Shown: one piece after another, positions 1-64,000 of the stretch
Position numbering within the stretch: the first letter of the stretch is position 1
How the letters are laid out: each line of letters starts with the position of its first letter
Assembly: GCF_001570525.1 (NCBI RefSeq)
Contig: NZ_BBXC01000019.1
Coordinates: 62,001-126,000 of the forward strand
Direction of reading: 5' to 3'
Source: Herbidospora sakaeratensis
GTDB lineage: Bacteria > Actinomycetota > Actinomycetes > Streptosporangiales > Streptosporangiaceae
Length of the DNA stretch: 64,000 nt
The notes under the pieces: model-generated
Database searches by the model: none
What the model saw: only the letters and a program-made list of their open reading frames with translations
Told to the model about the DNA's origin: nothing
Translations under genes and position numbers: made by a program

Positions 1-655
1 GCGCGCGGGTGAGCAGGTCGAGCAGCCAGGAGCGGATGACCGTGCCGTGACGCCAGCTCTTGAACGCTCCAGGGACGTCGGTGACGATGTCGGTGGCCTC
101 GAGCAGCTCCCAGCCCTCGGCGAAGGCCTGCATCATGCCATATTCGATGCCGTTGTGGACCATCTTCGCGAAGTGGCCGGCGCCGATCGACCCGGCGTGG
201 ACGAAACCGTCCTCGCCCTCGGGCTTGAGCGTGTCGAAGATCGGCCGCAGATGGGCGATGTCCTCGGGCTGGCCCCCCGCCATCAGCGCGTAGCCGTTCT
301 TCAGGCCCCACACGCCGCCGGAGACGCCGACGTCGACGAACTTGATGCCCTTCTCGGCGAGTTCCTTGCCGTGCTTCTGGTCGTCGACGTAGTGGGAGTT
401 GCCGCCGTCGATGATCACGTCACCGGCGGAGAGCGCGTCGCTCAGGGACGCGATGGTCGCCCGGGTGGGCTCACCGGCCGGGACCATCACCCAGACGGCG
501 CGCGGCGCCTCCAGGCGGTCGACGAGCTCCTTCAGGCTGCCGACGTCGCTGACGTCGGGGTCGCGGTCGTAACCGACGACCTCATGGCCACCGCGGCGCA
601 GCCGCTCGGCCATGTTGCCGCCCATCTTGCCCAGGCCGATCATGCCGATCTGCAT
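1..655 (-). CDS. gnd: 6-phosphogluconate dehydrogenase, decarboxylating (3' end outside window)
   Basis: Oxidises and decarboxylates 6-phosphogluconate to ribulose 5-phosphate in the cytosolic pentose phosphate pathway. Only the first 218 codons are inside the window. Visible are the nucleotide-binding motif GLGKMG (residues 7-12), DGGNS (83-87), the SGG loop (112-114) and the active-site stretch HFAKMVHNGIEYG with the catalytic lysine near residue 164. The ATG at 655 is preceded by a GGGGG-rich ribosome site. It lies 77 bp downstream of dnaN on the same strand; dnaN-gnd(-recF) order is usual in Streptosporangiales and streptomycetes. The short early motif spacing fits the shorter bacterial GntZ/YqeC-like type, but cofactor preference cannot be read from this part. 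Confidence 0.95.
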   Translation of the reverse strand, partial: MQIGMIGLGKMGGNMAERLRRGGHEVVGYDRDPDVSDVGSLKELVDRLEAPRAVWVMVPAGEPTRATIASLSDALSAGDVIIDGGNSHYVDDQKHGKELAEKGIKFVDVGVSGGVWGLKNGYALMAGGQPEDIAHLRPIFDTLKPEGEDGFVHAGSIGAGHFAKMVHNGIEYGMMQAFAEGWELLEATDIVTDVPGAFKSWRHGTVIRSWLLDLLTRA

Positions 656-732
656 GAGAGCACCCCCTCAGGGTTCCATCTACGGTCACGCGATTCGCCT
701 ACCCGACCCGAGGGTTGATCATACGGATTCGG

Positions 733-1869
733 TCAGCTTGAGAGGCGAATGGGCATGATCAGGTAGCGGTAGTCGGGTATGCCCCCATCTTCCACAGGCT
801 TTCCACCGGTGAGGATGGCGGGCTTCGTCGAGGTGGTGAACTGCAGGCGAGCAACGTCGGAATCGATCGCGCCGAGACCTTCGAGCAGGAACTGGTGGTT
901 GAAGGCGATGTTGATCTCGCCGCCGTCGAAGTCGACCGGCAGGACTTCCACAGCCTGTGCCTCGTCGCCGCTGCCCGCTTCGAGCACGACCTCGTCGCCC
1001 CGGAAGGCCAGCCGGACCGGGGTGTTGCGCTCGGCGACCAGGGCCACACGCTTGACGGCTTCGACGAAGGAGCTGGTGACCAGCTCGGCGCGGGCCGAGA
1101 ACTCGGTCGGCAGCAGCGAGCGGTACTTGGGGAACTCGGGGTCGAGCAGCCGCGTGGTGGTGCGCCGGCCGGAGCTGCTGAAGCCGATCATGCCCTCGCC
1201 GGTGCCGCCCACGGAGCTCAGGGCGATCTCGACCTCGGCGCCGGTGACCAGCGACTTGGCGGTGTCGGCGAGGGTCCGGCCCGGGATCATCGCGATGGCC
1301 TGGAAGTCGGGCTGGTCGGGCTGCCACTTGAGCTCGCGGACGGCCAGCCGGTAGCGGTCGGTCGCGGCCAGCGTGACCGTGTCGCCGTCGATCTCCATCC
1401 GGACGCCGGTCAGCATCGGCAGGGTGTCGTCCTTGCCGGCGGCGGTGGCCACCTGGGCGACGGCCGAGGCGAAGATGTCGCTGCCGACCCGGCCCGCGGC
1501 CGGCGGCATGGCCGGGAGCGAGGGATAGTCCTCCACCGGCATCGTCAGCAGGGTGAACCGGGCGGTGCCACAGGTCACGACCGCCTTGGCGCCTTCCACC
1601 ACGAAATCCACAGGCTGTGCGGGAAGCGCCCGGGTGATCTCGGCGAGCAGGCGGCCCGAGACCAGCACCACGCCGGACTCGCCGGTCTGCAGGTCGAGGG
1701 TCACCTCGGCGGAGACCTCGTAGTCGAACCCCGAGAGCTTGAGCTGCTGGTCGTCGGTGACCTCGAGGCGCATGCCGGCGAGGACCGGCACCGAGGGCCG
1801 GGCGGGGAGGCTGCGTGCCGTCCACGCGACGGCTTCGGCGAGCACGTCTCGGTCGACCCGGAACATCAC
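733..1869 (-). CDS. dnaN: DNA polymerase III sliding clamp, beta subunit
   Basis: Ring-shaped processivity clamp of the replisome. The 378-residue product has the full three-domain length of bacterial beta clamps; it opens with FRVDRDVLAEAVAWTAR and carries the domain 1 motif SGFDYEVSAEV, the middle-domain motif LPMLTGVRMEI, and the C-terminal motif YLIMPIRL that forms part of the partner-binding cleft. Two start codons lie side by side (GTG at 1869, ATG at 1866). It is directly downstream of oriC and reads away from it, as in nearly all actinobacteria. A full paralogue lies at 55468-56559 and a decayed fragment of this gene at 16690-16842. This copy is the likely essential one, by position and conservation. 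Confidence 0.98.
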   Translation of the reverse strand: MMFRVDRDVLAEAVAWTARSLPARPSVPVLAGMRLEVTDDQQLKLSGFDYEVSAEVTLDLQTGESGVVLVSGRLLAEITRALPAQPVDFVVEGAKAVVTCGTARFTLLTMPVEDYPSLPAMPPAAGRVGSDIFASAVAQVATAAGKDDTLPMLTGVRMEIDGDTVTLAATDRYRLAVRELKWQPDQPDFQAIAMIPGRTLADTAKSLVTGAEVEIALSSVGGTGEGMIGFSSSGRRTTTRLLDPEFPKYRSLLPTEFSARAELVTSSFVEAVKRVALVAERNTPVRLAFRGDEVVLEAGSGDEAQAVEVLPVDFDGGEINIAFNHQFLLEGLGAIDSDVARLQFTTSTKPAILTGGKPVEDGGIPDYRYLIMPIRLSS

Positions 1870-2467
1870 GTGGATCAGCCTCCTGTGGTGGGTGGGACGG
1901 CGTCGGGCGGTGATGGCTGGGGGCGGCGACGCGGTGGCGCTGAGGTGTGACTGCCCATCTTCGTCGCTTGCCGGGAGGTGTCAACTCCGGGATTTTTTGC
2001 TCCGGCCCGAGCTCGAAGGTTGCTCTTGACTTTCCTCTAGGTAGAGATATCGGTCGTCTTAATAGGCGCTGTGGAAATGTGGAAGAACCCCTATAACCGC
2101 AGGTCAGCGGCCGGATTTTTGTCCACAGCACCTGTGGACGACCTGGGGATTACTCAGCGCGTGCTGGGGATAACTTTTAGTTACCCACAGGCCGTCCACA
2201 GGTTTGCACCCAGTTATCCACCGGTTACCCACAGCTTATCCACAGGTTCTCCACATGAGACACGCCCGACACGGAGTGTGTTTTTTCCACTACCCACAGG
2301 TCATCCACAGCGCGTCCACAGGTTATCCACCGCTGGAGGGGGGCTTCTCCACAGGTTGTCCACAGAACTGTCCACAGCCCGGTGTGGCCTGTTGATCTAT
2401 GAGTTTCCAGCGCGCGACGAATTACACCTGTGTTCCGTGATCCACAGAGTTATCCACAGGCTGTGAA
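1870..2467. other. oriC: Chromosomal replication origin oriC
   Basis: Gene-free 598 bp between dnaN and dnaA. From about 2119 to 2458 I count roughly 16 DnaA-box-like nonamers, almost all in the same orientation. Perfect TTATCCACA occurs at 2236 and 2450, TTGTCCACA at 2119 and 2356; one-mismatch forms lie at 2181, 2192, 2214, 2225, 2247, 2290, 2301, 2312, 2323, 2345, 2368 and 2438. Short T-runs (1991-1998, 2281-2286) are the only AT-rich spots that could serve unwinding. The 1870-2040 part holds the likely dnaN promoter and leader. Placement, size and box number match streptomycete-type oriC. Confidence 0.95.
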
Positions 2468-4171
2468 TCAAGAGGTGCGTGCGCGCTGCTTGATCCGGGT
2501 CGTCAGCTCGTTGACCTGGTTGTACATCGAGCGCCGCTCGGCCATCAGGGAGCGGATCTTCCGCTCGCTGTGCATAACAGTGGTGTGGTCACGGCCGCCG
2601 AACTGGGCGCCGATCTTCGGCAGCGAGAGGTCGGTGAGCTCCCGGGCCAGGTACATGGCGATCTGACGGGCCACCACGAGGGCCCGCGACCGCGATCCGC
2701 CGCACAGGTCGTCGAGCGAGACGCCGAAGTACTCCGCGGTCGTCGACATGATGAGCGCGATCGTGATCTCGGTGCTGGAGCTGTCCTCGGTGATGAGGTC
2801 CTTCAGCACGATCTCGGTCAGCCCGATGTCCACCGACTGCCGGTTGAGCGACGCGAAGGCCGTCACCCTTATTAGTGCGCCTTCGAGCTCACGGATGTTG
2901 GTGGCGATCCGGCTGGCGATGTACTCCAGCACGTCGGGCGGCGCGGCCAGGCCCTCCTGGATCGCCTTCTTGCGCAGGATCGCGATGCGCGTCTCGAGCT
3001 CGGGCGGCTGCACGTCGGTGATCAGCCCCCACTCGAAGCGGTTGCGGAGCCGGTCCTCCAGCGTGACGAGCTGTTTCGGCGCCCGGTCGCTGGAGATCAC
3101 GATCTGCTTGCTGCTGTTGTGGAGCGTGTTGAAGGTGTGGAAGAACTCCTCCTGCGTCTGCTCCTTGCCCTCGAGGAACTGGATGTCGTCCACGAGGAGG
3201 ATGTCCACAGCCCGGAACCGCGCCCGGAACCCGTCGGCCTTGTGGTCGCGGATGCTGTTGATGAAGTCGTTGGTGAACTCCTCGGAGCTCACGTACCGCA
3301 CCCGCGCACCTTCATACAGGCTCTGCGCGTAGTGACCGATGGCATGGAGAAGGTGCGTCTTCCCCAGCCCCGAATCCCCATAGATGAAGAGTGGGTTGTA
3401 CGCCTTGGCCGGCGCCTCGGCCACCGCGACCGCCGCCGCGTGGGCGAACCGGTTGCTCGCGCCGATGACGAACGTCTCAAAGGTGTACTTGGCGTTCAGC
3501 CGCGCGGGCTCACCCGGCTTGCCGCCGGAGGGCCGGGGCGGCGCCTTGTCGTTCTTCTCCTCAGCCTGTGGATACTGCGTGTACGGCTGCTCGGCGGGCG
3601 GCGGCGCACCTGGGACTCCCTGTGGGCGACCCTGTGGAAAATCAGCCTGCTGCTCTGTGGGCTCCTGGTGAAAGCCCTGGCCGAAGCCTTGCGGAGATTG
3701 CACAGGCTGTTGAAAGCCATGATCCCCAGGCTGGGGAAAACCACCGGAACCGGTGGGCTGGGGATAACCGCCGGGGGTCCCGGCCTGGGGAAAACCACCC
3801 GACGGGGTGCTCTGGGGATACCCGGGCGTACCGGTCTGGGGAAAAGCCGGACCGCCACTCTGGGGAAAACCACCCGGACGGCCGTAGTTCTGCTGCTTGG
3901 GTTCCGCCTGGGTCGCGGTCGGATCGACCATCACCGCGATGCGGACCGGCCGGCCGAACTCCTGCGACAGCGCCTGCATGATGAGCGGCCGCAGCCGCAC
4001 CTCGATGACCTCTTTGGCGAAGTCGTTGGGGGCGGCCAGCAGAATCGTGTCGTTGATCAGCCCGGACGGCTGCGTCATCTGCAGGAACGCGCGCTGCTGA
4101 CCCGAGACTCCCTGGTCGAGGAGTGTGGTGAGCGCTCTCGCCCACAACTGGTTGAGGTCGACGCCGTCCAC
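2468..4171 (-). CDS. dnaA: Chromosomal replication initiator DnaA
   Basis: AAA+ ATPase that binds DnaA boxes and melts oriC. The 567-residue product shows domain I (1-85), a long Pro/Gly/Gln linker domain II (about 90-225) built from GFPQ/GYPQ repeats, an AAA+ domain with Walker A GDSGLGKT (265-272) and Walker [10 protein letters not shown] (324-332), and a C-terminal DNA-binding domain with the DnaA signature [12 protein letters not shown] near residue 525. The linker makes it longer than the roughly 500-residue mycobacterial protein and like streptomycete DnaA. The start is ATG at 4171. The gene reads towards oriC; the last DnaA box begins 10 bp upstream of its stop. DnaA boxes upstream suggest autoregulation. 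Confidence 0.98.
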
Positions 4172-4222
4172 CGTTCGGCACTCCTCCCTGACGCGGTCCC
4201 CATGATCGCTCGCCGCGTGTCG

Positions 4223-4442
4223 TTATCCACACCCGCCTCGACCGGTCTGGTCCCGGTGGCGCCGGCCCCCGCTGTGACTATCCACAGAAGATCCACAGGA
4301 GATCCACAGGTGCTCTGGGTGTGGAGGGAAGGGCTGGACGCCTGACAGTAGCGGTGTGCGCGACCTGCGTTCAAGACGTTGTCCACAGCCTACTGGCACC
4401 CGTTGCCCACAGGATGTGGATGACCAAGGACCGTGTGGATAA
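4223..4442. promoter_or_regulatory. DnaA-box cluster in the dnaA upstream region
   Basis: TTATCCACA at 4223-4231, CTATCCACA at 4278-4286, two ATCCACAGG repeats just after, TTGTCCACA at 4379-4387 and an inverse TTATCCACA at 4434-4442. They sit between dnaA (minus) and rpmH (plus), where the dnaA promoter must lie. DnaA autorepression through such boxes is established in Escherichia coli and Streptomyces; here it is inferred from position. Apart from these boxes and the rpmH promoter, the 444-bp gap holds nothing I recognise. Confidence 0.75.
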
Positions 4443-4475
4443 CCCCACAGCCTGTGGAAAACTAGGGGTGCCGGT

Positions 4476-4505
4476 TTGACCATTCGGGCGTCTACCCCGT
4501 AACGT
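4476..4505 (+). promoter_or_regulatory. Candidate rpmH promoter
   Basis: TTGACC at 4476-4481 and TAACGT at 4500-4505 are separated by 18 bp, a good match to actinobacterial SigA/HrdB promoters. It lies 111 bp upstream of the rpmH start and drives away from dnaA. Sequence match only. Confidence 0.5.
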
Positions 4506-4615
4506 GACCCGGTCGGCTTTCTCGGGACGGCTCTTTCGCATGCCCTGTGCCCGGTGGGCCGTAAACTTTGGTCTAATCGCCCTAACGACAGGGCACATCT
4601 AGCCTGGAGCCCATC

Positions 4616-4753
4616 GTGAGCAAGCGTACTTTCCAGCCGAACAACCGCCGTCGCGCGAAGACCCACGGCTTCCGGCTGCGCATGCGCACCCGCGCCGGCC
4701 GCGCCATCCTGGCCGCCCGCCGCCGCAAGGGCCGTCACGACCTCACCGTCTGA
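4616..4753 (+). CDS. rpmH: 50S ribosomal protein L34
   Basis: A 45-residue, very basic large-subunit protein starting [19 protein letters not shown] and ending GRHDLTV, the canonical L34 sequence and length. It starts at GTG 4616 with GGAG nine bases upstream and stops with TGA at 4751-4753. It opens the conserved plus-strand block rpmH-rnpA-yidD-yidC-jag-rsmG and is divergent from dnaA, as in almost all bacteria. Confidence 0.97.
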
Positions 4754-4774
4754 CCGGCACTTCGTAGCAGCCCC

Positions 4775-4800
4775 GCCCGCCGTCACCTCTGACGGCGGGC
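4775..4800 (+). terminator. Stem-loop between rpmH and rnpA
   Basis: Perfect 11-bp stem GCCCGCCGTCA / TGACGGCGGGC with loop CCTC, followed by a weak T-rich stretch. It may be a partial terminator or processing site that lets rpmH exceed rnpA in expression. Confidence 0.6.
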
Positions 4801-4821
4801 TACTTGTTAAGGAAGTATCCG

Positions 4822-5178
4822 GTGCTCCCGCCCGCTTCCCGCATGCGCAAAGGCGAGGAGTTCGCCGAGGCGATCCGGCGCGGGCACCGCGCCGGTAGAC
4901 CCTCCCTGGTCGTCCACTTCACCGCTGTGGAGGCCGACGAGGCCCCGATCGTCGGGTTCGTCGTCAGTAAGGCCGTGGGTGACGCGGTCACCAGGAACAG
5001 GGTCAAACGGAGACTCAGACACCTGATGCGGGCACGTCTGCACCTCCTTCCGCGAGGTAGCCTGCTGGTGGTACGCGCCAATCCACCGGCCGCGTCCGCG
5101 CGCAGCGAGCACCTGGCCGCCGATCTCGATGTCGCGCTCCAGCGACTGATCCGGCGGCCGCGGGATGGACGGTCATGA
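4822..5178 (+). CDS. rnpA: Ribonuclease P protein component
   Basis: Protein cofactor of RNase P, which matures the 5' ends of tRNAs. I place the start at GTG 4822 because AAGGAAG lies six bases upstream; the frame stays open further up only to a weak TTG. The 118-residue basic protein shows the family core: [12 protein letters not shown] near the start, then [24 protein letters not shown], where the RNR motif binds pre-tRNA leader and P RNA. It overlaps yidD by four bases (ATGA), implying translational coupling. Confidence 0.96.
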
Positions 5179-5453
5179 CAACCGAGCAGCCCCAGCCGGT
5201 CACGCCGGTCTCGACGGCTGCCCGCGTATTGATCGTCCCGATCAGGTTCTACCGGGCGTTCATCAGTCCCCTCCTGGGGCCTCGATGCCGCTTCTATCCC
5301 TCTTGCAGCGCGTACGGTCTCGAGGCGATCGCCGTGCACGGGGCGCTGCGCGGGGTGTGGTTGACCATCCGTCGCATCGGCCGATGCCATCCCTTCCACC
5401 CCGGCGGGTTCGATCCCGTGCCCCCTCGACCCCACGACAAGCAAGGGAGCTAG
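5175..5453 (+). CDS. yidD: Membrane protein insertion efficiency factor YidD
   Basis: A small (92-residue) membrane-associated protein that assists YidC-dependent insertion. It has the family signature [27 protein letters not shown] with the conserved cysteines, and [13 protein letters not shown] near the C-terminus. The start codon ATG overlaps the rnpA stop and the stop lies five bases before yidC, so the three genes are one operon. The N-terminal amphipathic helix is extended by about 15 polar residues. Confidence 0.95.
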
Positions 5454-5457
5454 CTCG

Positions 5458-6405
5458 GTGGAGCTGTCCTGGCTGAACTGGCTGTATACGGCCATCGCCT
5501 GGGTGATCACCCATATTCACAACTTCTACAGCCTCGTCCTCAGCCCCGATAACGGGCTGAACTGGGCGCTGACCATCATCACGCTGACCGTGCTGATGCG
5601 AATCCTGATCTTCCCGCTCTTCCTGAAGCAGATGCGCTCCTCGAAGAAGATGCAGGAGCTCGCGCCCAAGGTCCAGGATCTGCGCAAGCGTTACAAGAAC
5701 GACAAGCAGCGCATGAACCAGGAGGTCATGCGCGTCTACCAGGAGGCGGGCGCCAACCCCCTGGGCGGCTGTCTGCCGGTCATCGCGCAGTTCCCGATCT
5801 TCATCTCGATGTTCACCGTGCTGAACGCGATGGCCCACGGCCAGCCCCGCTTCGGCATGACGCAGGAGCTCGTCGACAGCGCCCGCGCCGCCCACATCTT
5901 CGGCGCCCCCCTCCCGGCGACCTTCTTCACCAGCGCCGCCGACATCGAGAAGTACGGCGCCGACCCGGTCATCGCCAAGATCGTTCTGGTCATCTTCGTC
6001 GCGATCTCGTCGCTGACGACCTTCCTGACCGTCCGGCAGAGCGTGACCCGCTCGATGGCGCAGATGCCCGACAACCCCATGGCGCAGCAGCAGAAGATCC
6101 TGATGTACATCTCGCCGCTGTTCGCCGTGTTCTCCCTGAACTTCCCGCTGGGCCTGATCCTCTACTGGGTCACCACCAACGTGTGGACCCTCGGCCAGCA
6201 GCACTGGTTCTACAGCCGCAACCCGATGCCGCAGTTCGACGCCAAGGGCAACCTGATCCCCGTCGAGGTCAAGCCGGGCTTCTTCGCGCGCTTCCGCAAG
6301 ACCCCGCCCGTTTCCGAGCAGCCGGCGGAGCCAGAGCCTAAGATCGTCCGTCAGCAGCCGACGCGCCAATCACGTAGCAAGCGGACCGGCAGCAAGAAGT
6401 CGTGA
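5458..6405 (+). CDS. yidC: Membrane protein insertase YidC/Oxa1
   Basis: Polytopic insertase that places proteins in the cytoplasmic membrane alone or with SecYEG. The 315-residue protein is of the five-helix Gram-positive type: N-terminal hydrophobic segments, the family core GLNWALTIITLTVLMRILIF carrying the hydrophilic-groove arginine, the coiled loop QKIL/KMQELAPKVQDLRKRYK, then QFPIFISMF and the last helices around FPLGLILYWVTTN. The C-terminus is basic (SRSKRTGSKKS), as expected for ribosome contact. It starts at GTG 5458, five bases after yidD; jag follows after 14 bp. Confidence 0.96.
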   Translation: MELSWLNWLYTAIAWVITHIHNFYSLVLSPDNGLNWALTIITLTVLMRILIFPLFLKQMRSSKKMQELAPKVQDLRKRYKNDKQRMNQEVMRVYQEAGANPLGGCLPVIAQFPIFISMFTVLNAMAHGQPRFGMTQELVDSARAAHIFGAPLPATFFTSAADIEKYGADPVIAKIVLVIFVAISSLTTFLTVRQSVTRSMAQMPDNPMAQQQKILMYISPLFAVFSLNFPLGLILYWVTTNVWTLGQQHWFYSRNPMPQFDAKGNLIPVEVKPGFFARFRKTPPVSEQPAEPEPKIVRQQPTRQSRSKRTGSKKS

Positions 6406-6419
6406 GAGGGAGTTCCCAC

Positions 6420-6914
6420 GTGACCGAAGCCGAGGAGACCGTCAAGGCGGCTCCGAGCGTCGCCGCCCTGGAGCAGGAGGGCGAGATCGCCGCCGACTAC
6501 GTCGAGGGGCTGCTCGACATAGCCGACCTCGACGGCGACATCGACATGGACGTCGAGGGCGACCGCGCCCTCGTCTCCGTGATCGGCCTCAAGGGCGGCG
6601 ACCTGGTCGGCCCCGGCGGCGAGGTCCTGGAGGCCCTCCAGGAACTGACCCGCCTGGCCGTCCACCGGCAGACCGGCGAACGCTCGCGGCTGATGCTCGA
6701 CGTCGCGGGTTACCGCGAGCGCCGCCGCGAGGAACTCACCAAGATCGGTGTCGCCGCCGTCGACGACGTCAAGTCGTCCGGCGAGCCGAAGGCCCTCAAG
6801 CCGATGACGCCGTTCGAGCGCAAGGTCATCCACGACGCCGTCGCCGCCGCCGGCCTGCGCAGCGAGTCAGAGGGGGAGGAGCCCCGGCGTTTCGTCGTGG
6901 TCCTGCCCGCCTGA
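6420..6914 (+). CDS. jag: Jag/KhpB-type RNA-binding protein
   Basis: KH-R3H RNA-binding protein, the usual partner gene of yidC. I start it at GTG 6420 with GAGGGAG about eight bases upstream rather than at the overlapping upstream codon at 6402. The 164-residue product has a KH domain (about 20-100, with LKGGDLVGPGGEVLEALQEL as the GxxG-like loop) followed by an R3H domain near the C-terminus with ALKPMTPFERKVIHDAVAA and the family ending EGEEPRRFVVV. The N-terminal Jag domain of Firmicutes is absent, which is normal for actinobacteria. A strong terminator follows. Confidence 0.95.
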   Translation: MTEAEETVKAAPSVAALEQEGEIAADYVEGLLDIADLDGDIDMDVEGDRALVSVIGLKGGDLVGPGGEVLEALQELTRLAVHRQTGERSRLMLDVAGYRERRREELTKIGVAAVDDVKSSGEPKALKPMTPFERKVIHDAVAAAGLRSESEGEEPRRFVVVLPA

Positions 6915-6929
6915 CACTCCCGCCTGTGG

Positions 6930-6963
6930 AAACCGCCGCCCCGTCCCGGGTCGGCGGTTTTCT
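6930..6963 (+). terminator. Rho-independent terminator after jag
   Basis: AAACCGCCG (6930-6938) pairs with CGGCGGTTT (6952-6960), followed by TCTTTG. It closes the rpmH-jag transcript and separates it from rsmG. Confidence 0.75.
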
Positions 6964-7008
6964 TTGTCTGTACGGCTTACGCCTGCACTTTTGGCCTGCC
7001 GCGCACAG

Positions 7009-7052
7009 TTGTCCACAGGACACACACCGCAGTATCCACAGGTTTATCCACA
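7009..7052. promoter_or_regulatory. Three DnaA boxes upstream of rsmG
   Basis: TTGTCCACA at 7009-7017, GTATCCACA at 7032-7040 and TTATCCACA at 7044-7052 stand in the same orientation inside the 179-bp jag-rsmG gap, 40-85 bp before the rsmG start. The density is far above chance for a GC-rich genome. Confidence 0.7.
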
Positions 7053-7093
7053 GGCTTCCTGGCCGTCGTCCACCGCCCGATACCCTACGAGGG

Positions 7094-7771
7094 ATGACCG
7101 AAGAAATGAGCAACCAGCAGCCCCCCGAAGCCGCCATCGCGGTGTTCGCGGGTGACGCCTTGGCCCAGGCGGAAACGTATGCCTCCCTGCTGGCCGGGCC
7201 GGGGGTGGTGCGTGGGCTGCTCGGCCCTCGGGAAGTCCCTCGGATCTGGGATCGCCACCTGTTGAACTGTGCCGTGATCGCCGAAGCGGTGCCGCCCGAC
7301 GTGAAACTCGTCGACATCGGCTCGGGCGCGGGCCTGCCGGGCATCGTCCTGGCGATCGTCCGCCCCGACGTGACCGTCACACTCCTTGAACCGTTGCTCA
7401 GGCGCACCGTCTTCCTCGAAGAGTGCGTCGAGACCCTCAAGTTGCGCAACGTCGAGGTGCTCCGCGGCCGCGCCGAAGAACTGAAGGGCAAACGCACCTT
7501 CGACGTCGCCACCGCCAGGGCCGTCGCCCCCCTCGACCGCCTGCTCTCCTGGTCGCTCCCCCTGCTCCGCGAGGGCGGAGAGCTCCTGGCCATGAAGGGG
7601 GAACGGGCTGCCGAAGAATTGGCGGGCGCCGACACCCAATTGTCCGCTCACGGGGCAAAGACGGCCGAGCTTGTCACGGTCGGGCGCGGTAAAGTCGATC
7701 CGCCTGCAACTCTGGTCCGCGTCATCGCCGGCGCCGGTTCACGAGCTGCACAGCGCCGACGTAAGAGGTAG
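7094..7771 (+). CDS. rsmG: 16S rRNA (guanine-N7) methyltransferase RsmG
   Basis: SAM-dependent methyltransferase modifying G527 of 16S rRNA. The 225-residue product has the N-terminal helical part (GVVRGLLGPREVPRIWDRHLLNCAV) followed by the SAM motif LVDIGSGAGLPGIVLAI and post-motif residues TLLEPLLRRTVFLEE, all family hallmarks. The start at ATG 7094 is my choice; GAGGG lies immediately before it, and a second ATG 7106 would give a more normal spacing, so the true N-terminus may be four residues shorter. Loss of this gene is known to give low-level streptomycin resistance. Confidence 0.95.
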   Translation: MTEEMSNQQPPEAAIAVFAGDALAQAETYASLLAGPGVVRGLLGPREVPRIWDRHLLNCAVIAEAVPPDVKLVDIGSGAGLPGIVLAIVRPDVTVTLLEPLLRRTVFLEECVETLKLRNVEVLRGRAEELKGKRTFDVATARAVAPLDRLLSWSLPLLREGGELLAMKGERAAEELAGADTQLSAHGAKTAELVTVGRGKVDPPATLVRVIAGAGSRAAQRRRKR

Positions 7772-7924
7772 TCGCGGTCGGGCCGGGAACGATCGAACGA
7801 CCTGTTGAATCAACCCGGGACGACCCGAAAGACTCGCGGCGACGCGACGAGCGCGGCCTGATGGGGGTGGGGCCGCACTCCCGCTCCGAACCACCGGCCA
7901 AGGCCGGTCGAAAGGACGACCAAG

Positions 7925-8866
7925 GTGTCCCAGCCCCCGCTAAGCCCCGGTGATTCCCCGCTGGTTCGAGAGGCACTGAGTTCTGTGGTTTCACGTGAAA
8001 CAGCCGCGCCCGGCAAGCCGGCCGCCGACGGCCCCGTCGGATACTCCGCCCGCCGCGACGGCGACTGGCCACGCCCGCCCAAGACCCGAGTGATCTGCAT
8101 TTGCAACCAGAAGGGCGGCGTGGGCAAGACGACCAGCGCCGTGAACCTGGCCGCGGCCCTCTCGATGCACGGCCTGCGGGTCCTCGTGGTCGACCTCGAC
8201 CCGCAGGGGAACGCCTCTACGGCATTGGCCACCGAACACCGAGCCGGGACACCTTCCATTTATCAGGTCCTCGTGGAAGACCTTCCGATGGAGTCGATCG
8301 TGACCCAGGTCCCGGACATGCCGGGCCTGTTCTGCGCTCCGGCGACCCTCGACCTGGCCGGCGCGGAGATCGAACTGGTGCCGATGGTGGGCCGTGAGAC
8401 CCGGTTGCGGCGCGCGTTCGCGGCGTACGAGTCGGCGCAGATGGACTACATCCTGATCGACTGCCCGCCGTCCCTGGGCCTGCTGACGGTCAACGCCCTG
8501 GCGGCCGCACAGGAAGTCTTGATCCCCATCCAGTGCGAGTACTACGCCCTGGAAGGTCTGACCCAGCTCCTCCAGAACGTCGAGCTGGTCCGCGTCCACC
8601 TGAACCAGACCCTGAACGTGTCGACCATCCTGCTGACGATGTACGACGGCCGCACCCGCCTGGCTTCCCAGGTGGCGGAGGAAGTCCGCTCCCACTTCGG
8701 CGCCACCGTGGTCGACGCGGTCATCCCCCGGAGCGTCCGGGTGTCCGAGGCGCCCAGTTATGGCCAGTCGGTCATGACCTACGACCCGGGTTCGAGCGGC
8801 GCGATGGCCTACATGGACGCGGCACGAGAGATCGCGTACCGCGGTGCCGCTGTCGCGGAAGCGTGA
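7925..8866 (+). CDS. parA: Chromosome partitioning ATPase ParA
   Basis: Walker-type ATPase that positions origins with ParB. The 313-residue product has an unstructured, Pro-rich N-terminal extension of about 50 residues, then the deviant Walker A motif KGGVGKTT (63-70), VVDLDPQGNAST, and DYILIDCPPSLG (Walker B). It starts at GTG 7925 with AAAGGA upstream. A parS site lies inside the gene and encodes residues V22-T26 (VSRET). parB follows 112 bp downstream on the same strand. Confidence 0.97.
   Translation: MSQPPLSPGDSPLVREALSSVVSRETAAPGKPAADGPVGYSARRDGDWPRPPKTRVICICNQKGGVGKTTSAVNLAAALSMHGLRVLVVDLDPQGNASTALATEHRAGTPSIYQVLVEDLPMESIVTQVPDMPGLFCAPATLDLAGAEIELVPMVGRETRLRRAFAAYESAQMDYILIDCPPSLGLLTVNALAAAQEVLIPIQCEYYALEGLTQLLQNVELVRVHLNQTLNVSTILLTMYDGRTRLASQVAEEVRSHFGATVVDAVIPRSVRVSEAPSYGQSVMTYDPGSSGAMAYMDAAREIAYRGAAVAEA
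7988..8001. promoter_or_regulatory. parS site 1 (inside parA)
   Basis: Perfect GTTTCACGTGAAAC palindrome, the conserved ParB-binding core, within the 5' part of the parA reading frame. Confidence 0.95.
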
Positions 8867-8978
8867 ACCTGTAGCCTCTTACAATCGTGCGCGGCGTTTG
8901 AGAAACGACGCGGCGTTTCGGTACGACGGGCTGACGGAGATCAGCCATGCGGCGTTTCGGTGCGGGTGAGGAGCAAGG

Positions 8979-9953
8979 GTGAGTCAGCAGCGTCGGGGGC
9001 TCGGCAAGGGTTTGGGAGCCCTCATCCCCACCGGCCCCATCGTCGACCCGTCGGTCGTCGGCGTGCCGGCCCCCACCCCACCGGGTGACAGGGAACTGAT
9101 CCCGGTGGCCGGGGCCTACTTCCACGAGATCGCCGTCACCCAGATCATCCCGAACCGCCGCCAGCCCCGAACCGTCTTCGACGAAGACCGCATCCGCGAA
9201 CTGGCCGACTCCATTGCAGAAGTCGGCCTCCTCCAGCCGATCGTCGTCCGCGCCGCCGGCGTCGACGAAGACGGCAGGGACCAGTTCGAACTCATCATGG
9301 GCGAACGCCGCCTCCGCGCCAGCCGCCTGGCCGCCCTGGAGCGCATCCCCGCGATCGTCCGCAGCACCGGCGACGACGAGATGCTGCGCGAGGCCCTGAT
9401 CGAGAACCTCCAGCGAGAGCAGCTCAACTCCCTGGAAGAAGGCGCGGCGTACCGCCAGCTCCTCGACGACTTCGGCGCCACCCACGAGCAACTGGCCAGG
9501 AAGATCGGCCGCTCCCGCTCCCACATCACCAACACCCTGCGCCTGCTGAACCTCCCCCCGAACGTCCAGCGCCGCCTGGCAGGCGGTTCGATCACCCCCG
9601 GCCACGCGAGAGCTCTCCTGTCTCTGGACAGCCCGGAAGCCCAGGAACGCCTGGCGACCCGAATCGTGGCCGAAGGCATGACGGTCCGGACGGTCGAGGA
9701 GATCGTGTCCCTGGGGGAGGCGACGGCCGGTCCCGCGCCGCGGAAGCCGAGAACGAAGCAGCCGGTGGCACCGGCACTGCGGACGCTGGCGGATCGGCTG
9801 TCGGATCACTTCGAGACCAAGGTGAAGGTCGATTTAGGGCGTCGGAAAGGGCGGATCGTGGTGGAGTTCTCCACGATCGACGACCTTGAGCGCATCATCG
9901 GAACGATGGCACCGGACGCGGCTAACCAGATGCGGGAGCAGGAGAGCGACTAG
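8979..9953 (+). CDS. parB: Chromosome partitioning protein ParB
   Basis: parS-binding CTPase that loads onto and spreads along origin-proximal DNA. The 324-residue protein opens with the family N-terminus RRGLGKGLGALIP (ParA-stimulating box). The CTP-binding domain shows IIPNRRQPRTVFDEDRIRELADSI and GERRLRASRLA, then ENLQREQLNSLEEGAAY; the helix-turn-helix region is around KIGRSRSHITNTLRLLNLP, and a C-terminal dimerisation domain ends the protein. GTG 8979 has GGAGCAAGG upstream. A parS site and a terminator-like hairpin begin right at its stop codon. Confidence 0.97.
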   Translation: MSQQRRGLGKGLGALIPTGPIVDPSVVGVPAPTPPGDRELIPVAGAYFHEIAVTQIIPNRRQPRTVFDEDRIRELADSIAEVGLLQPIVVRAAGVDEDGRDQFELIMGERRLRASRLAALERIPAIVRSTGDDEMLREALIENLQREQLNSLEEGAAYRQLLDDFGATHEQLARKIGRSRSHITNTLRLLNLPPNVQRRLAGGSITPGHARALLSLDSPEAQERLATRIVAEGMTVRTVEEIVSLGEATAGPAPRKPRTKQPVAPALRTLADRLSDHFETKVKVDLGRRKGRIVVEFSTIDDLERIIGTMAPDAANQMREQESD

Positions 9954-9967
9954 GTTTCACGTGAAAC
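9954..9967. promoter_or_regulatory. parS site 2
   Basis: Perfect GTTTCACGTGAAAC, beginning one base after the parB stop codon. Confidence 0.95.
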
Positions 9968-10000
9968 AGCTCCCTTGGACGTGAGTCCGGGGGAGCTGTT
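9965..10000 (+). terminator. Terminator-like hairpin after parB
   Basis: AACAGCTCCC (9965-9974) pairs with GGGAGCTGTT (9991-10000); the inner bases GGAC/GTCC extend the stem. The 5' arm overlaps the end of parS site 2, so ParB loading and termination share bases. Confidence 0.6.
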
Positions 10001-10041
10001 GCTTTCCGGAGGCAGGGAGCTTAGTCGCCGGGAAGGACATG

Positions 10042-10055
10042 GTTTCACGTGAAAC
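10042..10055. promoter_or_regulatory. parS site 3
   Basis: Perfect GTTTCACGTGAAAC, 88 bp from site 2, at the left edge of the gene-poor region. Confidence 0.95.
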
Positions 10056-10877
10056 CGAGACCGGATTTCTGACGAGACAGGTGGCTCCCGTTCTCTTGCG
10101 GGCGCCACAGCGGGCTTGAGCGACCTTGTCTTTTGCCCTCGCTGGCAACGGCGGGGCCAGGGGGAGGCGAGCAGGTGAGTGTGACATCTCCCGTCGCGGG
10201 ACCCCAACCACATCGTCCCCGAGTCGGCCGGTGGCTAGCCTCCTGGACGACCCGATAGACGGCACGCCGTGGGCGCACCAGCACGGTGCTCGCAGCCCCA
10301 TGCCGACGGACACTTCGGGTCGCTCTCACGGTCGCCAGCAGCGTGAGGAGCGCGGCGAGTCCATAGGCGGAGACAAGGAACGGCCCAAACCGAGACGGCC
10401 TGGCAAGGCGGTAGGCGGCAGCCTGGCCGCCGCGACCGCGCCCGACAGGTTGCCGATCTCGGCCCCGGTGATCGACTTCCTGCTGTCGCATCCAAGCGGG
10501 CAGACGATGCACACCGCCGGTTCAGCCCGGTACATGTGGCAGACAGCCAGAACACGGAGCCTTCTTCTCGAAGGGCTTGGCTCGGAGCGGAAAAACTCTG
10601 AGCAGAAGGGAAGGCGCATGGAGATGCGGCATGAAGGGGCGCCTTCCTGTGACCACTCATCAGCGCTCACCAGCCATCGACTGGACCTCTGGGGCGGCAC
10701 TGGAGGGTAGCCCGAGGCGGCGAGCCCACGTGAAGCTGAGCACAGCAGCAGCGTCGCTTGCTAGCGAAGGCCTTGTCGGGCTCAGCAGCGCTCCAGCCCT
10801 GGCGCTTGCACCGACATTGGCGCGACCCCACTTGCTCAATGGCAAGGCCGACTGAGTGCTCGGGGACGAACCTCGAT

Positions 10878-10978
10878 CGCGAAAACGTGTGAGTCGGCAT
10901 AGGCGTGAGCTTGGGCAGGGGCACCTCCCGAGAAACGTGTGGGTCCGCGCAGGCCTCGGCCTACGCAGGGGTACGTCC
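10878..10978. repeat. Imperfect tandem repeat, two units of about 50 bp
   Basis: Unit 1 10878-10928 and unit 2 10929-10978 share CG.GAAA.CGTGTG.GTC near the start and GCAGGGG.AC.TCC at the end; a third unit begins (CGCGAATG) and stops. Confidence 0.65.
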
Positions 10979-11595
10979 CGCGAATGACGCAGCTGTGGCT
11001 GCGCCGTATGTATATATGAACACGGGCAGCGAGCGTCTCTGGATGAGCGCCCATTTGCTACACGTGAGGCGCTGCACCGACGATGAGGTCGTGAGGCCAA
11101 GTTGAGGATTCCGGTAGATCTCTCACCCCGGTCGAGCCTGCTGGTCGAGACAGCAAGTCCGCGAAGAACGATGCCGTGGGCAGCGAATGAGCATCTGCCC
11201 GTCATGAGGCCGTTCATTCCGACCGGATGAGTAACCATCGGAGCTCCGGTCGGAGGGGCTCGCTACGCCAGCGCGAGGACATGACGCCGAGTCGGTGGAG
11301 CCCGGTAGATCCCTCGCCTGACATCGCTACTCGACTGCATGCTCTTCCATCCGCTGCCGTGCCACCCAGTCCGTCCTCAACTGACCGAAGGTCTGAAAGA
11401 TGATCGTGTCGTTCAGGCAAGGAGCGTCTGCCCATCACGCACTCATTCATTCCTGGCAAGGGAACGCTGAAGGCGGCCGTCGCTGCGGAGCCCTCAGATC
11501 AAGCAGACGTGATGTGCCACGGGTGCATCGGCCTCAAATTGACCCCAGCTCACTGACCGCCAGTCCAGCGTGGCGGCAGTCTCCGCCAGTGCTTC

Positions 11596-11629
11596 TGACC
11601 TATAGATCCGAGTGACCTATAGATCCGAG
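11596..11629. repeat. Perfect tandem repeat, 2 x 17 bp
   Basis: TGACCTATAGATCCGAG occurs twice without a gap. The unit contains the short palindrome CTATAG. No gene overlaps it. Confidence 0.85.
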
Positions 11630-12861
11630 CTTCGGAACACCTAGCCTGCGGTCTCAAGCGGCGGGTGGGAAAACCCTCCGGGGGCGAAGAACCCTGCTTG
11701 ATCTGTTCCACATGACCTAGCAGTAAGAAGTACTACGGAGCAGAGCTGCAGTGAACCGCTCAGCTCCGGCGCTCGAGCAGGCTCGCCATGATCGACGTTT
11801 GGCGTCCTCTCGGCTGAACCGAAGGTGTCGACCAACACCATCCTCGCTCAGGGTTTAGGGAGCATCTCGTCCCACCACTACACGAGAGACGTGGACGGTT
11901 ACCTCTGCCTCTCCCCCCGCTGTGCCGGCGGAGGTCTTAGCTCAAAGCCGATGCAGTCACCGCCACATGGCTGCGAAGGCGCGCCAGCGTGATAGGAGTT
12001 ACCAGGCGCTAGATCCATTGGTCGGTACTGACTTGATCGAATGCGTGGGCCATGTCGAAACCATCCACTACGCCTGGACAAGCAGTGGCGCAGAGAGGCA
12101 GGGATGTTTGGCGAGCGCAGAGTCGAGTTCAAGCTTGAGCGCAAAGGTCGCGCATAGGGCTGCACCTCACCCTGATTGGCATTTGGGCAACCCATCGGCG
12201 ACGAACTGGTGCTCTGTCCGCCGCGCCCACCGCATGAATTTGTGTCCGCCAGGCCCACCGCATGAACAGGAGTCCGTCGCCTGCGACAACGCGGAACCAC
12301 GCTAGAACTTGAGACCGCGTCCCTGCATTCCGACGTGCAGGGGTAACAAGACGGCGGCTCCTTGACCGAATGTCTCATGCTCGCGCACTGCAGCCGGCTT
12401 GAGGCCGGTCTGCGCGGTACCAGCACCGGGGCGCTCTTTCCTGCCTCCACGCATGCCCGGAAGGAGCAGAGGGAGGACTGGCGCGCAATCCAAGTGATCA
12501 CAGCACACCCGAGAGTCGCTCTCAGCTGGCGAGGAAGACGATGAGGCAAAGAGCCCGGCCGGTCAAGGCTGTCCGAGAGGGGAGCGCCCCACATGTGTGC
12601 GGACGTCCTCGCCGACCCTCTCTCACGCGCCTCCGCTTACCAAGGAGGACGCTGATCGTCTCGGGGATGTTTGGTTCTTCCTTCAGCTCCAACAGAACGG
12701 GAGGCTGCTGAAGATCGGCCCTCCTCTCGAACGGCTCGACCCGTGCGGAGAAGAAGACGCGAGATGAAGGAGCGCCTTCCTGTGCCACAGCTATCTGTTG
12801 CTCGCCCTAATGTCGCCCGCCCTCTTGGGCGCCGTCACTGACTTGCCGTCGGCCAGCACAC

Positions 12862-12875
12862 GTTTCACGTGAAAC
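12862..12875. promoter_or_regulatory. parS site 4
   Basis: Perfect GTTTCACGTGAAAC in the gene-poor region, 2.8 kb from site 3. Confidence 0.95.
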
Positions 12876-13417
12876 ATCGCACTGAAGCGCACTGCATTCG
12901 ACAGGCATCGTGAACGATCGCTCGACTCGGAGCAGGCGCCAGCGAGGGCGATGTCGGACCGTGAGGTCTCAGCACATCGGCACCTACCGCAAATGGCATC
13001 GCCGCGTGAGACTCACGGTCGCTAAGCTGCATCACTCATCGACGGCATGCTAGGTAAGCAGATGCCTCTCTCCCCAGAGGTGATGCGTTGGCGGCTGACG
13101 ATCCGCTGCCTCGATCGTGGTCTGCGCGTCGCCGTGCTGAGGCGCCACTCTTCTATTTTGCAGAGCCGACCGAAGGGCCATCCGGTCGGTGCAGCGGCGC
13201 TACGTCGTACGCGCTGGCCGTGGATCAGCGAGCCGGGAACCACGCGGGGAAGAGACGGCTTAGCAAGCCTGCGCGAGAGAAGTACCGCGGATGAGGATGT
13301 CATCGACAGCTGTGTGTCCAAGCTCAGGCAAATGGATCCACCGGGAACAGCGACACATCGACCTTGGCAGACACCTAGGCGGGGCCAGCCAGAGCATCAG
13401 GCCGGCCCCACCGCAAT

Positions 13418-13431
13418 GTTTCACGTGAAAC
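13418..13431. promoter_or_regulatory. parS site 5 (overlaps the threonine aldolase stop codon)
   Basis: Perfect GTTTCACGTGAAAC. The TGA stop of the minus-strand gene that follows lies inside the palindrome, and its last codons (SFT) are encoded by it. Confidence 0.95.
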
Positions 13432-14452
13432 TAAGCGCCTCATGCGTAGCCGCGATTAGCGCGTCGACGTCTTCCTCGGTCGTGTCGAAGGCCGTCACCC
13501 ACCGCACGACTCCCCCAGCCCGATCCCAATGCCCGAAGGTGAACCTCTCCATCAGGTACGCGATCGCCTTCTCCGGCAGCACCGGAAACACCGCATTCGA
13601 CTGAACCTCGTACCGGAACTTCACCACCGAAGCCACCCCGTCAGCCAACCGGTGTGCCATCGCGTTGGCATGCGAGGCGTTCCGCAGCCACAGGTCGCCA
13701 CGCAGCAAGGCGGTGATCTGAGGGGAGAAGTACCGCATCTTGGAAGCCAGCTGCATGCCCTGCTTACGAAGGAAGAGTGCCCCAGGCAGGAGTTCCGGCC
13801 GCAGGACGATCAGCGCTTCCGCCCCCAGGGCGCCGTTCTTGGTCGCGCCGTAGCTGAGGACGTCCACGCCGACAGCGGTCGTGATGTCCCCCAGACCGCA
13901 GCCGAGTTCGGCGGCCGCGTTGGCCAGTCGAGCTCCGTCCATGTGGAGGAAGAGGCCGTTCTCATGAACCACCTCCGCCAGCGCCGCGATCTCTTCAGGC
14001 GTGTAGACGGTCCCGCACTCGGTCACCTGCGAGATGGACACCACCCGAGGCTGCGACAGGTGCTCGTTGCCGACAGCCCCAAGCTGCGCGAGCACGTCGG
14101 CAGGCCGGAGCTTCCCGTCATCCGTCGCCACGGTGAGCAGCTTCGTCCCGAGAACCCGCTCGGCGGCGCCGGCCTCGTTGCCGTTGATGTGGGCACTGGC
14201 TGGGCAGATCACCCCGTCGTACGGCCGGAGCATCAACCCCAGCCCCACCACGTTGGCCCCGGTCCCGTTGAACATGGCGTAACCCTGCGCCTGTTCCCCG
14301 AAGACCTCCCGGACAGCGCTCTCCATGTCGGCCGTCCAGGGATCGCTGCCATAGGGGAGCGTGTCACCGTCGTTGGCCGCAACGACCGCTGCCATCACCT
14401 CGGGATGAACACCCGCATGATTGTCACTACCGAAGCTTTTCGCATGAACCAC
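13421..14452 (-). CDS. Low-specificity L-threonine aldolase family enzyme
   Basis: PLP-dependent enzyme expected to cleave L-threonine or allo-threonine to glycine and acetaldehyde in the cytosol. The 343-residue product has the fold-type I pattern of this family: SDNHAGVHPEVM at the start, AHINGNEAGA (88-97), the HMDGAR motif (170-175) with the PLP-ring aspartate, and SYGATKNGALGAEA with the Schiff-base lysine at 205. The start is GTG 14452 with no clear ribosome site. It is isolated in the gene-poor island and ends within a parS site. Its composition is closer to the rest of the genome than its surroundings. Confidence 0.9.
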   Translation of the reverse strand: MVHAKSFGSDNHAGVHPEVMAAVVAANDGDTLPYGSDPWTADMESAVREVFGEQAQGYAMFNGTGANVVGLGLMLRPYDGVICPASAHINGNEAGAAERVLGTKLLTVATDDGKLRPADVLAQLGAVGNEHLSQPRVVSISQVTECGTVYTPEEIAALAEVVHENGLFLHMDGARLANAAAELGCGLGDITTAVGVDVLSYGATKNGALGAEALIVLRPELLPGALFLRKQGMQLASKMRYFSPQITALLRGDLWLRNASHANAMAHRLADGVASVVKFRYEVQSNAVFPVLPEKAIAYLMERFTFGHWDRAGGVVRWVTAFDTTEEDVDALIAATHEALSFT

Positions 14453-14974
14453 CCGCCAAGCCTAGGTCAGCGCCCTCCTGGCCCAGACGCCCAGGTCCCG
14501 CCAGACCAGGCCCGACGGCGGCCACGAGATCAAAGCGACGTCACACCCTTGTATCGGCTGAGGTGCCTGAAGCTGATCGACTCGAAAGCCTGGAAGGTGG
14601 CCATGCATTCCATAGGGGAGTAGACCGTGCTGTTGCGAACGTAGATGAAGAGACCAAGCTGCCTGGGTGCCATCCAGGCGAACCTCCATCGCATATCTGC
14701 TCGATGACTCCGCACCTTTGGGAGGAACGTATGCCTACAACGGCGGGGAGCATGTACGGCTGCTGATGACACGTCATCATGCGAGTAGACGGGTCCCGGT
14801 CGCTCATCCCGGTCGCTCATCCCGGTCGCTCATCCCGGTCGCTCATCCACGGCTTACGAGACCCGACACAGGAGTACGGCTGAGTGAGCATCGACACCTT
14901 GTTGCTGAACGTTAGAGCCGACTCTTCAACCCGCTCGAAATGTTCATGCCCCAACCCGTAGACGACCTCGTCTC
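14453..14974. other. Stretch with no recognised gene
   Basis: About 520 bp of lower-GC sequence. Open frames (for example minus strand 14530-14820) match nothing I know and lack ribosome sites. The only clear structure is the 13-bp tandem array described separately. Confidence 0.5.
14795..14846. repeat. Tandem repeat, 4 x 13 bp
   Basis: Four exact copies of CCCGGTCGCTCAT. The 13-bp unit is not a multiple of three, so it is unlikely to be coding. It has no spacers, so it is not CRISPR-like. Confidence 0.9.
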
Positions 14975-15669
14975 ATGGCTCCCGGAGAAGCCTTGGTGCT
15001 GACATCTTCTGGCGATACGGGAAATCGGCGCTGCAACATCTCATGGGCGGTCTGGCCGACCAGCGAACGTGTCGACACCGCAGGCATACGGTCCCTTGCC
15101 CGGCTGCGGCGCCGGTCGGTGGAATTCGTCTTCCAGTCCTTCCATCTGGTGGAGGAGCTGTCGACAGCCGAGGCTTCCTCGACGACGCGACGGCCCTGGA
15201 GGTCCGGTCGCATCTCGCGATCTGCGACGCCTGCGGGGAAAGCCTCGCCGGTCTGGCCGCGGTTCGCGAACTCCTCTCGGCGGTGCCGGTGACCGCCATG
15301 CCGCTGGGCGTCGCGATGCGGATCGACAGGGCCCTTGAGTCCGAGGCGGAGCGGGGTGGCCTCCGCCTCGTCGAAGCGCCCGACTGAGAGCGGTAGCGGG
15401 TGGCCGTCGCCCACGTCCTGGCCAACGAGCCGCTGGTGATGACGGCGGACGAGCTGACTGGTAACCGCGACACCACGGCGACCAACGAGGTGCTGCGTCT
15501 GTTCGCCGGGCTGCGCGACATGGGGCAGACCCTCGTATTGGTCACCCATGACGGGCGGATCGCGGTCACTGCCGACCAGCTGATCTCGATGGGCGACGGA
15601 GTCGGCCAGGTTCTGCACAACCTCCATCAGCTTCTGAGAGGTCTTCGACAAACCGTCCGGGCCGATTAA
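14975..15669 (+). pseudogene. Broken ABC-transporter ATPase (MacB/LolD-like) carrying an anti-sigma gene fragment
   Basis: Pieces of one ATP-binding protein are readable in two frames. PGEALVLT is followed, one frame over, by Walker A GKSALQHLMGGL (from 15019), then back to RLRRRSVEFVFQSFHLVEEL (Q-loop, up to about 15160). The part that should link the Q-loop to the LSGGE signature is replaced by 211 bp of the anti-sigma gene. The ATPase then resumes at 15388 with an in-frame amber codon (15394-15396, where the family has Gln), RVAVAHVLANEP, Walker B LVMTADELTGN, and the H-loop LVTHDG. Frameshifts, stop and replacement make it non-functional. No partner permease gene is present nearby. Confidence 0.85.
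15176..15386 (+). repeat. Inverted duplicate of the anti-sigma gene, copy A
   Basis: 211 bp that match 22197-22407 (opposite strand) at 209 positions; the two differences are adjacent-region substitutions near 15375. It encodes the anti-sigma zinc motif HLAICDAC and the sequence up to VEAPD, then meets a stop codon. Confidence 0.95.
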
Positions 15670-16075
15670 CCGGGGTGGGCTTCACAGTGTCGCCCGTCTT
15701 GGTCACATCGATAGACCACGCCAACCTCAGACGAATCGTCGGTCGACTGAAAGACGATGAACGGCCCTGTGGTTGGTGGACCACGCGTTAATGGTGCAGG
15801 TGGACAGCCTGCCAGGGGTCGTCCGGGCGCCGGAGGGATGGGCTGGGCGAATGCGACGAGATCCTGGATTCGCCGGTCGTATCCGAGAGCGAGAGCCGCT
15901 GGAAGTCGCACTGACCCCCGCCGCCCACCTCCTGGTCACCGCCCGGAAGGCGACATATGTGCACTAGTACGCACTAGACGCCTTGTGTGGTTTTGTGCGC
16001 AGAACGGCCCCTGGCCCCGGTCCTAGCGTGAGCGTCGTCCGGAAAGACGGACGACGAACCACAACGGAGGAAACA
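15670..16075. other. Gap upstream of the secreted-protein gene
   Basis: About 400 bp with no recognisable gene. A possible frame 15773-15967 (plus) has no ribosome site or family. Just before the next gene there is a short direct repeat (GCACTAG twice, 15960-15977). The promoter of the gene at 16076 must lie here. Confidence 0.4.
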
Positions 16076-16504
16076 GTGCACACGATCGGCAAGCTGCTCG
16101 CCGGAACCGTTCTCGCCGGCATCGCAGCCACGGGGGTTGCTATCGCACCGGCCGCCACGGCATCCGCCACCACCGCGTCGACCTCCGCGTCGGCCGCGCA
16201 GTACGGCTCCAGCTGGGACCGCTTCGAGCGGGGCGACGGTCGCTTCGACTACCGCTGGGGCAAGAGCGGCGGCCGCTACTGGCTCGACTTCCGCATGTGG
16301 GACCGCGACCACAACGACCGTGACTACAGCTTCTTCGACGTCTACTACAAGAACGACGGGAAGTGGTTCTTCTACAAGCGGTACAACACCAAGAGCTTCC
16401 TGTCCAAGCACATCGTCTTCGGCAAGCACGTCGACGACTTCCGCGTCCGCGGCGGCTACGGCCACAACGGCAGCTTCGGCTGGGGCGGCTGGCACCACCG
16501 CTAA
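16076..16504 (+). CDS. Secreted protein of unknown function, aromatic-rich
   Basis: 142 residues from GTG 16076, preceded by CGGAGGA at the right distance. Residues 1-31 form a Sec signal peptide (IGKLLAGTVLAGIAATGVAIAP, then an ATASA-type cleavage site). The mature part, about 110 residues, is unusually rich in Trp, Tyr, Phe, Asp, Lys and His, with alternating aromatic/charged runs (DRFERGDGRFDYRWG, DYSFFDVYYKND) and a Gly/His/Trp tail (GWGGWHHR). It has no cysteine. I do not recognise the family; the pattern would fit a small beta-rich extracellular protein. A strong terminator follows, so it is a single-gene unit with good signals inside a decayed region. Confidence 0.8.
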   Translation: MHTIGKLLAGTVLAGIAATGVAIAPAATASATTASTSASAAQYGSSWDRFERGDGRFDYRWGKSGGRYWLDFRMWDRDHNDRDYSFFDVYYKNDGKWFFYKRYNTKSFLSKHIVFGKHVDDFRVRGGYGHNGSFGWGGWHHR

Positions 16505-16533
16505 AACGACTCCCACGGGGTGCTGATGTGACA

Positions 16534-16560
16534 GGCCCGGACCTTCATGGTCCGGGCCTT
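16534..16560 (+). terminator. Terminator after the secreted-protein gene
   Basis: Perfect 10-bp stem GGCCCGGACC (16534-16543) / GGTCCGGGCC (16549-16558) with loop TTCAT, followed by TT. Confidence 0.8.
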
Positions 16561-16689
16561 CGGCATTTCTCCACCGCGTAGAACGATGGCCGATCCGCCG
16601 CTTCGGCTGCTCAGGGAGGTCATAGGCGCACCGCTGAGCGAGCGGATGCTTGCCACTCACGCGGCGGATCACCCCATAGAACGCTCAAG

Positions 16690-16842
16690 CAGCCTCCCCG
16701 CCCGCTGCCGGTCTCACCGGCATAGGCTCGGGATCTCGGGTTTCGACTATGAGGTTTCCGCCGAGGTCCCCCTCGATCTGCACATCTCAGATTGTGCGTC
16801 TCGGGCCGCCTGCTCGCCACGATCACCCGTTGGGCCGGAGCG
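16690..16842 (+). pseudogene. Decayed fragment of dnaN
   Basis: The plus strand resembles codons 20-70 of the dnaN at 733-1869, in inverted orientation. AGCCTCCCCGCCCG at 16691 matches the codons for SLPAR; after a few small deletions ISGFDYEVSAEVPLDLH (16732-16782) matches the clamp's LSGFDYEVSAEVTLDLQ; then TCTCGGGCCGCCTGCTCGCC (16799-16818) and GATCACCCG match the codons for SGRLLAEITR, in another frame. Similarity fades after 16842. Substitutions and frameshifts show it is much older than the anti-sigma duplicate. The rest of 16561-17025 shows nothing I recognise. Confidence 0.75.
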
Positions 16843-17025
16843 TGCGGGTGATCACCACGGCCCCGCCGGCTTCCGGATTTGTGACAACACCCGGCAGACC
16901 GTCTCGAGATCTGCCGGAGTCCACCGACGGCCGCATCCTGGAGGCGATCAAGCCTGTCCGGCGGGAACCGGCCTCGGGATGCGCGACGCCACGTGTCCGG
17001 ATCCCGCCAGGTCCGAAACGGGCGA

Positions 17026-17979
17026 TCAACCCCGGCGTCCCGCCGCAATCTCCAGCAACCCCCGGCAAAGCGCCCCCAGATCCCGTCCAGCCGCCTCAGC
17101 CGCCATAGGCAGCAGCGAAGTCTCCGTCATCCCAGGCGCCACATTCACCTCGAGAAACCAAGGCTTCCCGTCGCCATCGACAATCAGGTCAGTCCGCGAA
17201 ACGTCCCGCAGCCCCAACGCCGAATGCGCCGCCACAGCCATGGCCTCACAAGCCGCCATGGCCTCGTCCCCCAACCGCGCCGGCGCGAAGAACTCGGTCC
17301 GCCCCGCCGTATACCGAGCCGCGTAGTCGTAAGCCCCGCCGTCAGGCACGATCTCCACGGGAGGCAACGCCACCGGCCCCTCCCCCAGGTCGACAACCGA
17401 CACGGCCACCTCAACGCCTTCGATGTACGTCTCGATCAGCGCCGTGTCCCCATAGGCGAAACACCCCACCATCGCCGCCGGCAGTTCCTCGGCCGACCGC
17501 ACGATGGAAGCCCCAAGCGCCGACCCGCCACGCGAAGGCTTCACGAACAGAGGCAATCCCAGGGAGTCGACGATCCGCGAAAGCACCGCGGAAGCCCCCA
17601 GGTCGTGAAATGTCTCCTTGGGGAGGGAAACGGAGTCCGGCGTGTTCAACCCCCACGACCGCACCACGGCCTTGGCGGTCGGCTTGTCGAAAGCCACCCG
17701 GCACGCGTCCGGCGCCGCCCCCACGTATGGCACGCCGAGGAGCTCCAGAACGGTCCGGATCGCGCCGTCCTCGCCGGCCCCGCCGTGCAAGGTCACGAAG
17801 ACCGCGGTGGGCCGGTCGGCGAGGACGGAGGGCACCAGGGACGAGTCGGTGTCGCGGGTCTCCACGTCGACGCCCTGGGCGCGCAACACTTCGGCCACCC
17901 GGCGGCCGGACCTGATGGAGACCTCACGCTCGTAGGACAGTCCTCCTGCCAGCACGAGCACGTTCCCGAGATCGCTCAT
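17026..17979 (-). CDS. ddl: D-alanine--D-alanine ligase
   Basis: ATP-grasp enzyme that makes D-Ala-D-Ala for peptidoglycan precursors. The 317-residue product starts LGNVLVLAGGLSYEREVSIRS, has the family's TLHGGAGEDGAI, VKPSRGGSALG (ATP-binding lysine and loop), ETYIEGVEVAVSVV, and the metal-binding end SRTDLIVDGDG...FLEVNVAPGMTETSLLP. It is shorter than typical Ddl (about 350) but all motifs are there. It is preceded on the same strand by the aminotransferase gene, with a strong hairpin between the two, so they are probably separate transcripts. The ligase substrate (Ala versus Lac or Ser) cannot be settled by eye. Confidence 0.92.
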   Translation of the reverse strand: MSDLGNVLVLAGGLSYEREVSIRSGRRVAEVLRAQGVDVETRDTDSSLVPSVLADRPTAVFVTLHGGAGEDGAIRTVLELLGVPYVGAAPDACRVAFDKPTAKAVVRSWGLNTPDSVSLPKETFHDLGASAVLSRIVDSLGLPLFVKPSRGGSALGASIVRSAEELPAAMVGCFAYGDTALIETYIEGVEVAVSVVDLGEGPVALPPVEIVPDGGAYDYAARYTAGRTEFFAPARLGDEAMAACEAMAVAAHSALGLRDVSRTDLIVDGDGKPWFLEVNVAPGMTETSLLPMAAEAAGRDLGALCRGLLEIAAGRRG

Positions 17980-17999
17980 AGCCCGGCCTTTCTCCGATT

Positions 18000-18033
18000 C
18001 TGTACGGCTAGCCCGAACAGGCTAGCCGTACAG
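18000..18033. terminator. Perfect hairpin between ddl and the aminotransferase
   Basis: A 14-bp perfect stem CTGTACGGCTAGCC / GGCTAGCCGTACAG around CGAACA, in the gap between two minus-strand genes (20 bp before the ddl start). It may terminate the aminotransferase transcript or act as an operator for ddl. Confidence 0.65.
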
Positions 18034-18037
18034 AGGA

Positions 18038-19363
18038 TCAGGCGAGGTCTGGACCGGGTGTGTCCACCCCGGAGTGACCGGCCCGGGACCGGGTGCCGAA
18101 CATCTCCACGGTCCGGAGTTCTTCCTCGATGACGCCGGCCAGGCGGCGGACGCCCTCGCGGATGCGGTCGGGCTGCGGGTAGCAGTAGGACAGGCGCATG
18201 TGCCTCGATCCCGAGCCGTCGGCGTAGAAGCCGGTGCCGGGGACGAAGGCGACGCGCTTGTCCACGGCCTGGGGGAGCATGGCCTTGGAGTTGAGGCCCT
18301 CGGGGAGGGTCATCCACACGAAGAAGCCGCCGGCCGGTTTGGTCCAGGTGCAGCCCTCGGGCATCAGGGTTTCGAGTGCGCCCAGGAGGGCGTCGCGGCG
18401 TTCGCGGTAGAGCTCGCGGAAGGTCTTGATCTGCTCCCGCCACGGCTGGGTCGTCAGGTACTGCCCGACGGCCAGCTGGGTGAAGGTCGAGTGGGACAGG
18501 ACCGCCGACTCCATCGCCAGCACGAGCTTCTGGCGGATCGCGTGGGGGGCCAGGGCCCAGCCGACCCGGAAGCCGGGTGCCAGGGTCTTCGAGAACGATC
18601 CCAGGTAGACCACCCCGTCGGGGTCGTCGGCGCGCAGGGCGCGCAGCGGCTCGCCGTCGAAGCCGAGCAGGCCGTAGGGGTTGTCCTCGACGACCAGGAT
18701 GCCGGCCTTCTGGCAGATCTCCAGGACCTGGCGGCGGCGGACCAGGTTGAGGGTCACGCCGGCCGGGTTCTGGAAGGTCGGGATCGTGTAGAGGAACTTG
18801 ATGCGCTGGCCGGAGGCCTGGAGCGCGTAGATCGTCTGCGCCAGGGACTCGGGAATGAGGCCCTGGTCGTCCATGGCGATGTGGACGACCTTGGCCTGGT
18901 AGGCCGAGAAGGTGCCCAGGGCGCCGACGTAGGACGGACCTTCGGCGAGGACGATGTCGCCGGGGTCGACGAAGATGCGGGTGATCAGATCGAGCGCCTG
19001 CTGCGAGCCCACCGTGACGACGACGTCGTCGGCGCCCGCGTCGATGCCCTCCATGCGCATGACCTCGCAGATCTGCTCGCGCAGTGCGGGGTCACCCTGG
19101 CCCGAGCCGTACTGCAGGGCTTCGGGACCGCGGCGGTTGACGAGGTCGGCGACCAGTTCGCCGACCACGTCGAGGGGGAGCGCCGTGACGTAGGGCATGC
19201 CGCCGGCGAGGGAGACCACTTCCGGCCTCGATGCGACGGCGAACAGAGCTCGGATCTCGGAGGCGACCATCCCGGTAGCTCGTGCGGCGTACCGATCGAC
19301 GTAGGCATCGATGCGTGACCCGTGGGTCGCGGGTGTCCGACCGTGATCCGTCTCATTCGTCAC
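18038..19363 (-). CDS. PLP-dependent aminotransferase, class I/II (MocR/2-aminoadipate type)
   Basis: Fold-type I aminotransferase without the GntR domain of true MocR regulators. I start it at GTG 19363 because GGAGG lies seven bases upstream; an earlier frame extension of 21 codons has no site. The 441-residue product has VVSLAGGMPY near the start, LQYGSGQGDPALREQI, VTVGSQQALDLI, TIPTFQNPAG (Asn binding PLP), VEDNPYG, and LGSFSKTLAPGFRVGW with the Schiff-base lysine. Relatives act on 2-aminoadipate, aromatic or branched-chain amino acids; the substrate is not evident. It belongs to the set of genes commonly found between parB and trxA in this group. Confidence 0.85.
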   Translation of the reverse strand: MTNETDHGRTPATHGSRIDAYVDRYAARATGMVASEIRALFAVASRPEVVSLAGGMPYVTALPLDVVGELVADLVNRRGPEALQYGSGQGDPALREQICEVMRMEGIDAGADDVVVTVGSQQALDLITRIFVDPGDIVLAEGPSYVGALGTFSAYQAKVVHIAMDDQGLIPESLAQTIYALQASGQRIKFLYTIPTFQNPAGVTLNLVRRRQVLEICQKAGILVVEDNPYGLLGFDGEPLRALRADDPDGVVYLGSFSKTLAPGFRVGWALAPHAIRQKLVLAMESAVLSHSTFTQLAVGQYLTTQPWREQIKTFRELYRERRDALLGALETLMPEGCTWTKPAGGFFVWMTLPEGLNSKAMLPQAVDKRVAFVPGTGFYADGSGSRHMRLSYCYPQPDRIREGVRRLAGVIEEELRTVEMFGTRSRAGHSGVDTPGPDLA

Positions 19364-19544
19364 GGTCCACCTCCGTTTCATAGGCGTTAATTCAGAGGGT
19401 AAGGCAGCCGGGTGAACGGTCCGCAATCGGTATCAGCATGAGAGAAGGGCCGTGTGCTGCGCGCCGAATTCCTGTTCGGACCGGGAGCACCGGCTACTAT
19501 TCCAGCAAAACTGCCGGGACCAATGCCGGGAATAGGGGCGTCAC

Positions 19545-20165
19545 GTGTCGCGTCGGCTGGCCAGCATCACGCTCGACAATCTTGATGACCTGCCGCGCAG
19601 GTGTCGTAATTGCGTGTTCTGGGAGCTCGACCCCATGGGGGGCGAGCGGGCCGCGCAGGCCGGGGAGCCGAGCCTCGAGAAGGAGGCGTGGGTCTCCGCC
19701 ACGCTGCTCGAATGGGGTTCCTGCGGCAAGATCGCCTATGTCGACGGGGTGGCCGCGGGCTTCGTCCTGTACGCGCCGCCGCTATACGTGCCGCGATCGG
19801 TCGCCTTCCCCACGTCGCCGGTGAGTTCCGACGCGGTGCTGCTGATGACCGCCCACATCATTCCGGAGTTCTCCGGCGGCGGGCTGGGGCGCATGCTCGT
19901 GCAGGGCGTGGCGAAAGATCTGACCCGCCGGGGTGTACGCGCCATCGAGGCGTTCGGCGACCTGAAATGGGAGCAGCCGGGGGCGTGCGTGATGCCGGCC
20001 GATTATCTGCTGTCGGTGGGCTTCAAGACGGTCCGCCCGCATCTGCGCTTCCCCCGCCTGCGGCTGGAGCTGAAGACCGCCGTCTCGTGGCGTGAGGACG
20101 TCGAGGTGGCTCTGGAACGGCTGCTCGGCTCCATGAGCCCCGAACGGGCGCTCCGGCCCGTCTGA
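19545..20165 (+). CDS. GNAT-family N-acetyltransferase
   Basis: A 206-residue cytosolic protein with a GNAT core: substrate-side strands IAYVDGVAAGFVLYAP, then LLMTAHIIPEFSGGGLGRMLVQGVAKDL, where GGGLGRM is the acetyl-CoA pyrophosphate loop, and a late YLLSVGFKTVR strand. The N-terminus has a CRNCVFWE motif, a CxxC-type pair that is typical of a conserved actinobacterial GNAT subfamily next to trxA. It starts at GTG 19545 and is convergent with trxA, with a terminator between them. The acceptor substrate is unknown. Confidence 0.85.
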   Translation: MSRRLASITLDNLDDLPRRCRNCVFWELDPMGGERAAQAGEPSLEKEAWVSATLLEWGSCGKIAYVDGVAAGFVLYAPPLYVPRSVAFPTSPVSSDAVLLMTAHIIPEFSGGGLGRMLVQGVAKDLTRRGVRAIEAFGDLKWEQPGACVMPADYLLSVGFKTVRPHLRFPRLRLELKTAVSWREDVEVALERLLGSMSPERALRPV

Positions 20166-20196
20166 AACGATCTGAGAGCCGTACAGGCCCAAAGAA

Positions 20197-20222
20197 GAAG
20201 CCCTCCCCGGAGGGAGGGCTTC
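20197..20222. terminator. Bidirectional terminator between the GNAT gene and trxA
   Basis: Perfect 10-bp stem GAAGCCCTCC / GGAGGGCTTC around CCGGAG, flanked by A-rich sequence on the left, thus T-rich for the minus-strand transcript. Confidence 0.8.
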
Positions 20223-20227
20223 CGAAA

Positions 20228-20551
20228 CTAGATGACGCCGTCGAGTTCGCGGAGCAGCATCGCCTTCGGCTTGGCGCCGATGATCTGCTTGACGACCTCG
20301 CCGCCCTTGTAGACGTTCATCGTCGGGATCTGCAGGATCCCGTAGTCGCGGGCGATGTCGGGGTTCTCGTCGATGTTGAGCTTCACGACGGTCAGCTTGT
20401 CGGCGTGCTCGTTGGCGATCTCCTGCAGGATCGGCGCGACCTGGCGGCACGGCCCGCACCACTCGGCCCAGAAGTCGACGATGACGGGCTTGTCGCTCTG
20501 CAGGACCTCGGACGCGAAGTCCTTGGTGGTGACGTTCTTGACGGTGCCCAC
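20228..20551 (-). CDS. trxA: Thioredoxin
   Basis: A 107-residue cytosolic disulfide reductase with the active-site motif WCGPC at residues 31-35 (FWAEWCGPCRQ), the conserved lysine/aspartate region KLNIDENP and the cis-proline IPTMNVYKGG. ATG 20551 has a GGAGAG ribosome site. It is 27 bp downstream of trxB and receives electrons from it; the two form one operon. Confidence 0.97.
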   Translation of the reverse strand: MGTVKNVTTKDFASEVLQSDKPVIVDFWAEWCGPCRQVAPILQEIANEHADKLTVVKLNIDENPDIARDYGILQIPTMNVYKGGEVVKQIIGAKPKAMLLRELDGVI

Positions 20552-20578
20552 GATGGCTCTCCTTGTGTTGGGTGGGAA

Positions 20579-21508
20579 CTATTCCTGGTCGGTGAGCCAG
20601 CGCTCCGCGTCGAGCGACGCGGCGCAGCCGGTGCCCGCTGCGGTGATGGCCTGGCGGTAGGTGTGGTCGACGACGTCGCCACAGGCGAACACGCCGGGGA
20701 TGTTGGTCTTGGTGGTGGGCGCCTCGACCTTGATGTAGCCCTCGTCGTCGAGGTCGATCTGGCCCGCCACGATCGTGCTGCGCGGGTCGTGGCCGATCGC
20801 CAGGAACAGGCCGGTCGCGTCGACGGTCGACTCCTCGCCCGTCTTGACGTTGCGGACCCGCACGCCGGCGACCTTGGCCTCGCCCAGGACGTCGACGACC
20901 TCGCTGTCCCAGAGGAAGCGGATCTTCTCGTTGTTGAACGCCCGCTCCTGCATGATCTTGCTGGCGCGTAGCTCGTCGCGGCGGTGCACGACGGTGACCG
21001 ACCGGGCGAACCGGGTCAGGAAGGTGGCCTCCTCCATGGCGGTGTCGCCGCCGCCGACGACCACGATGTCCTGGTCGCGGAAGAAGAAGCCGTCACAGGT
21101 GGCACACCAGGAGACGCCCTTGCCGGACAGCCGCTTCTCGTTGACCAGGCCGAGCTCGCGGTAGCCGGAGCCGGTGGCCAGGATGACCGACTTGGCGTAG
21201 TAGGTGTCGGTGTAGGTCTTGACGACCTTGGGGTTGGCGTTCAGGTCGACCTCGACGACGTCGTCGGCGACGAGTTCGGCGCCGAACCGCTCGGCCTGCT
21301 TGCGCAGGTTGTCCATGAGGTCGGGGCCCATGATGCCGTCGGGGAACCCGGGGAAGTTCTCCACGTCGGTGGTGTTCATGAGGGCGCCGCCGGCGGTCAC
21401 CGAACCCTCGAAGACCAGTGGACGTAGATCGGCTCGGGCGGAATAGACGGCCGCCGTGTAGCCGGCCGGGCCCGACCCGATGATGATCACGTTACGGACG
21501 TCGCTCAA
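20579..21508 (-). CDS. trxB: Thioredoxin-disulfide reductase
   Basis: FAD- and NADPH-dependent flavoenzyme that reduces thioredoxin. The 309-residue product has the FAD motif GSGPAGY (11-17), the redox pair CATC (135-138), the NADPH motif [10 protein letters not shown] (152-161), [10 protein letters not shown] (2'-phosphate recognition) and the C-terminal FAD motif [24 protein letters not shown]. This is the low-molecular-weight bacterial type. It follows sigM and its anti-sigma gene but is separated from them by a terminator, so trxBA has its own promoter, possibly SigM- or redox-controlled. Confidence 0.97.
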
Positions 21509-21582
21509 CGCTCTGCCTCTCCTTCAAGCTCTGCACGGGCGTCAACAGATCCTAGGCGTCGGCGATTCCCGCCACACATGAC

Positions 21583-21612
21583 GAAGGCCCCGCGGCATTC
21601 CGCGGGGCCTTC
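21583..21612 (-). terminator. Terminator between the anti-sigma gene and trxB
   Basis: Perfect 13-bp stem GAAGGCCCCGCGG / CCGCGGGGCCTTC with loop CATT, 14 bp after the anti-sigma stop codon. Confidence 0.85.
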
Positions 21613-21625
21613 GATCAGCAGAAAC

Positions 21626-22462
21626 TCAGTTCCAGGTCGCGAGACCCTCGGGACGCAGGTTGTGGCAGTCGGGGCCGACCACGACCACGCGGACCGCGTT
21701 GATCGTCTTGTCCTCCCAGAAGGCCATGATCGTGGCGTCCTGGCCGTTGTAGAAGGCCTGGTCGACCGCTATCGGCTGGCGGTCGAGCTCGTTGGCCTTG
21801 TGGGCCACGCACTTGTCGGTCTGCGCGTCGGTGTTGGTACCGGTGCCGGGCTCGGGACCGAAGTAGCCGAGCAGGGGGCCGTTCAGCTCGCGCGAGGTGT
21901 AGTTGTGCCCGCTGGCCCGCACGGCCCAGGCCGACTCGGCCGTCTTCAGCGGCGACTTCTCGGGCGAGACGGCCGGTCCGGCCACGGTGACGCCTCCGTC
22001 ACCCGATCCGGACGCCACGATCTGCGTGGCCAGGCCCACTCCGCCGAACACCACGGCCGCCGCGGCGGCGGCCGCGACCGGCATCGCCCAAGCGCGGCCG
22101 CGAGTCTTCTTCCGGCGAGCTGCCAGCGGCACCACGGGCGCGGTCGGCGCCGGCTCGACCGGCTGCTCCCAGGGCGAGTCCTTCATGATCTCGTCCCAGT
22201 CGGGCGTCTCGACGAGGCGGAGGCCACCCCGCTCCGCCTCGGACTCAAGGGCCCTGTCGATCCGCATCGCGACGCCCAGCGGCATGGCGGTCACCGGCAC
22301 CGCCGAGAGGAGTTCGCGAACCGCGGCCAGACCGGCGAGGCTTTCCCCGCAGGCGTCGCAGATCGCGAGATGCGACCGGACCTCCAGGGCCGTCGCGTCG
22401 TCGAGGAGGCCCTCGGCGAGTTCGGCCAGGATCTCCAGGTCGTAGTGCGTGTCACCCGTCAC
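21626..22462 (-). CDS. Zinc-type transmembrane anti-sigma factor (RsmA-like, partner of SigM)
   Basis: Predicted membrane-anchored inhibitor of the ECF sigma factor encoded just upstream. The start is GTG 22462 (GAAGGGAGC upstream), so the gene overlaps sigM by 11 bp. The 278-residue product has an N-terminal zinc-associated anti-sigma domain with H31-x3-C35-x2-C38 (HLAICDAC), a basic stretch RRKKTRGR, one membrane helix at about 125-147 and an extracytoplasmic part of about 130 residues with several cysteines. Mycobacterial Rv3912 at the same place is the SigM anti-sigma factor. A 211-bp part of this gene (codons about 19-89) is duplicated at 15176-15386. Confidence 0.9.
   Translation of the reverse strand: MTGDTHYDLEILAELAEGLLDDATALEVRSHLAICDACGESLAGLAAVRELLSAVPVTAMPLGVAMRIDRALESEAERGGLRLVETPDWDEIMKDSPWEQPVEPAPTAPVVPLAARRKKTRGRAWAMPVAAAAAAAVVFGGVGLATQIVASGSGDGGVTVAGPAVSPEKSPLKTAESAWAVRASGHNYTSRELNGPLLGYFGPEPGTGTNTDAQTDKCVAHKANELDRQPIAVDQAFYNGQDATIMAFWEDKTINAVRVVVVGPDCHNLRPEGLATWN
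22197..22407 (-). repeat. Inverted duplicate of the anti-sigma gene, copy B (parent)
   Basis: Part of the intact anti-sigma gene; its duplicate lies 6.8 kb away in opposite orientation at 15176-15386. Recombination between the two would invert the DNA between them, including ddl, the aminotransferase, GNAT and trx genes. Confidence 0.95.
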
Positions 22463-23096
22463 GAAGTTGTGCTCCCTTCGGGGATGAGACGCGAGTGAGG
22501 TCGGTTCGGTTCCGCAGATGGGAAAGAATCGGGGCAAGTTTCGCGCGCCCCCGCGCACAACGACTCTTCACCGTTCCGGCCGGTACGTCCAGTACGGCGG
22601 CGGCGTCCTCGACCGAGTAGCCCATCATGTCGACGAGCACCAGAGCGGCCCGCTGGTCGGCCGGCAGCAGCTTGAGCGCGGCCGTGACCTCGAGAGACAC
22701 CTCGCGCTCGGCGGTCTGGTCGGGCAGCGGCATGTCGCGTTCGGCGGCCTCGATGAGCTCGTCGTCGGCGACGGGCCGGACCGATTTCCGGCGCATACGG
22801 TCAAGACAGGCGTTCACCACGATGCGGTGCAGCCACGTGGTGACGGCGGCGTCGCCCCGGAAGCTCTCGGCCTTGCGGTAGGCGGACACGAAGGCGTCCT
22901 GCACCGCGTCGGCGGCCTCGTCGGGGTCGCCGAGCGTCCGCAGGGCGACGGCCCACATGCGGTCGCGATGGCGCTTGACGATCTCGCTGAACGCCGTGGT
23001 GTCGCCCTCGATGTGACGGGTCAGCAAATCGGCATCACTCAGCGCCGGCCGACCGGAGAGGTCGGTCGGTGGGGGTATGTCTGGCGGCGAGGTCAC
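22452..23096 (-). CDS. sigM: ECF RNA polymerase sigma factor SigM
   Basis: Group 4 sigma factor. The 214-residue product has region 2 (FSEIVKRHRDRMWAVALRTLGDPDEAADAVQDAFVSAYR) and region 4 (ALKLLPADQRAALVLVDMMGYSVEDAAAVLDVPAGTVKSRCARGRAKL), and no SnoaL or other extra domain. GTG 23096 is the start. It is followed with overlap by its anti-sigma gene and then trxBA, the same order as Mycobacterium Rv3911-Rv3914. In mycobacteria SigM responds to surface or oxidative stress; that role is inherited by analogy only. A 51-bp repeat element lies just upstream. Confidence 0.95.
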   Translation of the reverse strand: MTSPPDIPPPTDLSGRPALSDADLLTRHIEGDTTAFSEIVKRHRDRMWAVALRTLGDPDEAADAVQDAFVSAYRKAESFRGDAAVTTWLHRIVVNACLDRMRRKSVRPVADDELIEAAERDMPLPDQTAEREVSLEVTAALKLLPADQRAALVLVDMMGYSVEDAAAVLDVPAGTVKSRCARGRAKLAPILSHLRNRTDLTRVSSPKGAQLRDG

Positions 23097-23198
23097 TGGT
23101 CTGCCGATCCCGAGGGGTTCACGTGCACGATGGTGCCACCATACTTCCCTCTGCGAACGGCAAAGCGCGTAAACCAGATCAAACCGGCCTGCTTCTAT

Positions 23199-23249
23199 GG
23201 CAGGTTCAGAGCGCGAGCCACGGTCGGCCTCCGGCCGCCCGCGTCTCGC
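23199..23249. repeat. 51-bp hairpin element, copy 1
   Basis: Matches 42933-42983 at about 46 of 51 positions. The end arms GCGAG / CTCGC are conserved, and the inner arms around GGCC retain pairing in both copies. It sits two bases after the pseudokinase gene and about 100 bp before sigM. Confidence 0.8.
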
Positions 23250-23250
23250 G

Positions 23251-24738
23251 TCATTCCTTCACTCCCAGAAGCTTCACGTCGCGGATCATGGTCCGGTAGC
23301 CGTTGTTGTGCGGGGGCAGCTCGGTGAACCACACGAGCAGGTAGCGGGTGGGCGACGAGCCGTTGAGGTCGAAGGTCACCTTGCCGCTGACGTCTTTGCG
23401 GGTGAGGAAGGTCTTGAGGCTCTCGGGCGCGGGAGAGGCGCCGGTACGCAGCTCGACCGTCCCGCCGGAGGCGCCGAAGTCGATCACCGCCTGGGTCAGC
23501 CGGGTCTCCTTGCCCAGGTCGAGCAGCAGGCCGACGCCGTCTTTGAGGCGGCCGAAGTCGGGGCCGCCGTAGGTCTCGGAGTGCCAGTCGGTGGTGGCCG
23601 AGCCGTCGATGGCCAGGGCGGCCAGCTCGTTGCGCTCCTCGCCGTCGCCGAGAGGGTCGAAGCCGGTCGCGCCGGAGATCTTCACCTCGGCGGGCTTGCC
23701 CGCCGCCTGGCCCTCTTCGGCCGTGGCGCTCGGGGCGGCGCTGGGGACGGCGGGCTCGGTGCCCAGGCTCTTGCCGAGCGTCCAGGCGCCGACGCCGACC
23801 ACGACCATGGCCAGCAGCACCACCACGGTCAGCAGGAACCGCGACAACATGGGGGAGCGGCGCGGCGCCGGGCGGTGGATCATCGGCGGCATCGGCGGCC
23901 GGCCGCCGATCGTGTCGACCGGCTCGGAGCGCAGCTCGACGGCCGGGGGCAGGGTCGAGACGGAGGCGGGGGCCGGGCGGGGCACCTCGGCCAGGGCCTC
24001 GGCGACCTCCATCGGGGAGTCCATCGGCTCGACCGACTTGCGCAGGCCGAGGATGCGCGAGGTGATCGTGTCGAGGTAGTTGGGCACACCCGCGGTGACC
24101 TGGCGCGGGGTGCAGTAGTGGTCGTCGTCGAGGGGGGCCTCGGGCAGGCCGCAGTCGTCGTCGGGCGAGGGCCAGTGGCCGGTGAGGGCGGCGTACAGGA
24201 GACGGCCGAGACCCTCGGCGTCGGCCTGGGCGCGTTCTTCTTCGGTGAGGTTGTCGGCGATGTCGAGGATCGCGGCGTCGACGCCGACCCCGAGGACCTT
24301 CACGGTGTTGCCGGAGGTCCACATCAGCCGGTTGGGGGCCAGGTTGAGGTGGGCCAGGCCGTGTTCGTGGGCGTGGGCGATGGCCTCGGCGGCCTCGGCG
24401 ACCAGGGCGGCGCCGCGTTCGGCTTCCAGCGGGCCGGCCGCGAGCAGGTCGAGCAGCGACTCGCCGGAGACCCACTCGCTGACGACGTAGGCGACGCCGT
24501 CTTCGTCGGCGGCGTCGAAGACCTGGGTGAGGCGGGGGTCGGTGAGGCGGGAGGCGGCTCGCGCGGCGATGACCACCTCGTGCTGGCGTTCGAAGTCGGG
24601 AGCGAAGGTGTGCACGGCCACCGGCCGGGCCAGCACTTCGTCGATGGCCTTCCAGAAGGTGGCGCCGGACGACTCGTTCACCCGGTCTTCCAGCCGGAAT
24701 CGATCAGCGAGACGGGTTCCGGGTTCGACAGTGGACAT
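23251..24738 (-). CDS. Membrane pseudokinase with C-terminal discoidin-like domain, MurJ-associated
   Basis: 495 residues from ATG 24738. Residues 1-255 have a protein-kinase fold but lack catalytic residues: the beta-3 lysine position reads VAVHTF (His43), the catalytic loop reads HLNLAPNR (Asn132 for Asp), and DFG is replaced by LGVG. One membrane helix lies at 301-322, and the extracytoplasmic end (about 360-495) looks like a discoidin/F5-8C beta-sandwich (AIDGSATTDWHSE). In Mycobacterium this pseudokinase is fused to MviN/MurJ (Rv3910), is phosphorylated by PknB and binds FhaA to restrain lipid II export. Here it is a separate gene directly after murJ. Confidence 0.88.
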   Translation of the reverse strand: MSTVEPGTRLADRFRLEDRVNESSGATFWKAIDEVLARPVAVHTFAPDFERQHEVVIAARAASRLTDPRLTQVFDAADEDGVAYVVSEWVSGESLLDLLAAGPLEAERGAALVAEAAEAIAHAHEHGLAHLNLAPNRLMWTSGNTVKVLGVGVDAAILDIADNLTEEERAQADAEGLGRLLYAALTGHWPSPDDDCGLPEAPLDDDHYCTPRQVTAGVPNYLDTITSRILGLRKSVEPMDSPMEVAEALAEVPRPAPASVSTLPPAVELRSEPVDTIGGRPPMPPMIHRPAPRRSPMLSRFLLTVVVLLAMVVVGVGAWTLGKSLGTEPAVPSAAPSATAEEGQAAGKPAEVKISGATGFDPLGDGEERNELAALAIDGSATTDWHSETYGGPDFGRLKDGVGLLLDLGKETRLTQAVIDFGASGGTVELRTGASPAPESLKTFLTRKDVSGKVTFDLNGSSPTRYLLVWFTELPPHNNGYRTMIRDVKLLGVKE

Positions 24739-24913
24739 GCTCACGCCGCCGCTCCCAAGAACGGCAGCCGACTCCGGGTGGATCCGCCCACACCTGCTCG
24801 CTTCCGCTCGACCTTCCACTGTGGCGCACCATGCTAGTGCCGCGCCGGTCTTGCCCGCCTTCCCCTTCGGAGTCGCATCAACCGGACCTTAAGCCCCGTT
24901 GGCACGGAAACCG

Positions 24914-26527
24914 TTAGCGTCCTACCCGTCTCGTCACCATTCCAATGATGGACCGCACTTCCTGGATGCCCAGACGGTGCGCGAGCGCGAGGTAGACGCC
25001 GAGCGCGAGACCGCCGCCGACGACGAGCACGACCAGCGAGCTGAGCACGGTCACCTCGGCGATCCGCACGCTCGCCCACAACACCGCCAGCGCCACGAGG
25101 GCGGCCGGGATCGCCGCGAGGTACATGCGCATCAGTCCCGAGGCGACGGCCCGCCCGCCGAGTCCGCCGACCCGCCGCGACGCCAGCACCCACGTGAGGA
25201 CGCACGCCAGAACGTACGTCACAGTGAACGAACCCGCCAAACCCATGACAACCAGGTCGGGTGGGACAGTGAAGTACAAAGTAAGACCGATCGCTGCGTT
25301 GACCAGCACGTTCGCCCCCGCGATCACCGCCGGAGTACGGGTGTCCCCGAAACTGTAGAAAACCCGCAGCAGCAATTGGAAGACCGAGAACGGCACCAGC
25401 GCGAGGCCGAACACCTGGAGCACGTTGCCGATGTAGATCGCCTGCTCGACCGAGACCGCCCCCCGGCCGAAGATCAGCACCGTCACCGAGGGGCCGAGCA
25501 CCATCAGCAACAACCCGGCGGGCACGATCAGCGCGCTGACGGTCCTGACCCCGCCCGCGAACTCCTCGCGGGCCGAGGCGAAGTCCTTGTCGTGCACGAA
25601 ACGGCTCAGCCGGGGGAGCAGGGCGGTGATCACCGAGACCGCGATGATCCCGTACGGCAGCTGGAAGAGCTGGAAGGCGTAGGAGTAGGGCGTGAGGCCG
25701 CGGCCGTGCACCCCCTCCTCCGCGGCGGCGGCGCCGGCCCCGACGGCCAGGTTGGTGGTGATCACGAAGCCGACCTGGTTGATCACCGTGAAGGCCAGCG
25801 CGCCCGCGCCGAGCCGGGCCATCTCCCCCAGGCCCGCGTTGCGCAGGTCGAACCTCGGCCGGAACCGCACCCCGGCCCGCAGCAGCGAGACGACCAGCAC
25901 GAACGCCTGGGCCACGATGCCGGCCGTGGTGCCGAGTCCGAGCAGCACCAGATCGGCGTGGGTGACCTGGCCGATCTCCGACGGGCCGTCGCTCAGCAGG
26001 TAGGCCGCCGCGACGCCGATGACCACGACGTTGTTGAGCACCGGGGCCCACATCGGGGCGGCGAACCGGTCGCGGGCGTTCAGGATGGCCCCGGCCACGG
26101 CGCCCACGCCGAAGAAGGCGATCTGGGGGAGGATGAACTGGGCCATCGTCACGGCCGCCGCGACACCCTCGGGGGGGAGCTTGTCGGCGTACAGGAGCAC
26201 GAGGGGCCGGGCCAGCACGACCGCGATGATCGCGACGGCGGTGAGGCCGAAGGCGGCGACGGTCAGCAGCCGCTGTTCGTAGGCGGCTCCCCCGTCGGCG
26301 TCGATCTTCTGCCGCCGCACGATCGCCGGCACCACCACGCTGCTCAGCACGCCGGTGATCAGCAGGTCGAGCAGCACGAAGGGGATCGTGTAGGCCACGT
26401 TGTAGGCGTCGCCGAGGATCGCCGTGCCGATGGCGGAGGCCAGGATGGCGGTCCGCAGGAAACCGGTCACACGGGACACCAGCGTGCCCGCCGCCATGAT
26501 CGCGCTCGCGCGCAGCATCCGGCTCAT
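24914..26527 (-). CDS. murJ: Lipid II flippase MurJ (MviN family)
   Basis: Polytopic protein (537 residues, about 14 helices) that moves lipid II across the cytoplasmic membrane for peptidoglycan synthesis. The N-terminus RASAIMAAGTLVSRVTGFLRTAIL is the classical MviN signature, followed by GDAYNVAYTIPFVLLDLLI and conserved charged residues in helices 1, 2 and 8. Mycobacterial MurJ continues into a pseudokinase; this one ends with a short tail (GMVTRRVGR) and the pseudokinase is the next gene. It lies 41 bp after the DUF6049 gene, probably in one operon. Confidence 0.95.
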   Translation of the reverse strand: MSRMLRASAIMAAGTLVSRVTGFLRTAILASAIGTAILGDAYNVAYTIPFVLLDLLITGVLSSVVVPAIVRRQKIDADGGAAYEQRLLTVAAFGLTAVAIIAVVLARPLVLLYADKLPPEGVAAAVTMAQFILPQIAFFGVGAVAGAILNARDRFAAPMWAPVLNNVVVIGVAAAYLLSDGPSEIGQVTHADLVLLGLGTTAGIVAQAFVLVVSLLRAGVRFRPRFDLRNAGLGEMARLGAGALAFTVINQVGFVITTNLAVGAGAAAAEEGVHGRGLTPYSYAFQLFQLPYGIIAVSVITALLPRLSRFVHDKDFASAREEFAGGVRTVSALIVPAGLLLMVLGPSVTVLIFGRGAVSVEQAIYIGNVLQVFGLALVPFSVFQLLLRVFYSFGDTRTPAVIAGANVLVNAAIGLTLYFTVPPDLVVMGLAGSFTVTYVLACVLTWVLASRRVGGLGGRAVASGLMRMYLAAIPAALVALAVLWASVRIAEVTVLSSLVVLVVGGGLALGVYLALAHRLGIQEVRSIIGMVTRRVGR

Positions 26528-26568
26528 CGATCAGCTCCTTGATCCACCCGGCCTACAGCGAGACGAGG

Positions 26569-28656
26569 CTACGCCCCTTGGGGCTCCTCCTGCTCCACGG
26601 GCATCTGCACGGGCGCCGGGAAGACCGGGTCCTTGCGCTGGTGGCGGCGCAGCAGCCGCATGACGACGGCGGCCAGCATGATGGTCACCGCCACGCCGAC
26701 GATCACCAGGGCGATGCCGGTGTATCCGGTGGCGGAGATCACGATCTCGGTCGGCTTGCCGTACTTCCGGCCGTCGGCGGTGAGCAGCTGCACGTCGAAC
26801 TTGGCCTGGCCGTGGTCGGCGGGCACCACGACGGGGATCTCGTAGGTGCCGGCCTTGCCGGCCTGGACCTCGGCCTGCTTCTCGACGAACACCCCGCCGG
26901 CCGCGTCGACCTGGAGCTGGTCGGGGTCGCGCGACTTGACCTCGAGGTTGAAGTTCACGTTCTCGCGGAGCGTGTTGCGCACCGTCACCAGGATGCGGCC
27001 GTTGGTGCCGGCCACCGCGAACGGGTCGTCGGCGCCGACGATGAAGACCCGGGCCATCTGTTTCGCGATCGACGAGTTGAGCTGCCGGGCGTACCCGGGC
27101 GCCTTCTTGCCGCCCCGCCACGACGCGGAGGTCAGCCGCAGCACCGCCCGGTCGTAGGTGCGCTGCCCGCTCGTCGGCAGCGCCATCGCGACGTCGGCGG
27201 TCCGGGCCAGCCGGCGAACCCCGTTCATGTACGACTTGGGCAACTCCCTCTGCCGCGCCTGCGGCGGGTAGACCAGGTCGCCCACCCGGGCGTTCTTGGC
27301 CGGCCTGATCGAGGCCAGCGGCACGTCGCGCACCCACGGCAGCGGCTTGAGCAGCGCGGTCATGAAGGTCGAGTCGGGGTTCCACAGGTGGTTCGAGGGC
27401 ATCGCGATCAGCGGCGCCGCCCGCTCGGCGGTCAGCCCGTTCATAGCGGTCTCGGCGATGTAGCGCTGCCGGGCCGCCACGGTCGCCCCGGCCGCGCGGC
27501 CGTCGGTCGCGAGCAGCCCGCTGAGCACCGGATCGGCCGTCTGCACGATCACCGGCCCGCTCACCGTGTCGACCACCCCGGCCGACCCGGCCCGCGCCGC
27601 GACCGCCTCGGGCGGCAGGGCGGCCTGGGCCAGCAGCACCGTGTCGACGCCGTTGACGGCCAGCGCGTCGAGGGTGTCGCGGTCGACCACCCCGCCGACC
27701 GGCCAGACCGTGGACGTGGTCGCCGACCCCACCTTGAGCAGCTGGTTGGTGGCGAACGAGCCGACCAGCAGCGCCGTGGGGGTGGTCGTGTCGAGCCCGT
27801 TGTGGACGACCGCGCCGAGGTCGGCGTCGGCGTAGGGCATCGCCATGACGGGGTTGTCGGCCAGCGCCGACCGCAGGGAGGTCACCCACTCGGCGCCCTG
27901 GGCCACGCCCTCCTTGGCCGTGCCGTCGAGGTAGTAGGCCCGCGACAACCGCTGGGCGTCGTCGAGCACCGAGCCGTCGACGAACCAGGTGGCGGTCTCG
28001 TCGGTCGCGGTGGCCAGCGCGAGCAGGTTGTTGAGGCGGCCGTCGCCGAACAGGTCGTCGTCGAGGAACGTCTGGTCGTCGGCCCGCTTCGGCTGCGCGG
28101 TCAACGGCAGGGCCAGCGCCAGCCGGGTCGGCTTCACGGCGGTGCCCTCGGGGACGTACGTGAGGAAGGTGCGCTCGACGCCGACGACCTGCCCGGTGGC
28201 GCCGTCGACGGCCTCCACCTCCAGGGGGTAGACGCCCGGCTGGCTGATGCTGAGCTCGGCCGGCGACACCGAGATCGTGAACGGCAGCTTGCCCGAGCCG
28301 TCGAGCGGGGTCGCCTGCACCTTCGGCCGCCACGAGTTCGTGAAGATCGTCTGGCCGGTGACGTAGGCGGCGATGTCGGCGCGCGAGGTGAAGGGGCGTC
28401 CGGCGGCGTATCTGATCTGCACGCGGACGGGGCTCTGCGGGATGCCGGTGACGGCGCCGGCGATGGTGATCGTCTGGTCGGCCCGGGTGGGGGACTCGGG
28501 GCTGAACTCACTCAGCGTGACCGGGTCGGCCGCACGCGCGGTGGCCGCCGCTGCTGTGGGGGCCGCCGGGATCGCCAGGCCCGCACCGGCGAGCAGAAAG
28601 GCGAACAAGACGGGACCGAGGCGACGCACGCCCTGAATGCTATAGGCCCCGGCCAT
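26569..28656 (-). CDS. DUF6049-type envelope protein (Rv3909-like)
   Basis: A 695-residue exported membrane protein of unknown function. It has a signal peptide (about 1-43, ending AATARAA), a long extracytoplasmic region starting with an Ig-like domain (VTLSEFSPESPTRADQTITI), a central alpha/beta part, a second beta-rich domain near 580-650, one membrane helix (ALVIVGVAVTIMLAAVVMRLL) and a cytosolic tail of about 30 residues. Its fixed place upstream of murJ across actinobacteria suggests a role in cell-wall assembly. The topology, with most of the chain outside and a short tail inside, would suit a partner or sensor for the MurJ-pseudokinase pair; this is inference. Confidence 0.85.
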   Translation of the reverse strand: MAGAYSIQGVRRLGPVLFAFLLAGAGLAIPAAPTAAAATARAADPVTLSEFSPESPTRADQTITIAGAVTGIPQSPVRVQIRYAAGRPFTSRADIAAYVTGQTIFTNSWRPKVQATPLDGSGKLPFTISVSPAELSISQPGVYPLEVEAVDGATGQVVGVERTFLTYVPEGTAVKPTRLALALPLTAQPKRADDQTFLDDDLFGDGRLNNLLALATATDETATWFVDGSVLDDAQRLSRAYYLDGTAKEGVAQGAEWVTSLRSALADNPVMAMPYADADLGAVVHNGLDTTTPTALLVGSFATNQLLKVGSATTSTVWPVGGVVDRDTLDALAVNGVDTVLLAQAALPPEAVAARAGSAGVVDTVSGPVIVQTADPVLSGLLATDGRAAGATVAARQRYIAETAMNGLTAERAAPLIAMPSNHLWNPDSTFMTALLKPLPWVRDVPLASIRPAKNARVGDLVYPPQARQRELPKSYMNGVRRLARTADVAMALPTSGQRTYDRAVLRLTSASWRGGKKAPGYARQLNSSIAKQMARVFIVGADDPFAVAGTNGRILVTVRNTLRENVNFNLEVKSRDPDQLQVDAAGGVFVEKQAEVQAGKAGTYEIPVVVPADHGQAKFDVQLLTADGRKYGKPTEIVISATGYTGIALVIVGVAVTIMLAAVVMRLLRRHQRKDPVFPAPVQMPVEQEEPQGA

Positions 28657-28666
28657 ATGGCCGTTG

Positions 28667-29170
28667 TCAGCTTGCCAGGCCGTGACCGGCGAGCTCCACC
28701 GGCTTTCCCGAGGCCAGGGGGAACAGATGCACAGCGCGTAGTCGCAGCGCTGTCATGCGTTCACCCGTCGCGGTGTGCACGAACGCGTCGGGGTCGGTGG
28801 CGTCGACCAGCCGCCGGTCGATCAGCAGGGTGAGCTTCTCGGGGAGCAGCAGCGGGCAGACCAGCCCGGCCGCGTAGTCGGTGACCGCGTTGACGGTGTA
28901 GGAGGAGGCGGGCCTGACCCGTTCGGCGCCTAACGCGGCGGCGATCACGCTCGGCCGGGGCTTGCGGGCCACCGAGCTGATGACGGCGACGGGTTCGCGG
29001 CACCCCCGGGTGGTCACCTCGAACACGGTGACGGTCACGCAGGTCTCCGGCGGGACTCCGAGCATCTTGGGCAGCTCGTCGGCGGAAGTCAGGACGCGTG
29101 GAAGCCGTACGATTTCATGGTGGATTTGACGGGCGAGGAGCCAGCGATGGATCGCGAGGGCGTCCTGCAT
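28667..29170 (-). CDS. YbaK/ProX-type aminoacyl-tRNA deacylase family protein
   Basis: A 167-residue protein with the YbaK fold pattern: LAIHRWLLARQIHHEIVRLP at the start, VTVFEVTTRGCREPVAVISS, KPRPSVIAAALGAERVRPAS, then the strand and loop YAAGLVCPLLLPEKLTLLID. Relatives hydrolyse mischarged tRNAs such as Cys-tRNA-Pro. The start at ATG 29170 has GGAG nine bases upstream. It occupies the spot where mycobacteria carry the NUDIX gene mutT4 between the DUF6049 gene and pcnA. The usual lysine of the YbaK active site cannot be placed with certainty, so the activity is unproven. Confidence 0.75.
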   Translation of the reverse strand: MQDALAIHRWLLARQIHHEIVRLPRVLTSADELPKMLGVPPETCVTVTVFEVTTRGCREPVAVISSVARKPRPSVIAAALGAERVRPASSYTVNAVTDYAAGLVCPLLLPEKLTLLIDRRLVDATDPDAFVHTATGERMTALRLRAVHLFPLASGKPVELAGHGLAS

Positions 29171-29284
29171 GTGGTGTGCTCCTTCTCCCGGCCCCCGACA
29201 GATCTGCACTGAACGTAGCCTGCTGATCGCCATAGGTGTATTAGCCCAGTGGCACCTGTTCCGTAACCGAAGGACCTACCCAGC

Positions 29285-30700
29285 TTGTCCCCTACAAACC
29301 CGATAGAGAACGCTCTGGCCGACCTGCTCCGCCGGATCGAACCCGTCGCCCACGAACTGGGCGACCTGTTCGCCAAACACGGCCACGAGCTGGCCCTCGT
29401 GGGCGGGCCGGTGCGCGACGTGCTGCTCGGCCGGTCGGGGGCCGACCTCGATTTCACCACCGACGCCCATCCTGAACGCGTTCTGGAGATCGTGCGCGAT
29501 TGGGGCGACGCGATCTGGACGATCGGCATCGACTTCGGCACGGTCGGCGTACGCAAGGGCGACTGGCAGCTCGAGATCACGACCTACCGCAGCGAGTCGT
29601 ACGACCCCAAGTCGCGCAAGCCCGAGGTGTCCTACGGCGACACGCTCGAAGCCGACCTGGCCCGGCGCGACTTCGCGGTCAACGCGATGGCGGTCCGGCT
29701 GCCCAGCCGGGAGTTCGTCGACCCCTACGGCGGGCTGGGCGACCTGGCCCGCAAGGTGCTGCGCACGCCCGGCACGCCGGAGCAGTCGTTCGACGACGAC
29801 CCGCTGCGCATGCTGCGCGCGGCCCGGTTCGCCTCGCAGCTCGGGTTCACCGTCGACCCCGACGCGATCAGGGCGATGACCGAGATGGCCGGCCGCATCG
29901 AGATCGTCTCGGCCGAGCGCATCCAGGCCGAGCTCGACAAGCTGATCTGCGGCGCCCACCCGCGCGAGGGCCTGACCATCCTGGTCGAGACGGGCCTGGC
30001 CGACCACGTCCTGCCCGAGCTGCCCAAGCTGCGGCTGGAGATCGACGAGCACCACCGGCACAAGGACGTCTACGAGCACACGCTGATCGTGCTCGACCAG
30101 GCCATCGCGCAGGAGGTCGGCGGTCCCGACCGGGTGCTGCGCTGGGCGGCGCTGCTCCACGACATCGGCAAGCCCAAGACACGCAGGAACGAGCCCGGCA
30201 ACCGGGTCTCCTTCCACCACCACGAGGTCGTCGGCGCCCAGATGACCAAGCGTCGCCTGACCGCGCTGCGGTTCCCCAAAGAGGTGACCTCCGACGTCGC
30301 CCGTCTCGTCGAGCTGCACCTGCGCTTCCACGGCTACGGCACCGGCGAGTGGACCGACAGCGCGGTGCGCCGCTACGTCCGCGACGCCGACCACCTGCTC
30401 GACCGGCTCCACAAGCTGACCCGGGCCGACTGCACCACCCGCAACAAGCGCAAGGCCGCCGCCCTGGCCCGCACCTACGACCAGCTCGAAGAGCGCATCG
30501 CGAAGCTGGCCGAAGAGGAGGAACTGGCCAAGATCCGGCCCGAGCTCGACGGCAACGAGATCCAGGAGATCCTCGGCATCCCGCCGGGTCCGATGATCGG
30601 CAAGGCGTACAAGTTCCTGCTCGACCTGCGGATGGACGAGGGCATGCTCGGCAAGGACGTCGCCCGCGCCCGCCTGCTGGAATGGGCGGCCGCCCAGTGA
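29285..30700 (+). CDS. pcnA: CCA tRNA nucleotidyltransferase / polymerase with HD domain
   Basis: Class II nucleotidyltransferase that adds or repairs tRNA 3' CCA. The 471-residue product has the motif [13 protein letters not shown] (head, flexible loop), DLDFTTDA with the two metal-binding aspartates, [25 protein letters not shown] (neck, base selection), and a C-terminal HD domain HKDVYEHT...[10 protein letters not shown]. The start codon is TTG 29285 in a poor context; a few residues at the N-terminus are uncertain. Its stop overlaps bioA's GTG (GTGA). Actinobacterial annotation often calls it PcnA, but CCA addition is the expected role. Confidence 0.93.
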
Positions 30701-31914
30701 ACCTCGCGGAGCTCGACAGCAAGCACGTCTGGCACCCCTACGCGACGGTGCCGCCGGCCGTGCCCACCCATGTGGTGGAGAGCGCCGAGGGTGTCCGTCT
30801 CACGCTCGCCGACGGCCGCGAGGTCGTCGACGGCATGTCGTCGTGGTGGGCGGCCATCCACGGTTACCGGGTGCCGGAGATCGACGCCGCGATCACCGGC
30901 CAGCTCGGGCGTATGGCCCACGTGATGTTCGGCGGGCTCACCCACGAGCCGGCGATCCGGCTGGCCGAGCGGCTGGCCGCGATGACCGGCTACGAGAAGG
31001 TCTTCCTGGCCGACTCGGGCAGCGTCGCGGTCGAGGTCGCGATCAAGATGGCCGTCCAGGCGACCGGGAAACGGCGGCTGCTGACGGTCCGGGGCGGCTA
31101 CCACGGCGACACGTTCGGGTGCATGTCGGTGTGCGACCCGGTCAACGGGATGCACCACATCTTCACGGGCGCGGTGGCCGAACAGGTCTTCGCGCCGGTG
31201 CCGCCGCTCGGCTACGACACCCCGGTCGACCCCTCCTACGTCGAGGAGGTCGACCGGCTGGCCGCTGATCCGGCGGTCGGTGCGCTGATCCTGGAACCCG
31301 TCGTCCAGGGCGCCGGGGGGATGCGCTTCTACAACCCGGCCTACCTGAGGGCGTTCCGCGAGATCTGCGACCGCCGCGGGCTGCTGCTGATCGCCGACGA
31401 GATCGCCACCGGCTTCGGCCGCTCGGGCACCCTGTTCGGCTGCGACCACGCCGACATCAGGGCCGACATCGTCACCCTGGGCAAGGCGATGACCGGCGGC
31501 TACCTGACCATGGCCGCCACCCTGACCACTCCCGAGATCGCCGAGCGCATCGGGCTGCTGATGCACGGGCCGACGTACATGGGCAACCCGCTGGCCGCCG
31601 CCGCGGCCGGCGCCTCGCTCGACCTGCTGGCCGCCCGCCCGTGGCGGGCCGAGGTCGGCCTCATCGAGGAGACCCTGCGCAAGGGCCTGGCTCCGGCGCA
31701 GGGTTCGGTCGCCGATGTACGCGTCCTCGGCGCCATCGGCGTCATCGAGTGTCACCAGCCGGTCGACATGAAGAAGGCGCAGGACACCGCGCTCGATCAC
31801 GGTGTCTGGCTGCGCCCCTTCGGAAAACTCGTCTACGCGATGCCGCCCTACGCCTGCACCGAGGCGGAGGTGGCGACCATCGCCGCGGCGATGGTCGCCG
31901 CGGCTACGGCTTGA
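30697..31914 (+). CDS. bioA: Adenosylmethionine--8-amino-7-oxononanoate aminotransferase
   Basis: PLP enzyme of biotin synthesis converting KAPA to DAPA with SAM as amino donor. The 405-residue product starts at GTG 30697, inside the pcnA stop. Diagnostic features are SKHVWHPYA at the N-terminus, [13 protein letters not shown] (substrate tyrosine/tryptophan), [10 protein letters not shown], the PLP-aspartate motif [13 protein letters not shown] and [10 protein letters not shown] with Lys263. No other bio gene is in the window, so bioA is isolated from bioB/D/F here. Its end overlaps the convergent MFS gene by 11 bp. Confidence 0.93.
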
Positions 31915-33205
31915 CGGGGAGCGGCTCCGCCTGCCGGACGACCGGAAGCACGGCCAGCCGGTAGGCGCCCGCCGCCACGAAGTAGAGCACGGTGACCATC
32001 GTCAGCACGAAGAACGACTTGCCGTCGGGCGGCAGCAGCGCCGCCGAGATCGACACGCCGGCCACCATCATGCCGTTGAACAGCAGGTCGTAGATCGAGA
32101 AGACGCGCCCCCGGTAGGCGTCGGCGATGCCGCGCTGGACGACGACGTCGGTGCAGATCTTGCCGCTCTGGCCCAGCACGCCGGTCACGAACCCGGTGAC
32201 CAGGAAGCCCCACTGCTGGAACGGCGCGCACAACACGAACTCCAGCGCGCCGCACAGGCCCAGGGTGATCGGGATCCACGACTCGATCCGGAACCGCTGG
32301 GTCGCCCACGGGGTCAGGAAGGCCGCCGCGAAGTAGCCCAGCCCCGAGGTGGCCACCACGCCGCTGAGGGCCATCAGCCCCACCTCGGCGTCGGTGGTGA
32401 AGTAGTAGCGGTAGAGCATCAGCACCATGCCGAGCGACATGCCGTAGAGGATCCGGTGCGCGGCCATGCTCCCGAGGGCCGCGGCGGGACCCCGCCGGTG
32501 GGCGATGTAACGCACGCCGTCGACCAGCCCGCTCAGGACGTGACGCACGGCGTCGCGGGCCTGTGGCCGCTCGGGGTCGAACGAGGGGCCGAGCAGCTGC
32601 CGGCTCATCTGCCGGGCGATCAGCGCGCTGGACGCGAAGATCACGCCGGAGATGACCAGGATCCCGGCGGTGCCGAGGTGTTCGGGCCCGAGGATCCACC
32701 GCAGCCCGAAGCCGACACCCGCGCCCACGAACGTCACGACGGTCCCGGAGGTCGGCGTGACCGCGTTCGCGATCATGAGCGTGTCTTTGGGCACGACGTG
32801 GGGCAAGGAGGCCCCGAGCGCCGAGAGGAAGAAGCGGTTGACGCCGAGCACGCCGAAGGCGGTGGCGTAGAAGATCCAGTCGGGGGCGTGGGCCGCGACC
32901 GCGGCGGCCGACAGCAGCAGCAGGCCGGCTCGGATGAGGGGGGCGATCACCAGGATCTGGCGCCGTGACCAGCGGTCGATGAAGACCCCGGCGAAGGGAC
33001 CGATGATCGAGTAGGGCAGCAGGAGGACCGCGAAGGCGGCCGCGACATCGGCGACCGACGTCTGCTTCTCCGGACTGAAGAAGGCGTACCCGGCCACCGC
33101 GAGCTGGAAGATCCCGTCGGAGAACTGCGAGACCAGCCGGGTGCCGAAGAGCCGTCGGAAGTCCCTGCCTCGCAACACCACACGAAGATCTGAGACGTAG
33201 GACAC
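31904..33205 (-). CDS. MFS transporter
   Basis: A 433-residue polytopic protein with about 12 helices. The loop 2-3 motif of the major facilitator family appears as [14 protein letters not shown], and a related [16 protein letters not shown] sits at the start of the second half. It resembles the MFS_3/enterobactin-exporter-like group of drug or siderophore exporters. It starts at GTG 33205 and is divergent from idi. The substrate cannot be inferred from its neighbours. Confidence 0.88.
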
Positions 33206-33295
33206 GTCGTCAGCCTACGCGCGGGGCAAGCCTGGGACATCAGGGTCATCCCCGATAGGGCAGAACCGGAACGGAAGAGACCGTAGTCTCATTGC

Positions 33296-33883
33296 GTGAC
33301 GAACGATGAACACGTCGTGCTTGTTGACCCTGCGGGCAACGCGGTGGGCACCGCCCCCAAGTCCACGGTCCACGGCACGGCCACCCCCCTGCACATGGCC
33401 TTCTCCAGCTACGTCTTCGACGCGTCGGGCAACGTGCTGCTCACCCGCCGCGCCGACCACAAGATCACCTGGCCCGGGGTGCTGACCAACAGCTGCTGTG
33501 GTCACCCCCTGCCCGGTGAGGGCCTCCCGTCGGCTGTGATTCGCCGGCTGTCCCACGAGCTTTCGCTGACCGTTTCCTCGGTCGACCTGCTGCTCCCCCG
33601 CTTCTCCTACCGCGCGGTCATGCCCGACGGCACGGTCGAGCACGAACTGTGCCCGGTCTACCGCGCCCTGGTGGGCGAGGAGCCGACCGCCAACCCCGAC
33701 GAGGTCGGCAGCGTCCTGTGGATGCCGTGGAAGGAGTTCTCCGACCAGGTGCTGGCGGGCGAGCTGGAGATCTCCCCGTGGGCCGCCGAGCAGCTGCCCC
33801 AGCTGGTCGCGCTCGGCCCCGATCCCCTCACGTGGCCGGTGGCCGATCCTGACGACCTTCCTCCGGCCGTACGCGATCTGTAG
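33296..33883 (+). CDS. idi: Isopentenyl-diphosphate delta-isomerase, type I
   Basis: Nudix-fold enzyme interconverting IPP and DMAPP for isoprenoid synthesis. The 195-residue product contains the active-site cysteine motif TNSCCGHP, the shifted Nudix-like helix GLPSAVIRRLSHELSL, and EHELCPVYRALVGE with the second catalytic glutamate region. GTG 33296 is the start. A very strong terminator follows at once. Isoprenoid precursors here would feed undecaprenyl carrier lipids and menaquinone. Confidence 0.94.
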   Translation: MTNDEHVVLVDPAGNAVGTAPKSTVHGTATPLHMAFSSYVFDASGNVLLTRRADHKITWPGVLTNSCCGHPLPGEGLPSAVIRRLSHELSLTVSSVDLLLPRFSYRAVMPDGTVEHELCPVYRALVGEEPTANPDEVGSVLWMPWKEFSDQVLAGELEISPWAAEQLPQLVALGPDPLTWPVADPDDLPPAVRDL

Positions 33884-33887
33884 AAAA

Positions 33888-33921
33888 GCCGAGGGCCCCG
33901 GGATGTCCCGGGGCCCTCGGC
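33888..33921. terminator. Bidirectional terminator between idi and ino1
   Basis: GCCGAGGGCCCCGGGA (33888-33903) is complementary to TCCCGGGGCCCTCGGC (33906-33921), a 16-bp near-perfect palindrome between two convergent genes. Confidence 0.9.
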
Positions 33922-33927
33922 TGTGGT

Positions 33928-35007
33928 CTAGCGCTCGACCTCGCCGCTGATGAACTTCTCCACCGCGTCGCGGGCGTCGTCGTCGGAGTACTGCTCCGGC
34001 GGCGACTTCATGAAGTAGGAGGACGCCGACAGGATCGGCCCGCCGATGCCCCGGTCGAGGGCGATCTTGGCGGCCCTGACGGCGTCGATGATGACGCCGG
34101 CCGAGTTGGGCGAGTCCCACACTTCGAGCTTGTACTCGAGGTTGAGCGGGGTGTCGCCGAACGAGCGGCCCTCGAGGCGGACGTAGGCCCACTTGCGGTC
34201 GTCGAGCCACGGCACGTGGTCGGACGGGCCGATGTGGACGTCGGCCTTGGCCATCTCGTGCGGGATCTGCGAGGTGACCGACTGGGTCTTGGAGATCTTC
34301 TTCGACTGGAGGCGCTTGCGCTCCAGCATGTTCATGAAGTCCATGTTCCCGCCGAAGTTGAGCTGGTAGGTGCGCAGCAGCTCGACCCCGCGGTCTTCGA
34401 ACAGCTTGGCCATCACGCGGTGGGTGATGGTGGCGCCGACCTGCGACTTGATGTCGTCGCCGACGATCGGCACCCCGGCGTCGGTGAACTTCTGGGCCCA
34501 CTCGGGGTCGGAGGCGATGAAGACGGGCAGCGCGTTGACGAAGGCGACCTTGGCGTCGATCGCGCACTGCGCGTAGAAGCGGTCGGCCTCCTCCGAGCCC
34601 ACGGGCAGGTAGGAGACGAGCACGTCGACGCGGGCGTCCTTGAGCACCTGGACCACGTCGACCGCGTGGTCGTCGGACTCCTGGATGATCTCGCGGTAGT
34701 ACTCCCCGAGACCGTCGAGGGTCGGACCACGCTGGACGTTCACGCCGAGCGGCGGCACGTCGCAGAACTGGATGGTGTTGTTCTCGGAGGCGAGGATCGC
34801 CTCGGAGAGGTCACGCCCGACCTTCTTGGCGTCGACGTCGAAGGCCGCCACGAACTCGACGTCGCCGACGTGGTAGTCGCCGAACTGGACGTGCATCAGG
34901 CCCGGCACACGCATGGCCGGGTCGGCGTCCTTGTAGTAGTGGACGCCCTGCACCAGTGAGGCGGCGCAGTTCCCCACACCCACGATGGCTACGCGCACCG
35001 AACCCAT
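33928..35007 (-). CDS. ino1: Inositol-3-phosphate synthase
   Basis: NAD-dependent enzyme converting glucose 6-phosphate to 1L-myo-inositol 1-phosphate, the first step towards phosphatidylinositol and mycothiol. The 359-residue actinobacterial form begins with the Rossmann motif [16 protein letters not shown] and has [23 protein letters not shown] and [18 protein letters not shown] in the catalytic domain. ATG 35007 has AAAGGAG upstream. padR ends 21 bp before it on the same strand; the pair is conserved in actinobacteria (Rv0046c-Rv0047c), so the PadR protein may regulate ino1. Confidence 0.95.
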
Positions 35008-35028
35008 CGCACTCGCTCCTTTGGATCG

Positions 35029-35625
35029 TTATTCATCGGAACCGGGACGCTCGTCCCGTTCTGATTGGCTTTTATCGGCGGCTTGCGCCCGTTCAGTGTT
35101 GATCAGCTCGTTGAGCCAGCGGACCTCACGTTCCACCGACTCCAGGCCGTGCCGCTGCAGCTCGAGGGTGTAGCTGTCGAGCCGCTCACGGGTTCGGGCC
35201 AGGGCCGTGCGGACGTTTTCCATTCGTTCCTCCAGGCGGCTGCGCCGCCCTTCGAGGATCCGCAGGCGTACTTCGGCCTCCGTGTGACGGAAGAACGCGA
35301 AGTGGATGCCGAAGCTCTCGTCCTCCCAGGAGGAGGGACCCGCTTGGGTCAGCAACTCCTGGAGGCGCTCCTTGCCCTCGGCGGTGAGCTTGTAAACGAT
35401 CTTCGACCGGCGGCCGAGGACCACGTCGTCCGGGGGTTCCTCCTCGACGATCAGGCCGTCGGTGAGCAAACCCTTCAAGCATGGGTAGAGCGAGCCGTAG
35501 GAGAACGCGCGGAACATCCCGAGCAGGGTGTTGAGGCGCTTGCGCAGCTCGTAGCCGTGCAGCGGGTTCTCGTGCAGTGAGCCGAGGACGGCGAGCTCCA
35601 GAACGCCGTTTCTGGACCCGGTCAC
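35029..35625 (-). CDS. PadR-family transcriptional regulator
   Basis: A 198-residue regulator with an N-terminal winged helix (LELAVLGSLHENPLHGYELRKRLNTLL, FSYGSLYPCLKGLLTDGLI) and a C-terminal helical dimerisation part rich in Arg/Glu (SRLEERMENVRTALARTRERLDSY). I start it at GTG 35625, with GGAGG upstream, instead of an in-frame ATG at 35673, because a perfect palindrome lies over that ATG and would sit naturally as the promoter operator of the shorter gene. It precedes ino1 in an apparent operon. The ligand is unknown. Confidence 0.9.
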   Translation of the reverse strand: MTGSRNGVLELAVLGSLHENPLHGYELRKRLNTLLGMFRAFSYGSLYPCLKGLLTDGLIVEEEPPDDVVLGRRSKIVYKLTAEGKERLQELLTQAGPSSWEDESFGIHFAFFRHTEAEVRLRILEGRRSRLEERMENVRTALARTRERLDSYTLELQRHGLESVEREVRWLNELINTERAQAADKSQSERDERPGSDE

Positions 35626-35653
35626 TGGAGGCACCTCCTCGGTATTCTTGGTC

Positions 35654-35674
35654 GATGTATCGAGCTGATACATC
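35654..35674. promoter_or_regulatory. Candidate PadR operator
   Basis: GATGTATC (35654-35661) and GATACATC (35667-35674) form a perfect inverted repeat around GAGCT. ATGT/ACAT half-sites are typical PadR operators. It is 29 bp upstream of the padR start. The remaining DNA up to the PBP gene (35675-36028) holds nothing else I recognise. Confidence 0.75.
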
Positions 35675-36028
35675 TGCAGGATACGTCGCGGCGTCAGGGC
35701 GTGCAACGCGAGCTGCGGACGGCCGATCTGCCTGGGGTAACGGCCAACGGTTGGGCAGGATTTGGCAAAGGGACGTAATCTTGCCCACATGTGGTCACAG
35801 CGGACGGGAGTGGCAGGAGGGCCGATGCGGCCCGGAACCATGCCCGTACGCTGGGTAAAAGCCCGGTCAGCAAGGGCCCCGATGGCCCATGAATCCGGCG
35901 AATACCCCGACGGGGCGCCGGAGACCTGTCAAGGTTGTGACCGGAACCGTCTGGTGGTCTCGTACGTCCTCGGGACAGACGCCGAGTAGACGTCGACGAG
36001 CATTCCCCACGAACTTTGACGAGGACGC

Positions 36029-38836
36029 GTGAGTAACAGCAGCTATGGCCCGGGACAGACGGGCGGCCCCTCGGAGGGCGCCGGCCGTGGGCCCCGACCT
36101 GGGCGGCGCCGTCGCTCGCCCGCAGAATCGGCTCCCCCTCAGGCACCGCAGGCACCGCCGCATCAGCCGGTGACCGGCGGCTGGGGCGCGCCACCCGCGC
36201 AGCCCCCCGCCCCGCGGCCCGGCCAGCCCGGCCGCCGCCAGGAGGCCGCATTCGAGGACACCGCCTCCATGGGCGCCGTTCCCCCACCCGCGGGCCCCGG
36301 TCAGCCGGGCGCGGGTCAGCCCACCCGCATAGGCCGCCCACCAGGTGGGCCCGTGAGCCCGGGCGGGAACCTGCCCTTCCCGCAGGGCCCGAGGCCCGTC
36401 GCGCCGGCCGGCGCCACGGGCGGCTTCCAGCGTCCTGTCGAGGGTGAGTCGACCCAGATGATGGGCGCCGGCAGCGGCGGCCGACGCCGCCGCGGCGGCC
36501 CGCCGCAGCCCCTGCCCGGAGGCGGGCCCGGCGGCCCAGGTGGTCCGAAGGGGCCCGACGACTTCGACGACGACGATGACGAGCCGCGCCGCCGCACCGG
36601 CTGGCGCCGGTTCGTGCCGAGCTGGAAGATCGTCGTGGCCGGCGTCACGGTCGTCGTCGCCGGCGTGTTCGGCATGATCGCGATCGCGTACGCCAACACC
36701 CCGGTCCCCGACAAGAACGACGCGCAGGCCGAGGCGCTCGCCCAGGGCTCCACCGTCTACTACGCCGACGGCAAGACCCCGATCGCCCACCTCGGCACCA
36801 AGCGCGTCATCGTCGACATCTCCAAGATCTCGAAGACGCTGCAGGACGCGGTCATCGCGATCGAGAACGACACCTTCCGCGAGGACTCGGGCATCTCCAT
36901 CCCCGCCATGTTCCGTTCGGTGTGGATGACCGCCACGGGCCAGCAGCTCCAGGGCGCCTCGACGATCACCCAGCAGATGGCCCGCAACTACTACGACGGG
37001 CTGAGCCAGGACGTCTCGGTCAAGCGAAAGGTCATGGAGATCTTCGTCGCGGTGAAGATCAACAAGACCATGGAGAAGGACGAGATCCTCGAGCAGTACC
37101 TGAACACGATCAACTTCGGCCGGGCCTACGGCATCGAGGCCGCCGCGCAGGCCTACTTCGGCAAGAAGATGACCGCCGCCAAGCTCGACGTGAACCAGGC
37201 GGCCTACCTGGCGGCCCGCGTCCAGACCCCGAGCTGGTCGGCCGACGAGCCCGCGCTCCAGTCGCGCTTCAAGGACGTCGTCGCCGCGATGGCCCGGCTC
37301 GACCCGGCCAAGTACGGCAACCTGCCGCAGACCGCCAAGTTCCCGAAGACCATCAAGGACCCCAACCTCAACGAGATGGGCGGCCTCAAGGGCTACATGG
37401 TCTCCGTGGCCATCCACGAGCTCAAGGGCCGTGGTCTGACGGAGGAGGCGATCCAGAGCGGCGGCTACAAGATCGTCACGACCTTCGACCCGAAGCTCAT
37501 GAAGACGGCCCAGAAGGTCGTCAAGAACGTCATGGCGGGCGTGCCGAACACCCGCGAGGTGCACACCAGCCTGGCGGCGGTCGACCCGACCAACGGCCGG
37601 GTGATCGCCTTCTACGGCGGCGACGACTACGTCAAGGACAACTGGAACGAGCCCTTCGACTCCGCCAAGCAGGCCGCCTCGGCGTTCAAGCCCTACGTGC
37701 TGGCCGCGTGGCTCGACGCCGGCTACAGCCTGAACAGCTGGCTGCCCGGCAACGAGACCGTGCCGAAGGAGATCCCCGGCCAGGCCAGGGGCGGTTTCAC
37801 CAACGACCACGGCGGCCCCGCGGCGGTCACCGCGATCACCGCGACCTCGGCCTCGGTCAACACCGCCTACGTCTCGATGGCCTACAAGCTCGACGAGGAC
37901 ACCGGCACGATCGGCAAGCTCAGCTCGGTCCGCGACATCGTGGTCGAGGCCGGCTTCTCCGAGCAGCGCATGGACGCCGACATCAAGCGCGGCACCTACC
38001 AGTTCTCGATCGGCTCGGCCCAGGTCACCGCCGTGGAGCAGGCCGCCGGATACTCGATCTTCGCCAACGCCGGCAAGCACGTGAACTACCACGTGATCAA
38101 GGGCGTCTACCAGGGCAAGCAGCTCAAGTACCCCGAGCGCAAGCCGGTCAAGCAGGTCATCTCGGCCGAGGCGTCCGCCGACGCGGTCGTCGCGCTGGAG
38201 GAGGTCCTCAAGTCCGGTACGGCCGGCGGCCAGGGCATCGGCCGTCCGGCCGGCGGCAAGACGGGCACCAACAACGAGGAGAAGGAGGCCTGGTTCGTCG
38301 GGTTCACCCCGCAGGTCTCCACCGCCGTCGGCATGTACCGCGAGGAGTGCCGGACCAAGAGCGGCAAGGTCGTGCCCCCGGTGAACGCGCGCTGCCCCTA
38401 CTGGAAGGGCAAGACGCCGGAGACGGGTGACCCCAAGTTCACGATGGCCAACCCGTACAGCCAGCCCTACGAGGTGTCGCTCGGCTTCGCCGGCGCCAGC
38501 TTCCCGACCCGCATCTGGCGGGAGTTCATGCTGGAGGCCCACAAGAACAAGCCGGTCGCGCAGTTCCCGCCGAAGGCCGGGGTCGGCGCCCCCGAGAACA
38601 TCGTGCCCAGCCCGACTCCGACGCCCAAGCCGGAGGAGGAGGTCATCGAGGAGCCGACCCTGCCGTGGGAGGACGACGGCGGCGGCCCTGGCGAGAGCGA
38701 GTGCTTCCCGGGCGCGCCCGAGTGCGAGGTCGACATCCCCGACGGCGGCGGCGAAGTGCCGTTCGATCCGTTCAGCTCGCCGGCCACCCCGGCGCAGCAG
38801 CAGGCTCCCCCTGCCTCGTCGGGACGTAAGTCGTAG
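36029..38836 (+). CDS. Bifunctional penicillin-binding protein, class A (PonA type)
   Basis: Makes and cross-links peptidoglycan glycan strands. The 935-residue product has a long disordered Pro/Gly/Arg cytosolic N-terminus (about 1-190), one membrane helix (IVVAGVTVVVAGVFGMIAIAY), a GT51 transglycosylase domain (IAIENDTFRED, GASTITQQMARN, EILEQYLNTINFGRAYGIEAAA) and a transpeptidase domain with SAFK, SVN and KTGT motifs, then an acidic Pro-rich tail. The first GT51 motif reads IENDTF where EDxxF is usual; the catalytic glutamate remains. Its place after ino1-padR matches mycobacterial ponA1. The long N-terminus probably carries phosphorylation or scaffold contacts. Confidence 0.94.
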   Translation: MSNSSYGPGQTGGPSEGAGRGPRPGRRRRSPAESAPPQAPQAPPHQPVTGGWGAPPAQPPAPRPGQPGRRQEAAFEDTASMGAVPPPAGPGQPGAGQPTRIGRPPGGPVSPGGNLPFPQGPRPVAPAGATGGFQRPVEGESTQMMGAGSGGRRRRGGPPQPLPGGGPGGPGGPKGPDDFDDDDDEPRRRTGWRRFVPSWKIVVAGVTVVVAGVFGMIAIAYANTPVPDKNDAQAEALAQGSTVYYADGKTPIAHLGTKRVIVDISKISKTLQDAVIAIENDTFREDSGISIPAMFRSVWMTATGQQLQGASTITQQMARNYYDGLSQDVSVKRKVMEIFVAVKINKTMEKDEILEQYLNTINFGRAYGIEAAAQAYFGKKMTAAKLDVNQAAYLAARVQTPSWSADEPALQSRFKDVVAAMARLDPAKYGNLPQTAKFPKTIKDPNLNEMGGLKGYMVSVAIHELKGRGLTEEAIQSGGYKIVTTFDPKLMKTAQKVVKNVMAGVPNTREVHTSLAAVDPTNGRVIAFYGGDDYVKDNWNEPFDSAKQAASAFKPYVLAAWLDAGYSLNSWLPGNETVPKEIPGQARGGFTNDHGGPAAVTAITATSASVNTAYVSMAYKLDEDTGTIGKLSSVRDIVVEAGFSEQRMDADIKRGTYQFSIGSAQVTAVEQAAGYSIFANAGKHVNYHVIKGVYQGKQLKYPERKPVKQVISAEASADAVVALEEVLKSGTAGGQGIGRPAGGKTGTNNEEKEAWFVGFTPQVSTAVGMYREECRTKSGKVVPPVNARCPYWKGKTPETGDPKFTMANPYSQPYEVSLGFAGASFPTRIWREFMLEAHKNKPVAQFPPKAGVGAPENIVPSPTPTPKPEEEVIEEPTLPWEDDGGGPGESECFPGAPECEVDIPDGGGEVPFDPFSSPATPAQQQAPPASSGRKS

Positions 38837-38906
38837 GGTTCGGACTCGTCCAGGTCGGGGTGTCGCCGGTACAGTGCGACACCCCGACACCTGATCGAAT
38901 GGCCTC

Positions 38907-40229
38907 ATGATGACCCGGACGACGGAAGCCCCCGGGCCGCGCGCGGCGGTCGTAAACGGACTCATTCCATATGTGCCGCTGGGCCTGCTGGCCTCGTTGG
39001 GCGCGATCCTGGCCTACTACTGGAAGTCCGCCTGCCGGTTCGGCGGGGCCTGGAACTCCGGCATCGATCAGTACACGAACTTCTGCTACACCGACATCTA
39101 TCCGTTGTGGTTCGCCCGCGGCCTGAATGAAGGAAAGATCCCTTACATTCAGGGAGAGGTCGAATATCCCGTCGGCATCGGCGGGATCATGGAGCTGGTG
39201 CGCCGCCTGTCGTTCGGCGACGCGGTCCGCTTCTACGACCTCACCGTCATCCTCATGGGCGTCAGCCTGGTGATCGGCGTGTTGTGCATGGCCGCGCTCG
39301 CCGGGCCGACCCGCAAGTGGGACGCCCTCTGGTACGCCCTGGCTCCCGCGGTCATCTTGTCGGCGTACATCAACTGGGACCTGGCCGCCGGAGCGCTCGC
39401 GCTCGGCGGGCTGCTCGCCTGGGCGCGCGAGCGCCACTACCTCGCCGGGGCGCTGCTGGCCCTGGCGGTGGCGACCAAGTTCTACCCGCTGATGTTCCTC
39501 GGGGCGCTGTTCCTGCTGACCGTGCGCACCGCCAAGTGGGGACCGTTCCTGAAGATGCTCGGCGCGGCGGTCGGCGTGTGGCTGCTGGCCAACGGGCCGG
39601 TCATGCTGGCCAGCTTCGACGGCTGGAAGCGCTTCTACACCTTCAGCAGCGAGCGCGGGGTCGACTGGGGCGGCCTGTGGTTCTTCTTCCAGAAGTACCA
39701 GTGGGGCATCCTGGCCGACGGCGAACACCTGAACCTGATGGCGATGATCGCGGTCGGCGTGCTGCTGCTCGGCATCGCGATCCTCACCCTCGCCGCGCCC
39801 ACCCGGCCCCGGCTGATGCAGATCTGCTTCCTGGCGCTGGCCGCGTTCATGGTCACCAACAAGGTCTGGTCGCCCCAGTACGTGTTGTGGCTGATGCCCT
39901 TCGCGGTGCTCGCCCGGCCGAAGTGGCCCTCGCTCGCGGTGTGGCAGGTGACCGAGGTCTGGTACTTCTTCGCCATCTGGCTCTACTTCGTCGGCATGGA
40001 CCCCAACCACACGGCGCAGGGCATCGGCGACGGGCCCTACTTCCTGGCCGTCTGGGCGCGGGCGCTGGCCGTCATCGCGCTGATGGTGCTGGTCGTGCTC
40101 GACATCCTGATGCCCGACCGCGACGTCGTCAGGGTCGCCGGGATCGACGACCAGGCGGGTGGGGTGTTTGACGGGGCGCCCGATCGGTTCGTGCTGTTCC
40201 GCCGGGCCGCCAAGACCGAAACGAGCTGA
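38907..40229 (+). CDS. GT87/DUF2029-type polyprenyl-phosphate mannosyltransferase
   Basis: A 440-residue polytopic protein with about 10-12 helices and the GT-C pattern: an acidic site in the first extracytoplasmic loop (YTDIYPLWFARGL... VEYPVGIG) and later WSPQYVLWLMPFA, typical of the mannosyltransferases related to Rv0051 and PimE. It probably adds a mannose from polyprenyl-phosphate-mannose to a lipid or glycan outside the membrane. The PBP gene lies 70 bp upstream and the next gene begins one base after its stop region, so both transferases are likely coexpressed. Confidence 0.8.
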   Translation: MMTRTTEAPGPRAAVVNGLIPYVPLGLLASLGAILAYYWKSACRFGGAWNSGIDQYTNFCYTDIYPLWFARGLNEGKIPYIQGEVEYPVGIGGIMELVRRLSFGDAVRFYDLTVILMGVSLVIGVLCMAALAGPTRKWDALWYALAPAVILSAYINWDLAAGALALGGLLAWARERHYLAGALLALAVATKFYPLMFLGALFLLTVRTAKWGPFLKMLGAAVGVWLLANGPVMLASFDGWKRFYTFSSERGVDWGGLWFFFQKYQWGILADGEHLNLMAMIAVGVLLLGIAILTLAAPTRPRLMQICFLALAAFMVTNKVWSPQYVLWLMPFAVLARPKWPSLAVWQVTEVWYFFAIWLYFVGMDPNHTAQGIGDGPYFLAVWARALAVIALMVLVVLDILMPDRDVVRVAGIDDQAGGVFDGAPDRFVLFRRAAKTETS

Positions 40230-40230
40230 G

Positions 40231-41442
40231 ATGCGATACGCCGCTCCGGTGTGGCTGCTGACCCGCGTCCTGCTGTTCCTGGCCGCGATGCAGATCATTC
40301 CGGTGGGTTTCTCGATGTCGTTCGAGAACGACATCCGGCTCTACTCCGACTGGTCGAACGTCCTGCTCACCGGGCAGTTCCCCGACAACGACGACAAGTG
40401 GCAGTATCCGCCGTTCGCGGCCATCCCGATGCTGGTGCCGCACCTGCTGCCGTTCTTCGACTACCTGGTGTCGTTCTTCCTGATCGCGATCCTGTGCGAC
40501 CTGGGGATCCTGCTGCTGATCTGGCGGTTCTGCCGGCGTACCGGCGGCGGGAACGGGGCCCTGTGGGCCTGGGTGGTCGGGCCGGTGCTGCTCGGGCCGC
40601 TGCTGATCGCCCGCTACGACCTGATGGTGGCGATCTTCGCGGTGGCGGCGCTGACGGCGTCCACCGACGCGGCGGTGCGGGGCGCGCTCATCGGCATCGG
40701 ATTCTCGATCAAGGTGTGGCCGATCGCGCTGCTGGCCGGGCTGCGCCGCTGGCGCGAGTTGCTCACCGGCAGCGCCTCGGCGGTGGCCGCCACCGTGGTG
40801 GCCTGCGGCGCGACCGCGCTGGTCATGCCCAACGCGCTCGACTTCCTGACCGCCCAGCAGGAACGCGGCCTCCAGGTGGAGTCGATGGCCGCGACGCCGT
40901 TCGTGCTGCTGCGCGCCCTCGGCCTGTGGGGCGGCTTCTCCACCTACCAGCACGGCGCGATGGAACTGGCCGGCCCGGGGGTCGAGACGGCTATCACGAT
41001 CGCGGTGCTGGCCACCCCGATCGCGGCGGTGCTGCTCGTCGTGTGGTGGTTGCGGGCCCACCCGACCGAGGCCACGTTCTACGACGCGGCGCTGACGACC
41101 GTGCTGCTGCTCGTGGTGACCAGCCGGGTGCTCTCACCCCAGTACATGATCTGGCTCATCGGCCTGGCCGCCGTGGTGTTCTCGGTGCCGAGGTCGAGCC
41201 AGAAAGAGGTGGCGTGGTTGCTGCTGGCGGCCACGCTGCTGACCGGGATCGCCTATCCGTGGATCGAGGAGCACTACTCGTGGAAGGGCGAACTGCCCGG
41301 CACCCTGGTGCTGGCCGCCCGCAACCTGCTGCTGCTGATGGCCGCGGTGTTGTCGTTCAGAAGGTTGTGGACGAGCACCCGCCGCCCCCCGGCCGAAGAC
41401 GACGCCGGCGAGCGGGAGCTCCAGACCGTACCCACTTCTTGA
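40231..41442 (+). CDS. Second GT87/DUF2029-type transferase
   Basis: A 403-residue polytopic membrane protein homologous in plan to its upstream neighbour: ENDIRLYSDWSNVL with acidic residues after helix 1, KWQYPPFAAIP, and VLSPQYMIWLIGLAA late in the chain. ATG 40231 directly follows the TGA of the first gene. Two adjacent GT-C transferases suggest successive steps on one envelope glycolipid. Acceptor and donor are not known; other hexoses are possible. Confidence 0.8.
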   Translation: MRYAAPVWLLTRVLLFLAAMQIIPVGFSMSFENDIRLYSDWSNVLLTGQFPDNDDKWQYPPFAAIPMLVPHLLPFFDYLVSFFLIAILCDLGILLLIWRFCRRTGGGNGALWAWVVGPVLLGPLLIARYDLMVAIFAVAALTASTDAAVRGALIGIGFSIKVWPIALLAGLRRWRELLTGSASAVAATVVACGATALVMPNALDFLTAQQERGLQVESMAATPFVLLRALGLWGGFSTYQHGAMELAGPGVETAITIAVLATPIAAVLLVVWWLRAHPTEATFYDAALTTVLLLVVTSRVLSPQYMIWLIGLAAVVFSVPRSSQKEVAWLLLAATLLTGIAYPWIEEHYSWKGELPGTLVLAARNLLLLMAAVLSFRRLWTSTRRPPAEDDAGERELQTVPTS

Positions 41443-41460
41443 GCGCGGGAATCCGCAGAC

Positions 41461-41490
41461 TTTATCCACAGGCTGTGGATTAAAGATTTT
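41461..41490. terminator. Terminator made of two facing DnaA-box-like sequences
   Basis: TTTATCCACAG and CTGTGGATTAAA form a hairpin with one bulge, followed by ATTTTTT, between the convergent GT87 and endonuclease IV genes. The left arm contains a perfect TTATCCACA (41462-41470). Confidence 0.7.
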
Positions 41491-42250
41491 TTCTGAGGAA
41501 GGCGATGTCGTCGGCCTGGCCGTCGCCCGGCGTCTCCACCACGATGGGGGCGCCGGCCTGGCGGCAGATCTCCAGGATCAGCTCCGGGTCGATCTGCCCG
41601 TGCCCCAGGTTCGTGTGTCGGTCGGCGCCCGAGTCGAACGCGTCCCGCGAGTCGTTGCAGTGGACCAGGTCGATGCGGCCGGTGATCGCCATGACCCGGT
41701 CGACGATGCCCTCGAGGTTCTCCCCGGCGGCGTGGGCGTGACAGGTGTCGAGGCAGAAGCCGATCTTCTCCGGCTCGCGGGCCTTCGCGGTCACCGCGTC
41801 CCAGAGCCGGGCGATCGTGTCGAGGTGGCGGGTCATGGCGTTGTCGCCCCCGGCCGTGTTCTCGATCAGGACGGGGATCGGGCAGTCCATACGCTCGAAC
41901 ACCTTGCCCCAGTTGTCGAACCCCTTCTGCGGGTCTTCGCCCTTGTTCAGGTGGCCGCCGTGCACGATCAGCCCGGTCGCGCCGAGCTCGGCCGCGGCCT
42001 TGAGCTGGCCCTCCAGCAGCTTGCGGCTGGGGATGCGGATGCGGTTGTTCGTCGTGGCGACGTTGATCAGATAAGGGGCGTGGACGAAGACCTGCACATC
42101 GGACTCGCGGATCGCGTCGGCGCTCGCGGGCATGACCGGCCCCTTGAACCCCTGCGGATCACCGAGGAAGAACTGCACCACCTCGGCCTCGCGAGCGGCG
42201 GCGTGGGCCAGCGGGTCGTCCTGGTCGACATGAGCTCCGATACGCACCAT
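41480..42250 (-). CDS. nfo: Endonuclease IV (AP endonuclease)
   Basis: TIM-barrel, trinuclear-zinc enzyme of base-excision repair cutting at abasic sites. The 256-residue product shows the metal-site pattern: HAPYLINVAT, IVHGGHLNKG, LIENTAGG, GFCLDTCHAHAAG, LVHCNDSRDAFDSGADRHTNLGHG and the final VVETPG. ATG 42250 is the start. It is inserted in the otherwise conserved stretch between the GT87 genes and rpsF, and its stop overlaps the T-run of the shared terminator. Confidence 0.93.
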   Translation of the reverse strand: MVRIGAHVDQDDPLAHAAAREAEVVQFFLGDPQGFKGPVMPASADAIRESDVQVFVHAPYLINVATTNNRIRIPSRKLLEGQLKAAAELGATGLIVHGGHLNKGEDPQKGFDNWGKVFERMDCPIPVLIENTAGGDNAMTRHLDTIARLWDAVTAKAREPEKIGFCLDTCHAHAAGENLEGIVDRVMAITGRIDLVHCNDSRDAFDSGADRHTNLGHGQIDPELILEICRQAGAPIVVETPGDGQADDIAFLRKNL

Positions 42251-42361
42251 GTAGTCGAGCCTAACGGGCTTTTGAAGAGCGTTTCAAAGGTGATCGTCCG
42301 GGCAGTCGCGATGGCGGTTGACGCGCCCTGCGTCTCGCGCGTCACGACAAAAGGAGACGAC

Positions 42362-42538
42362 ATGCGCTACCGGGTCGGGAGTTTCATCCTGCTGATCTAC
42401 ATCCTGGTCGGCATTTACGTGGCGTGGGTCTACGACTACCTCACGCCCGGCATTCTTCGCGACATCGCCGAGGCCCTTCTTTCGATCTTCCTCTGGTTCC
42501 TCGTCCTTCTCGGGGTGGACCTGCATATCGGCAAGTGA
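42362..42538 (+). CDS. Small membrane protein, 58 residues
   Basis: MRYRVGSFILLIYILVGIYV starts a protein with two hydrophobic helices (about 7-24 and 40-55) joined by YDYLTPGILRDIAE. ATG 42362 has a perfect AAAGGAGA ribosome site. A strong terminator follows. Very short proteins of this type are common in actinobacteria and annotated as hypothetical; I do not know the function. The excellent signals support expression. Confidence 0.8.
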   Translation: MRYRVGSFILLIYILVGIYVAWVYDYLTPGILRDIAEALLSIFLWFLVLLGVDLHIGK

Positions 42539-42548
42539 TTTCCATGGA

Positions 42549-42576
42549 AAAGGCCGCAGCGCGTGCTGCGGCCTTT
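42549..42576. terminator. Bidirectional terminator
   Basis: Perfect 12-bp stem AAAGGCCGCAGC / GCTGCGGCCTTT with loop GCGT, followed by CTTTT, between two convergent small genes. Confidence 0.9.
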
Positions 42577-42594
42577 CTTTTCGCCCGTGGACGT

Positions 42595-42903
42595 CTAGAC
42601 GAATCCGCCGTGGGCGATGCCCAGCCCGGCGCCGACGAACGACCCCACGATGCCCATGATGTTGAACACCCGCTGGGGCGTGGTCACCGAGATGAACTGG
42701 GAGAACAGCCCAGTGAAGAAGCCGACCGCGCCCAGCCACGACGCGGGCACGTGGAGGGCCACGACGAACCCGAAGACGAAGGCGAAGACGCCGATCGTGA
42801 ACACCGAAAGACACAGGACGTTCTGCAGCCGATGGGGCCGGCCGTCGGTGTTGAGCGTGAGTTTTCGCGGCTGGCCCGCGACGGGATCCAAGATGTGTGG
42901 CAT
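42595..42903 (-). CDS. Small membrane protein, unknown function
   Basis: 102 residues from ATG 42903 (an in-frame GTG at 42912 is also possible; AGGAGAAGGGGG serves both). It has a polar start, then two or three helices: LSVFTIGVFAFVFGFVVAL, SWLGAVGFFTGLFSQFIS and MGIVGSFVGAGLGIAHGG. No family recognised. The 51-bp hairpin element lies 30 bp upstream of its start, so the element may sit in its leader or promoter. Confidence 0.75.
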   Translation of the reverse strand: MPHILDPVAGQPRKLTLNTDGRPHRLQNVLCLSVFTIGVFAFVFGFVVALHVPASWLGAVGFFTGLFSQFISVTTPQRVFNIMGIVGSFVGAGLGIAHGGFV

Positions 42904-42932
42904 AAGCGCCACCCCCTTCTCCTGTCTTTTCA

Positions 42933-42983
42933 GGCAGGTTCAGAACGCGAGCCACGGCCGGCCTTCGGCCGTCCGCATCTCGC
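42933..42983. repeat. 51-bp hairpin element, copy 2
   Basis: Same element as 23199-23249. Here ACGGCCG / CGGCCGT form a perfect inner stem inside the outer GCGAG / CTCGC pairing. Confidence 0.8.
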
Positions 42984-43122
42984 TTCCCCTCAGGATTCCC
43001 GGACCGGACCGGACACAACCGCCGCCCTGGTAGCCTTGACGGGCTGCGTCTGCTAAGGACGCGCGTCCTCCTGTCACGGCAAGGCGTCGTGGCCGCAGAG
43101 TCCAGAGGAGGTTGGATTCCGC

Positions 43123-43413
43123 ATGCGTCGATACGAGATGATGGTCATCCTCGACCCGTCCCTCGATGAGCGCACCGTGCAGCCCTCACTCGACCAGTTC
43201 CTCGCCGTCGTCCGCAACGACGGTGGCACCGTGGAGAAGGTCGAAGTCTGGGGCCGTCGCCGGCTGTCCTACGACATCGACAAGAAGTCCGAGGGCATCT
43301 ACGCCGTCGTCGACCTCTCGGCCGAGCCGGCCACGGTCAAGGAGCTGGACCGTCAGCTCAACCTCAATGAGGGCATTCTTCGTACGAAGGTGCTGCGTCC
43401 CGAACTTCACTGA
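43123..43413 (+). CDS. rpsF: 30S ribosomal protein S6
   Basis: A 96-residue small-subunit protein: [44 protein letters not shown] and the end VLRPELH are canonical. ATG 43123 has GAGGAGGT upstream. It starts the operon rpsF-ssb-rpsR-rplI, which is fixed in bacteria. The 130-bp leader (about 43000-43122) has several short GC stems and could carry an S6:S18 autoregulatory structure, but I could not confirm the motif by eye. Confidence 0.97.
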
Positions 43414-43481
43414 CGTTTTGTCGGAGCCTGGCTTTACGCTGGGCGACTAATACGTCGGCGGGATACGAAAGGCTACGACCG

Positions 43482-44039
43482 ATGGCAGCAGGCGACACCA
43501 CAATCACCATCGTCGGCAACCTTGTCGACGACCCCGAGCTCCGCTTCACGCCCACGGGGCAGGCGGTGGCCCGGTTCCGCATCGCGTCCACTCCGCGGTT
43601 CCTCGACAAGCAGACCAACGAGTGGAAAGACGGCGAGGGCCTGTTCCTCACTTGCAACGTCTGGCGTCAGGCGGCGGAGAACGTCGCCGAGAGCCTCCAG
43701 CGCGGCATGCGGGTGATCGTGCAGGGCCGGCTGCGCCAGCGGTCGTACGAAACCAAGGAAGGCGAGAAGCGCACCGTCTACGAGGTCGAGGTCGACGAGG
43801 TCGGCCCCTCGCTGCGCAACGCCACCGCCAAGGTCAACAAGACCGCCCGTCAGGGCGGCGGAGGCGGCGGCGGCTTCGGCGGCCCCGCCAACGACCCCTG
43901 GGCCAGCGCGTCCCCGGCCCCGTCCGGTGGCGGCGGCTTCCAGGGCGGCGGCGGCGGTGGTGGCGGCGGCTACAGCGGCGGCAGCCCGCAGGGCGGCGGC
44001 GGCTTCGGCGGCGACTACAGCGACGAACCGCCTTTCTAA
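43482..44039 (+). CDS. ssb: Single-stranded DNA-binding protein
   Basis: A 185-residue OB-fold protein (about 1-115: [42 protein letters not shown]) with a long Gly-rich linker ([11 protein letters not shown] and similar runs) and the acidic partner-binding tip DEPPF. It binds ssDNA as a tetramer at the fork and recruits repair and replication proteins. It lies between rpsF and rpsR; the tail contains the conserved terminal Pro-Pro-Phe. Confidence 0.97.
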
Positions 44040-44100
44040 ATCCATATGAAAACCGAGCGACCATTCCCGCTTCGCGCGGGGCTCTGAAAGGAGCACCACG

Positions 44101-44337
44101 ATGGCCAAGCCGGCACTGCGCAAGCCCAAGAAGAAGGTTTGCCTGTTCTGCCACGACAAGATCTCCTACGTCGACTACAAGGACACGGGCCTGCTGCGGA
44201 AGTTCATTTCCGACCGCGGCAAGATCCGCGCCCGCCGGGTGACGGGCAACTGCACCCAGCACCAGCGCGACGTCGCCACCGCGATCAAGAACGCCCGCGA
44301 GATGGCGCTGCTGCCCTACACCTCCACCGCGCGCTAA
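44101..44337 (+). CDS. rpsR: 30S ribosomal protein S18, zinc-ribbon type
   Basis: A 78-residue protein whose N-terminal half keeps the zinc-binding cysteines (VCLFCHDK and GNCTQHQRD), marking it as the C+ form rather than the zinc-free paralogue used in zinc starvation. The core [19 protein letters not shown] is canonical. GGAGC precedes ATG 44101. It binds with S6 to the platform of the small subunit. Confidence 0.96.
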
Positions 44338-44355
44338 GAAAGGAGCCTTGGGAAA

Positions 44356-44802
44356 ATGAAGCTCATTCTGACCACTGAGGTCTCCGGCCTCGGCGCCCCT
44401 GGCGACATCGTCGAGGTCAAGAACGGCTACGGCCGCAACTACCTCATCCCGCGCCAGTACGCGATCCTGTGGACGCGCGGCGCGGAGACCCAGATCGCCT
44501 CGATCAAGAAGGCGCGCGACGCCCGCGAGATCCGCGACCTGGGCACCGCCAAGGAGGTCGCCGGCCAGCTCGGCGCCCTCAAGGTCAAGCTGAAGACCAA
44601 GGCCGGCGCTTCGGGCCGCCTCTTCGGCTCGATCACCACGGGCGACATCGCCGACGCCGTCAAGGCGGCCGGCGGCCCGACCCTCGACCGCCGTCGCATC
44701 GTCATCGACAACGCGATCAAGACCACCGGCACCCACCGGGTCAGCGTCAAGCTGCACCCGGAGGTCGCCGCCGCGGTCGACATCGAGGTCCTGGCCGTCT
44801 GA
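44356..44802 (+). CDS. rplI: 50S ribosomal protein L9
   Basis: A 148-residue protein with the N-terminal RNA-binding domain (MKLILTTEVSGLGAPGDIVEVKNGYGRNYLIPRQYAI), a long connecting helix and the C-terminal domain (LFGSITTGDIADAVKAA, HRVSVKLHPEVAAAVDIEVLA). AAAGGAG lies upstream of ATG 44356. It ends the S6-SSB-S18-L9 operon; a terminator follows. Confidence 0.97.
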   Translation: MKLILTTEVSGLGAPGDIVEVKNGYGRNYLIPRQYAILWTRGAETQIASIKKARDAREIRDLGTAKEVAGQLGALKVKLKTKAGASGRLFGSITTGDIADAVKAAGGPTLDRRRIVIDNAIKTTGTHRVSVKLHPEVAAAVDIEVLAV

Positions 44803-44813
44803 TCCCGGCCACC

Positions 44814-44845
44814 CGAAGCCCCTTCCGGCCCGCCGGAGGGGGCTT
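44814..44845 (+). terminator. Terminator after rplI
   Basis: GAAGCCCCTTCCGG pairs with CCGGAGGGGGCTTC (one mismatch allowed) around CCCG, 11 bp after the rplI stop. Confidence 0.8.
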
Positions 44846-44939
44846 CGTCGTGCTCGCCGAAGGATTCGGCGCTCCGGGTCAGGTGAGAGCGGCCGGCTTC
44901 GACCTCCGAGTCAGATGAGGGCGTGGACATCGCCTGGAG

Positions 44940-45190
44940 CGCACCTACTCGGCCGGGCTCACCCGCGCCAGGTCACCCGGCTGGCCTGTGCGGAGAACCG
45001 GCGTATGGGCAGCGCTAGGGATCTGACCGGTCTGAGTGGAGAATCTGCGCCTAGGGAGGGCCAGATCGGGCGGGCTCACCTGTGTTGGGTCATCCGGCTG
45101 GTCTGTGCGGAGAGCCTGCGCGTGGGGAGCGCCGGGTCGGCCGGGCTCACCCGCGTTGGGTCATCCGGCTGGCCTGTGCGGAGACAGGTC
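44940..45190. repeat. Imperfect direct repeats of about 71 bp
   Basis: A core GGGCTCACC.G.GTTGGGTCA (then TCCGGCTGG.CTGTGCGGAGA) recurs at 44955-44997, 45072-45113 and 45142-45184. The second and third units are full 71-bp neighbours (about 45037-45108 and 45109-45179). The region is between the convergent rplI and MATE genes and has no credible reading frame; the rest of the 424-bp gap is otherwise blank. Confidence 0.8.
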
Positions 45191-45226
45191 GGGCTCGGAC
45201 AGAACGCCCACGGGCGCTCGTCGCGG

Positions 45227-46546
45227 TCAGGAGGCTGGGGGTCTGGTGACGGTCGGGCCGGCGACCAGCCACTTCGAGCCGTAGGCGCGGGTGCCCAAAG
45301 TGATCAGACGGGCGGCCATCCACACGCCGATGGCCAGCCACAACCCCGCCAGGCTGCCGGCCACCAATGCGAAGGGCAGGAACGCGACGGTCGTCGCGAC
45401 CGCGGCCCACGCCAGATAGCGCTGGTCGCCCGCGCCGATCAGCACCCCGTCGAGCACGAACACCACACCCGCCGGCGGCTGGAGGACGGCCGCGATCCAG
45501 ATGATCGATGCCAGGGCCGCCGTCACGGCGGGGTCGGCGTCGAACAGGGCGGGAACGAACGGCCCGGCGGCCAGCAGTCCGAGGCCGAGGACCACGCCCG
45601 AACCGATGCCCCACAGGACCATCCGCCAGGTCGCCCGCCGGGCCGCCGTCAGTGCCCCGGCCCCGAGTTGGCGGCCGATGATGGCCTGACCGGCGATCGC
45701 GATGGCGTCGAGGGCGTAGGCGAGCAGGGTCCAGATCTGGAACATGATGCCGTGGGCGGCCACTTGGGCGGTGCCCATCCGGGCCGCCATCACGGTGGCC
45801 ACGATGAGCACGATCCGCAGGCAGAGCGTGCGGATGAGGATCGCGATCCCGGCCAGGCCCGACGCCTTGATGCCCGACAGGTCGGGCCGCAACGACGCGC
45901 CCTCCCGCCGCGCGCCCCGCACCACCATGACCAGATAGGCCGCCGCCATGAGCGTCTGCGCGGCCGCCGTGCCGGAGGCGGAGCCGGCCAGCCCCCAGTC
46001 GAGGCCCAGGACGAACCAGGCGTTCAGCGCCGCGTTCAGGGCGAACCCGCCCACGGAGACGACCAGGGGAGTCACCGTGTCCTGGAGGCCGCGCAGCACA
46101 CCCGTACCGGCGAGGACCAGCAGCATGCCCGGAGCGCCGAGCAGGCTGACGCGCAGATAGGTCACCGCGTCGTCGACGATGGCCGGTTCGGCCCCCACGA
46201 GGCCGACCAGCCACGGTGCGAGGGGCCAGCAGACCACGACCACGGCGAGCCCGATGGCCGTCGCGAGCCACAGGCCGTCCATGCCGCCCTGGACGGCCTC
46301 CCGCCGCGCCCCCGCCCCGATGCGCCGGGCGACGGCGGCGGTGGTTCCATAGGCGAGGAACACGCACAGGCTGACGATCGTCGCCAGAATCGTGCCCGCG
46401 ACGCTCAGCGCGCCGAGCGCCCCGGTGCCGAGCCGTCCGACGATGGCGTAGTCGGCCAGCAGGAAGAGGGGCTCGGCGACGAGCGCCGCGAACGCGGGGA
46501 CGGCGAGCCGGAGGATCTCGCGATCGTCGGGGGACATGGAAGTCAT
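45227..46546 (-). CDS. MATE-family efflux transporter (DinF-like)
   Basis: A 439-residue polytopic protein with 12 helices in two halves. It starts ILRLAVPAFAALVAEPLFLLADYAIVGRLG and has the MATE repeat features GTAAAQTLMAAAYL and the second-half VAAHGIMFQIWTLLAYALDAIAIAGQAIIG. Starts at 46546 or 46537 are both plausible; neither has a strong ribosome site. It probably uses a proton or sodium gradient to export cationic drugs or metabolites. It shares the DnaA-box-rich intergenic region with the divergent dnaB gene. Confidence 0.88.
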   Translation of the reverse strand: MTSMSPDDREILRLAVPAFAALVAEPLFLLADYAIVGRLGTGALGALSVAGTILATIVSLCVFLAYGTTAAVARRIGAGARREAVQGGMDGLWLATAIGLAVVVVCWPLAPWLVGLVGAEPAIVDDAVTYLRVSLLGAPGMLLVLAGTGVLRGLQDTVTPLVVSVGGFALNAALNAWFVLGLDWGLAGSASGTAAAQTLMAAAYLVMVVRGARREGASLRPDLSGIKASGLAGIAILIRTLCLRIVLIVATVMAARMGTAQVAAHGIMFQIWTLLAYALDAIAIAGQAIIGRQLGAGALTAARRATWRMVLWGIGSGVVLGLGLLAAGPFVPALFDADPAVTAALASIIWIAAVLQPPAGVVFVLDGVLIGAGDQRYLAWAAVATTVAFLPFALVAGSLAGLWLAIGVWMAARLITLGTRAYGSKWLVAGPTVTRPPAS

Positions 46547-46568
46547 TCTGCCGGTCAAGAAAAAACTT

Positions 46569-46708
46569 CTATCCACAGGGGGTGGATAACATCTCCGCAG
46601 CTCAGAAGGTTATCCACAGACATGTGGAAAGGTTATACACAGGCTAATCCCCAAGCTGCCCACACCCTGGAGGCCGTCGTCCACAGGTTGTCCACAGAGT
46701 TATCCACA
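46569..46708. promoter_or_regulatory. DnaA-box cluster upstream of dnaB
   Basis: Within 140 bp: CTATCCACA 46569, an inverse GTGGATAA near 46582, TTATCCACA 46610, an inverse TGTGGAAA near 46624, TTATACACA 46633, TCGTCCACA 46677, TTGTCCACA 46688 and TTATCCACA 46700. Two are perfect. The density rivals that of oriC. It lies between divergent MATE and dnaB genes, 90-230 bp before the dnaB start. Confidence 0.8.
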
Positions 46709-46798
46709 GGCCTACGTTGCTGATGGCGTGAGGTGGCGGGAAACTGTCGGAGGCGTCATCTACAACTGGGGGTGGGTGCGAGCGAGGGGGAGGGCCAA

Positions 46799-49441
46799 GT
46801 GAGCGTCGTCGACTTCTCCGGAGGGCCTTCCGAGCCGTCCTTCGAACGCACCCCGCCGCACAACATCGAGGCCGAGCAGTCCGTCCTCGGCGGCATGATC
46901 CTCTCCAAAGACGCCATCGCCGACGTCGTCGAGGTGCTCCGCGCCGACGACTTCTACCGACCGGCCCACCAGATCATCTACGAGATCATCACCGACCTCT
47001 ACGGCCGGGGCGAACCCGCCGACGCCGTCACGGTCTTCAACGACCTCCAGCGCCGCGGCGAGGTCGGCCGGGTGGGCGGCGGCGCCTACCTCCACACGCT
47101 GACCGCCGTCGTCCCCACCGCCGCCAACGCGGGCTACTACGCGAAGATCGTGCGCGAGCAGGCGGTGCTCCGCCGCCTCATCGAAGCCGGCACCCGCATC
47201 GTCTCCTACGGCTACGGCGGCCAGAACGAAGAGGTCGACGACCTGGTCGACCGCGCCCAGGCCGAGATCTACAAGGTCACCGAGCGCCGCACGTCCGAAG
47301 ACTATCTGCCGCTGTCCGAGATCATGCCGGGCGCCCTCGACGAGATCGAGGCGATCGGCAGCCGGGGCGGCCAGATGGTCGGCGTCCCCACGGGCTTCCA
47401 AGACCTCGACGCCCTGACCAACGGCCTCCACCCGGGCCAGATGATCGTCGTCGCCGCCCGCCCGGCCATCGGCAAGTCCACGCTGGGGCTCGATTTCGCC
47501 CGTTCTGCGGCAATCAAGCACGGCATGACCACCGCGATCTTCTCGCTGGAAATGTCGCGCAACGAGATCACCATGCGTCTGCTGTCCGCAGAGGCCAGGG
47601 TCGCGCTCCACGCCATGCGCTCCGGCATGATGAACGACGACGACTGGACCCGCATGGCCCGCCGCATGGGCGAGGTCGCCCAGGCCCCCCTGTTCATCGA
47701 CGACTCCCCCAACATGTCGATGATGGAGATCCGGGCCAAGTGCCGCCGCCTGAAGCAGCGCAACGACCTGAAGTTCGTGATCGTCGACTACCTCCAGCTG
47801 ATGAGCTCCCCCAAGAGGACCGAGAGCCGCCAGCAGGAAGTGTCGGAGTTGTCACGTGCGCTGAAGCTGCTGGCCAAGGAGCTGGAGGTCCCGGTCATCG
47901 CGATCTCCCAGCTGAACCGTGGCCCCGAGCAACGCACCGACAAGCGGCCCCAGGTCAGCGACCTGCGCGAGTCGGGATGTCTCACGGCGTCGAGCCGGAT
48001 CCTGCGGGCCGACAACGGGCAGGAGGTCAGCCTCGGTGAGCTGATGGAGGCGGGGGCTCAGAACATCCCCGTATGGTCGCTCGACGACCGGCTCAAGCTC
48101 GTGCCGCGCACGATGACCCATGTCTTCAGCAGCGGCGTCAAGCCGGTCTTCCGCGTGCGGATGACGTCGGGCCGGGAGATCGAGGCGACCGGCAACCATC
48201 CTTTCCTCACCTACGACGGCTGGCACGCCCTCGATACGCTGTCTCCCGGCACGCGGGTCTCGGTTCTCCGGCATGTACCGCCGCCGTTGGAACTCAAGGC
48301 GCTCGACGAGGATGAGGTCGTCCTGCTCGCGCACATGATCGGTGATGGATCGTTCGTGCGGCGGCAGCCCATCCGCTACGCGTCCCGAGACGCGGCCAAC
48401 CTGGTCGCGGTCACCGAGGCCGCGGCCCGCCGTTTCGCCATCACCGCCGTTCGCGACGAACACGAGGCGGCTCGGTGCACGAGTCTTCGCCTTCCGGCTC
48501 CCTTCCATCTGACACACGGCAAGCGGAACCCCATCGCGGCGTGGCTTGACGATCTCGGCCTGTTCGGGCTGCGCAGCCATGAGAAGTTCGTTCCCGGCCC
48601 GATGTTCGCCGCGCCGAAAGAGCAGCTCGCCCTGTTCCTCCGACACCTGTGGGCCACCGACGGGTATGTGTGGTGGGACGAGAACGCCGGCCAGGCGCGG
48701 ATCTACTACGCCTCCACCAGTCGCAGGCTGATCGACGACGTGGCACGGTTGCTGCTGCGCTTCAACGTGATGACGAGGATCAAGACGAACCAGAAGCAGG
48801 GATACCGGCCGGGCTACCAGCTTGTGATCTACGGTGCGGAGAACCAACTGCGGTTCCTCGACGACATCGGTGTCCATGGTGCGCGCGGTGCCCAGGCTCA
48901 CCGGTGCAGGGCCGAACTCCGGCTCAAGGTCGGCGGCACCAATCTCGACACCGTACCCGTGAAGGTGTGGGACCAGGTGCGTGACATCCTCGCTGGGCGA
49001 CGGATCACCCACCGGGAGTTCGCGGTCGCCATGGGGCATTCATTCAATGGGAGCGCGATGCGGCGGGCGGCCCCGAGCCGTGAACGGCTGGGCCGCATCG
49101 CGACCGTCCTTGACGACGCCGATCTGGAGATCCTCGCGACCAACGACGTCTTCTGGGACGAGATCGCGAGCGTCGAGCCGCTCGGAGACCAGCCCGTGTA
49201 CGACGCGACCGTGCTCGGCACCCACAACTTCGTCGCCAATGGCATCAATCTGCACAACTCGATCGAGCAGGACGCCGACATGGTCATCCTGCTCCACCGC
49301 GAAGACGCCTACGAGCGCGAGTCCCCCCGCGCCGGCGAGGCCGACCTGATCGTGGCCAAGCACCGAAACGGCCCCACCGCGACGGTCACCGTCGCCTTCC
49401 AGGGCCACTACTCGCGGTTCGTCGACATGGCCAGCCACTGA
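46799..49441 (+). CDS. dnaB: Replicative DNA helicase DnaB with in-frame intein
   Basis: Hexameric 5'-3' helicase of the replication fork. GTG 46799 has GGGGAGGG upstream. The precursor has 880 residues: DnaB N-domain (HNIEAEQSVLGGMIL), Walker A ARPAIGKST (220-228), FSLEMSRNEI, IVDYLQLM and SRALKLLAKEL, then an intein at 394-820, then the C-terminal helicase motif SIEQDADMVILLHRE. Splicing would give a 453-residue helicase with DLRESG joined to SIEQ, normal for the family. In most actinobacteria dnaB follows rplI, as here after the MATE gene. Confidence 0.96.
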   Translation: MSVVDFSGGPSEPSFERTPPHNIEAEQSVLGGMILSKDAIADVVEVLRADDFYRPAHQIIYEIITDLYGRGEPADAVTVFNDLQRRGEVGRVGGGAYLHTLTAVVPTAANAGYYAKIVREQAVLRRLIEAGTRIVSYGYGGQNEEVDDLVDRAQAEIYKVTERRTSEDYLPLSEIMPGALDEIEAIGSRGGQMVGVPTGFQDLDALTNGLHPGQMIVVAARPAIGKSTLGLDFARSAAIKHGMTTAIFSLEMSRNEITMRLLSAEARVALHAMRSGMMNDDDWTRMARRMGEVAQAPLFIDDSPNMSMMEIRAKCRRLKQRNDLKFVIVDYLQLMSSPKRTESRQQEVSELSRALKLLAKELEVPVIAISQLNRGPEQRTDKRPQVSDLRESGCLTASSRILRADNGQEVSLGELMEAGAQNIPVWSLDDRLKLVPRTMTHVFSSGVKPVFRVRMTSGREIEATGNHPFLTYDGWHALDTLSPGTRVSVLRHVPPPLELKALDEDEVVLLAHMIGDGSFVRRQPIRYASRDAANLVAVTEAAARRFAITAVRDEHEAARCTSLRLPAPFHLTHGKRNPIAAWLDDLGLFGLRSHEKFVPGPMFAAPKEQLALFLRHLWATDGYVWWDENAGQARIYYASTSRRLIDDVARLLLRFNVMTRIKTNQKQGYRPGYQLVIYGAENQLRFLDDIGVHGARGAQAHRCRAELRLKVGGTNLDTVPVKVWDQVRDILAGRRITHREFAVAMGHSFNGSAMRRAAPSRERLGRIATVLDDADLEILATNDVFWDEIASVEPLGDQPVYDATVLGTHNFVANGINLHNSIEQDADMVILLHREDAYERESPRAGEADLIVAKHRNGPTATVTVAFQGHYSRFVDMASH
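47978..49258 (+). mobile_element. DnaB intein with LAGLIDADG-type homing endonuclease
   Basis: 427 residues inserted between Gly393 and Ser821 of DnaB. Splicing motifs are present: N-terminal Cys1 (CLTASSRI), block B TGNHPF (71-76, His74), block F VYDATVLGTHNFVANG and the C-terminal His-Asn (INLHN) followed by Ser+1. Two endonuclease motifs, LAHMIGDGSF (117-126) and LRHLWATDGY (221-230), keep the catalytic acidic residue, so homing activity is probably retained. The insertion site in the RESG/SIEQ motif is a known DnaB intein site in actinobacteria; I recall it as DnaB-b. Confidence 0.95.
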
Positions 49442-49448
49442 CCCGCCC

Positions 49449-50177
49449 TCAGGGAACCACCCGATAGTGGGTGACCAGGTGCTCCCCGTCGAACACGTGC
49501 AGCGCGAACCCCGGCGGCTGCTCCAGCGACACCGGCGGCCCGCTCTCGGTCTCGTACGGCGTCAGCGCCGTGCTGACCACCCCCGGCCCGACCAGCAGCG
49601 GCAGCCCCGCGAACGTCGTGGCCGCGGCCGTGTGGGCGTGGCCCGAGAGCACCGCCACCACGTTGGAGTGCCGCCCGAGCACGTCGGCCAGCTCGCCCGG
49701 GTTCCGTAGCCCGATCCCGTCGACGTAGGGGCTGTGCAGCGACGACGCCTGGTGGTGCATGCCTACGAACGCCTTGCCCGGCAACGCCGAGAGCGTCTCG
49801 TCGAGCCACGCCAGCGTCGAGGGCTCGAGCCGCCCCTCGGCCCGCCCCGGGATGCTCGAGTCGACCAGGACGATGCTGAAGGTCCCGACCGACAGCACCT
49901 GGTCGACCGGTGCCGATCCGGAGGAGCCGAGCAGCACCTCCCTGAACGGCGCACGCGAGTCGTGGTTCCCCGGGCAGATCAGCGTCGGGTGGCGGGTCGT
50001 CAGGATCTTGCGGGCGAGCTCGTATTCGGCCGGGGCGCCGTTGTCGGCGATGTCGCCGGTCACGATCACGGCGTCGACCGCGAGGCCGTCGACGTGGCGC
50101 ATCACCCGTTCGGCCCGTTCGGTGGCGCGGGGGCCGCCGTCGATGTGGGTGTCGCTGACGTGGGCCACGACGATCAT
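49449..50177 (-). CDS. Calcineurin-like phosphodiesterase (CpdA type)
   Basis: A 242-residue metallophosphoesterase with every family motif in order: DTHI (metal 1), VTGDIADNG, CPGNHDSR, GMHHQ and GHAHTA. It is closest in plan to 3',5'-cyclic-nucleotide phosphodiesterase CpdA and Rv0805. Likely a cytosolic dinuclear metal hydrolase acting on cAMP or other phosphodiesters. ATG 50177 has GGAGGT upstream. The SRPBCC gene lies 9 bp upstream on the same strand, so the two are cotranscribed. Confidence 0.88.
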   Translation of the reverse strand: MIVVAHVSDTHIDGGPRATERAERVMRHVDGLAVDAVIVTGDIADNGAPAEYELARKILTTRHPTLICPGNHDSRAPFREVLLGSSGSAPVDQVLSVGTFSIVLVDSSIPGRAEGRLEPSTLAWLDETLSALPGKAFVGMHHQASSLHSPYVDGIGLRNPGELADVLGRHSNVVAVLSGHAHTAAATTFAGLPLLVGPGVVSTALTPYETESGPPVSLEQPPGFALHVFDGEHLVTHYRVVP

Positions 50178-50186
50178 CTGGACCTC

Positions 50187-50621
50187 CTAGGCGAGCCGTT
50201 CGACGAGGATACGCGCCCGCGCCAGCTGGACCTTGCGGGCCTCGGAGGCGGCGTACTTGATGATCAGAGGGGGCGCCGACAGGTTGAGCACGTCGTCGAC
50301 GCGGGTCCCGGTTCCTTCGGCGCTGAGGTCGAATCGGTACGCCATCCGCACCCCGCCCGGGCTCTTCACGTCTCCCCACACGGCGTGGTCGTCGGTGAAC
50401 AGCTCGACCGCGATGAGGTTGTCCCACTTGAGGAAGCCGAAGAACCGGAACCGCTCGGTGGCGGTGTAGCGGACGACTCCGGGGGCCGACCGGTCCACGT
50501 CCTTCACGGCGACCACGATCGGGGAGAGCCCGATGTAGTTCTCAGGGGTCGTCAGATGGTCGAGGACCACCTTCGGTTCGACGCCGATGTGGAACGTGTT
50601 CTTCAACACCTGAGCCGGCAC
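50187..50621 (-). CDS. SRPBCC (START-like) family protein
   Basis: A 144-residue protein with the helix-grip pattern of polyketide cyclase/SRPBCC proteins: NTFHIGVEPKVVLDHLTTPENYIGLSPIVVAVKDV, then antiparallel strands VRYTATERFRFFGFLKWDNLIAVELF, and the C-terminal helix YAASEARKVQLARARILVERL. Such folds bind a hydrophobic ligand. No ligand or reaction can be given. It precedes the phosphodiesterase gene in the same transcription direction. Confidence 0.75.
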   Translation of the reverse strand: MPAQVLKNTFHIGVEPKVVLDHLTTPENYIGLSPIVVAVKDVDRSAPGVVRYTATERFRFFGFLKWDNLIAVELFTDDHAVWGDVKSPGGVRMAYRFDLSAEGTGTRVDDVLNLSAPPLIIKYAASEARKVQLARARILVERLA

Positions 50622-50648
50622 GCTGGGCCTCCGGGGTAGAACGTGATC

Positions 50649-51419
50649 TTATCTCGCGAATTCTGTCATCACCCGGCGAGTGTGATCGTCGGCGGGAAAG
50701 AACGATTCGATGGCCAACTCGGCCACGGTCACGTCAAGGGGGGTGCCGAAGGTCGCCACGATGCTGAAGAAGCGCAGTTCGCCCCCGTCGTGGCGCAGTC
50801 GCAGCGGGACGAAGATGTCGCCGGGCCCGGGGAACTCGATTTCCGGTTCGGGCTGGTCGCAGGGGTAGCCGCGGAGCTCCTCGTACAGGGAGACGAGCTC
50901 CGGGTCGGCGGTGAAGGCGATCTGGCGGCGCAGGCGGGAGAGCAGGTGGGCCCGCCACTCGCCGTGGTTGGCGATGCGCGGGGCCAGGCCCTCCGGGTGG
51001 AGGGAGGCGCGCAGCACGTTGGCGGTCAGGTCGGGGTCGATGCCCTCGGAGAGGAGGGCGAGGCCGGCGTTGGCGTCGACCAGGTTCCAGCGCTGGTCGA
51101 CGACGACCGCCGGGTGGGGCTCGTGGCCGGTGAGGACCTGCCGGATGGCCGCCTGAATGGCGGCCATCCGGGGGTTGGAGAGAGAGGTCTCGCCGTAGAC
51201 CGGGGCGAAACCGGCGGACAGCAGCAGCCGGTTGCGTTCCCGGAGCGGCAGGTCGAGGCAGTCGGCGATGCGGAGGATCATCTCGCGGCTGGGACGGGCC
51301 CGGCCGGTCTCCAGGAAGCTGATGTGCCGGGTGGAGACGTCGGCGGCGACGGACAGGTCGAGCTGGCTGAGCCGGCGGTTCTCACGCCATCCGCGGAGCA
51401 GGGGGCCGACTGAGGTCAT
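50649..51419 (-). CDS. XRE-family regulator with MmyB-like ligand domain
   Basis: 256 residues from ATG 51419 (GGAG upstream). The N-terminus is a helix-turn-helix (LSQLDLSVAADVSTRHISFLETGRARPSREMI), followed by the MmyB-like domain (VYGETSLSNPRMAAIQAAIRQVLTGHEPHPAVVVDQRWNLV), a PAS-like fold thought to bind fatty-acid-like ligands in actinobacteria. It is on the same strand as, and downstream of, the ABC-2 exporter genes, and could regulate them or an oxidoreductase elsewhere. Confidence 0.9.
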   Translation of the reverse strand: MTSVGPLLRGWRENRRLSQLDLSVAADVSTRHISFLETGRARPSREMILRIADCLDLPLRERNRLLLSAGFAPVYGETSLSNPRMAAIQAAIRQVLTGHEPHPAVVVDQRWNLVDANAGLALLSEGIDPDLTANVLRASLHPEGLAPRIANHGEWRAHLLSRLRRQIAFTADPELVSLYEELRGYPCDQPEPEIEFPGPGDIFVPLRLRHDGGELRFFSIVATFGTPLDVTVAELAIESFFPADDHTRRVMTEFAR

Positions 51420-51477
51420 CGTCACGTCTCCGAACCTAAGCACTGACAGGTCATCTGGGCGATTACCCGGCGGGTAA

Positions 51478-52272
51478 TCACGACCAGCGGAAGAACCGGA
51501 CGGCCACGATCGCCGCGACCACGCCCCATGCGGCCATCACGACGATGTGCAGCCACTCGGTGCTGCCGGTGGACAGCACCTCGACCAGCGCGGCGCCGAA
51601 GGCCCCCGACGGGGTGAACTCGGAGATGGTCCGCAGCACGCCGGGCATCAGAGCGTGGGGCACCCACATGCCGGCGAAGAAGAGCGAGGGGAAGAACACC
51701 GCCATGCCGAGCCCCTGGACGATCCGTGAGGTGGGCGCGAGTCCGGCCAGCAGCAGCCCGATGGCGAACGACGACACCATGCCCAGCAGGAGCACTCCGG
51801 CGAAGGTGAGGGGCGCCTTGGGGAACGGGACGTCGTACACGAGATTGGCCAGGACGAGGATGAGCACGGTGGTCAGCACGGCCATGGCGACGTTGAGCAC
51901 CAGTTGCACGCCGAGCACGGTGGCGGGGCTGACCGGCGTGGTCGACATCCGCTTCAGGATGCCGCGCTCCCGGTAGGTCACCAGCACGGTCGGCAGCAGC
52001 GAGAACGCGCAGGTCAGGACCGACAGGATGATCATTACTCCGGGGAGGTGGGTGTCGATCGGCCGCAGGCCGCCGAGAGCCGGGTCGGGGTCCATGAAGT
52101 CGGGGATCGTGCCGCCGAGGATCAGCGTCAGGGCGATGGGCAGGCCGACCGCGAAGAAGATGACGGCGGGTTCGCGCAGGTAGAGCTTGGTCTCGACCGA
52201 GGTCAGGCGGCGGACCTGGGGGGCGGTGATGGCCATGTCGGGCAGAGCTCCTTCGGTGGTGGGGATGGTCAT
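51478..52272 (-). CDS. ABC-2 type transporter permease
   Basis: A 264-residue membrane protein with six helices, beginning RRLTSVETKLYLREPAVIFFAV and containing RERGILKRMSTTPVSP, the typical ABC-2 coupling region, and FFPSLFFAGMWVPHALMPGVL, the family signature near the fifth helix. It overlaps the ATPase gene by four bases (ATGA) and works with it as a half-transporter exporting a drug or lipid. Confidence 0.9.
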   Translation of the reverse strand: MTIPTTEGALPDMAITAPQVRRLTSVETKLYLREPAVIFFAVGLPIALTLILGGTIPDFMDPDPALGGLRPIDTHLPGVMIILSVLTCAFSLLPTVLVTYRERGILKRMSTTPVSPATVLGVQLVLNVAMAVLTTVLILVLANLVYDVPFPKAPLTFAGVLLLGMVSSFAIGLLLAGLAPTSRIVQGLGMAVFFPSLFFAGMWVPHALMPGVLRTISEFTPSGAFGAALVEVLSTGSTEWLHIVVMAAWGVVAAIVAVRFFRWS

Positions 52273-53123
52273 TCGCCGGTGAGGGCGAGGAAGGCGTCGT
52301 CCATCGAGCTGGTCTCGGTCTTGAGGTTGGAGATCGCCGAGTCGGGCAGGGCCGTGACGATCGCCCGGAGCACGTTCTGGTCTCCGGTCACGGTCACGTG
52401 GCCGGCCTCGACGGTCACCGAGTGCACCTCGGGCAGCGACTTGAGGCTCTCCACCGGCGCGGTCGTCCGGAAGGTGATGCGCTGCACGCCGCCCGTCCGC
52501 GAGATGAGCCCGGCCGGGGTGTCGACGGCGAGGACCGTGCCGTCGGCGATGACCGCGACCCGGTCGCAGAGGCGTTCGACCTCTTCCATGAAGTGGCTGA
52601 CCAGCAGCACGGTCACGCCGCGCTCGCGGATCCGGCTGATCAGCTCCCAGGTCTCACGCCGGGCCTGCGGGTCGAGGCCGGTCGTCAGCTCGTCCAGGAT
52701 CGCGATCTTGGGGTTGCCGACCAGGGCCAGCGCGATCGACAGGCGCTGCCGCTGGCCGCCCGACAGTTTGGCGAAGCCCACCTTGGGGTCCAGCCCGACC
52801 TCGTCGAGCAGCTCGGTCACCGAGGCGGGGTTGGCGTAGAAGGAGGCGTACAGGTCGAGGGCCTCGCCGACGCGGAGCTTGTCGGGCATGATGCTCTCCT
52901 GGAGCTGCACCCCGACCTGCTGCTTGAGGTCGGCCGCGACGTGGATGGCGCCGCCGTCGGGCTTGCGCAGCCCTGCCACGCACTCGACGGTCGTGGTCTT
53001 GCCGGCGCCGTTGCGGCCGACGATCCCGTAGATCTCGCCCTCTTCCACGGAGAACGAGACGTCCTTGACGGCGACCTTGGCGCCGTACTGCTTGCGCAGG
53101 TTCTGAACCGTGATGATTGCCAT
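52269..53123 (-). CDS. ABC transporter ATP-binding protein
   Basis: A 284-residue ATPase with Walker A GRNGAGKTTT, Q-loop VQLQE, signature LSGGQRQRLSIALALVG, Walker B IAILDEL, D-loop and H-loop LLVSHFMEEV, in the DrrA-like branch with a C-terminal domain of about 70 residues. It pairs with the downstream ABC-2 permease. The start codon is 134 bp from the divergent histidine-kinase start, an arrangement typical of LiaRS/BceRS-type control of exporters. Confidence 0.93.
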   Translation of the reverse strand: MAIITVQNLRKQYGAKVAVKDVSFSVEEGEIYGIVGRNGAGKTTTVECVAGLRKPDGGAIHVAADLKQQVGVQLQESIMPDKLRVGEALDLYASFYANPASVTELLDEVGLDPKVGFAKLSGGQRQRLSIALALVGNPKIAILDELTTGLDPQARRETWELISRIRERGVTVLLVSHFMEEVERLCDRVAVIADGTVLAVDTPAGLISRTGGVQRITFRTTAPVESLKSLPEVHSVTVEAGHVTVTGDQNVLRAIVTALPDSAISNLKTETSSMDDAFLALTGE

Positions 53124-53257
53124 GCCGAGAACGCTAGAAATCCGCGAGCTCGGAGGTAATGCGTCTGGTGACCCATCCGGGGTGGAGGAAACCCCACCCC
53201 CCCTCGGGCGGCTTCGTCCACTCCCCTCCGAGGCTGCGCGCGGTCACACTGAAACGC

Positions 53258-54745
53258 ATGAAGCAGGTCAGATCGCTCGGTTACGGGCTCGCGCTGTCGG
53301 CGTTGGTGGTCGTCCAGATCCCGGTCGCGCTGGTGTCGATCCTCGGGGTGCTGGTGTCGACCGTCCTGGGCATGGTGTTCCTGCTCGAACCGTCGGTACG
53401 GCTGATCCGCTTCATGGCCGGCATCGACCGGCACCTGATGCGCCGCTGGGTGGGGGTGGAGATCCCCACCCCCTACCGCCCCAAGCCGCCCGCGCTGGTG
53501 CGGGCCCGCGACGGCTACTACCACCACAAGGGCAAGCGCTACCGCACGGCGACCTCGCCGCACATCGACCGCATGCTGGCCTGGGTGATCACCGACCCGG
53601 CGACCTGGCGTGAGCTGGTGTGGATCATCCTCGACCCGTGGACCCGGTCGGTGCTGGCCCTGGGCCCGACGTTCGTCATCGGCTGGGGCATCTGGCTGAC
53701 CCTGTCGGAGGGCCTGTACTGGGGCCTGGCCCTCTCCGTCGCCGCCTTCTTCCTCGCCCCCGCGGCGCTGAAGAACTATGGCCTGTACGCCCTGGCCCTG
53801 CTCGGCCCCACGGCCAACACCCAGCTCGTCGGGCAGGTCAACAGGCTCAACCAGGTCAGGGCCGACCAGCTCGACCTCCAGGCCGCCGAGCTCCGCAGGA
53901 TCGAACGCGACCTCCACGACGGCGCCCAGGCGCGCATGGTGGCCGTCGGCATGACGATCGGCGCGGCCGAACAACTCGTCGACAACGACCCGAACGCGGC
54001 GAAGGCGCTGCTGGCGAAGGCCCGGGAGTCGTCGGCGACCGCCCTGCAGGAGCTCCGGCAGCTCGTCCGGGGCATCCACCCGCCCGTGCTGGCCGAACGG
54101 GGGCTCGGCGACGCCATCCGGGCGCTCGCCCTCGACAGCCCGCTCAAGGTCAAGGTCCACGCCGACCTGCTGGAACGGCCCGAGTCGCCGGTCGAGTCGG
54201 CGGTCTACTTCGCCGTCAGCGAGTTGCTGACCAACGCGTCGCGGTACGAGGCGTCCAAGGTCACCATCGACATCAGCCGGCGTGGCCGGGCGCTGCGGGT
54301 GACGGTGACCGACGACGGGCCGGGTGGGGCGAAGGCCACGCCGGGAGGGGGACTGGCCGGCATCGAGCGGCGGCTGGCGGCCTTCGACGGGGTGCTGGCC
54401 CTGTCGAGCCCGCCCGGCGGCGGCACCACCGCGACCATCGAGGTGCTCGACGCGCTCCCCGGTGACGAGGAGCTCGAACCGGTCAACGCGCTGCCGAAGG
54501 GCTGGCGCGGCCTGGTCTACGCACTGTGCTGGAGCCTGTGCTGGTTGCCGCTGTTCCCCCAGGGCCTGGTGGCGACGTTCATGTTGATCTTCCAGCCGGA
54601 CGAGCGGTCGTGGTTCCTGGCCCTGTACATGCCGCCTCCCTACCAGTGGCCCACGGTCGCGTTCATGATCGCGCTCGGCGCCACGATGCTGGCGACCGGT
54701 ATCCGGCTGAACCCGACGCCGGGCAAGAGTCCGGGCGTATGCTGA
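53258..54745 (+). CDS. Sensor histidine kinase (HisKA_3 / NarL type)
   Basis: 495 residues from ATG 53258. N-terminal helices (about 8-45) and a further pair (132-183) flank a cytosolic segment; the phosphoacceptor His220 is in ERDLHDGAQARMVAVGM, followed by an HATPase domain with SELLTNASRY (N box) and TDDGPGGA, GGGLAGIERRL. Unusually, two or three more hydrophobic helices follow the ATPase domain (GLVYALCWSLCWLPLFPQG, WPTVAFMIALGATMLATG). The response regulator starts seven bases after its stop. The divergent ABC exporter is a likely target. Confidence 0.9.
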   Translation: MKQVRSLGYGLALSALVVVQIPVALVSILGVLVSTVLGMVFLLEPSVRLIRFMAGIDRHLMRRWVGVEIPTPYRPKPPALVRARDGYYHHKGKRYRTATSPHIDRMLAWVITDPATWRELVWIILDPWTRSVLALGPTFVIGWGIWLTLSEGLYWGLALSVAAFFLAPAALKNYGLYALALLGPTANTQLVGQVNRLNQVRADQLDLQAAELRRIERDLHDGAQARMVAVGMTIGAAEQLVDNDPNAAKALLAKARESSATALQELRQLVRGIHPPVLAERGLGDAIRALALDSPLKVKVHADLLERPESPVESAVYFAVSELLTNASRYEASKVTIDISRRGRALRVTVTDDGPGGAKATPGGGLAGIERRLAAFDGVLALSSPPGGGTTATIEVLDALPGDEELEPVNALPKGWRGLVYALCWSLCWLPLFPQGLVATFMLIFQPDERSWFLALYMPPPYQWPTVAFMIALGATMLATGIRLNPTPGKSPGVC

Positions 54746-54751
54746 CCGATC

Positions 54752-55399
54752 ATGAAGGTCGTACTCGCCGAAGACCTCCACCTGCTCCGCGAGGGCCTCG
54801 TCCACCTGCTCCGCGCCCATGAGTTCGACGTGGTCGCCGCGGTCGAATCAGGCCCCGAACTCCTGACGGCCCTGGTCACCCACCGCCCCGACGTCGCCGT
54901 CGTCGATGTACGGCTGCCGCCCACCTTCACCGACGAAGGGCTGCAGGCCGCGCTGGCCGCCCGCAAACAGGTCCCCGGATTACCGGTGCTGGTGCTCTCG
55001 CAGCACGTCCAGCAACTCTACGCCCGCGAACTGCTCGCCGACGGCACCGGCGGCATCGGCTACCTGCTGAAAGACCGTGTCTTCAACACCGAGCAGTTCA
55101 TCGACGCGGTGCGGCGGGTGGCCGGCGGCGGCACCGCGATGGACCCCGACGTGATCGCCAAGCTCATGGTCAGCAACGCCCGCAACGAGCCGATCGCCCG
55201 CCTCACCCCACGCGAACGCGAGGTCTTGGAGCTGATGGCCGAAGGACGCTCGAACGCCGCGATCGGCCAGCGCCTGTTCCTCAGCGAGAGCGCCGTGGGC
55301 AAACACACGGCCAGCATCTTCGGCAAACTCGATCTGGCCCCGAGTGACGACGACAATCGGCGGGTATTGGCCGTTCTGGCGTATTTGAACGGGCGGTGA
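54752..55399 (+). CDS. LuxR/NarL-type response regulator
   Basis: A 215-residue two-domain regulator. Receiver: AED at 6-8, phosphoacceptor Asp52 in VAVVDVRLPP, and the conserved Lys in YLLKDRV. DNA-binding: LTPREREVLELMAEGRSNAAIGQRLFLSESAVGKHTASIFGKL. The kinase gene is immediately upstream. Members of this family typically activate a nearby exporter in response to membrane stress. Confidence 0.94.
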   Translation: MKVVLAEDLHLLREGLVHLLRAHEFDVVAAVESGPELLTALVTHRPDVAVVDVRLPPTFTDEGLQAALAARKQVPGLPVLVLSQHVQQLYARELLADGTGGIGYLLKDRVFNTEQFIDAVRRVAGGGTAMDPDVIAKLMVSNARNEPIARLTPREREVLELMAEGRSNAAIGQRLFLSESAVGKHTASIFGKLDLAPSDDDNRRVLAVLAYLNGR

Positions 55400-55467
55400 T
55401 GGTCGGGTTTTGTCGGTAGTGATGGGTAGCGTGTCGTCACTGCCAGTGGTGAGGTCGGAGGTCAACG

Positions 55468-56559
55468 GTGAAAGTCCAGGTCAACCGCGATGTGCTGGCT
55501 GAGGCCGTGGGCTGGTGCGCCCGCATCCTGCCGACCCGTCCGGCGCTGCCGGTGCTGACGGGCCTGCTCCTCGACGCCTCCGGCGACCTGCGCATCTCCG
55601 CTTTCGACTACGACGTGTCGGCCAGGGCCGACGTCGACGCCGCGGTCGCCGAGCCGGGCCAGGTGCTGCTGCCCGGCCGGGTGCTCGCCGAGATCGTCCG
55701 CAGCCTGCCCGGTGACGTGGTCGACATCACCACCAGCGGCAACGAAGCGGTGCTGACCTGCGGCAGCGCCGAGTTCGGGCTGCTGACCATGCCGGCCGAC
55801 GACTTCCCCACCCTGCCGCCGATGCCGGCCAAGGTCGGCGCGGTCGGCGGCGCGTTGTTCGCCTCGGCCGTGGCCCAGGTCGCCGTGGCCGCCAGCCGCG
55901 ACAACACGCTGCCGATGCTGACCGCGATCAGGGTCGACACCGACGGCGTCAACATGACGATGGCGGCGACCGACCGCTACCGCATCGCCGCCCGCGACTT
56001 CCTCTGGCACCCCGAGACCGAAGGCACGTCCCACGGCGCGATGATCCCGGCGAAGGTCCTGGTCGACGTCGCCAAGTCGTTGCGCGTCGGCGAGGTGAGC
56101 GTCTGCCTCGGCGGCAACGTGGCCGGCTTCGAAAGCGCCGGCAAGTCGACGACGGTCCGGCTGCTCGACGAGCAGTTCATCGACTACCGGTCGAGGCTCG
56201 ACGGGAACTGGGGCATCAAGGCCACGGTCAGCGTCCAGCCGTTCCTCGAGGCGATCCGCCGCGTGGCCCTGGTCGCCGGGGCCCATTCGGCCGTACGTCT
56301 GTCGTTCTCCCAGGGCCAGGTGCTGATCCAGGCCGCGGGCGACGAGATCGGCCGGGGCGCCGAGGCGATGCAGGCCGACCTCGACGGCGACGACATCCTC
56401 ATCGCCTTCCAGCCGCACTTCCTGCTCGAAGGGCTGGCCGGGGTCGAGACCGAGCAGGCGGTGATCCACCTCGACTCGCCCACCCGCCCGGCGCTGATCA
56501 CCGACGCGGGCGACGACCCCGCCTTCCGCTACCTCGTGATGTCGTTGCGGATCAACTAG
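55468..56559 (+). CDS. Second DNA polymerase III beta clamp (DnaN paralogue)
   Basis: A 363-residue homologue of the clamp at 733-1869: both begin with VNRDVLAEAV / VDRDVLAEAV, and share SAFDYDVSA, NTLPMLTAIRV, ATDRYRIAARDF, FQPHFLLEGL and the end YLVMSLRI. Identity is clearly lower than for orthologues, and the C-terminal pocket reads VMSLRIN rather than IMPIRL, so partner binding may differ. It stands alone after the two-component genes and overlaps the convergent GntR gene by four bases. Paralogues of DnaN are known in some actinobacteria; their function is unclear. Confidence 0.9.
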   Translation: MKVQVNRDVLAEAVGWCARILPTRPALPVLTGLLLDASGDLRISAFDYDVSARADVDAAVAEPGQVLLPGRVLAEIVRSLPGDVVDITTSGNEAVLTCGSAEFGLLTMPADDFPTLPPMPAKVGAVGGALFASAVAQVAVAASRDNTLPMLTAIRVDTDGVNMTMAATDRYRIAARDFLWHPETEGTSHGAMIPAKVLVDVAKSLRVGEVSVCLGGNVAGFESAGKSTTVRLLDEQFIDYRSRLDGNWGIKATVSVQPFLEAIRRVALVAGAHSAVRLSFSQGQVLIQAAGDEIGRGAEAMQADLDGDDILIAFQPHFLLEGLAGVETEQAVIHLDSPTRPALITDAGDDPAFRYLVMSLRIN

Positions 56560-57242
56560 TCGAGCTCGCCCGTCTCGGTGAGGGCGATCAGGATGTGCTC
56601 CATGCACGCGTGCCCCGCGTGCTCGGCCGCCGTGGCGTCGCCCGAGGCGATCGCGCGCAGAATGCCGTCGTGGGGGATGTAGTTCTGCTCCAGCGACCCG
56701 CCGGCCGCCGCGATGCTGGTGCGCAGCGCCGCGGAGAAGTCGACGTAGAGGTCGATCAGCACCCGGTTGTGGGTGGCCTGCACGACCGCGACGTGGAAGG
56801 CCAGGTCGGCCTCGACGAACGCGTCGACGTCGCCGGAGGCCCAGGCCTGCTCGCGCCGGGTCAGCGCCGCCTGGATGTTGACGATGTCGGCGTCACTGCG
56901 CCGGGTCGCCGCCAGCCGGGCCGCCTCGACCTCAAGGGCCCGCCTGACTTCGAGGATCTCCAGCTGCTCGGCCGCCCGCAGCCGCCGCGCCATCGCGCCG
57001 GACAGCTCACTGATGGCCCTGACATACGTGCCGTCGCCCTGACGGCAGTCGAGCAGCCCTGCGTGGGTCAGCGCCCGCACGGCTTCACGAACCGTGTTAC
57101 GCCCCACGCCGAGCTGCTCGGCCAATACGGTCTCGGTCGGGATCTTGGCGTTCAGCTTCCACGAGCCCGAAGTGATCTGCTCTTTGAGCTGGTCGATCAC
57201 CTGGTCCACGAGAGACGCCCGCTGCGCCGTACGCAGACTCAC
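56556..57242 (-). CDS. GntR/FadR-family transcriptional regulator
   Basis: A 228-residue regulator. The N-terminal winged helix runs VIDQLKEQITSGSWKLNAKIPTETVLAEQLGVGRNTVREAVRALTHAGLLDCRQGDGTYV; the C-terminal FCD domain has the metal-coordinating pattern (EADLAFHVAVVQATHNRVL, EHAGHACMEHI). FCD regulators usually respond to carboxylic acids. An inverted repeat 25-51 bp upstream is a candidate operator. The gene is convergent with the second dnaN. Confidence 0.92.
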   Translation of the reverse strand: MSLRTAQRASLVDQVIDQLKEQITSGSWKLNAKIPTETVLAEQLGVGRNTVREAVRALTHAGLLDCRQGDGTYVRAISELSGAMARRLRAAEQLEILEVRRALEVEAARLAATRRSDADIVNIQAALTRREQAWASGDVDAFVEADLAFHVAVVQATHNRVLIDLYVDFSAALRTSIAAAGGSLEQNYIPHDGILRAIASGDATAAEHAGHACMEHILIALTETGELD

Positions 57243-57266
57243 AACAGTCCGCCTCCTAAGGGGAAA

Positions 57267-57293
57267 CCAGTCATCCCATGAGTCAATGACTGG
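57267..57293. promoter_or_regulatory. Candidate operator upstream of the GntR gene
   Basis: CCAGTCAT (57267-57274) and ATGACTGG (57286-57293) form an inverted repeat with 11 bp between. FadR-type operators are usually more compact, so it may be two half-sites or part of the promoter. Confidence 0.5.
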
Positions 57294-57308
57294 TCGACCC
57301 TAATTATT

Positions 57309-57340
57309 CCAGAGCTTCGGACACAAATCCGAAGCTCTGG
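57309..57340. terminator. Perfect hairpin between the XRE-TPR and GntR genes
   Basis: 13-bp stem CCAGAGCTTCGGA / TCCGAAGCTCTGG with loop CACAAA, just after the stop of the XRE-TPR gene on the minus strand, followed on that strand by AATAATTA. Confidence 0.75.
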
Positions 57341-57345
57341 GAGGC

Positions 57346-58674
57346 TTATCGCGTCAGTACCGCAGGTGTGACGATGCCGGGCATGTTCGCGTGCACGCCC
57401 ACCGCTTCGAGCGCTCTGCGGTATGCCTTCGACTGGTCTTCGCGAGATCCGGCCTGACCCCACAGATCGCCCAGTTCACGCCAGGTGCGGGCCGCCTCGC
57501 GGTCGGGCGCGGGCCCGGTCGCGGAGAGCAGGTCCTGCGCCTTGCGCAGCTCGGCGGTCGCGCTTTGGGACCGTGCCAAATGGACTTCCGCCAGTACGAG
57601 GTAGGCAGTCGCGGGAATCGTGCCCCGGATGCCGACCAACTGGTCGAGAGCGCGGTTGGCCAGTTCGGCGGCGCCTTCGGTGTCACCCGAGCGCAGCCGC
57701 ACCGACGACATCACGATCAGGCTGCGCGCATGGTCGAGGTGTTCGGCCGGGAAGGCGCCCAGCACCGAACCGGCGGACGCCGCGAGGGCGTTGGCGCGGT
57801 CCAGATCGGCGTCTTCGGGGTGGGTGGCTGTGATCTTCGCCCAGGTCATCGCGATGCGGGCCATCCGGACCGCCATGCGCGACGGCCGACCGGCCGCGAT
57901 CGCGTCCTCCGCGAGCTGCACCGCGAGCGCCGAGTCCTCCCCTTCTGCGGCGGTCACGCTGGCCTGCCAGAGCGCGAGGATCTCGGTCGTTCGGTCTTCG
58001 ACCTGCGGCAGCCCATTGGCCACAAGGACGCGGTCGACGAACGGAAGTCCGGTCTCGGTCTCGGCGAGCGCCGCGGCGAGTTCCACGGCGAGTTCGCCCT
58101 GGGTCACCCCGAGCGCCTCGACGCGGCTCAACGCGTGTGCACCCAGGTCGCGGGCGCGGGCGAGGTCGCCGGCCCGGTGGTAACACCGGCAGAGGGCGAC
58201 GGTCAGGGGCAGTGCGGCCAGGCGCTCGGGGTGGGCGCCGGCCTCCCGCCGCAGTCGTTCGTAAGCCTCGACGGCCCGGCCGATGCGGCCCTGCGCCTCA
58301 AGCGCGCGGGCCCGGCCGAGACGGGCGTGGGCGGCGAGCATGGCGTTGTCCTCGCCGGCCGCCTTGACGATGTCGCTGAATCGGTCGGCCGCCATGGCCG
58401 GGTCGCCGTGGTGCAGCTCGAGTTCGGCGTGCCGGAGGCCAAGCTCGGTGTCGATCCGCTGACGCGGCTCTATTCCATGAAGGAGGAACTCCGTCGTGCA
58501 GCCGAGTCGCTCGGCGAGAAGGCGGGCGACGACGGGCGTCGGCGTTCGCTTCCCCGATTCGATGAGAGAGACGTAGCTGTCGGACAGATCGGGCCCAGCG
58601 AGCTGGGCCTGGGACATGCGCCTGCTCAGTCGCAGCGCTCGGACGCGGTCGCCTATGGTTCCCTGACTCGGCAT
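57346..58674 (-). CDS. XRE regulator with TPR-like repeats
   Basis: 442 residues from ATG 58674. N-terminal helix-turn-helix (RVRALRLSRRMSQAQLAGPDLSDSYVSLIESGKRTPTP) and then helical repeats to the end (AMLAAHARLGRARALEAQGRIGRAVEAYERL and others), the plan of NsdA-like streptomycete regulators and Rgg/PlcR-type sensors. Streptomyces relatives affect development and antibiotic production. No peptide gene is obvious beside it. Confidence 0.88.
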   Translation of the reverse strand: MPSQGTIGDRVRALRLSRRMSQAQLAGPDLSDSYVSLIESGKRTPTPVVARLLAERLGCTTEFLLHGIEPRQRIDTELGLRHAELELHHGDPAMAADRFSDIVKAAGEDNAMLAAHARLGRARALEAQGRIGRAVEAYERLRREAGAHPERLAALPLTVALCRCYHRAGDLARARDLGAHALSRVEALGVTQGELAVELAAALAETETGLPFVDRVLVANGLPQVEDRTTEILALWQASVTAAEGEDSALAVQLAEDAIAAGRPSRMAVRMARIAMTWAKITATHPEDADLDRANALAASAGSVLGAFPAEHLDHARSLIVMSSVRLRSGDTEGAAELANRALDQLVGIRGTIPATAYLVLAEVHLARSQSATAELRKAQDLLSATGPAPDREAARTWRELGDLWGQAGSREDQSKAYRRALEAVGVHANMPGIVTPAVLTR

Positions 58675-58755
58675 CTGTTCTCTCAGGGCAGGGGATTGGT
58701 CAATGGTCCCGCCATGATGGCACGAAGCTGTCGAATCGGGTAACCCTCCCGTCAA

Positions 58756-58794
58756 GAATCCCGAGGGCGAACTATGTTCGCGCCTCGGGAATCC
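58756..58794 (-). terminator. Hairpin downstream of the PH-domain gene
   Basis: AATCCCGAGGGCGAAC pairs with GTTCGCGCCTCGGGAATC with one bulge; it closes the PH-domain transcript on the minus strand. Confidence 0.6.
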
Positions 58795-58819
58795 TCGCTG
58801 GAAAGCGGCATAACGGACG

Positions 58820-59350
58820 TTAGTCGTCCGAGTCGTCCTTGTTCGGGAAGATCATCTGGCAGACCTCGAGGTATAGCGTCTCGGGATACGGAATGTAAGG
58901 GACCGTCCGCAACGCCTGGTCTTGACCGGCCGATTCCATGACGAATTCCCCGTAGCCGAGAATCCTGCCCATGAGGTCACGCTGGAAGCTCATGTCGGTG
59001 ACCTTGCCGAGGGGCATCATGGCCACCTTGCGGGTGATCAGCCCGGTGGCCAGCATCATGCGCTGAGAGGTGACGACGAAGTAGTCGACCGACCACTCCG
59101 CCACCTTCCACACGAAGCGGATCAGCAGCAGGAGCCAGGCCCACCAGATGATGACAAGGGCCTGGCCGCCGCTTGCGGGGCCGAGCCACTGGCTGGCGAG
59201 CCCGGCGATGATCAGGCCGCCGAAGATCTCGGCGACCGGTCGGAGCAGCACGGCCGGATGGCGGCGAACCATGATGACCTGATGCTCGTGGGGAAGTAAG
59301 TAGCGGTTGACGGAGGACGGGGCGGAGTCCCCGTGGGTGACTAGTCTCAT
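58820..59350 (-). CDS. PH-domain membrane protein (bPH2/YdbT type)
   Basis: A 176-residue protein with two adjacent membrane helices (EIFGGLIIAGLASQWLG, ALVIIWWAWLLLLIRFVW) and then a bacterial PH-like domain (SVDYFVVTSQRMMLATGLITRKVAMMPLGKVTDMSFQRDLMGRILGYG). The tail is acidic (NKDDSDD). Such proteins are widespread in actinobacteria; function unknown, perhaps stress-related membrane organisation. Its ATG overlaps the stop of the small upstream gene. Confidence 0.88.
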   Translation of the reverse strand: MRLVTHGDSAPSSVNRYLLPHEHQVIMVRRHPAVLLRPVAEIFGGLIIAGLASQWLGPASGGQALVIIWWAWLLLLIRFVWKVAEWSVDYFVVTSQRMMLATGLITRKVAMMPLGKVTDMSFQRDLMGRILGYGEFVMESAGQDQALRTVPYIPYPETLYLEVCQMIFPNKDDSDD

Positions 59351-59514
59351 GACAGTCGCGCGAAGAATTGGGCGACTGAGTTGGCGCCGTTGACGACCCC
59401 GGTGACCGCGCCGGTCACGGTGTCGGCGGCGTCATGCGGCCGCGACAACAGGTAGAAAGCCACCAGAGCAACAGCTCCCCACTTGAGAATCTTCTTGACC
59501 TGCACTGCGGTCAC
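59347..59514 (-). CDS. 55-residue membrane peptide coupled to the PH-domain gene
   Basis: A frame too short for routine gene lists: GTG 59514, GGGAG just upstream, sequence TAVQVKKILKWGAVALVAFY and on to LLSRPHDAADTVTGAVTGVV, ending with AQFFARLS. It has one membrane helix (about 12-24). Its stop overlaps the ATG of the PH-domain gene as ATGA, so the two are translationally coupled. A second GTG at 59505 is an alternative start. Similar small proteins occur before this PH gene in relatives, as far as I recall; unproven. Confidence 0.7.
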   Translation of the reverse strand: MTAVQVKKILKWGAVALVAFYLLSRPHDAADTVTGAVTGVVNGANSVAQFFARLS

Positions 59515-59587
59515 CACTCCCACTGAGTCATAGATTACCCAGGCACCTGGTTCGGTAAAGCGCTTAAAGCCGGAACTACCGGCCTCG

Positions 59588-59782
59588 CTATGACTCCGTC
59601 GCGGTAGCGAGAACCTGGAGGTGCCGGCGCGCGATGCGCTCCACCAGCCCGGGATAGGCGTGACCCGTCACTTCCACGGCCCCATGGTGGGCGGCCTGAA
59701 TACAGCGCGTGACAGTGGAGGCCGGGTGAATTCCGGCGAACTCGTCACGGAGCATGGCCTCGACCTGCTCATACTGACTCAT
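59588..59782 (-). CDS. Small three-helix-bundle protein (DUF3562-like)
   Basis: 64 residues from ATG 59782 with GGAGAG immediately upstream: MSQYEQVEAMLRDEFAGIHP, then VTRCIQAAHHGAVEVTG and LVERIARRHLQVLA. It has the plan of the small dimerising three-helix proteins abundant in actinobacteria (DVDPATVERVV...VPLLVER type). Function unknown. The promoter would lie in the 95 bp before upp. Confidence 0.7.
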   Translation of the reverse strand: MSQYEQVEAMLRDEFAGIHPASTVTRCIQAAHHGAVEVTGHAYPGLVERIARRHLQVLATATES

Positions 59783-59877
59783 GGCTCTCCCTGGTGCGCG
59801 CCCCACGTAACACCGAGTGACGCTAAAGAGACGTCGTCACTACTGTACGTACCCGAGCAGTCACCAAGTGTAACTAA

Positions 59878-60516
59878 TCAGGCGACACCGTAGAGCCGGT
59901 CTCCGGCGTCGCCGAGGCCGGGGAGGATGTAGCCCTGGTCGTTGAGCCGCTCGTCGAGGCCCGCGGTGACGAGCTTGATGGGGTGGCCGGAGTCCTTGAA
60001 GACCGCGTCGAGGTGGGCGATGCCCTCCGGGGCGGCCAGGAGACAGAGCGCGGTCACGTCGACGGCGCCCCGGGCGAAGAGGAACTGGATCGCGGCGGCC
60101 AGGGTGCCGCCGGTCGCGAGCATCGGGTCGAGCACGAAGCACTGCCGGCCCGACAGGTCGTCGGGCAGCCGGGTGGCGTAGGTGGAGGCTTCGAGGGTCT
60201 GCTCGTTGCGGATCATGCCGAGGAAGCCGACCTCGGCCGTGGGGAGCAGCCGCATCATCCCGTCGAGCATGCCGAGGCCCGCCCGCAGGATCGGCACTAC
60301 CAAAGGTGTGGGACGAGACAGACGTACACCCTGAGTGGGAGTGAGCGGCGTCTCCACGGTCACCTCGGTGACGCGCACGTCCCGGGTCGCCTCGTAGGCG
60401 AGGAGGGTCACCAGTTCGTCGGCCAGCCGCCGGAAGGTCGGCGAGTCGGTCCGCACGTCACGAAGGGTCGTGAGCTTGTGCGACACGAGCGGGTGGTCAA
60501 CGACATGGGTCTCCAT
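59878..60516 (-). CDS. upp: Uracil phosphoribosyltransferase
   Basis: Salvage enzyme joining uracil and PRPP to give UMP. The start at ATG 60516 gives the usual 212 residues: [41 protein letters not shown], the PRPP motif [16 protein letters not shown], and [11 protein letters not shown] at the C-terminus, which contacts the uracil. It is divergent from the tadA-associated genes. Confidence 0.96.
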
Positions 60517-60654
60517 GGGACAAAAGGTACCGTCAACCGGAACAGACATCCGAACCCGCCCGGCGGTTTTGATCACAATTTGCGCGACAACCGGACGGGG
60601 GTGTCGCGCGTCTGAAACCATTACGGCCGTGATGACCGCGTCGGTGGAGATCAG

Positions 60655-61143
60655 ATGACAGACGAAGACGTACTTGACTTCGCCATCGTGGTCTACCGCG
60701 AAGACGACCAGTGGGAAGCCGAAATGCTCCCGGTGGCGCTCACCTCTGACCTCCGGGGCCTGCTCCAGGCGCTGCGCCAGCAGCCCAGCAACGCCGGAAC
60801 GATTGGCCTGGTCGCCGTTGGGGATGACTTCTTCGTGGCATTACGGGTCTTCGGCGAGCGGGTGAGCGTCTTCCTGTCAGACATCACCGCGTCGTGGGAG
60901 TGGCCGCTGGCGCGGCAGGTGCTCGACTTCATCGACGTCCCGGTGCCCGAGGAGGAGGAGCTCGACAGCGTGTTGCCCGCGGGCGACCTGTCGGTCTTCG
61001 CCGACCTCGGCCTCGACGAGATGGAGCTGGGGGCCCTGTCGGGCGACCGCGACCTCTACCCCGACGAGGTGCTGTTCAGCATCGCCGCCCGACTCGGATT
61101 CCGCGACCCCTTCGAACGCGCCGTCGACGCCATCATCGGCTAA
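60655..61143 (+). CDS. tRNA adenosine deaminase-associated protein 1
   Basis: A 162-residue acidic protein found next to tadA in actinobacteria. It has an N-terminal mixed alpha/beta part ([55 protein letters not shown]) and a C-terminal motif ([17 protein letters not shown]...[16 protein letters not shown]) shared with the next gene. Function is unknown; a helper of TadA or tRNA binding is often suggested. 18 bp separate it from its paralogue. Confidence 0.88.
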
Positions 61144-61161
61144 AAACCTCGGGACCTCGCC

Positions 61162-61644
61162 ATGCCCACGCGAACCAATCTCTTCGCCGCCGCTTTCCTG
61201 CGCACCAACGGCCGATGGTCGGGGGCCGAGGTCGACCTGTCCGAGGCCGAGATCGCCGACGACGTCGGCGACGCCGTGAGCGAGGCCCTCGCCCTGTCGG
61301 GTGAGGAGCTCGTGCTGCTCTGCGTCGAGGTCGAAGACGAGTGGTTCGCCCTCGTGCGCTACGAGGGCGACCTCGACCCCCGGGTGTTCCTGTCCGACGC
61401 CCAGGCCGGGGCGACCGACCCGCTCGGCGAGTTGTTCGCCGAGCTGGCCGGCATCGCGGTCGACAAGGAGACGCCCGACCTCGGGGTCCGCCCCGGCGGC
61501 GACTTCGAGCTGCTGGCCGACTTCGGGCTGCGCGCCGAGGAACTGCTGGAGCTGAGCGTCGAGGAGGGCATGCTGCCCGCCGACGTCCTGTCGGTCGTCG
61601 CCGAGCGCCTGGCCTTCGGCGAAGAGCTCGACCGGCTCAGGTGA
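61162..61644 (+). CDS. tRNA adenosine deaminase-associated protein 2
   Basis: A 160-residue paralogue of the preceding protein, sharing the C-terminal block (LLADFGLRAEELLELSVEEGMLPADVLSVVAERLAF). N-terminus: LFAAAFLRTNGRWSGAEVDLSEAE, with LVLLCVEVEDEWFALVRYEGDLDPRVFLSDA following. The shared end suggests an obligate heterodimer. tadA starts 19 bp downstream. Confidence 0.88.
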   Translation: MPTRTNLFAAAFLRTNGRWSGAEVDLSEAEIADDVGDAVSEALALSGEELVLLCVEVEDEWFALVRYEGDLDPRVFLSDAQAGATDPLGELFAELAGIAVDKETPDLGVRPGGDFELLADFGLRAEELLELSVEEGMLPADVLSVVAERLAFGEELDRLR

Positions 61645-61662
61645 TCTTCTCTGTACGACCAG

Positions 61663-62100
61663 GTGATGGGCCTGGCCCTCGCCGAAGCCGTGGAGGCTTC
61701 GCAGCGGGGTGAGGTGCCCGTGGGCGCCGTCGTCGTGTCCGGCGACCGGGTGCTGGCGCGGGCCTCGAACGCGCGGGAGTCGTCCGGCGATCCGACCGCG
61801 CACGCCGAGATCCTGGCGCTCCGGGCCGCGGCCGCGGCGCTGGGGGAATGGCGGCTGACCGGGTGCACCCTCGTCGTGACGCTGGAGCCCTGCACGATGT
61901 GCGCCGGGGCCGCCGTGTTGTCCAGGGTCGACCGGATCGTCTACGGGGCCGTCGACGAGAAGGGCGGCGCCGTCGGGTCGTTGTGGGACGTGGTGCGCGA
62001 CCGGCGGCTCAACCATCGGCCCGAGGTGGTCATGGGCGTCCGCGAAGAGGAATGTTCTGGGTTGCTTTCGGCCTTCTTCGCCGCGAGGCGCGAGCAGTGA
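61663..62100 (+). CDS. tadA: tRNA-specific adenosine deaminase
   Basis: Zinc enzyme that changes A34 to inosine in tRNA-Arg(ACG). The 145-residue product has the catalytic motifs TAHAEILAL (zinc His and proton-shuttle Glu) and EPCTMCAGA (two zinc cysteines), plus SRVDRIVYGA. The start is GTG 61663 or ATG 61666; the upstream codons (LYDQ) look like family N-terminus, so a non-standard CTG start at 61651 is conceivable. Last gene of the three-gene operon. Confidence 0.93.
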   Translation: MMGLALAEAVEASQRGEVPVGAVVVSGDRVLARASNARESSGDPTAHAEILALRAAAAALGEWRLTGCTLVVTLEPCTMCAGAAVLSRVDRIVYGAVDEKGGAVGSLWDVVRDRRLNHRPEVVMGVREEECSGLLSAFFAARREQ

Positions 62101-62124
62101 CCATTCTCCGGTAAGCTGCTCTGC

Positions 62125-62212
62125 GGTGGTGTCTCCTAGTGGCCGATGGAGCGCGCCTCGAAAGCGCGTGTAGGGCAACCTACCGTGGGTTCAAATCCCA
62201 CCACCACCGCCA
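62125..62212 (+). tRNA. tRNA-Ser(CGA)
   Basis: Acceptor stem GGTGGTG/CACCACC, anticodon stem CGCGC/GCGCG around loop CTCGAAA (anticodon CGA, codon UCG), a long class II variable arm, T-arm GTGGG-TTCAAAT-CCCAC and an encoded CCA (62210-62212). Confidence 0.95.
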
Positions 62213-62220
62213 CGCATACG

Positions 62221-62254
62221 AAGACCCGGTGTGATCATCACACCGGGTCTTTTG
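62221..62254. terminator. Terminator after tRNA-Ser(CGA)
   Basis: Perfect stem AAGACCCGGTGTGAT / ATCACACCGGGTCTT followed by TT, serving both the tRNA and the convergent gene. Confidence 0.9.
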
Positions 62255-62262
62255 TTTCCGTC

Positions 62263-62553
62263 TCAGAGTTCGAGCACCCGCGCGTGCAGCACCGAGCGCT
62301 GGTGCAGCGCCGCGCGCAGGGCCCGGTGGAGCCCGTCTTCCAGGTAGAGCTCGCCCTCCCACTGCACGACGTGTGGGAAGAGGTCGCCGTAGAAGGTGGA
62401 GTCCTTGGCCAGCAGCGAGTGCAGGTCGAGGTTGGCCTTGGTGGTGATGAGCGCGTCCAGTCTGACCTGGCGGGGCGGAATCTGCGCCCACTCGCGATGT
62501 CCGAGACCGTGCTCGGGATAAGGGCGTTCGTCGCCGACCAACTTAAAGATCAC
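62263..62553 (-). CDS. Conserved small protein (VapB-antitoxin-like annotation in relatives)
   Basis: 96 residues from GTG 62553: MIFKLVGDERPYPEHGLGHR, then QVRLDALITTKANLDLHSLLAKDSTFYGDLFPHVVQWEGELYLEDGLHRALRAALHQRSVLHARVLEL. It is highly conserved beside tRNA-Ser in actinobacteria, and database names such as type II toxin-antitoxin VapB are from memory; no toxin gene lies beside it, so the name is doubtful. It is a single gene with its own terminator. Confidence 0.75.
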   Translation of the reverse strand: MIFKLVGDERPYPEHGLGHREWAQIPPRQVRLDALITTKANLDLHSLLAKDSTFYGDLFPHVVQWEGELYLEDGLHRALRAALHQRSVLHARVLEL

Positions 62554-62586
62554 GCTATGTAGTTTATGAGACGAAGGTGGCCAGGG

Positions 62587-63444
62587 TCAGATCGACCCGG
62601 AGAACGTGTCACATCGTGCGGGATCCCCTGATTTGTAGCCGTTCGTGAACCAGGTGACCCGCTGCTCCGAGGTGCCGTGGGTGAACGCGTCGGGGTTCAC
62701 CTGACCGCCGCTCTTCTTCTGGATGGAGTCGTCGCCGACCGCCGCGGCGGCGTCGAGCGCCTCCTGGATGTCCTTGTCGGTGAACGCGTTGGCGAAGAAG
62801 CCGGTGTCGACGGCGTTCTTGGCCCAGACGCCCGCGTAGCAGTCGGCCTGGAGCTCCACCCGGACCGACCCGCTGTCGGCCCCCTCGCCGCCGCTCTGCT
62901 CCAGGGTGCCGGTGAGGTTCTGGACGTGGTGGCCGTACTCGTGGGCGATCACATACGACTGGGCGAACGGGGTGTTCGCCGCGCCCAGTTGGGATTCCAG
63001 TTGGTTGAAGAAGCTCAGGTCCAGATAGACGTACCGGTCGACCGGGCAGTAGAAGGGCCCCACGGCCGAGTCGGCCGCGCCGCACTCGGTCTGCACGCCC
63101 TGCTCGAAGAGCGCCGTCTTGGCCTTCTGGTAACCGTCGACCTGCGTGGCCCAGTAGTCCTGCAGGCTGTTGACGACGCCGACGACCCGGCACTGCTCGT
63201 CCTGGTCGGCGTCCGCGCCGGTCTTGCACTTCGCACCGAGATCACTTGACGGCTGGACGCCGGGGTTCTCCGCGCCTCCCCCACCGGTGATGTCACCGGG
63301 GTTGATGCCGAAGACGAGGGCGACGATCAACGCGATGATGCCGGCCGCGCCACCGCCGATCGCAAGCCCGCCACCGGGGATCCCGCCCCGGCCACGGTTC
63401 TCGACCTGAGACGAGTCGAGTTGCGCTTGGTCATCGAAATCCAT
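62587..63444 (-). CDS. Neutral zinc metallopeptidase (YpfJ/KPN_00403 type)
   Basis: 285 residues from ATG 63444: a short cytosolic start, membrane helix (about 28-47, IGGGAAGIIALIVALVFGI), then an extracytoplasmic peptidase domain. The zinc motif HEYGHHVQ (168-175) and the third ligand in VELQADCYAG (Glu199) mark a gluzincin-like family. Several cysteines (CKTG, DEQC, TECG, FYCP) suggest disulfides. The substrate is unknown. Confidence 0.88.
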   Translation of the reverse strand: MDFDDQAQLDSSQVENRGRGGIPGGGLAIGGGAAGIIALIVALVFGINPGDITGGGGAENPGVQPSSDLGAKCKTGADADQDEQCRVVGVVNSLQDYWATQVDGYQKAKTALFEQGVQTECGAADSAVGPFYCPVDRYVYLDLSFFNQLESQLGAANTPFAQSYVIAHEYGHHVQNLTGTLEQSGGEGADSGSVRVELQADCYAGVWAKNAVDTGFFANAFTDKDIQEALDAAAAVGDDSIQKKSGGQVNPDAFTHGTSEQRVTWFTNGYKSGDPARCDTFSGSI

Positions 63445-63582
63445 GGGCGCGCTACTGCCCTCTTGGCGGCCGATCATGCGGGCCGTCGCGGCCCTGGTGA
63501 GCGCGGCCGGTTGGCGCCGGGTGCGGTGATCAGCCGAGGGCGGTGGGCGGTGCCGGCCGGGCGGAGCCGTAACGGAGAAAGA

Positions 63583-63616
63583 AGAAGGAGCAGGTCGGTT
63601 GTGACCTGCTCCTTCT
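63583..63616 (-). terminator. Terminator after tRNA-Ser(GGA)
   Basis: Perfect 14-bp stem AGAAGGAGCAGGTC / GACCTGCTCCTTCT with a six-base loop; on the minus strand it is followed by TCTTTC. Confidence 0.85.
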
Positions 63617-63618
63617 GG

Positions 63619-63707
63619 TGGCGGAGGATAGGGGATTTGAACCCCTGATCGGTTTCCCGAAACACGATTTCCAATCGTGCGCCCTAGGCCAACTAGGCGA
63701 ATCCTCC
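63619..63707 (-). tRNA. tRNA-Ser(GGA)
   Basis: Minus strand: acceptor GGAGGAT/ATCCTCC, anticodon stem CACGA/TCGTG around TTGGAAA (anticodon GGA, codons UCC/UCU), class II variable arm of 16 bases, T-arm AGGGG-TTCAAAT-CCCCT, discriminator G and encoded CCA. Confidence 0.95.
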
Positions 63708-63797
63708 GCCGAGAAGTTTACATGACTTGGCGCATGCGCCGTCCTTCCATTCGGAGGGCTGGGCACAGGTGGTTCGGCTGGCGGCTAGACTGTCCTC

Positions 63798-63892
63798 GGA
63801 CCCCTCGCGCGGCGTCATCCTGTGAACCTCCCCAGGGCCGGAAGGCAGCAAGGATAAGCGGGCTCTGGCGGGTGTGCGGGGGGTTCTTTGCT
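63798..63892 (+). ncRNA. ffs: Bacterial small signal recognition particle RNA (4.5S)
   Basis: The hairpin apex is canonical: TGTGAACC, then CCAGGGCCGGAAGGCAGCAA and GGATAAGC, with the GGAA tetraloop and the symmetric and asymmetric loops that bind Ffh. Outer arms GACCCCTCGCGC and GTGCGGGGGGTTC pair. It lies just before dnaX, as in many actinobacteria. Confidence 0.9.
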
Positions 63893-63923
63893 TCCGGTTC
63901 TGCTCTCCCCGAGGAGACCGTTC

Positions 63924-64000
63924 ATGAGTCTCGCGCTCTACCGCAAATACCGTCCTGGGACGTTTGCAGAGGTCAAAGGGCAGGAGCACGTCACCGACCC
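63924..64000 (+). CDS. dnaX: DNA polymerase III gamma/tau subunit (5' end only)
   Basis: Clamp-loader ATPase. Only 25 codons are inside the window: SLALYRKYRPGTFAEVKGQE, the invariant DnaX N-terminus. ATG 63924 has GAGGAG upstream. The Walker motifs lie beyond the window. Confidence 0.9.
   Translation, partial: MSLALYRKYRPGTFAEVKGQEHVTD

Follow-up and report, generated by a model that had tools for sequence, protein, structure and literature searches.

In the draft genome of the soil actinomycete Herbidospora sakaeratensis, a spacer between genes holds a dead copy of an ABC-ATPase gene in which 129 bp, measured against an intact ABC gene, are absent and about 215 bases of an anti-sigma-like gene stand in their place. 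This patch is an inverted and nearly identical copy of a segment lying 7 kb away on the same contig, and it was probably captured or copied during end-joining repair of a double-strand break. Coordinates refer to the window, by which we mean the whole 64,000-nucleotide stretch that was analysed (Table 1). The preliminary description, made from the letters of the window alone, had proposed a dead ABC copy holding an inverted anti-sigma-like piece; set against the intact ABC gene and six congeners, the locus bears this out, and the patch within the decayed ABC gene is confirmed as a real arrangement. It belongs to a known type of event, of which it is a naturally occurring case. Fragment capture in actinomycete break repair has so far been known from induced breaks, and a natural case in which both parent genes are identifiable, beside a conversion-like tract, offers a site at which one can ask how scars of this sort arise, survive and come to be refreshed; the locus also bears on how spacers acquire pieces of other genes.

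Table 1 Features of the patched locus, its donor and the surrounding spacer (window coordinates).
Feature	Position	Strand	Remarks
5′ part of ABC-ATPase pseudogene	15019..15172	+	Degenerate Walker A end, Q-loop; frame shifted
Left join	15167..15172	+	GCCGAG common to patch, ABC gene and anti-sigma-like gene
Patch	15173..15387	+	Inverted copy of anti-sigma-like gene segment, replacing 129 bp of ABC gene
Right join	15384..15390	+	G or GGGA shared
3′ part of ABC-ATPase pseudogene	15388..15603	+	Walker B, H-loop; one in-frame stop
Small intact gene with upstream region	15882..16558 (gene 16076-16504)	+	
dnaN-like gene piece	16726..16829	+	77% with gaps; parent at window 1631-1744, opposite strand; label by eye
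L12-like gene piece	16924..16994	+	88% to G000:C16:1908-1979
Spacer part without DNA match in corresponding spacer of six congeners	~14562..17021	.	blastn
Donor, anti-sigma-like gene adjoining ECF sigma gene	21626..22462	-	zf-HC2 20.6 bits, cut-off 22.2
ECF sigma factor gene beside donor	22452..23096	-	

The decayed ABC-ATPase copy and its inverted patch

The two ABC parts that flank the patch have 82% (15049-15172) and 85% (15388-15603) identity to the intact ABC gene, which lies elsewhere in the same genome (L012:6129-6854; G000:C7); positions 14975-15018 were placed in the ABC gene by eye only. Along these parts stand, in order, remnants that we take to be a Q-loop (VFQSFHLVEEL), a Walker B motif (VMTADELTG) and an H-loop (VLVTHD), and upstream of the Q-loop, in a different frame, lies the degenerate end of a Walker A motif (GKSALQHLMGGL, 15019-15054). 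The LSGG signature is gone and the ABC frame restarts at ER*RVAVA; with its frame changes, in-frame stop and absent signature, the copy does not encode a working ABC-type ATPase. It differs from the copy in its own genome at 54 of 340 positions (15, 13 and 26 by codon position), and these flanks of the patch look unconstrained, as differences fall at all codon positions.

In a phylogenetic tree the ABC remnant fell within a clade of six Herbidospora rows (support 92/87), on a branch of 0.17 compared with 0.010-0.058 for the other five rows. Its nearest relative was G001 (0.141), with the own-genome copy at 0.159 and the order within the clade unsettled; as G001 is nearer, the own-genome copy is a candidate direct parent only. 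We rejected an ABC copy from outside the genus, as the tree (10 of its 15 inner branches open) places the remnant inside the Herbidospora clade. A mobile-element origin was also set aside: there was no match among phage records, and the plasmid collection gave five records, all at 60-80% identity and over the ABC stretch only.

The patch and its donor form inverted arms of 218 nt (15172-15389 and 22194-22411) that are 98% complementary, with 6804 nt between them. Over 15167-15389 they have 219 identities, four mismatches and one gap; all five differences lie close to the joins, and the longest identical run reaches 199 nt (15176-15374 against 22209-22407). This is no chance match, because its E value in a whole-genome search is 1.2e-104. 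The preliminary description had likewise reported ordered ATPase motif remnants, a 211-bp match to 22197-22407 (here 209 of 211 positions, to 15176-15386) and a decayed ATPase around an almost perfect copy, and on these points our results agree with it, the Walker A end being degenerate and out of frame. We call the donor anti-sigma-like partly from its position beside an ECF sigma gene, its zf-HC2 score falling below the cut-off. Three states (alignment columns 132, 163 and 175) are common to the patch and to genes of the host genome and G004 only, and the donor was therefore one of the host lineage; at column 211 the patch has the G004 state and not that of its own donor. A search for the 28 bases of the left join gave 3 of 140 loci, all three being the window's own place, and the patch was not found in the congeners.

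That the arrangement is an artefact of assembly is very hard to credit: the five differences between patch and donor, the position of both joins within a 207,952-base contig and the divergence of the ABC flanks from the other copy all argue against it, even though the genome is a draft of 35 contigs and contains perfect repeats of 199 and 439 bases (the latter in a neighbouring gene, see below), lengths that short reads may fail to span and over which a consensus could level out differences.

The patch is probably a scar without function of its own, to judge from its sequence. One may postulate that the patched open reading frame (15043-15387) yields a working soluble anti-sigma mini-protein, as an ATG in the ABC part leads into an open anti-sigma frame, which retains HLAICDAC and gives a weak zf-HC2 match (19.2 bits against a cut-off of 22.2, a test that does not discriminate here, the complete parent also falling short with 20.6). 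We give this reading very little credence, however; the zf-HC2 match begins at profile position 16 rather than at position 7 as in the parent, the ABC flanks look unconstrained, the six congeners have no such block, and a consensus scan of 14900-15900, which can miss actinomycete promoters, found no sigma-70-type promoter match. There was likewise no Rfam match at gathering score within 13000-24000 that would indicate an RNA gene.

Joins and routes of formation

The base A at 15387, at the right join, is found in neither parent, and this join can be read in two ways, either as GGGA followed by one later change or as a single G with an added A, the GGGA reading being less sure. Under a simple chance model with 70% G+C, the probability of the shared length is 0.003 for at least six bases, 0.027 for at least four and 0.50 for at least one. 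The left join alone is telling, because chance would give its six bases at only 0.003, compared with 0.027-0.50 on the right. Shared bases at the left junction had been noted before and recur here as GCCGAG in all three sequences, whereas the "CTGAG-like" bases earlier described at the right junction were a loose reading of G or GGGA.

In the explanation that we favour, an extra copy, Herbidospora in origin, of a chromosomal ABC-ATPase gene would have lost its function and decayed in the spacer, and a double-strand break would have opened within it. End joining would have healed this break by inserting a segment of the anti-sigma-like gene, some 215 bp long, in inverted orientation; six bases are shared at the left join and between one and four at the right, and the near-identity of patch and donor would reflect either a recent event or later gene conversion. 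Consistent with this route, the insertion was accompanied by the loss of 129 bp of target, and the joins have the microhomology (GCCGAG on the left; G or GGGA on the right) or the added A that end joining leaves. The host genome encodes Ku (PF02735, 190.5 bits, over the cut-off), and a DNA_ligase_A_C domain of the ATP-dependent kind (PF04679, 91.4 bits) lies about 0.7 kb from it. The other short gene pieces in this spacer, like those in the spacers of G003, G005 and G006 (see below), are also in keeping with this route.

The closest precedent is fragment capture at nuclease-induced breaks in Streptomyces ambofaciens. In that study, three scars contained inserts, two of them (42 and 83 bp) derived from sequence near the break and one (30 bp) from another place, 1-6 nt of microhomology was present in 50% of scars and nucleotide addition in 40%, and insertions of up to 18.8 kb were counted overall (PMC5869714). 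The H. sakaeratensis patch resembles these scars in being a short endogenous insert, two of their three also coming from near the break, in having 1-6 nt of microhomology or added nucleotides at its joins, and in occurring in a genome with Ku and a DNA-ligase domain (PMC5869714). It differs in that it is natural and inverted, with a donor 7 kb away, and its roughly 215 bp exceed the 30-83 bp recorded there for inserts at the central experimental break (PMC5869714), which counts against end joining. Further points against this route are that one shared base at the right join has no weight (chance about 0.5), that short shared bases are equally expected from template switching, and that the differences at 15375-15376, about 12 bp inside the patch, are far in for simple end trimming.

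An alternative is replicative template switching of the MMBIR type, in which a stalled fork would have copied about 215 bp of the opposite-strand anti-sigma-like gene and then switched back. Microhomology-mediated break-induced replication is known for inverted copies of nearby sequence, short shared bases and changes near the joins, and the inverted orientation, the donor 7 kb off, the short shared bases and the clustering of changes near the joins here are all in keeping with it; dnaN-like and dnaA-like ORFs (labels by eye) occur within the window's first 4.2 kb, and replication may start nearby. Here, however, the insert is single and short, the region from the aldolase-like gene to the sigma gene showed no larger rearrangement, and losing 129 bp while gaining a short insert is just as compatible with a healed break. 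Template switching thus fits nearly as well as end joining, and the sequence on its own does not separate them, but we consider it the less likely of the two, perhaps a one-in-several prospect. The preliminary description had named template switching, which is one possibility among others; end joining, for which the S. ambofaciens experiments offer an actinomycete precedent (PMC5869714), is no less likely.

A third route, short-patch double illegitimate recombination, is improbable. In this process a single-stranded genomic fragment anneals at short matches and replaces a segment, here that of the ABC gene, and its patches are usually shorter than the one described here. The swap of an ABC segment for an unrelated one between two short matches is in keeping with such recombination, a process named in PMC7192050; the patch is distinguished from it by its greater length.

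Age of the patch and a neighbouring conversion-like tract

About 670 bp beyond the patch lies a small gene, secreted by eye, for which a right-frame scan gave no Pfam family. A tract of 439 bases (16060-16498), which sets in shortly before the start of this gene and stops near its end, is identical to a paralogue on the opposite strand of the same contig, about 30 kb off (G000:C19:47266-47704), whereas the region upstream has 78% identity to that paralogue (72/92) and is closer to the G005 copy (89/101). This pattern of identity next to divergence resembles gene conversion, so that conversion into this spacer is plausible. In G004, two paralogues of the small gene look near-identical over the coding region, and their flanks differ.

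The patch may accordingly be read, under any of the routes above, as being about as old as the ABC decay, its middle 199 bp having been refreshed by conversion from the anti-sigma-like gene. The ends of the patch differ from the donor at 5 of 25 positions, a rate like that of the ABC remnant (54/340; P = 0.58), whereas the core differs at 0 of 199, although these boundaries were set after seeing the data; if five changes fell at random among 224 positions, 199 consecutive positions would stay unchanged with P = 7.5e-5. The neighbouring 439-base tract points the same way. Errors at the junctions would give the same pattern, however, as clustered end differences are also expected from error-prone joining, and there are only five differences in all, so that we hold refreshment to be a little less probable than its opposite. 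The earlier suggestion that the copy is recent or has been kept alike by conversion can be retained in both its parts, and conversion has become more than a guess, given the 439-base tract beside a flank of about 78%.

The surrounding spacer

The spacer is bordered by a beta-eliminating-lyase (threonine-aldolase-like) gene and a D-Ala-D-Ala-ligase-like gene. Comparison of the locus in relatives, which the preliminary description had recommended, showed by blastn, at E limits of 1e-5 and 1e-2, that nothing in the equivalent spacers of six congeners matches 14562-17021 at the DNA level; two congeners align up to about 14561, and the corresponding spacers range from about 350 to 2700 bp. Within this block lie two further gene pieces, dnaN-like and L12-like, to which the preliminary description had not drawn attention; the parent gene of the latter has a weak match to the L7/L12 C-terminal domain (21.5 bits, cut-off 25.9). 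The G003 spacer holds another part of the same L12-like gene, in reverse orientation relative to that of the host. Over 15167-16829, all three best parents on the same contig (anti-sigma-like, small-gene paralogue and dnaN-like) are opposite in strand to their copies, a 3/3 result that chance can give.

We tentatively raise the idea that this Herbidospora spacer is a hot spot in which breaks were repeatedly healed with short chromosomal gene pieces, some later refreshed by conversion; each Herbidospora species would then carry its own archive of captured fragments. Five of the seven Herbidospora spacers (G000, G003, G004, G005 and G006, leaving aside G001 and G002) were searched against their own genomes, and all five match beyond themselves. 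Short gene pieces occur in G000, G003, G005 and G006; the G004 spacer has a transposase-like remnant (by eye), and that of G005 also has weaker matches of greater length, among them one with 64% identity over about 800 bp. Scoring in these searches and in the controls covered 40 first-look candidates, and the counts are lower bounds. The controls also matched their own genome, at least twice beyond itself for 9950-13440 and at least nine times for 57300-58822, a region that was chosen by a crude base-composition rule and may be partly coding; among the matches listed, the longest in a control was 59 bp and the best 27/27 (E 2.7e-5). The short pieces could also be larger duplicates trimmed by deletions, which argues against capture. 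From five spacers and two controls the pattern is only suggestive, and we think a hot spot unlikely.

Some minor features of the window may also be recorded. The region 9950-13440 comprises 3.5 kb with little coding signal beside a parB-like ORF (by eye), and its matches, at least two, are short (27 and 26 bp). A 13-base unit is present in four tandem copies at 14797-14848, and at 44931-45184 there is an imperfect tandem repeat whose unit measures roughly 70 bases.
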